Virus record (IMG/VR): IMGVR_UViG_3300031857_001431
Coordinates: 1-23,510 of that record
Direction: 5' to 3' (one strand)
Source of the DNA: a virus
Length of the DNA: 23,510 nucleotides
Part shown: positions 1 to 23,510 of the stretch, piece by piece
How positions within the stretch are numbered: position 1 is the stretch's first letter
How the letters are laid out: every line of letters starts with the position of its first letter
Notes under the pieces: generated by a model
The model's input: the letters and a program-made list of their open reading frames with translations, nothing else
What the model was told of the DNA's origin: nothing
Database searches by the model: none
Translations under genes and position numbers: made by a program

Positions 1-2
1 AT

Positions 3-3000
3 ACCGACGACTGGGAATTTGTTGATTTTACCGCTGTATCATCATCCGCATTAAATTATACAAAGGGTATAACAAATTCAGGAATTGAAAACGGAACCAT
101 CACTTTTGAAGTTCCGTTAAATGCTCCAGATGTATTATACTATCAAAGTTTTACAGATCCTAATAGATTTGGTAGAATTATTATTACTAATATAGAAGAA
201 AACACTAAAATTGATGTAGAAAATGAAATTTTAGGTAAAGCAACCTATACCAGTAGCAACAACGTAGCTTTTAGTAATGGCATGATTGTTTATTTTATTG
301 GAAAAGTTTTTCCAGAAAAATATAGTAGTAATACGTCTAACAACAAATGGGTAGTTGAGGGTGTAGGAGAAAAAATATCTTTAACTAATGTTGCCGACCT
401 AATTGTGTCTACTACCTTCTCAGACACTGCCCCTGAGATATTATTTGATAATGGCGGTTTTGATACACAGCCATTTGACGATGCTAGCGCATATCCTGGA
501 AAGAAAGATTACATTACTATTAATCGTTCTAGCCTAGATTCAAACCCTTGGAGCCGATACAATCGTTGGTATCATCGAGCAGTTTTAGATTATGCCCATA
601 CTCTAAATAATTCTAATTTTGATGCTCCGGAAACAACTCGAGCAAAACGTCCAATTATTGAATTCAAACCTAATTTGCAGTTGTTTAATCATGGCTCAAT
701 TGCCAAAGCTGCTGTTGACTATGTTGATGATTTTACAACTGATGTATTTTCAGTTATTGAAGGCAGTACAGGTTATATTGTTGACGGTGAATATCTATTC
801 AATGGTGCAAGACTGTTAATAACCAACGATACCGACACGCTAGCTAACAATCAAATTTACATTGTAAATTTTATTACTCACAATAATGTTAAACAAATTA
901 GCCTAACTCGCGAATCTAATGTTGATACTCAGGCCGGAGACGGAGTATTAATACGTCGAGGTATAAAGAATAAAGGAGTAATGTATCATTTTAACGGAAT
1001 TGATTGGGTTCAGAGTCAATTAAAAACTGCAACAAATCAAGAACCGCTATTTGATATGTTTGATGATAACGAAGTTAGTTTTGGAGATGCTGAAACGTAT
1101 CCGGTTAGCTCGTTCGTAGGAACTCCTATTCTAAGTTATAAAATTGGTTCAGGACCAACGGATATTGAATTAGGATTTAGCATTAGCTATCTCAATATAG
1201 ATAATGTGGGTGATATACAATTTAATTTTAATATTGATGCAGATTCATTTAACTATAAACTTGACAACATTAATTACTCTAAAGAAATTTCAACAGGATA
1301 TTTGAAATTTAATAATGATGAAAGTTTTATTAATGCATGGAACACACTAGATTCTAATTATGTCCAACCAATAATTGACAGCGTAGATATTACAGAATCT
1401 ACAAACGAAATTACCACAACTATGGTTGATTGGAATTTGTTGGACGATAAGGACATCCGTAAAATACTAGTTTATCTTAACGGAGTACATGTTCGATCGG
1501 GTTTTACTAGAACCGCAGGTACATTTGTATTTGACAAACAATTTACAGTAGGTGATACGGTAGCAATTAAACTGTTTGCTGACATTGATCCCAACACAGG
1601 CTATTACGAAATTCCTTTGGGATTAGAAAAAAATCCCCTAAACGAAAAAATAAAAACATTTACTTTAGGACAGGCATCTGATCATTTAGCCACAGGATTA
1701 GAACTATTAGAAGACTTTACCGGAATATTTCCAGGATTGAATAATCTAAGAGATATTAGCGGTTATCAAACGTTAACAAGAAGATTTTTAAAACACTCAA
1801 GTCCATCTCCATTATCTATTGCACTATTATGTAATAAAGAAAATAATATTATAAAATCTATTCAGTATGCAAAAAAATCATACACTGATTTTAAAAATAA
1901 TTTTATTACTCTAGCATATGAAATATATTACGATCAAACTGCAAATGATTTTGTAGACTCTATTCTAGAAGAGATTAGTAGAACTCAAGATATCAACAGA
2001 CCCTTTGCTGGATCTGACATGATAGGTAGTGGTGCCCATACTACTATAAATTATACTGTTGAAGATACAGGAATTAAAACATTTGCTCTTTCAGAAAAAT
2101 TTGATCTAAAAAGCCTAAGCTCACGGGCAGTTTACGTTTACTTTAATAATCAGCAATTATTAGTAAATCGAGATTATGAATTTAATTCTACATTTGGATT
2201 TGTTAATTTAATGATTAATTTAACAGAAGGAGACGTAATTCAAATTAGAGAATATACTTCAACGGCTATTAATTTTATACCACCGACTCCAACTAAGTTG
2301 GGATTATATAAAAAATATACTCCCAGAAAATTTGTTGACGATACGTATGTGGACCCAAAAGAAGTAATTCAAGGACACGACGGAAGCATAACAATTGCCT
2401 ACGGCGATTTTAGAGATGACGTTTTATTAGAATTAGAAACTCGAATTTACAACAATATCAAACAAGAATATAACGAGTCTATAATCAACATCGATAATAT
2501 TCTAGGCGGATATTATGGAAATGCACTCTATGGAAAACCAGCATTAGATAAAATTATTTCTTCAGAATTTTTAAATTGGATTTCTGGAACAAATATTGAT
2601 TATGTAAACAATTTATATTTCGACAGTGAAAATAGTTTTACATATACCTATAGTAATATGGTAGATCCAACAGGCACTCAAAACTTGCCAGGATACTGGA
2701 AAGGTGTTTATAGTTGGTTTTACGATACATACAGGCCACACACAAATCCTTGGGAAATGTTAGGCTTTAGTGAAAAACCATTATGGTGGGAAACTGAATA
2801 CGGTCCTGCCCCGTATACAAGCAATAACCTAATTCTTTGGGAAGATCTTAGAGACGGTATTATTCGTCAAGGAGAAAGAGCAGGTACTAGAGATAGATAC
2901 AAGCGTCCATCGATCATGAGTCACATTCCTGTAGATGGCGATGGCAAATTGTTAAGTCCGTTAGATTCGGGATTGGCCGGTAATTTTTCTTTGATCAATA

Positions 3001-6000
3001 ATCAAGGAGCATTCAAAATAGGGGACGATGCGCCAGTTGAAGCAGCCTGGAGAACAAGTTCAGAGTGGCCGTTTGCAATAATTTCTGCTCTTGCCCTATT
3101 AAAACCTTTTGAATTTATTACTGATAATTTTAATAAATCATTTATATCAACTAACAAGCTAGGTCAGACAATAAATTTAAAAACTAATTTATTTTCTACT
3201 TTTAATGATTTTGTCTATGAGAATACAACAGACACTCCGGTTTCAGGATTAGTAGTTTATATTACAAACTATTTAAAAAGTACCGCTGCGTCAACAGCTA
3301 CCTTAGAAGATATTGTTGGAAACATAAATGTAAAATTATCTAACAGAATTTCTGGTTTTGTTGATCAGCAACAACAAAAATATATTTTAGATAGTAAAAA
3401 TCCTAGATCTACATCTAATAGTGTTTTTATTCCGCCAGAAAATTATGACATTATTTTTAACGTTAGTTCGCCAATTTTCAATTTATCCTATAGCGGAGTT
3501 ATTTTAGAAAAAGTTAATACCGGATGGAAAATTTCAGGATACGACAATTCGACTCCGTTGTTTTACTATTACCAGCCAACTGATTCTCAATCTGATCCTT
3601 TAATTTCGGTTGGCGGTCTAAGTGAAAATTTCTTAGATTGGACTGAAAACACATTCTACGGCAACGGTGTAATTTGCAGATTTAAAGATAAATTCTATAG
3701 ATGTCTTAGTAGCCATACGAGCTCAACTGAATTTTTAGAAAGCACAAACGGTTTAAATATTTGGAAACAACTACCGTCGTTGCCGTTAAATGGTGCAGTA
3801 GAAGCATTTAGAAGAAGAAATTTTAATAAATTAAAACTTAAAACTCTGTCATATGGTACTATATTAACCAGTATACAACAGGTAGTTGATTTCTTGTTAG
3901 GCTATCAAGAATATCTTAAATCTGTTGGATTTATATTTGACGGATATGATAGAAATTCTTCAACATCATTTGATTGGTATACTTCTGCTAAAGAATTTAT
4001 GTTCTGGTCTAAGCACAATTGGGCTGAAAATTCTTTACTTACACTTAGCCCTTCAGCAACTTACATAAAAATTAAATTTAATATCGGTGTAGTTGATAAC
4101 ATTTTAGACAGTTTCTATGATTACCAAGTTTTGAAAAATGACGGAAATCCTCTACAGCCTAGATTTATTAATGTTAATAGAGACTTTCAAGAAATCGTAG
4201 TATCTACTACAAATACTACAGACGGAATATATTTTTTAAGAATGCACTTCGTACTTAAAGAGCATGTAGTAGTATTTGATGATCGAACAGTGTTTAACGA
4301 CATACTCTATGACAAGCCAACTGGTTATCGTCAGGAACGAATTAAGAGTCGTGGATTCCGCACAGTTGACTGGGACGGTGATTACACCAGTCCTGGATTC
4401 TTGTTTGACAATGTTAATATTGATGTTTGGCAACCATTTACAGATTATAAATTAGGCGATATTGTTGCATATAAATCTTATAATTGGACCAGCAAAAAAA
4501 CTCAGTTGGGTTCTGCAGAATTTCAAGATGCGTTTTGGTCAAAATTAGATTCTACTCCTAGTAAATCGTTGGTGCCTAACTTTGATTATAAAATAAATCA
4601 GTTTAGCGACTATTACGAAGTGAACACCGACGGCGTTGGGTCTAGTCAACGAGATCTTGCAAGGCACGCAATTGGTTATCAGCAACGAGAATATTTGCAA
4701 AATATTGCAGAAGATGAAATTAGTCAGTTTAGAATATATCAAGGATTTATTAGAGAAAAAGGAACTGCAAATGCTATCGTTAAGGTATTTGACAAACTTA
4801 GCAGAACACAAGACGACAGCGTTGTATTAAAAGAAGAATGGGCATTTAAAATTGGAGAATTTGGAGGAACAAATCAGATAGATGATTTTGAATTTGAAAT
4901 TAAAAAAGATAATCTTGTAATAAATCCTCAACCGATACTATTAACTTACAGCACAAATTCATCTGTTGTTCTAGATCAATATTTAAGAATTAATTCTTCA
5001 AATTTTACAATCGCACCTACCCCGTTTACTACAGATTTAAATCGCACATCGTACTATGACGGAGTCACTAGATCTGCAGGATACGTGAATACAAATCATG
5101 TTGATTTTGTTGTAAGAACAATAGACGATATTGTAAATTTAAACATTGCAGATGTTTATGAAAATGCTCATATATGGATAACGTTTTATAATAATTCTTG
5201 GACAGTATTTCGATATAATCAAGAAGTTGCACTACGAGTAGAGTCTTTAATAAAGATAGATTCTAATGTAGAATTAACACTAAGTCGACTACACAATTTT
5301 AAAGTCGGCGATATTGTTGGTTTAAAATACATTGCTAATCTTACAGGCTTTTTTAAAATTACTGCAATTACAAATAAAACAATTACAGTAATTACTACTA
5401 GCACCAACGAACCTGAGATTGAAGATAGTACATCGGCAACTATTGGAATTTTTACAGTTGCAAGAAAAACAAATTATCAAGAGTTAGATCCGCAACAGGC
5501 CTCATTGTTATCTCTTTCAGCAAGGATTTGGGTAGATGCAAATGAATCCGATAAATGGGAAGTTATTGAAAAAACCAAACAGTATACTACCTACGAATTA
5601 AGTGAATACGGAATCACAACCCCTGTGGGCACTGGCACATCGGTAGTCTATATTGATAACCTAAAACAAATTGCCACAGGCATTCCGGGATCGGGTTATG
5701 TAATGATTTATACAACCAAGGCTTCTGGTGAAGTTATTGGCCTAAAACAAATTGTGCCACCGCCCGATGGATTTGAAACTGCGGTTGGAACATCGTTTGG
5801 AAAAGTATTAGCAGTTAGTCCGGATTACAAGTGGTTAGCTGTAGGATCTCCAAATGCCAGCGGAGTAAAGAGTGCATATCAAGGCGAATTGTATCAATAT
5901 AGAAGTTATCTTGCAGGCGAGATTGTGCTATATCAAGGAAAACTTTGGGAAGCCATTGATAACATTGATCTAGGTGACGGTAGTTCTATTAACTTTAACA

Positions 6001-9000
6001 GCGACGATTGGAAGCCAGCAACTATAGTTAACGCTAATCCTGCTGCCCGAGGCGACGGATTCACCGACCAGGGAATGATATCCTTGTACAAATACAGTCA
6101 AGGACAGTGGGAAATTGCCTACAGTTTTGTTAGTCCAAGACAAGCGGCCTACGAAGAATTTGGTTCAGCAATTACTATTGGTGTTTCTGGAACAACATAT
6201 TATATGGCAGTATCTGCTCTAGGGTCATTATGTGATCCTGCAGTAGGACCAAATACTGGTAAAGGAAGAATTTACCTTTATCAATACAACGGCACAGAGT
6301 GGAGACATTTAGAAAATACAAAGTACCTAGGAGTGTATCAACCATCACCCTTGGCATTTTATCCTGCTGGATCAATAGTATGGTCTAATGATAGTTTATG
6401 GGAAGCATTATACGACAACACCGGCGACGGCAGTTCGTTATCCTTAGAGTCAAGTGATTGGAAAAAATTAGATCCTATTTCTACGCAATGTTCGTTGCCA
6501 ACAAATATTGCAATGGATGATGACGGTTCTACCCTAGCAGAAGGATTACTAAGTTCAACGCAGTTAGCCGAATTAGTTAAAGAAGGCGATCAGTTTGGTT
6601 TTTCTCTTACTATGAGTAGAGACGGACGTTTATTAGTTGTTGGCGCACCAAATAGTGACGGTCAATATTTTGCCAATTACCGAGGCGACTGGAATGTTTA
6701 TCAAGAATATAAAGAAGGTGATGTTGTAAAATATCAAAACGGCTATCATAGATTAACCGACGCAACAACATCATCTATTACAAGTCTTGGACAATTTCCA
6801 GATGATGGATTACCTTGGTTAAATGTAGGAGATAGTGCATCTCCTTCTACGGGTAAAATTTACATCTACGAAAGAAATTCAAATGATTTGTACAGTCTAA
6901 CACAGACAATTACCGCTGATTCTTTAAGCGATATAAACGATACTACGAATTCTGGGATTATTGGATCGGGGGACCAATTTGGATTTGCCATCGATATTGA
7001 TGCATCGGGCACAACTATTGTAACAAGTAGTCCCTTAGCAGACATTAACAAACAGAATCAAGGAGCAGCATATGTTTTCAAACGGGATGCTACTCAATTT
7101 AGGCTAAAACAAAAATTACAAAGCTACGAATATTTTACAAACGAGTATTTTGGTTCTAGTGTTTCTATCAGTGCTGCAACTGAACGAATTGTAATTGGAG
7201 CAAAAAATGCCGGATATGCTGTTGATGCATATTTTACCGATGGTACAACATTTGATAGAAGAAGAACCTCGTTCTCTTCTTCTAGAGGATTTCCTGGACA
7301 AGTCTATGTGTATGAGAGAAAAGATCAGGGATATTTCTTAGTTGAAAAATTAGAGGCTGAGTTAGTTTCTGGAGAGTCGTTTGGCTATTCTATCGATTGT
7401 ACCAGTTCTGTAATTGTTGTAGGATCTCCTACCTATCAAGTAGAAGGTGTAGCAGTTGGTATGGTTAGACTGTTTAAAAAATCACCCGAAACAAATAGTT
7501 TCAATGTAATTTCTCAAGAAACACCTTTAGTAGATGTTGACTTGTTGCAAAATATTGAATTATATGATAATGTCAATAATAAAAAAATCACAGACCTTGA
7601 TGTTGTTGACGGTTTTAAACTTAAAATATTAGGAGTTGCTGAACAAGAAATTTCCTATAAAACAATTTACGATCCTGCAATATACATGTTGGGTACTGAC
7701 GACCAAGTAGTTGATGAATCACAACCGTGGTTTGAAAAAAATGTTGGAAAAATTTGGTGGGATTTAAGTACAGTTAAATTTATAAATTATGAGCAGGATG
7801 ATTTTTCCTATAGAATAGGAAACTGGAATTCTCAAGTAGAAGGCTCTTCAATTGATATCTACGAATGGGTAGAATCTGTACTATTGCCATCGGAGTGGAG
7901 TTTGCTTGCCGATACTGTAGAAGGATTAGTTGAAGGTATTTCCGGCCAACCAAAATTTGCTGACGATACAGTTTACAATACTAAGATTTTGTACAATCCA
8001 AACACAGGATTAACTACTGGAACATTGTATTACTATTGGGTTTCTTCAAAGACACTGCTCCCTGCTAATAATCCAAATAGACGAATTTCAGCATCAGCAA
8101 TTGAAGATTTTATTAATAACCCAATTGGGTCTGGAATTCCGTTTGTAGGGATATTAGGAACAGACAAATTTTTAGCCTATAATTTCCCAGCAGTTATTGG
8201 AACAGATACAGCACTGATAAATGTTGAATATACTAAAAATAAAAAACAATTAACACCAATTCATAGAGAGTATCAATTATTAACTAGCGGAGTTGCCGAC
8301 AGTCTGCCTTCTGAATACTTAGAAAAGAAATGGATTGACAGTTTAGTAGGATCAGACGAAGCTGGAAATGCAGTTCCTGATCCTAAATTGCCAGTTAAGA
8401 AACAACAAGGACTAAGTTTTAGGCCTCGACAAAGCATGTTTGTTAATAGAGATAAGGCATTAAAGATTGCAATTGACAATATTAATTCTGTACTAATAAC
8501 TAGACCTTTTGCTGACACGATTGATTTTAGTAATCTTAACAAATTTGATCCTATTCCTAGTGAAGTATTAAATCAATATGATTTAGCAGTGGATACCTAT
8601 ATTGATTTGGAACAAGTAGGAACAGTAAAAATTCGTCAGGCAGAATTTACCGCAAATATTATTAATGGTGAAATTGATACCATTGATATTTCAGATGCAG
8701 GGTTTGGATACCGAACAGCTCCTTATATTGAAATTCAAGGCGACGGAATTGGAGCAAAAGCATTCATTACTTTAAACGCACAAGGTAAAGTAAATTCTAT
8801 TACATTAACGTCTAAAGGAAAAAAATATACAACAGCTATCGTAAAAATTAGACCGTTCTCTGTGTTGGTGCGAAACGATTCTACATTAAACGGATTTTGG
8901 AGTATATATGCTTGGGATCAACAACGTAAGATTTTTTATCGTAGTAAATCTCAAGGATACGATACTACCATTTATTGGGAATTTATCGATTGGTGGAAAT

Positions 9001-12000
9001 TAGGATATTCTATAAATTCTAGAATTATTAAAGAAATTACTAATATATACCAAGAACCAACTCTAGATCTTTCTGTGGGTGATCTAATCAGAGTTAAAGA
9101 ATATGGCAATGGCGGATGGGTAATATTAGAAAAGACAATAGAAGGTGACGGAAATCTGCTTGGAAATTATAATTTAGTTGGTCGTCAAAATGGCACAATA
9201 CGGATTACCGATACTCTTTATAATCGGTTGATTAACAGCCTTGGTTATGACAATGTCGGTTCTTATGATGCAGCATTGTATGATTTACAACCAACTAAAG
9301 AATTACGAATTATTTTACAAGCAGCAAAAGAAAATATATTTGTTGATGACCTAAGAGTTGAATGGAACAATTTATTCTTCTCTTCGGTAAAATATGCGTT
9401 CTCTGAACAGACTTATATTGATTGGGCATTCAAGACAAGTTTCTTAAATGCAATTCATAATGTGGGCGATCTCGAACAGAAGACCAACTATAAAAACGAT
9501 AATTTAGAAAGTTTTCAACAATACATAGAAGAAGTAAAACCCTATAGAACCAGCATTAGAGAATACACTAGTCGATATACTAAAACTGAGTCTTCTAATT
9601 CAGCGGTATCTGATTTTGATCTACCACCTGCATATTCTGTTAGAGACGGTAAAATATTACCAGTAAATCAATATTATAATAGATTCAGTGAATATCCATG
9701 GAAGTCGTGGTTTGACAACAATGGATATTCTATAGTAGCAATTGAAGTTGCTAACGCAGGCGCTGACTATCGCACTCCGCCAACAGTATTAATTACAGGT
9801 AATGGTACTGGTGCTACGGCCCAAGCATTTATATCTAATGGTCGAGTGTCTGGAATTAGAGTTATTACTAATGGTAGTGGTTATACACAAACTCCAACAG
9901 TATCATTAGTAGGCGGCAACGGAACATCAATTAATATTGCTAGAGCTGTAGCAGTTCTTGGCGACACACCTGTTAGATCCTTTGATCTAACAATGAAGTT
10001 TGATAGAACAAATAAAATTGGTACTTATAATGATTTTGAATATTCACAAACTTTTATTGCTACGGGATATAGTTCAATATTTGATCTAAATTATGCTCCA
10101 ACTAGAGATAAAGGAAAAATTACAGTAGTTAAAAACAATCAGTTAGTAATTACCAATGAATATGAAATTAGTCTATATACTTCAACAATAGATACGTATG
10201 AATTATTAAAGGGTAAATTGAAATTTTTTACAAATCCAAATGCAGGGGACGTAATTGTAATTAACTATGAAAAAAATACTGAATTGTTTAATAGCATAGA
10301 TAGAATACGTAAATTTTATCAACCAACAGCCGGCATGAAAGGTAATGATCTTGGTCAATTAATGACCGGAGTTGACTTTGGCGGTGTACAGGTGCAAGGT
10401 ACAACTTTTGATGTTACTGGCGGGTGGGATGCTCTGCCATGGTTCACAGACAGTTGGGATAGTGTAGAATCTAGTAATGATTTTTATTATGTAGCAGATG
10501 GTAGCACAACATTTGTTGTCTTACCTTATACACCAGAAAACAACCAACCTATTTCGATCTATATTAAACGAGTTGGAGATCAACGTCCGATTAGAATTGA
10601 TGATCCTAATTATACTCCTAGCTGGGATTCTAGTGTAGCAACTAATCCCAACGCCGAAATGCCAACATTCGTTGGAGATGGATCTACAAATATAATTGAA
10701 GTCCATCGATATTTAAGTACCAATTCTGGAGATACACTAATCTTTAGAAAATTAGAAAGTGACGGTTCTGTTGTTATTAGTGATGTAAATTTATTAGATA
10801 CAAGAATTAGCGGCGGATCGTTATCGAACATTAATGGCGCATATGTAACTGCCGCTGGATTAACTCCAGAAGAAATAGTTATAGACGGAGAAAAATTTAT
10901 CAGTCCAGATCAAGTGCCGGCACCCGAAGAGAATATTCCAGGCCAAGTACTTGATAGTTTAAGTATCAAGGTATTTAATAAAACCAATCCGGGTGCAGCC
11001 CCAATACAAAATAATGTTATTATTGGAGATGGTGTCAGAACTAGATTTACAATAGGATTATCCATCTTTGAAGCAACGTCGGTAATGGTATATGTTAATA
11101 AAGTTAAACAAGAATATATTGGTGATAGTACTATAAATTACACCATAGATTTTGTTGAAAATGAAATTGAATTTAATCTAGCACCAGCGTTGGGAGATGT
11201 TATTGAAATTATTGCTGTGGGTATAGGCGGTATAGGATTACTAGATTATCAAGAATTTGTAGCAGACGGTGAAACTAACTTATTTTTAACCAAAGCTGCA
11301 TACGATCAAACATCAATAGTTTTAGTGACTGTAGACGGAGTAGCTATAGACGTTGGTTTTGTCAACAGTTCAGATTTTATTGATACTAAAAATAAAACAA
11401 TGATACAGTTCGGATTAACTCCTGCATTTAGACAAGTTGTAAAAATTATCTGTTTTGGTGCAGTCGAAGGTGCAGATTCGTTTAACTCTTCCTTTATTCG
11501 AATTAATCAACAAACAGTTCCGTATGATGGAAGTACTAGGACCATAGCATTAGATAATTTTGTTAATTTAGAACAATCGTCGGCAGCTGCCTCAATTATA
11601 GTCAACGTTAATGGTACATATCTTCAAGGAGTTGATACTACCTATATTGAATATGACGGTACTAATAACAATATATCAGTGGGTGTTGATCCTGCAGAAA
11701 CAATTGGAACTATTACTTCTGGAAATGTCAAAGTATACATTAATAATGTTCAACAACAATTTGTTATTGACTTTACCTATAACGGAAACAACAATTTAAT
11801 TAATATCCCTTCTTCAAATTTAGAATTAGGCGATATAATCAGAGTTGAAACTAACGTTAGATCAAAATATTCAATTGTTGATGGAAATATTATATTAGAT
11901 AATAGTGTTGATCTAGAGGTTAACGATGATATTCAAATAACATGGTTTAGCCAATATTCTACAATGAATATTATTTCAGACGAATACCAAGGCGGTAAAT

Positions 12001-12962
12001 TGCAATACAAACTGCCAAGGGATCCTCTAGATGTTAATTATGTTTGGGTATATAAGAATGGAATTCGTTTAACTAAAGATGCAGATTATAGACTATCGCG
12101 GTCTTCTATTGTTTATCTAACTGAAGAGTCGTTATCTACAGACACTATTAAAATTGTACAATTTAGTAACGTAATTTATTCAAGTAATAGGGCATTTGAA
12201 ATATTTAAGGATATGTTAAACAACTATCATTATAAGAGATATTCTAGAGATGTTGAAGTTAAATTAGTTAAAGATCTAAATTATTTTGATACATCTATAG
12301 AAGTTTCAAACGCTGATAAATTATCAACTCCAATCTTTAGTAGACGAATTCCTGGAGTTGTTATTATTAATAATGAAAGAATTGAATATTTTGAAAAGAA
12401 TGGAAATATTCTATCTCAATTAAGACGTGGAAGTTTAGGTACAGGAATTGCCGAATTACATCTAACAGGTAGTTTTGTAGTCGATGTTGGTGCAACCGAA
12501 ACTCTTCCTTATACCGAAAATCAAGAGAAAGCCAACTTTATCAGCGACGGTAGCACAATATTGATTGGACCACTAGATTATACTCCTCGCCAATCTACAA
12601 GAAATAATTGGTACAGAGAATCGATACCATCTAATTTTGGTCCTTGCGACGAAATAGAAGTATTTGCGGGCGGTAAGCGCCTACGTAAAAATCCTATAGA
12701 TGCCTATCAAGAAGATAACGGCGCTAGCAGCCCTGGTGCTGATATTATGCAAGAAGCTGAATTTTCAGTTAACGGAACAACTGCATATATTCGATTAACT
12801 GACTCAGTACCTGCAGGAACTCGAATAACAATCATTAGAAAATTAGGAAAAATTTGGTATGAGAAAAGTGAATTTGCAGCCAGTAAAGGCATTACGTTGT
12901 TGTCTAACAACACACCTATTGCTAGTTTCATTGCTGTAAAGACCACTGAGCTGCCCGAATAA
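3..12962 (+). CDS. Giant virion structural protein, 5'-truncated (at least 4,319 aa)
   Basis: The frame is open from the window edge (codons start at base 3) to the TAA at 12960-12962. The first internal ATG, at 282, has no Shine-Dalgarno sequence and coding continues upstream of it, so the true start lies outside the window. Residue number from the edge is base/3. Modules in order: a region typical of giant structural proteins of marine T4-like phages (bases about 700-1300); an aromatic, Pro-rich block (about 2690-3000; NPWEMLGF, KPLWWETEYGPAPYT); CBM5/12-like modules (about 3640-3785 and 4425-4545); a conserved YQGFIREKGT block (about 4738); an FG-GAP-type propeller with CBM-like inserts (5796-7488); two Gly/Tyr-rich repeats (about 8640-8860 and 9735-9960); an EEVKPYRTSIREY block (about 9520); DGST-type repeats (about 10050-12600); and a PGVVIINNERIEYF block (about 12350). 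It is inferred to be a tail or baseplate-periphery component that contacts host glycans. Family placement is from recalled sequence patterns; the exact location in the virion is unknown. Confidence 0.9.
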   Translation, partial: TDDWEFVDFTAVSSSALNYTKGITNSGIENGTITFEVPLNAPDVLYYQSFTDPNRFGRIIITNIEENTKIDVENEILGKATYTSSNNVAFSNGMIVYFIGKVFPEKYSSNTSNNKWVVEGVGEKISLTNVADLIVSTTFSDTAPEILFDNGGFDTQPFDDASAYPGKKDYITINRSSLDSNPWSRYNRWYHRAVLDYAHTLNNSNFDAPETTRAKRPIIEFKPNLQLFNHGSIAKAAVDYVDDFTTDVFSVIEGSTGYIVDGEYLFNGARLLITNDTDTLANNQIYIVNFITHNNVKQISLTRESNVDTQAGDGVLIRRGIKNKGVMYHFNGIDWVQSQLKTATNQEPLFDMFDDNEVSFGDAETYPVSSFVGTPILSYKIGSGPTDIELGFSISYLNIDNVGDIQFNFNIDADSFNYKLDNINYSKEISTGYLKFNNDESFINAWNTLDSNYVQPIIDSVDITESTNEITTTMVDWNLLDDKDIRKILVYLNGVHVRSGFTRTAGTFVFDKQFTVGDTVAIKLFADIDPNTGYYEIPLGLEKNPLNEKIKTFTLGQASDHLATGLELLEDFTGIFPGLNNLRDISGYQTLTRRFLKHSSPSPLSIALLCNKENNIIKSIQYAKKSYTDFKNNFITLAYEIYYDQTANDFVDSILEEISRTQDINRPFAGSDMIGSGAHTTINYTVEDTGIKTFALSEKFDLKSLSSRAVYVYFNNQQLLVNRDYEFNSTFGFVNLMINLTEGDVIQIREYTSTAINFIPPTPTKLGLYKKYTPRKFVDDTYVDPKEVIQGHDGSITIAYGDFRDDVLLELETRIYNNIKQEYNESIINIDNILGGYYGNALYGKPALDKIISSEFLNWISGTNIDYVNNLYFDSENSFTYTYSNMVDPTGTQNLPGYWKGVYSWFYDTYRPHTNPWEMLGFSEKPLWWETEYGPAPYTSNNLILWEDLRDGIIRQGERAGTRDRYKRPSIMSHIPVDGDGKLLSPLDSGLAGNFSLINNQGAFKIGDDAPVEAAWRTSSEWPFAIISALALLKPFEFITDNFNKSFISTNKLGQTINLKTNLFSTFNDFVYENTTDTPVSGLVVYITNYLKSTAASTATLEDIVGNINVKLSNRISGFVDQQQQKYILDSKNPRSTSNSVFIPPENYDIIFNVSSPIFNLSYSGVILEKVNTGWKISGYDNSTPLFYYYQPTDSQSDPLISVGGLSENFLDWTENTFYGNGVICRFKDKFYRCLSSHTSSTEFLESTNGLNIWKQLPSLPLNGAVEAFRRRNFNKLKLKTLSYGTILTSIQQVVDFLLGYQEYLKSVGFIFDGYDRNSSTSFDWYTSAKEFMFWSKHNWAENSLLTLSPSATYIKIKFNIGVVDNILDSFYDYQVLKNDGNPLQPRFINVNRDFQEIVVSTTNTTDGIYFLRMHFVLKEHVVVFDDRTVFNDILYDKPTGYRQERIKSRGFRTVDWDGDYTSPGFLFDNVNIDVWQPFTDYKLGDIVAYKSYNWTSKKTQLGSAEFQDAFWSKLDSTPSKSLVPNFDYKINQFSDYYEVNTDGVGSSQRDLARHAIGYQQREYLQNIAEDEISQFRIYQGFIREKGTANAIVKVFDKLSRTQDDSVVLKEEWAFKIGEFGGTNQIDDFEFEIKKDNLVINPQPILLTYSTNSSVVLDQYLRINSSNFTIAPTPFTTDLNRTSYYDGVTRSAGYVNTNHVDFVVRTIDDIVNLNIADVYENAHIWITFYNNSWTVFRYNQEVALRVESLIKIDSNVELTLSRLHNFKVGDIVGLKYIANLTGFFKITAITNKTITVITTSTNEPEIEDSTSATIGIFTVARKTNYQELDPQQASLLSLSARIWVDANESDKWEVIEKTKQYTTYELSEYGITTPVGTGTSVVYIDNLKQIATGIPGSGYVMIYTTKASGEVIGLKQIVPPPDGFETAVGTSFGKVLAVSPDYKWLAVGSPNASGVKSAYQGELYQYRSYLAGEIVLYQGKLWEAIDNIDLGDGSSINFNSDDWKPATIVNANPAARGDGFTDQGMISLYKYSQGQWEIAYSFVSPRQAAYEEFGSAITIGVSGTTYYMAVSALGSLCDPAVGPNTGKGRIYLYQYNGTEWRHLENTKYLGVYQPSPLAFYPAGSIVWSNDSLWEALYDNTGDGSSLSLESSDWKKLDPISTQCSLPTNIAMDDDGSTLAEGLLSSTQLAELVKEGDQFGFSLTMSRDGRLLVVGAPNSDGQYFANYRGDWNVYQEYKEGDVVKYQNGYHRLTDATTSSITSLGQFPDDGLPWLNVGDSASPSTGKIYIYERNSNDLYSLTQTITADSLSDINDTTNSGIIGSGDQFGFAIDIDASGTTIVTSSPLADINKQNQGAAYVFKRDATQFRLKQKLQSYEYFTNEYFGSSVSISAATERIVIGAKNAGYAVDAYFTDGTTFDRRRTSFSSSRGFPGQVYVYERKDQGYFLVEKLEAELVSGESFGYSIDCTSSVIVVGSPTYQVEGVAVGMVRLFKKSPETNSFNVISQETPLVDVDLLQNIELYDNVNNKKITDLDVVDGFKLKILGVAEQEISYKTIYDPAIYMLGTDDQVVDESQPWFEKNVGKIWWDLSTVKFINYEQDDFSYRIGNWNSQVEGSSIDIYEWVESVLLPSEWSLLADTVEGLVEGISGQPKFADDTVYNTKILYNPNTGLTTGTLYYYWVSSKTLLPANNPNRRISASAIEDFINNPIGSGIPFVGILGTDKFLAYNFPAVIGTDTALINVEYTKNKKQLTPIHREYQLLTSGVADSLPSEYLEKKWIDSLVGSDEAGNAVPDPKLPVKKQQGLSFRPRQSMFVNRDKALKIAIDNINSVLITRPFADTIDFSNLNKFDPIPSEVLNQYDLAVDTYIDLEQVGTVKIRQAEFTANIINGEIDTIDISDAGFGYRTAPYIEIQGDGIGAKAFITLNAQGKVNSITLTSKGKKYTTAIVKIRPFSVLVRNDSTLNGFWSIYAWDQQRKIFYRSKSQGYDTTIYWEFIDWWKLGYSINSRIIKEITNIYQEPTLDLSVGDLIRVKEYGNGGWVILEKTIEGDGNLLGNYNLVGRQNGTIRITDTLYNRLINSLGYDNVGSYDAALYDLQPTKELRIILQAAKENIFVDDLRVEWNNLFFSSVKYAFSEQTYIDWAFKTSFLNAIHNVGDLEQKTNYKNDNLESFQQYIEEVKPYRTSIREYTSRYTKTESSNSAVSDFDLPPAYSVRDGKILPVNQYYNRFSEYPWKSWFDNNGYSIVAIEVANAGADYRTPPTVLITGNGTGATAQAFISNGRVSGIRVITNGSGYTQTPTVSLVGGNGTSINIARAVAVLGDTPVRSFDLTMKFDRTNKIGTYNDFEYSQTFIATGYSSIFDLNYAPTRDKGKITVVKNNQLVITNEYEISLYTSTIDTYELLKGKLKFFTNPNAGDVIVINYEKNTELFNSIDRIRKFYQPTAGMKGNDLGQLMTGVDFGGVQVQGTTFDVTGGWDALPWFTDSWDSVESSNDFYYVADGSTTFVVLPYTPENNQPISIYIKRVGDQRPIRIDDPNYTPSWDSSVATNPNAEMPTFVGDGSTNIIEVHRYLSTNSGDTLIFRKLESDGSVVISDVNLLDTRISGGSLSNINGAYVTAAGLTPEEIVIDGEKFISPDQVPAPEENIPGQVLDSLSIKVFNKTNPGAAPIQNNVIIGDGVRTRFTIGLSIFEATSVMVYVNKVKQEYIGDSTINYTIDFVENEIEFNLAPALGDVIEIIAVGIGGIGLLDYQEFVADGETNLFLTKAAYDQTSIVLVTVDGVAIDVGFVNSSDFIDTKNKTMIQFGLTPAFRQVVKIICFGAVEGADSFNSSFIRINQQTVPYDGSTRTIALDNFVNLEQSSAAASIIVNVNGTYLQGVDTTYIEYDGTNNNISVGVDPAETIGTITSGNVKVYINNVQQQFVIDFTYNGNNNLINIPSSNLELGDIIRVETNVRSKYSIVDGNIILDNSVDLEVNDDIQITWFSQYSTMNIISDEYQGGKLQYKLPRDPLDVNYVWVYKNGIRLTKDADYRLSRSSIVYLTEESLSTDTIKIVQFSNVIYSSNRAFEIFKDMLNNYHYKRYSRDVEVKLVKDLNYFDTSIEVSNADKLSTPIFSRRIPGVVIINNERIEYFEKNGNILSQLRRGSLGTGIAELHLTGSFVVDVGATETLPYTENQEKANFISDGSTILIGPLDYTPRQSTRNNWYRESIPSNFGPCDEIEVFAGGKRLRKNPIDAYQEDNGASSPGADIMQEAEFSVNGTTAYIRLTDSVPAGTRITIIRKLGKIWYEKSEFAASKGITLLSNNTPIASFIAVKTTELPE
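5796..7488 (+). repeat. FG-GAP-type beta-propeller region inside the giant protein
   Basis: Six units begin with FG plus a hydrophobic strand, at bases 5796 (FGKVLAVSP), 6159 (FGSAITIG), 6594 (FGFSLTMS), 6978 (FGFAIDID), 7149 (FGSSVSIS) and 7380 (FGYSIDCT). Most then carry a VGAPN/VGSPN-like segment and close with a G-x-x-Y-x-Y strand (GRIYLYQY, GKIYIYER, GAAYVFKR, GQVYVYER). This is the pattern of FG-GAP repeats, which fold as integrin-alpha-like beta-propeller blades. The number of blades (six seen, possibly a degenerate seventh before 5796) is inferred. Confidence 0.75.
5877..6830 (+). repeat. Three CBM5/12-like modules within and between propeller blades
   Basis: Three segments, at about 5877-6030, 6327-6480 and 6684-6830, match the CBM5/12 (chitin-binding-like) pattern Y-x-x-G-x-x-V-x-Y-x-G-x-x-Y/W-x-A ... 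W. Examples are AGEIVLYQGKLWEAI with a later DDWKPA, and AGSIVWSNDSLWEAL with a later SDWKKL. The first two share a GDGSS ... S-x-DWK segment, suggesting recent duplication. Copy 1 sits within the first blade, copy 2 between the second and third blades, and copy 3 within the third. Related modules occur earlier at about 3640-3785 and 4425-4545. Ligand specificity cannot be told from the sequence. Confidence 0.6.
10491..12620 (+). repeat. C-terminal DGST-type repeats of the giant protein
   Basis: Repeated units of about 60-100 residues start with a (F/Y)-x-x-DG-(S/E/V)-T motif. A V-x-V-Y-V-N-G/K-V-like strand follows, then often a GD-x-I-x-I strand. Unit starts are recognisable at bases 10491 (YVADGSTT), 10668 (FVGDGSTN), about 11019 (IIGDGVRT), 11256 (FVADGETN), 11517 (VPYDGSTR) and 12537 (FISDGSTI). 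More divergent copies lie at about 2040-2260, 10050 and 11976. Such beta-rich repeats are common in phage fibre and tail proteins, where they probably form stacked small beta-domains. The structural reading is inference. Confidence 0.6.
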
Positions 12963-12965
12963 ATA
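12958..12965 (+). promoter_or_regulatory. Candidate T4-type late promoter core (AATAAATA)
   Basis: AATAAATA overlaps the stop codon of the giant gene and differs from the T4 late consensus TATAAATA by one base. If it is used, RNA would begin near 12971. That leaves almost no leader for the ATG at 12973 but a leader of about 26 bases for the in-frame ATG at 12997. In an AT-rich genome one-mismatch matches arise by chance, so confidence is low. Confidence 0.35.
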
Positions 12966-12996
12966 CACTATTATGAATAACCAAGAAGAAACTAAT

Positions 12997-13641
12997 ATGT
13001 CAAATACACCAGAAAAATCAACAGTTCCTGATAAAATGCCAGACGAAGTTGGTGGTTTTCACTTCGAAGGGCATATAAAAATCTTTGATCCGCAAAGCGG
13101 AGAAGTTTTTATTGACAAGCGGAATGCAATTCATTACGAAAACATGAGCGTGGCCATGGTTAATAGCCTCTCAAATCAAGGCCAGGGCACAATTTATCAA
13201 ATGGTATTTGGCAATGGAGGCACAAACGTTGATCCAACAGGACTTATTACCTACTTAACACCTAACACTGTGGGTATTAATACCAGTCTTTACAATCAAA
13301 CATTTAGCAAAGTAGTAGATCAAAATGCTGCCGAAAACGTAGATCCTGTTAGAAATAAAATGGAAATTAGGCATATTAGTGGCGCAACTTATAGCGATGT
13401 AATAATCAGTTGCATCTTAGACTATGGCGAGCCTGACGGACAGGAAGCATTTGATAACAGTCAAGATATGAGTGGTAATTTTGTATTTGACGAGCTAGGA
13501 TTGAAATCTTATAGTCCTAATGGAAATGGAAAACTATTAACACATGTTATCTTTCACCCTGTGCAAAAGTCATTGAACAGACTACTACAGATTGATTATA
13601 CAATTCGAATTCAGAGCTTGACCAGCTTCACAGAGGTATAA
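12997..13641 (+). CDS. Conserved virion structural protein of marine T4-like phages
   Basis: This 214-residue protein has no signal peptide or membrane segment. Its core carries patterns I recognise from a conserved structural protein of marine T4-like phages: a GHIKIFDPQSGEVFIDKRNA stretch, ENMSVAMVNSLSNQG, MVFGNGGT, SGATYSDVIISCILDYGEP, FVFDELGLKS and THVIFHPVQKSLNR. It lies between the giant virion protein and the tail fibres, which fits a tail or baseplate-associated role. The precise role is unknown. An in-frame ATG at 12973 would add eight residues, but it has no Shine-Dalgarno sequence. The ATG at 12997 is preceded by a weak purine tract (AAGAAGAAA), so I prefer it; the choice is uncertain. 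The next gene starts only 3 bases after the stop, so the two are probably co-translated. Confidence 0.8.
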   Translation: MSNTPEKSTVPDKMPDEVGGFHFEGHIKIFDPQSGEVFIDKRNAIHYENMSVAMVNSLSNQGQGTIYQMVFGNGGTNVDPTGLITYLTPNTVGINTSLYNQTFSKVVDQNAAENVDPVRNKMEIRHISGATYSDVIISCILDYGEPDGQEAFDNSQDMSGNFVFDELGLKSYSPNGNGKLLTHVIFHPVQKSLNRLLQIDYTIRIQSLTSFTEV

Positions 13642-13644
13642 CAG

Positions 13645-15717
13645 ATGCCATATATTGTTAATTTTACCGATAAAGATAATAAACTGCCCATAACGGTTTA
13701 TGATAATACTTCAAGTACTGATACCAGTTTAACATTTCCAGGACGAAATGTTACAGGATACGGACAAACGATCGCTGAAAATTTTTTAGCATTGTTAGAA
13801 AATTTTGCCAAAGAATCACAACCAGCAAATCCTGTAGAAGGACAGTTGTGGTATAATACTGCCGATGGGATACTTCAGATATGGGATAGCACTACATGGA
13901 AAGCTGCAAGTAATATTCAGAAAAGCGGAGTTGAGCCAGCTACTGAACAAAGTAAAGTTGGCGAGCTGTGGGTAGATACTACTAACCAACAGTTGTATGT
14001 ATATTCAGGAACACGTTGGATTTTAGTAGGACCTAATTTTTCTACAGGTCTTAGAAGCGGACCTATTGTTGAAGCAGTTATTGATTCTGACAACGTATCT
14101 AAAGTTATTTTAATATTTTACATTGAAGACATTCCGCTTATCATCTTTAGTAAAGACAGCTTTACACCTAAAATATCTATTTCCGGATTTGTCACAATCA
14201 AATCGGGTCTTAATATAACAGAAAATGATGTAGGGCTTGGCGGATTTCCTACAAAAATTTACGGAGCAGCAACGTCTGCAGAATCTTTAGTAGTTGCAGA
14301 CGTTGAAATTCCTGCAAATAAATTTTTAAGATCTGATATTATCAATACTACTGAATACGGAATCAATGTTAGAAATAATCAAGGCATCACATTAGGAGTT
14401 GACGGTACATTTAGTTTGACTACTTCTGAAATAGCTTCTAAAATTTATAATTCTTCTTCTGGTAGTAGTATCGATCTACAGATTAACAAAGATGGTATAC
14501 CGTCTACAGTGCTTCGTGTAATTGGAAACACAGTAGGTGTTAACATACTATCTCCAGAAGAAGCACTCCATGTTGACGGCAACATTAAAACAAACGGTGC
14601 AATAATTCTAACTGATACTACGCCGAGTAGTAATTTTAGTAATGGAACTTTTAGAACAGCAGGCGGCGCAGCAATTAGTAAAAATTTATTAGTAGGTGAC
14701 GGAGTCAAGGTAACTGGCACTAGTGAAGTTGACAATTTACAGCCTTCTACAACTGATTTTTATGACAGCGGAACACCGCTAAAACGTTGGAACACAGTTA
14801 GAACAAAAACACTAATAGCCGAAACAATTGAAGGTGTTCTTACAGGAAATATTGTAGGAAATGCATCTACTGCTACTAACTTGAAATTTGTTACAACTTT
14901 TAAAATGGAAGGAGATGTTACAGCTCCAAATTTACAGTTTGACGGACAAGTAGGCGGAAACACAAAAACTTTTACAACAACTCTTACTTCGGGATTAATT
15001 AGCAGTAAGGATGAGCCATTTCCAAACATATCTATAAAAGCAGACACTGTATTGGTATACAGACCAGGATCGGGTCTTATCAAAGAGACTAGAGATACGT
15101 TTGTTGCCGATCTAGGAGTTCCCATTGGGGGAATTATGCCGTATGCTGGTGCAGAAGCACCTTACGGATATTTGTTATGCGATGGTAGTGAAGTTGAAAG
15201 AACTAAATTCAGTGACTTATTTGATGTGTTAGGAACTACATATAACGGTGCTATTCCTTTAGTTGGAATTGGTACATTTAGAATACCTGACCTAAGAGGC
15301 AGATTTCCTCTAGGTAAAGACAACATGGATAATGCTGGAACTGTTCCTAATTCCTTAGGAGGATATGTTGACGCTGGAGGCGGAAACGTTGATAGGGTTT
15401 CTGGTACAGCACCTGACAACCTAGGCGACGGTGGCGGACAAAGTTCAAATATTTTAACAGTTTCAAATCTACCTGATCATGAACATAATATGAAAGGGTC
15501 TACGGGACAACAATATTACGCCACACGAATTGATACCGCAATTCCAAGCGATACAGGATCGTTATCAGATAAAGGTCCTACAACTGTTGGACAAAGTCAG
15601 TATATTCCAACATCAGGCGGCATTAAAACTGCTGGAACATTAGGTCAAGAATTTAGTGTTATGAATCCGTTTTTAACATTAAATTATATTATTCGATCTG
15701 GTCCACCAGCATTCTAA
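13645..15717 (+). CDS. Tail fibre-like protein with C-terminal tail-collar domain
   Basis: This 690-residue protein starts at ATG 13645, with AGAGG at 13632-13636 overlapping the end of the previous gene. Residues 1-190 are the N-terminal region shared with the next three genes (GRNVTGYGQTIAENF, LLENFAKESQP, GQLWYNT, WVDTTNQQLYVYSGTRW). The middle holds fibre-like modules: a LHVDGNIKTNG segment and a RWNTVRTKTLIAETIEGVLT segment followed by GNIVGNASTATNLK. Residues about 494-555 form a phage tail-collar domain (GGIMPYAGAEAPYGYLLCDG ... FRIPDLRGRFPLG). An LPDHEHN motif follows near residue 609, and the end is NPFLTLNYIIRSGPPAF, as in collar-domain fibre proteins related to T4 gp12. It is likely a trimeric short-tail-fibre or receptor-binding component at the baseplate. 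It is the only one of the four paralogues with a collar domain. Orthology to gp12 itself is not claimed. Confidence 0.87.
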   Translation: MPYIVNFTDKDNKLPITVYDNTSSTDTSLTFPGRNVTGYGQTIAENFLALLENFAKESQPANPVEGQLWYNTADGILQIWDSTTWKAASNIQKSGVEPATEQSKVGELWVDTTNQQLYVYSGTRWILVGPNFSTGLRSGPIVEAVIDSDNVSKVILIFYIEDIPLIIFSKDSFTPKISISGFVTIKSGLNITENDVGLGGFPTKIYGAATSAESLVVADVEIPANKFLRSDIINTTEYGINVRNNQGITLGVDGTFSLTTSEIASKIYNSSSGSSIDLQINKDGIPSTVLRVIGNTVGVNILSPEEALHVDGNIKTNGAIILTDTTPSSNFSNGTFRTAGGAAISKNLLVGDGVKVTGTSEVDNLQPSTTDFYDSGTPLKRWNTVRTKTLIAETIEGVLTGNIVGNASTATNLKFVTTFKMEGDVTAPNLQFDGQVGGNTKTFTTTLTSGLISSKDEPFPNISIKADTVLVYRPGSGLIKETRDTFVADLGVPIGGIMPYAGAEAPYGYLLCDGSEVERTKFSDLFDVLGTTYNGAIPLVGIGTFRIPDLRGRFPLGKDNMDNAGTVPNSLGGYVDAGGGNVDRVSGTAPDNLGDGGGQSSNILTVSNLPDHEHNMKGSTGQQYYATRIDTAIPSDTGSLSDKGPTTVGQSQYIPTSGGIKTAGTLGQEFSVMNPFLTLNYIIRSGPPAF

Positions 15718-15728
15718 GGTAAACACAA

Positions 15729-17567
15729 ATGGCATATACACTTAATAAAACTGATGGAACAATATTAGCTACCGTTGCAGACGGCCAAGTTGATGAGCTA
15801 TCAACAGATATTACACTTATTGGAAAAAATTATAGCGGCTTTGGCGAATCTATAAACGAAAATTTTATTAAAATTTTAGAAAATTTTTCTAGTACATCGC
15901 AACCATCTAGTCCTATTAGAGGACAAATTTGGTTTGATGCTAACGAATCAAAATTAAAAGTTTATAACGGAACAGGGTTTGTACCAGTAAGCTCTGCAAC
16001 AATATCCAGTCAACAACCTATTAATTTAGGTGTAGGCGACTTATGGTTTAATGATACTGATAAACAATTATATTTCTTTGATGGTACTAACACTATTTTG
16101 CTTGGCCCTGATTATTCTGTTAGTCAAGGGGTTAGCGGATTACGTGTGGCAAATATATTAGACTCGTTGAATCAAAGTCGAGTAATTACCTACTTGTATA
16201 CCAACGGAGTTCTAATAGGTATATTCTCAAAAGATGCATTTACTCCAAAACTTCCAATAGATGGATTTAGCGGTAGTATTATTCCTGGATTTAATGCAAG
16301 TACATTAGCTGGCCTAAAGTTTAATGTGACTGCAACTAACAGTGAAAAGTTAGGAGGACAACTTGCTAGCTTATATGTTCGAAATGACACGTCAAACATT
16401 ATTAACGGACAGATTATTGTTTCTTCAAATTTAGGTTTGATTATAGGTGATGCCAACCAAGGACAATTCCAAGTACAAGATGGTAATTTAATTATTGCTA
16501 ATATTGCATCTAACAAGCAGATGGTTTTTAACGTTCGTCGAGATGTTATTGCTGAAGAAGCAATTGCAATTAGTGCCGATACCAGAACAGTTAATATATA
16601 TGACGGATATCTTACAAGTGAAGTAGACATTGGTGGAAACTTAACGATTCAAGGCAATCTTACAGTGAACGGCGATGTTGTCACAGTTAACACTAGTGTA
16701 ATGACTGTTGAAGATAAAAATATTGTACTGGCAAAACAGACAGGAGTAACTCCCTTTGATGCTAATGCCGCCGGTGGTGGCCTAGTTTTACAAGGGGCAT
16801 CTAGCCATGTGTTTTTATGGCACGATGTTGGACAGACAGCACAGGCTTCTAGTTCAGAAGCTATTTCGGGTGGTTATAATGATGCTATTCCAGCACTGGC
16901 TAGTCAAGCGTGGACAAGCTCTGATCACATTAATTTAGCTTCAGGAAAAGAATTTAAGATTGACGGAGTAACAGTTTTGTCAGGAACTTCGTTAGGAGCT
17001 GGCATTACCAGTATTCCAGGCGTTACTAGTTTCGGTACACAAACTCAGCTAACAGTTGATAGTTTATATTTTAATGATGCTGCAATCGAAGTTACAGCAT
17101 CTAATACTGATCTAACACTAACAATTAACGGCACAGGCGGCCTAAATTTAGGAAGTAAGCGGATTAAAAGTGTTGCTGATCCTACTACAAGTACAGATGC
17201 AGCAACTAAAAATTACGTTGATAATACTGTTAGATCTAGAAATCTTGTGCTTAGTATGGATATATCAGACGGAATTTCTAATGCAGGTATTGCCGCATTA
17301 TTGGAGCAAATAGCACCAGTAGTCGAATATAACAACGGTACAATAGCTAGAGTTTTATGTTCGTTCTTGGTTAACGGTACCACTAACTTAGATATTAATC
17401 CGTTGCTGTCAACATCATCGACGGAATTTGTTACACCAACAGGAACAGCGTTTGGATTGAATAACATTAGTTTCACACCAGCAACCATTGCAGCACCTGG
17501 ATTAGCAGTGTCTAGAACAGTTAAAACTTTTCAGATTATAACGGGCGCATGGATATTTGTATCTTAA
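15729..17567 (+). CDS. Tail fibre-like protein, paralogue 2
   Basis: This 612-residue protein starts at ATG 15729, with AAGG (15716-15719) overlapping the upstream stop codon. The first 190 or so residues are homologous to the neighbouring fibres (GKNYSGFGESINENF, GQIWFDA, GDLWFNDTDKQLYFFDGTN, FSKDAFTPKLPIDGF). Residues about 303-440 form a module seen in marine T4-like phage fibres (NLTIQGNLTVNGDVV, TVEDKNIVLAKQTG, GGGLVLQGASSHVFLWHD, AWTSSDHINLASGKEFKIDG). Residues about 470-497 carry the common fibre motif SVADPTTSTDAATKNYVD, often found just before a tip domain. The last 110 or so residues (from NLVLSMDISDG to the end) form a distinct C-terminal domain that I cannot assign. It is probably a virion fibre; the receptor is unknown. 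Confidence 0.85.
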   Translation: MAYTLNKTDGTILATVADGQVDELSTDITLIGKNYSGFGESINENFIKILENFSSTSQPSSPIRGQIWFDANESKLKVYNGTGFVPVSSATISSQQPINLGVGDLWFNDTDKQLYFFDGTNTILLGPDYSVSQGVSGLRVANILDSLNQSRVITYLYTNGVLIGIFSKDAFTPKLPIDGFSGSIIPGFNASTLAGLKFNVTATNSEKLGGQLASLYVRNDTSNIINGQIIVSSNLGLIIGDANQGQFQVQDGNLIIANIASNKQMVFNVRRDVIAEEAIAISADTRTVNIYDGYLTSEVDIGGNLTIQGNLTVNGDVVTVNTSVMTVEDKNIVLAKQTGVTPFDANAAGGGLVLQGASSHVFLWHDVGQTAQASSSEAISGGYNDAIPALASQAWTSSDHINLASGKEFKIDGVTVLSGTSLGAGITSIPGVTSFGTQTQLTVDSLYFNDAAIEVTASNTDLTLTINGTGGLNLGSKRIKSVADPTTSTDAATKNYVDNTVRSRNLVLSMDISDGISNAGIAALLEQIAPVVEYNNGTIARVLCSFLVNGTTNLDINPLLSTSSTEFVTPTGTAFGLNNISFTPATIAAPGLAVSRTVKTFQIITGAWIFVS

Positions 17568-17593
17568 TAGTTAAATATGTAGGGGAGCGATAA

Positions 17594-19414
17594 ATGGCAT
17601 ACATCATAAACAAGTTTAGTGGCGGGCAATTAGTAGTGCTAGAAGACGGCACACTAGATACTTCAACCAGTCTAGGATTGCTTGGCAGAAACTATACTGG
17701 GTATGGTGAAGTACAAAATGAAAATTTTGTATTCTTACTAGAGAATTTTGCCAATGAAGATCCGCCTTCGCGGCCAATAACAGGTCAAGCATGGTATAAT
17801 ACATCGCTAGGATCACTTAATGTTTATAATGGTACAGCATGGACCCCAGTGGGCTCGGCAACAACCAGCAATACAGAACCCGAAGGATTTGACGGTGCTC
17901 TTTGGTATAAAGATACTACTGATCAATTGTTCATATTTGATTCGGGATTTTGGAAATTAATAGGACCAGAAGCAGTAGAAGGTTTTGGCGCTACTCGAAT
18001 TAGAGCTAGAACAATATTAGACAATGCCAACATAGAACATGCAGTAGTAGAAATTTTAGTAGACGGCACAACTTTTGTTATATGTGCCGACGAACCATTT
18101 ACCATTGACGACAGCAACTTAGTTACAGGATTTACTAGTCTACAAGCAGGTACAAATTTTTCATCTAATAGACCAGCAATTGGACCGTTAGTTGGTAATG
18201 CTTCTAGTGCATCTAGATTAGAACCAGGTAGACGAATTAACGGTGTCTTTTTTGATGGTCAAACAGATATTACAATTGGATCAAATACAACTAACACGTT
18301 AACAAGAGGCACATACTTAACAGGTGCAAATTTTAATGGATCGGCAGCAACAACGTGGTCGGTAGATGCTAGTTCTGCTAACGTTATTGGTAAAATTGTT
18401 GCTAGAGACAGCGCAGGAGATTTTTCTGCAGGAACTATTACAGCTGATTTAGTGGGGAATGTCAGCGGTAATGTGACAGCAACTACCGGAACTAGTAGAT
18501 TTATTAGGGTAGAAGCCAACGAGTTTGTTGGTGCTACATTATCAGGCAACGCATTTTCGACCACAAAACTAGAAACAGCAAGAACAATTAATGGCGTACT
18601 ATTTGATGGTACTGCAAATATCACAGTTCCTGCAAATGCAGAGACTCTTACAGGGGATAGGTTAGCTGTAGATATAAAGTATTCTAATCTAATTAGTGTA
18701 GGAACACTTCTTACTTTGCGAGTAAGCAATTATGCAACTTTTGGGCCTAGTCTTACTGAAAATGTAACAATTGGTTATTCGGATGCTACTAACCCTCTTC
18801 TAAGTAATGCAGGTTTTGTTAGCACAAATACTCCTTCACTCATATTATCTACAGGCGGTGCTGGTACCGGAGATGCGCTGACACTAGCCCTATGGAATAG
18901 TAATAAATCTTTGACTGAAGGAGGCGCTGCACAACCAGCACTAGTGCCATTAAATGCAACGCCTCAAAACATAGGACACTCAAATTTTAAATGGAATAGA
19001 GTCTATGCTAATTATTTTGAAGGTATTGCAACTACAGCACAATATGCTGACCTTGCAGAAAAGTATGTAGCAGATGCAAATTACGAAGCAGGAACAGTGC
19101 TAGAATTTGGTGGTGAATTTGAAGTAACACTAGCAGAAGACGGTACAGCTAGATTAGCTGGAGTAGTTTCCACTGATCCTGCATATTTAATGAATAGCAA
19201 GTGTGTAGGCAAACACACAGTTGCACTTGCATTACAAGGTCGTGTACCCTGTAAAGTAAGAGGTAAAATACAAAAGGGCGATATGTTGATGAGTGGCGGT
19301 GGCGGTTATGCCCGTAAAGCAACAAACCCGCAAATAGGTACGATTATAGGCAAGGCTCTAGCTGATTTTGATGGTGTAAGTGGAGTTATCGAAGTAGCAG
19401 TAGGCAGAGTTTAA
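17594..19414 (+). CDS. Tail fibre-like protein, paralogue 3, with QYADLAEKY C-terminal domain
   Basis: This 606-residue protein starts at ATG 17594 behind a strong ribosome binding site, AGGGGAG (17581-17587). The N-terminal 190 residues match the other fibres (LLGRNYTGYGEVQNENF, LLENFAN, GQAWYNT, ALWYKDTTDQLFIFD). The middle contains two fibre repeats of the ARTINGVLFDGTANITV type (about residues 212-225 and 330-342). Residues about 483-606 form a domain common in marine T4-like phage fibres: QYADLAEKYVAD, GTVLEFGGEFEVT, AGVVSTDPAYLMNS, ALQGRVPCKVRGKIQKGDML, then a GVIEVAVGRV end. The domain is shared only with the next gene here. It faintly resembles autoproteolytic fibre-tip domains, but I see no catalytic signature and do not claim cleavage. 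Confidence 0.85.
   Translation: MAYIINKFSGGQLVVLEDGTLDTSTSLGLLGRNYTGYGEVQNENFVFLLENFANEDPPSRPITGQAWYNTSLGSLNVYNGTAWTPVGSATTSNTEPEGFDGALWYKDTTDQLFIFDSGFWKLIGPEAVEGFGATRIRARTILDNANIEHAVVEILVDGTTFVICADEPFTIDDSNLVTGFTSLQAGTNFSSNRPAIGPLVGNASSASRLEPGRRINGVFFDGQTDITIGSNTTNTLTRGTYLTGANFNGSAATTWSVDASSANVIGKIVARDSAGDFSAGTITADLVGNVSGNVTATTGTSRFIRVEANEFVGATLSGNAFSTTKLETARTINGVLFDGTANITVPANAETLTGDRLAVDIKYSNLISVGTLLTLRVSNYATFGPSLTENVTIGYSDATNPLLSNAGFVSTNTPSLILSTGGAGTGDALTLALWNSNKSLTEGGAAQPALVPLNATPQNIGHSNFKWNRVYANYFEGIATTAQYADLAEKYVADANYEAGTVLEFGGEFEVTLAEDGTARLAGVVSTDPAYLMNSKCVGKHTVALALQGRVPCKVRGKIQKGDMLMSGGGGYARKATNPQIGTIIGKALADFDGVSGVIEVAVGRV
19035..19062 (+). repeat. 28-bp exact direct repeat, copy 1
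   Basis: These 28 bases are identical to 20848-20875. They encode the AQYADLAEK core at the start of the shared C-terminal domain of fibre paralogues 3 and 4. Flanking sequence diverges at once on both sides at the DNA level, although the protein similarity continues. Confidence 0.9.
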
Positions 19415-19427
19415 ATAGCTTTATAGC

Positions 19428-19435
19428 GATAAATA
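19428..19435 (+). promoter_or_regulatory. Candidate late promoter core (GATAAATA) before fibre paralogue 4
   Basis: GATAAATA lies in the 43-base gap before the gene at 19458 and matches the T4 late core at 7 of 8 positions. RNA would start near 19441, just upstream of the Shine-Dalgarno sequence GGAG (19447-19450) and 17 bases before the ATG. The spacing matches that of the perfect promoter at 22161, which supports it. No experimental evidence is available from the sequence. Confidence 0.5.
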
Positions 19436-19457
19436 ATAGTTAGAACGGAGTATATCA

Positions 19458-21215
19458 ATGGCATATCAAGTAGACAAATTTAATGGAACTTTTCTAGTCT
19501 CAGTTGACGATGGAACCATTGATACCACCACTGATCTGCGTTTTGTAGGAAAAAATTACGCAGGCTACGGCGAAGTACAGAACGAAAATTTCTTGCATTT
19601 AATGGAAAATTTTGCAAATACTTCAGCACCACCCAAGGCAGTTGTTGGTCAAATTTGGTATGATAGCGGCAATAAAAAAATACGTTTCTATGATGGCGCA
19701 CGATTTAGAACAGCTAGTGGAGCTGAAGTAGGCCCAACTGCACCTTCCGGATTACAGTCAGGCGATTTTTGGTTTGATACCAGCGCAGGACAACTATATA
19801 CTTGGAACGGAACTGAGTTTGTATTAATTGGTCCAGAAACTCCTCCAGATCTAGGAGCAAGTGCAGTAGTTTCTCAAGTGGTAAAAGATACAATTGGCAA
19901 CAATCATACCATTGTAAAGTTTCAAGCAGGTGGTGATGTAATATCAATAGTTAGTAAAGATGCATTTACACTAAACAGTACAATTAATCCTATTACAGGA
20001 TTCACAACAATTAAGAAAGGTGTTAATCTAGTTAACACTAATGGTACAACAGGAGTTACATCCACAGATCATTATTTCTGGGGTACCGCAAGTAATGCAG
20101 CAAGGCTAGGTGGGTACCCAGCTTCAGAATATATTAGACTAGGTGAAGTATCGTTTGACAACGAAATTTCTTTTAAAGACACTGGTCTTACTATTGGCGA
20201 TCAAAATGATCTGCGTATTAGAGTTGAAAACGGTGATGAACCAGTTATTGAAAATCGATTAGGTAATACAATAACTCTAAGAATACGAGTAAGTGACAGC
20301 GATTTAAGAAACGTTGGAATTATCTCCTCAACAGGAATGATTCCCGGAACTACTAATTTCTTTAATCTAGGATCTTCTACTTCTAGATGGGCCAATGTTT
20401 ATTCTACATTGTTTACTGGGAATGTATTAGGCAATCTTACAGGTAATACATTGGGTATTCATAGAGGTAATTTGCTAGCCAACAATGAAGTTTTATCATT
20501 TAATGCAGATACTCAAACATTTATTGGTAGTTTTACCGGTACACTTACCGGAAACGTAATTGGAAATATTACCGGAACATCTACCAATTCTTTAAGTTTA
20601 AACAGTCTAGTTGGCGAGCAAGGTGCCGTAGCAACTTCAGTTGCACTTAGAGATGGTGCAGGAAATTTAACAGCAACTAGATTTATTGGAGTTACTGATA
20701 AATCCGATAGATTAAAGATTGATGACGTAGCAGTAGATACTGATCCAAATTATCGATCTGCAAGAACAACTAAAACTGCAAACTCTATTGCAGCTAGAGA
20801 CAGTTCTGGTAATTTATTAGCAAATACATTTGATGGTACTGCTACCGCAGCACAATATGCTGACCTTGCAGAAAAATACCTTGCAGATAAACAATATGAT
20901 GTTGGAACAGTGGTTGCAATTGGTGGAGAAAAAGAAGTTACAGCCGCTACATATGGTGATAGAGCAATTGGCATAGTATCTGCCAATCCTGGATTTATGA
21001 TGAACAAAGATTTAGAAGGCGGGACATATATAGCATTGAAGGGTCGAGTACCTGTAAAAGTACAAGGTACAGTTAAGAAAGGTGACAAACTTGTTCCGGC
21101 CCAAAATATGTACGGTGCTGCATCAGCTGCTAATAAATCTGACACAGATTATTTTGCTATTGCCCTCGAAGACCATCAGTCTGATTCGGGTGTTATAGAA
21201 GCATTGGTATTATAA
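19458..21215 (+). CDS. Tail fibre-like protein, paralogue 4, with QYADLAEKY C-terminal domain
   Basis: This 585-residue protein starts at ATG 19458 behind CGGAG (19446-19450). The N-terminal region is closest to paralogue 3, sharing GYGEVQNENF and similar spacing (GKNYAGYGEVQNENFLHL, GQIWYDSGNKKIRFYDG, GDFWFDTSAGQLYTWNGTEF, SKDAFTLNS). The middle has fibre segments (NLGSSTSRWANVYSTLF, then GNVLGNLTGNTLG, FTGTLTGNVIGNITGT). Residues about 466-585 repeat the C-terminal domain of paralogue 3: QYADLAEKYLAD, GTVVAIGGEKEVT, GIVSANPGFMMN, ALKGRVPVKVQGTVKKGDKL. The end differs (DHQSDSGVIEALVL). Its candidate late promoter in the preceding gap suggests that it can be expressed separately from the upstream fibres. 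It is probably a virion fibre; the receptor is unknown. Confidence 0.85.
   Translation: MAYQVDKFNGTFLVSVDDGTIDTTTDLRFVGKNYAGYGEVQNENFLHLMENFANTSAPPKAVVGQIWYDSGNKKIRFYDGARFRTASGAEVGPTAPSGLQSGDFWFDTSAGQLYTWNGTEFVLIGPETPPDLGASAVVSQVVKDTIGNNHTIVKFQAGGDVISIVSKDAFTLNSTINPITGFTTIKKGVNLVNTNGTTGVTSTDHYFWGTASNAARLGGYPASEYIRLGEVSFDNEISFKDTGLTIGDQNDLRIRVENGDEPVIENRLGNTITLRIRVSDSDLRNVGIISSTGMIPGTTNFFNLGSSTSRWANVYSTLFTGNVLGNLTGNTLGIHRGNLLANNEVLSFNADTQTFIGSFTGTLTGNVIGNITGTSTNSLSLNSLVGEQGAVATSVALRDGAGNLTATRFIGVTDKSDRLKIDDVAVDTDPNYRSARTTKTANSIAARDSSGNLLANTFDGTATAAQYADLAEKYLADKQYDVGTVVAIGGEKEVTAATYGDRAIGIVSANPGFMMNKDLEGGTYIALKGRVPVKVQGTVKKGDKLVPAQNMYGAASAANKSDTDYFAIALEDHQSDSGVIEALVL
20848..20875 (+). repeat. 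28-bp exact direct repeat, copy 2
   Basis: These bases are identical to 19035-19062, about 1.8 kb upstream. They encode the start of the conserved C-terminal fibre domain. Exact recombination between the two copies would produce an in-frame fusion of paralogue 3's N-terminal part with paralogue 4's C-terminal domain. Confidence 0.9.
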
Positions 21216-21224
21216 GGATAAATT

Positions 21225-22136
21225 ATGGCAATCGGTGATTTCATTTCCGCAACAGATTACAACTCAATCAGAACTAAAATTATTAACGTCATGAGTACAG
21301 GATCCGGTAATTTTGGTTATGGTCAAACAACTTTTAGTTCTTTAGTATCTGCTGGAAATACTGTAACAAAAACACAATGGGATTCTCTTAGATACGATAT
21401 CTACAATGCTATTCTACACCAAACTGGATCAGCAGCTTCGTTGGTGCAAGTGGCAGTGGGTGATGTTATTAGATTTGGTGCAAGCAATCCTAATTCTCAA
21501 TATGACACTGTTGCTAATACCGCAGTTACCAATCGATTCAATTTAGGAACTGGCCAGTTTGTAACAGAAGCAATTAACAGCACATCATTTACTTCATCGT
21601 GGTATCAATCAGTTAGTGCTACAGCATCGGTTACATTTTCCACAGCAGAACAAGCAAGATTTTTCTTTAATGCAGGCGGAAAGATTCGATTTGCTAGCAC
21701 CAGAACCGGCGGCAACGGTGAAGCACAAAATACTTCGTGGAGTAATTTATTAAGTTCTGCAGGAGCTCAATCATTTGTAGGCGGCCCCTCTGGAATTAAT
21801 TTCTTTTCTTTAACTAGTGGTTTTCAGACTTTTGCTGAAATTTCAGGAAGCTCGGCATATTCTAATAACAAATGGCGTTTAGAAGCATCGTGTAATGTTG
21901 CAAGCAATACATTAGGAACCGCCAATGTTGTTAATTTTAGAATAACGTGGTTAGATGCATACACTGATCCAGTACCAGGAGGCGGAACACCGGCAATTCC
22001 TCCTGGAGATTTAGTTGACGGTACGCTTACTCTAACAGTTGATCAGGTTCGTCCTTCTGGATTTTTACAACCAAGTGGTACATTTACCACTGTAGGCCCA
22101 TCGTCGTCTTCTTTGAGTGCAATCTCTGGTTCATAA
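21225..22136 (+). CDS. Conserved phage structural protein, function unknown
   Basis: This 303-residue protein starts at ATG 21225. AAGGA (21214-21218) overlaps the upstream stop, so it is probably co-translated with the fibre gene. The first 70 or so residues (ISATDYNSIRTKI, GSGNFGYGQTTFSS, TVTKTQWDSLRYDIYNAILHQTG) form a conserved module I recognise from marine T4-like phages. The rest is rich in Ser, Thr, Asn, Gly and aromatics, without Cys clusters or membrane segments. It includes EQARFFFNAGGKIRFAS followed by NTSWSNLLSSAG, a pattern seen in phage virion proteins. Near residue 247 a Pro/Gly-rich linker (PVPGGGTPAIPPGD) leads to a C-terminal beta-like tail (DGTLTLTVDQVRPSGFLQPS, then GTFTTVGPSSSS). 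It is likely a tail or fibre accessory protein. I know of no demonstrated role. Confidence 0.8.
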   Translation: MAIGDFISATDYNSIRTKIINVMSTGSGNFGYGQTTFSSLVSAGNTVTKTQWDSLRYDIYNAILHQTGSAASLVQVAVGDVIRFGASNPNSQYDTVANTAVTNRFNLGTGQFVTEAINSTSFTSSWYQSVSATASVTFSTAEQARFFFNAGGKIRFASTRTGGNGEAQNTSWSNLLSSAGAQSFVGGPSGINFFSLTSGFQTFAEISGSSAYSNNKWRLEASCNVASNTLGTANVVNFRITWLDAYTDPVPGGGTPAIPPGDLVDGTLTLTVDQVRPSGFLQPSGTFTTVGPSSSSLSAISGS

Positions 22137-22142
22137 ATTTTA

Positions 22143-22190
22143 ATCCCCTATAAGACGCCATATAAATAATGTGCGTGTTTTATAGGAGAT
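22143..22190 (+). promoter_or_regulatory. RNA hairpin enclosing a late promoter and pairing the SD of the next gene
   Basis: Bases 22147-22158 pair without interruption with 22175-22186 (12 bp, including G-U pairs 22154/22179 and 22157/22176). After one C-A mismatch, 22143-22145 pair with 22188-22190. The 16-base loop (22159-22174) contains the late promoter core. The 3' arm contains GGAG (22185-22188), the Shine-Dalgarno sequence for the ATG at 22194. RNA made from the promoter would start near 22174 and lack the 5' arm, so only read-through RNA would fold. No U-tract follows, so an intrinsic terminator is unlikely. Confidence 0.7.
22161..22168 (+). promoter_or_regulatory. T4-type late promoter, perfect TATAAATA core
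   Basis: This is an exact TATAAATA in the 57-base gap before the gene at 22194. T4 late promoters carry this core at about -13 to -6, recognised by the late sigma factor gp55, so transcription would start near 22174. That gives a leader of about 20 bases with AGGAG at 22184-22188. It would drive the three-gene overlapping operon beginning at 22194. Confidence 0.8.
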
Positions 22191-22193
22191 ACC

Positions 22194-22544
22194 ATGGACG
22201 ACCGTCTAAAAGCTGCCTTAGATTTTTCAAATTATAGACAAACCCTAGCAATTCAAAGAAAAACCCTTAAAGAAAAAATTGAGGGCAAATTGACTTACGG
22301 CCACTCCGGCGGTATATTTAAGATTGATAGAACACTATTAGTTTTTGTTCAAATGCTAATTGATCAAGACAGAACAGAAAATGTTCCTCTAATTGATCAA
22401 AATGAAAATCCAATTTTAATTCCAGACCTACAAATATTTCGAGATGAAATTTTAGATAGGTATTTTACTGCCACCTACGAATATCACGAAGAATACGAAA
22501 AAATTAAATCTAGCAGGACCGTAGAAAAATTATTGAATATATGA
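22194..22544 (+). CDS. Conserved hypothetical protein of marine T4-like phages, 116 aa
   Basis: This 116-residue, charged, probably mostly helical protein starts at ATG 22194 with AGGAG (22184-22188) six bases upstream. Recognisable segments are ALDFSNYRQTLAIQRKTLKE, KLTYGHSGGIFKIDRTLLVF and EILDRYFTATYEYHEEYEKI. I have seen similar small proteins in marine T4-like phages, but I know no function for them. No catalytic motif, Cys cluster, signal peptide or membrane segment is visible. It is the first gene after a perfect late promoter and overlaps the glycosyltransferase-like gene by 4 bases (ATGA at 22541-22544), so the two are probably made together. Its Shine-Dalgarno sequence lies in the 3' arm of the hairpin at 22143-22190, so translation from read-through RNA is predicted to be blocked. 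Confidence 0.8.
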   Translation: MDDRLKAALDFSNYRQTLAIQRKTLKEKIEGKLTYGHSGGIFKIDRTLLVFVQMLIDQDRTENVPLIDQNENPILIPDLQIFRDEILDRYFTATYEYHEEYEKIKSSRTVEKLLNI

Positions 22545-23401
22545 CTAAAGGCGTATTAATTTTTGCTCATAATGGCCCAGAAGTAGATTACGGTGTAATG
22601 GGTATAATTTCTGGCGGACTAGCAAAAAAACATTTGGGATTACCAGTCAGTTTAATAACAGACAAATGGACTATTGCTTGGTTAAAAGAATCAGGGATGT
22701 ATGCTAGAGCCGAGTCTATTTTTGATAAGATTATTGAAATTGAAAAGCCTAGAACAAAAAATACAAGAAAACTGCATGATGGTTTCTACAGCCAGACAAT
22801 TCCCTTTGTAAATTCAAATAGATTTTCAGTTTGGGATTTAAGTCCTTACGATCAAACTTTGCTAATTGATAGTGATTATCTAATTTTTTCTAACAAACTA
22901 AATGAGTACTGGAACACAGATAGTAGCGTAATGTTAGGACATTCTATGAATGACATAACGGGTGACCGTAGTGGTATATTAGATCAACGTGTAAGTGAAA
23001 CTGGGATTCATATGTTTTGGGCTACCACAGTAATGTTTACTAAAAATGAAGAAAGCAGATTCTTTTTTAAATTAGTTGATTATATTAAAGACAATTACAG
23101 ATATTATGCCGACCTATTTAGATTTGATCCAAGACAATATCGAAATGATATTTCATTCAGCATTGCTAAACATATCATGAACGGGTTTGAAACAGAATTT
23201 ATTTACACTCTTCCTCCTATTCTAACGGTGTTTGACAAAGATATTTTGCATGATGTAATCGAAAATCGATTGACATTTCTAATTGAAAAACCACTCAATT
23301 GCGGAGATTTCTGGGCTGCAACTACACAAGGATCTGATGTTCATATTATGAACAAACAAAGTATTATTAGAAATAAAGAAAAATTACTGGAGTTAATATG
23401 A
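22541..23401 (+). CDS. Putative GT-A-like glycosyltransferase
   Basis: This 286-residue protein resembles nucleotide-sugar transferases of GT-A fold. A beta-strand start with a DYG-containing loop (GVLIFAHNGPEVDYGVMG, residues 4-21) leads to a PVSLITD strand (35-41). A central LLIDSDYLIF segment has a D-x-D motif at Asp110 and Asp112, the usual metal and nucleotide-sugar ligand. An ATTVMFTK strand follows (161-168), then RNDISFSIAKHIMNG (201-215), as in acceptor-site helices of GT8-like enzymes. There is no signal peptide or membrane segment, so it should act in the cytoplasm. It begins in the ATGA overlap with the preceding gene, has no clear Shine-Dalgarno sequence, and ends in an ATGA overlap with the next; translational coupling is likely. 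The substrate is unknown. Modification of late virion proteins is one possibility suggested by late expression and the structural neighbours. The fold assignment is moderate. Confidence 0.65.
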   Translation: MTKGVLIFAHNGPEVDYGVMGIISGGLAKKHLGLPVSLITDKWTIAWLKESGMYARAESIFDKIIEIEKPRTKNTRKLHDGFYSQTIPFVNSNRFSVWDLSPYDQTLLIDSDYLIFSNKLNEYWNTDSSVMLGHSMNDITGDRSGILDQRVSETGIHMFWATTVMFTKNEESRFFFKLVDYIKDNYRYYADLFRFDPRQYRNDISFSIAKHIMNGFETEFIYTLPPILTVFDKDILHDVIENRLTFLIEKPLNCGDFWAATTQGSDVHIMNKQSIIRNKEKLLELI

Positions 23402-23510
23402 ACTTTGGTTATTTAATTGTAGTTGCTTCAAATAAAGATATAGACTATCTTAAATTAGCCTATGCTCTTGCATTAAGTATTAAAAATACTCAGAAGCCAG
23501 GATATGATAA
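23398..23510 (+). CDS. Start of a further gene, possibly a second glycosyltransferase-like protein (3'-truncated)
   Basis: An ATG at 23398 overlaps the previous stop (ATGA) and is preceded by GGAG (23389-23392). The frame stays open for 37 codons to the window edge. The N-terminus (MNFGYLIVVASNKDIDYLKL, then AYALALSIKNTQ) is a hydrophobic strand, a short D-Y loop and a helix. It resembles the start of the preceding protein (VLIFAHNGPEVDYGVMG ... GGLAKK), so a tandem paralogue is plausible. Too little is present to assign a function firmly. Confidence 0.6.
   Translation, partial: MNFGYLIVVASNKDIDYLKLAYALALSIKNTQKPGYD

Follow-up and report, generated by a model that had tools for sequence, protein, structure and literature searches.

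The DNA analysed here, referred to as the window, is an IMG/VR viral fragment of 23,510 bases; all coordinates are window positions, all features lie on the plus strand, and residues are counted in the frame that starts at base 3. Bases 3..12962 encode a giant baseplate-wedge protein, identified by its family match, by full-length copies elsewhere and by gene order. The reading frame is open at its 5' side, where the window edge cuts the gene, and the uncut gene in two relatives (L002 and L019) encodes about 4,574 aa. The sole match over a long stretch of the protein is phrog_10938 (E=6e-279), a family named 'virion structural protein'. In a 353-kb relative, the gene lies downstream of gp53-, hub-, gp25- and gp6-like genes, and a comparable order is found in the isolate jumbo phages Phosso, Cassandra, RaK2 and Vibrio 2.275. 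Assigned by this order, the gene occupies the position of the T4-type wedge protein gp7, after gp25 and gp6, in the jumbo-phage baseplate operon, and it is from gene order alone that a place for the protein on the virion can be proposed. The scaffold carries CBM5/12-like modules of its own at 3639..3770 (residues 1213-1256) and at 4425..4553. The latter, judged by length, is present in all propeller-bearing relatives, and isolate phages have a gap of about 50 aa at its place. Partial matches are also found for residues 2871-2953 (PHROG 438, baseplate wedge subunit) and for residues 3240-3305 (PHROG 460, head closure Hc2); the second stretch occurs repeatedly in the Phosso and Atu_ph07 homologues and thus probably represents a small repeat unit.

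Downstream of the wedge gene, four consecutive fibre-like genes (13645..21215) have in common an N-terminal domain of about 115 aa, the remainder of each being different. One of them harbors a tail collar domain (PF07484) and another a Peptidase_G2 self-cleaving domain (PF11962). Of 12 genomes checked, every one has the shared N-terminal domain. The 353-kb relative also encodes two very large fibre-like proteins (L325:4070-9607 and 9660-16001), each of which starts with about eight CBM5/12-like modules.

Within the wedge gene, bases 5577..7490 (residues 1859-2496) encode an inserted domain, a seven-bladed FG-GAP_2 propeller. FG-GAP_2 (PF14312) is matched on this segment with E=9.3e-21 (Pfam; 74.2 bits, curated cut-off 23), and FG-GAP_2 and CBM_5_12 are both matched in 20 of 20 aligned relatives. 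A custom blade HMM run against shuffled slots gives nothing (best E 0.45); this control and the 20 relatives together rule out chance matches as the source of the decorations. The AlphaFold2 model of the domain, built on a 20-sequence alignment, is a closed propeller with seven blades (pLDDT 81, pTM 0.84). Among solved structures, it comes closest to integrin alpha propellers (Z 29.3, rmsd 3.0, 358 residues, model residues 10-647), the best match being integrin alpha-L (PDB 5e6r). Only the fold comparison leads to a propeller in the PDB; phmmer and profile searches with the whole domain give none. Strict DxDxDG calcium loops are absent from the domain, where one loose match, DIDASG, occurs at residue 2331.

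The original prediction, made from the letters alone, had described six FG motifs and a propeller at 5796-7488. The six motifs are indeed in frame there (FGKVL, FGSAI, FGFSL, FGFAI, FGSSV and FGYSI) and the propeller holds as to fold and place, but its blades number seven, not six, and it begins at 5577: a degenerate blade and a closing strand lie upstream of 5796, so that the domain comprises 5577-7490. The N-terminal strand (5583..5600, model 12-17) would close blade 7, a pairing deduced from strand order in the model. Blade 1 (5628..5756), with four strands at model 31-69, is degenerate and lacks the FG motif (GTGTSVVYIDNLKQIATGIP..GYVMIY). The succeeding blades are blade 2 (5796..6128, FGKVL), blade 3 (6159..6308, FGSAI), blade 4 (6594..6911, FGFSL), blade 5 (6978..7121, FGFAI), blade 6 (7149..7355, FGSSV, with a long B-C loop) and blade 7 (7380..7481, FGYSI, with three strands of its own); blades 2, 4 and 5 are delimited by both Pfam and the model, the others by the model. 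A six-bladed reading is ruled out by the strand list and by two undecorated relatives (L283 and L303), whose seven FG blades support the count.

Regarding the decorations, the three inserts that had been proposed to be CBM5/12-like are present in frame, the first two having GDGSS and DWK in common. Insert 1 (5877..6029) lies in the B-C loop of blade 2, insert 2 (6321..6482) in the D-A connection of blades 3 and 4, and insert 3 (6675..6836) in the B-C loop of blade 4. Over the whole segment, CBM_5_12 (PF02839) scores 29.4 bits, above its curated cut-off of 26.2, the inserts taken singly falling below it: insert 1 is matched in Pfam with E=4e-4 and insert 3 with E=2e-3, and insert 2 alone has no Pfam match. 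Insert 2 is attached to the family by its profile match to insert 1 (99.1% probability, E=1e-18), the comparison of insert 1 with insert 3 giving 94.7% and that of insert 2 with insert 3 a weaker 73%. In profile searches of PDB sequences, inserts 1 and 3 match chitin-binding domains (for insert 1, 2rts with E=4e-4), and all three inserts match All3316/Cis13, a fibre protein attached to the baseplate, which is the best PDB profile match of insert 3 (E=9e-5). In two relatives (L229 and L230), only two CBM hits are found. Another relative (L009), whose sequence is identical elsewhere up to window position 6378, lacks 10 bases at that position, within insert 2, which breaks the frame; the deletion is either an assembly error or a real variant.

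Folded alone, insert 1 reaches a pLDDT of 84.7, and its model shows the three-stranded CBM5/12 fold with core aromatics, which are conserved. Compared with the CBMs of chitinases and deacetylases, the model gives an rmsd of about 2-2.6 A, Z of 4-6 and a Foldseek probability near 1, with E of at least 0.02; such modest E-values (best 0.02) are due to the small size of the domain. The matches listed for this model are nearly all CBM5/12 domains or phage baseplate/fibre modules. The best of them, with Z 7.2 and rmsd 1.7, is to residues 26-72 of chain Q1 in 8fqc, the baseplate-receptor complex of phage Milano; the chain is taken, partly from its length, as the N-terminus of the Milano tailspike. 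On its own, a Z below 8 could reflect an arrangement that many proteins have, but the sequence profile supports the same assignment. In CBM5/12 domains, the usual sugar-binding element is an exposed aromatic pair. In inserts 1 and 2, as far as sequence tells, no mostly aromatic column lies between the aromatic of LW and the last Trp, and LWEAIDNI of insert 1 takes the position of LYKAKYWT in the chitin-binding domain 2rts. Since the B-C and D-A connections of an antiparallel four-stranded blade are on one face, the three modules would, on geometric grounds, all share one face of the predicted propeller. CBM5/12-like inserts on a propeller platform are thus borne out by profile, by fold and by the varied decorations among relatives.

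The domain occupies a slot that can be recognized in more distant phages. Six isolate homologues align to both flanks; the stretch separating these flanks is about 120-1530 aa long and gives no propeller match (Pfam run on three slots). When joined, the flanks of the window (...WVDANESDKWEVIEK / NSFNVISQETPLVD...) align with those of Cassandra (...WIDSINSDNDWAVAVV..ITNIRSRQNLVD...), and the empty site in propeller-free relatives is nearly clean, between residues 1857 and 2498. Among homologues with both flanks, 99 of 145 carry the propeller, and a longer upstream region, which in the window includes the CBM-like module at 4425-4553, is present in exactly the same 99. In a midpoint-rooted tree (77 vs 38 distinct sequences), the bearers group as one clade with a support of 0.98. 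A single gain would explain this most simply, later loss elsewhere being possible. That the slots of the clade missed by the first propeller HMM are propeller-free is refuted by the presence of FG-GAP_2 in most of them (L293, L296 and L301); in L291, only a weak blade signal is seen. The propeller-free slots of Phosso, SCTP-2, Cassandra and L253 have no Pfam match. A tblastn search with the propeller returned nothing from 50,697 phage records, so that no isolate phage in this collection is known to carry it, and the FG-GAP_2 relatives found by searching bacteria are distant (20-38% identity), with no donor among them. The carriers are a clade of uncultured aquatic jumbo myoviruses, in which the decorated propeller arrangement is real and fixed.

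Slot length (residues ~1660-2510) varies among homologues from 212 to 1898 aa, and the decorations differ from member to member: bare seven-bladed propellers, propellers with three CBM modules, and propellers with a YHYH domain (PF14240, E=7e-39 in L301) are all found, more distant members having either no CBM hits or YHYH. Blade spacing is most variable where the decorations sit (82-344 aa between blades 3 and 4) and changes little between blades 5 and 6 (57-70). In 59 close sequences, the conservation of the inserts (0.58-0.60) is comparable to that of the loops (0.43-0.63). Within the whole protein, the propeller is no more variable than the rest and the inserts evolve no faster than the scaffold, the least conserved part being residues 1681-1860, directly upstream of the propeller.

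What such a domain does can be approached from its setting. In the reading preferred here, to which a probability of about 0.42 is given, the decorated propeller would be a baseplate-borne, host-directed binding platform. A complete seven-bladed FG-GAP_2 propeller is inserted as a single domain into the wedge protein at the gp7 position and, by analogy with the six wedge copies per T4 baseplate, each virion may display six decorated propellers. The fibres would bind first, after which the decorated face would engage the cell envelope at close range as a second contact. The modules would extend and shape this face, perhaps also contacting a conserved polymer in a mode unlike that of chitinase CBMs. 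The fold, the insertion, the clade and the positions of the modules in the chain are established by prediction and comparison; the virion location, the copy number and the adhesive role are inferred. An adhesive platform is suggested by the baseplate position, by the differing decorations, by the FG-GAP_2 propellers that related phages encode as separate genes near tail genes, and by the phi11 and phiKZ precedents. Indeed, phage propellers at baseplates have been linked to host recognition, in the receptor-binding protein of phi11 and, as a suspected case, in phiKZ gp131C (PMC4901313).

Other observations argue against adhesion, and several of them favor a docking or bracing platform, whose face and CBM-fold modules would bind virion proteins (the downstream fibres or neighbouring wedges) with no host ligand. 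In two solved contractile tails, this small fold lies in the baseplate-proximal portion of fibres, where the nearest contractile-tail homologues of the inserts are found (Cis13/All3316 residues 39-90 and Milano 8fqc), and two fibre-like proteins of relative G001 start with arrays of eight CBM-like modules. In its degree of conservation, the domain equals the scaffold, unlike typical receptor-binding tips, and the four fibre paralogues follow the wedge gene in 6 of 6 propeller-bearing records. Integrin-type propellers, moreover, bind proteins. However, the N-terminal domain of the fibres is also present in 6 of 6 propeller-free isolate phages, hence its docking does not need the propeller, and the strong variation in decoration length would be odd for a conserved interface. 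Docking is a tentative but serious contender, and the host-directed platform is ranked slightly above it.

The absence of the aromatic pair of chitin-binding relatives counts against adhesion in general and also against the original prediction that the modules are sugar-binding loops recognizing a host surface glycan. Their profile and fold match to the CBM5/12 domains of chitinases and chitin deacetylases, the avidity that three copies on one face may confer and the phi11 propeller precedent for GlcNAc would all suit that proposal. Yet LWEAIDNI stands where 2rts has LYKAKYWT, the domain shows no hypervariability, and the distal CBM of the neck fibre of cyanophage A-1(L) reportedly does not bind its host (PMC10966104), so that recognition of this kind appears doubtful. 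Still less credible is a mostly passive spacer, which a tolerant slot would have acquired a single time and which would persist as particle architecture with no ligand: the slot does accept 212-1898 aa of varied content and some relatives lack the propeller, but the domain is kept in 99 of 99 clade slots with its core residues conserved in the 59 close aligned sequences, which makes a mere spacer very unlikely. It is also conceivable, if somewhat unlikely, that the slot is a general cassette in which lineages keep different binding domains, with part of host recognition residing in the wedge and the propeller face exchanging modules (CBM-fold, YHYH and others).

The components are all known already; an FG-GAP_2 propeller with CBM5/12-fold modules inside a wedge protein was not found in the open-licence literature searched. 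Should the slot serve as an adhesin cassette, the host range of a very common group of aquatic jumbo phages would be set partly by a wedge domain and not by fibres alone, and nature would have in the decorated propeller a counterpart to the integrin head with its inserted binding domains. Should it instead be a platform for docking, a use would be explained for the CBM5/12-like modules of contractile tails, which are sometimes annotated as chitin binding.

With regard to known systems, the wedge scaffold that flanks the domain at either end is homologous to the PHROG 10938 wedge proteins of RaK2-, PA5oct- and Atu_ph07-like jumbo phages, whose slot, unlike that of the window protein, is without a propeller. 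The domain itself belongs with FG-GAP_2 (PF14312) repeat proteins, its relatives being bacterial by sequence and from phages or giant viruses by predicted structure. In Atu_ph07 and the Sinorhizobium phage Phosso, FG-GAP_2 propellers are encoded by separate genes, whereas that of the window lies inside the wedge protein and bears CBM-fold decorations. Atu_ph07 has one such gene, annotated 'hemagglutinin' and situated close to a gene annotated as tail fibre, and Phosso has two of about 394 aa in addition to two giants (XYS97266 and XYS97267, L159:4339-24979) with dozens of FG-GAP_2 repeats. Another seven-bladed propeller, that of gp131C (PDB 4GBF) of the jumbo myovirus phiKZ, has been reported from the periphery of the baseplate (PMC4901313). 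Unlike the window domain, gp131 is a separate protein; it shows a weak RCC1-like match (E=1e-3) and no FG-GAP_2. 4GBF is absent among the 50 structure matches listed, from which nothing follows as to kinship. The receptor-binding protein Gp45 of phi11 is likewise a baseplate propeller, proposed to bind GlcNAc of teichoic acid, but it has five blades and forms a trimeric protein of its own with a stem, in a Gram-positive siphophage. The inserts resemble the CBM5/12-fold modules of Anabaena Cis13, Milano 8fqc, the fibres of phage 7-7-1 and the A-1(L) fibre in their small beta fold and core aromatic pattern, and differ from CBM5/12 (PF02839) and contractile-tail modules in lying in propeller loops and in missing the usual aromatic pair. 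In comparison with the integrin alpha headpiece (PDB 5e6r), the window domain is viral, bears CBM5/12-like inserts instead of alpha-I and has no strict DxDxDG calcium loops. Both are nonetheless seven-bladed propellers of FG-GAP type, and in integrins, too, the propeller hosts an inserted binding domain (alpha-I).

Follow-up and report, generated by a model that had tools for sequence, protein, structure and literature searches.

The stretch between positions 22143 and 22190 raises the question of why an RNA hairpin should carry a late promoter in its tip and, in its 3' arm, the Shine-Dalgarno sequence of the next gene, and what purpose such an arrangement would serve. A first-pass annotation likened it to the two-level switch of phage T4 and took the downstream genes to be silent until late transcription. 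Our analysis upholds the anatomy but points to another purpose. We consider, with a probability of roughly 0.8, that the locus works in cis as a two-transcript switch like that of T4 gene e, most likely insulating the operon behind it from late read-through. The features concerned, numbered in the window (the whole 23,510-nt stretch of DNA that was analyzed), are these:

21225 to 22136, plus strand: upstream gene of 303 residues, an open reading frame that ends 6 nt short of the hairpin base
22143 to 22190, plus strand: RNA hairpin, recognized from its fold (z, -6.46) and from covariation in 22 leaders
22161 to 22168, plus strand: late promoter element of the T4 type, TATAAATA, at the tip of the hairpin, recognized as the sole copy in the window, from its conservation in leaders, and from the sigma factor of relatives
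22174 (give or take a base or two), plus strand: predicted late RNA start, placed from T4 late-promoter spacing and giving a 20-nt leader that lacks the 5' arm
22185 to 22188, plus strand: Shine-Dalgarno sequence GGAG in the 3' arm, recognized from what it costs to open (10.1 kcal/mol for the long RNA and 3.6 for the short)
22194 to 22544, plus strand: conserved gene for a 116-residue protein, an open reading frame found at 190 loci
22541 to 23401, plus strand: gene for a 286-residue protein with a predicted GT-A glycosyltransferase fold, which shares its first 4 nt with the end of the 116-residue gene

The hairpin and the promoter within it are real and far beyond chance. Three outer pairs (22143-22145 with 22188-22190) are separated by a mismatch at 22146/22187 from a stem of 12 contiguous pairs, G-U pairs among them (22147-22158 with 22175-22186); both helices had been described on first pass. 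Five further pairs, overlooked at that stage, join 22159-22163 to 22169-22173 across a bulged C22174, and the loop is therefore just AAATA (22164-22168). Hence, although TATAAATA occupies 22161-22168 as originally stated, it is not wholly in the loop; its first three bases are paired and AAATA alone is looped. Similarly, the GGAG that was said to lie in the paired arm does so for three of its four bases, A22187 being unpaired. The folding energy of the sense RNA is -25.5 kcal/mol, compared with a shuffled mean of -9.9 (standard deviation, 2.4; none of 200 shuffles equaled it), in a ViennaRNA calculation that leaves out ribosomes, proteins, and cotranscriptional folding and whose temperature may differ from that of the host. 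No Rfam family matched at the gathering score anywhere in the 23.5-kb window. Between the upstream stop codon and the hairpin is a T-rich stretch (22137-22142), often TAATTTTT, and most lineages have one.

A strong stem placed right after a gene might be the intrinsic transcription terminator of the upstream operon. However, there is no T run after the stem on either strand, and the hairpin is missing from a terminator scan; on these grounds we rule this explanation out, its likelihood being very slight indeed.

The promoter assignment draws on both the window and its relatives. TATAAATA occurs once in the 23.5-kb window, where 5.0 copies are expected, and TAAATA occurs 17 times against an expected 51 (threefold fewer), indicating that this type of motif is avoided elsewhere. 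Relatives were pooled by means of the 116-residue protein, yielding 190 viral-contig loci (some of them from the same contig repeatedly) and 88 distinct leaders; in practically all of the latter, NTAAATA stands 23 to 31 nt 5' of the start codon. A gp55-type late sigma factor (phrog_234) was sought in the long relatives, the window record itself being a 23.5-kb fragment, and was found in all six (G001 to G006; E values of 2e-26 to 5e-25); its best match among named phages is from the PA5oct-like group (Wroclawvirus), at 48% identity. Moreover, ATAAATA is strongly concentrated between genes: in the 353-kb relative (G002), 38 of 69 copies reach into noncoding sequence, which makes up roughly 5% of the total. 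In possessing intergenic TATAAATA-type elements together with a gp55-family protein, the relatives resemble T4, whose late transcription uses the gp55 sigma factor and TATAAATA; they differ in that GTAAATA and CTAAATA variants serve at the 116-residue-gene locus in some relatives. Presumably the spacing is also that of T4 late promoters, and with this spacing the predicted late start falls at 22174.

Would the two RNAs differ in how readily a ribosome can reach the GGAG? The long transcript forms the hairpin (z, -6.46) and the RNA starting at 22174 has no significant structure (z, +0.45), a comparison of folds that the first-pass annotation had suggested. Opening the Shine-Dalgarno sequence is predicted to cost 10.1 kcal/mol in read-through RNA versus 3.6 from the predicted late start, and over the 88 leaders the medians are 7.4 and 2.5 for the long and short RNAs, respectively. 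The unpaired probability of GGAG taken alone does not separate the two in the window (0.26 versus 0.29), because the short RNA makes a weak local helix; the opening energies do separate them. When identical code was applied to T4, gene e gave 10.8 (long) versus 2.9 (short) kcal/mol and gene 49 a moderate effect (6.2 versus 1.4), whereas no effect was seen at soc (0.0 versus 0.7). The predicted gain in access is not general to late promoters of this group. Among 46 late-promoter genes in four long relatives, the long and short RNAs differ by less than 3.5 kcal/mol at 36; a difference of at least 5 kcal/mol is seen at ten, which include every one of the four copies of the 116-residue gene. The device is thus confined to this gene and few others.

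In the window's lineage and many others, a hairpin encloses the promoter and has GGAG or a similar sequence in its 3' arm; the arm sequences are wholly different among lineages (e.g., L059, L133, L142, L230, and L231). With shuffling confined to the sequence 5' of the promoter, hairpin stability has a median z of -3.6, and for 49 of the 88 leaders none of 100 shuffles was as stable. We rely on these energies since a yes/no criterion proved too loose: the count of 64 hairpins in 88 leaders was dropped once leaders shuffled in their 5' part were found to pass in 44% of cases (38 expected), and a tree-based count of 6 or 7 changes of hairpin label, which rested on the same rule, was given no weight. 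In about 24 of the 88 leaders the promoter is kept without an enclosing hairpin. These belong mainly to one marine lineage (including L155 and L162-L209), where the hairpin is absent, and to the L060 group, which has a shorter hairpin located downstream of the promoter instead.

The case made by the leaders comes from covariation and not from a single fold. In the 22 leaders that align without gaps, 85.5% of the cells of a 21-pair stem are paired, compared with 30 to 57% when slid by 1 to 3 columns and with a shuffle mean of 82.5% (none of 500 shuffles as high). Compensatory double changes affect 7 of the 21 pairs and 17 cells; the shuffled mean for cells is 8.2, and none of 500 shuffles reaches the observed value. 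Counted by pairs alone, the changes are not unusual (66 of 500 shuffles). Conservation and covariation of the two arms, for which the first-pass annotation had looked to related phages, are therefore both found, with two lineages going without the hairpin. Conservation is 93% in the 3' arm and 77% in the 5' arm. Changes in the 5' arm comprise 62 transitions and 35 transversions, compared with 9 and 62 just upstream; they are mostly transitions, and these keep pairing as G-U.

An inverted repeat with a promoter at its center could also act as DNA, either as a structured promoter or as a protein-binding palindrome. Two results led us to reject this idea, whose chances we judge to be minimal. Most of the late promoters elsewhere in these phages have no hairpin; in addition, there are 42 G-U cells to 16 A-C cells, and folding is stronger for the sense than for the antisense strand (-25.5 versus -20.6), neither of which a dyad needs. 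The G-U-keeping transitions and the better folding of the sense strand argue that the pairing acts in sense RNA.

The hairpin might also mainly serve to protect or process the tail-fibre RNA from upstream at its 3' end, as an exonuclease barrier or as a site of loop cleavage, with the hiding of the ribosome site incidental. Its position 6 nt past the upstream stop codon would suit such a role, as would the AU-rich loop, which could be an RNase E-like target whose cleavage would also free the ribosome site. Other genes in the block, however, end without a comparable hairpin, and end protection requires neither a promoter in the tip nor GGAG in the arm, a layout that recurs in many lineages with unrelated arms. 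We therefore regard this role as improbable.

Instead, we favor a switch with two transcripts. Read-through RNA would carry both arms and fold into the hairpin, hiding the Shine-Dalgarno sequence of the 116-residue gene, and the hiding would extend to the glycosyltransferase gene through the 4-nt overlap. RNA polymerase with the gp55-type factor would start from TATAAATA and make an RNA from about 22174 from which the whole 5' arm is missing, leaving the site exposed. We infer this start and its effect on translation; good translation probably comes only from RNA begun at the late promoter within the hairpin. In relatives, the distance from the upstream stop to the start of the 116-residue gene is usually 55 to 64 nt. 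The main mechanistic doubt is that, in read-through RNA that is being translated, a ribosome terminating at the upstream stop codon could open some of the 5' arm and so disturb the stem.

There is precedent in T4 for a ribosome site hidden by a hairpin and bypassed by a late promoter (PMC3014915, PMC2988022), and repression of gene e on long transcripts is about 100-fold (PMC3014915). Like gene e, the present locus has TATAAATA in the loop region of the hairpin (where the second TATAAATA of gene e likewise lies), a Shine-Dalgarno sequence in the 3' arm of a stable hairpin (conserved here), and a late RNA predicted to lack the 5' arm, as the first-pass comparison with T4 had held; the opening costs are also nearly equal (10.8 and 2.9 kcal/mol in T4 versus 10.1 and 3.6 here). 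The mechanism is very probably the same, although the genes themselves are not homologous: gene e encodes lysozyme, and the gene here is not a lysozyme. T4 also has a second late promoter in the 5' arm, unlike the single promoter here. In T4 soc, gene 49, I-TevI/II/III, and segB, and in Aeh1 mobE, the site is similarly hidden by structure in the read-through RNA, and transcription from a late promoter gets around this (PMC3014915, PMC2988022), but those genes lie within early or middle transcripts; in soc and gene 49 the promoter is at or before the 5' arm, so that the late RNA starts within that arm.

The locus also differs from gene e in its neighborhood, in that T4 has early genes upstream and here there are tail genes that look late. 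T4 genes under hairpin control share long transcripts with genes of the early and middle classes (PMC2988022). In the 353-kb relative, by contrast, a codirectional run of about 33 kb lies upstream, composed of baseplate and tail genes and reaching back to a divergent gp55-like gene. One reading frame amid the baseplate and tail genes spans at least 4,319 codons (window positions 3 to 12962; 4,576 codons in G002). Some of the upstream genes have late promoters of their own, and the following candidate is the source of probable late read-through RNA:

19429 to 19435, plus strand: candidate late promoter ATAAATA of a 585-residue tail-fibre-like gene, recognized by sequence

ATAAATA also precedes the 584-residue homologue in G002, G004, and G005 and the 581-residue one in G006, and in the window TAAATA precedes a 606-residue tail-fibre-like gene (at 17572).

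These observations bear on whether the same device might serve early/late timing, as it does for T4 lysozyme, with early or middle RNA entering the block and having to stay untranslated. The anatomy does match that of T4 genes e and I-TevI, for which timing is the shown purpose. Nevertheless, the 33 kb upstream in the 353-kb relative consists of baseplate and tail genes as far as the divergent gp55-like gene, TAAATA stands before both the 606- and the 585-residue genes (17572 and 19430), and sigma-70-like matches show no excess (39 versus 36.6 by chance). We consider timing unlikely. Because the codirectional block upstream is one of baseplate and tail genes that have late promoters themselves, the RNA to be silenced is probably itself late, and the earlier statement that the operon is silent until late transcription finds no support. 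Of the T4 two-level switch proposed on first pass, the anatomy, the covariation, the sigma factor, and the predicted gain in access are all supported, and the early-silencing purpose is unsupported. Since the upstream genes look late too, we favor insulation of the operon's translation from late read-through, that is, dosage control, as its most likely purpose.

The device itself is already known; what is new is its presence in another phage group and in an unusual gene setting. Documented mainly in T-even phages and their homing genes, it extends here to a large, uncultivated, environmental T4-like group, and its position behind late genes challenges the usual view that such hairpins merely block early translation.

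The 116-residue protein has no Pfam or PHROG family. Its AlphaFold2 model (pLDDT, 89) has two long helices with beta hairpins between them, and the best PDB matches of this model are prefoldin-like and weak (E value of about 0.6 to 1); prefoldin as the nearest shape is only a lead. No relative of the gene was found among annotated phages at the sensitivity used or in GTDB genomes, nor was one found in four named jumbo phages by a search without a positive control. The 286-residue protein has no Pfam match, but its model (AlphaFold2 pLDDT, 93) matches the solved enzymes GlyE and glycogenin in Foldseek (E value of about 5e-7; probability, 1.0; TM score of about 0.4 to 0.5), and by this fold match it is predicted to be a GT-A glycosyltransferase. 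A homologue with this fold follows the 116-residue gene at 185 of 190 loci, the other five being cut by a contig end or too short, and the 4-nt overlap occurs at 125 loci; the coupling of the two genes noted on first pass is thus borne out. In G002 (160104-170684), further codirectional genes without PHROG matches follow the glycosyltransferase-fold gene and are succeeded by an opposing cluster; this region is possibly a surface-modification island.

It is conceivable, at somewhat less than an even chance, that the gene e device recurs in late operons of these large T4-like phages, insulating the 116-residue/glycosyltransferase pair, csgF/csgG, and the tail sheath and setting dose, not timing. 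The additional copies have weaker and uneven evidence, and we treat them as leads and not as results. csgF (PF10614) followed by csgG (PF03783), both curli-pore genes, is found in the 353-kb relative (L084:305-2023) and in L260, L241, L250, and L256; in the latter four leaders, GTAAATA or CTAAATA lies inside a hairpin that holds GGGAG, and the csgF z-scores, from simple (not dinucleotide) shuffles, range from -7.1 to +1.0. A role in lysis has been suggested for phage csgGF (PMC9004378), and the csgF/csgG lead, if true, would parallel the control of T4 lysozyme. In the tail sheath leader (G002:262951-262988 [L095]; L263-L342), CTAAATA is enclosed by a long-range stem that pairs AGGAGA; the median z, again from simple shuffles, is -1.9, with strong values in L282, L287, and L294 and weak ones in others. 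Finally, a gene of 187/207 residues (G002:250465 and G005:27853) has an ATAAATA element and a predicted access difference of 5.5 to 5.9 kcal/mol.
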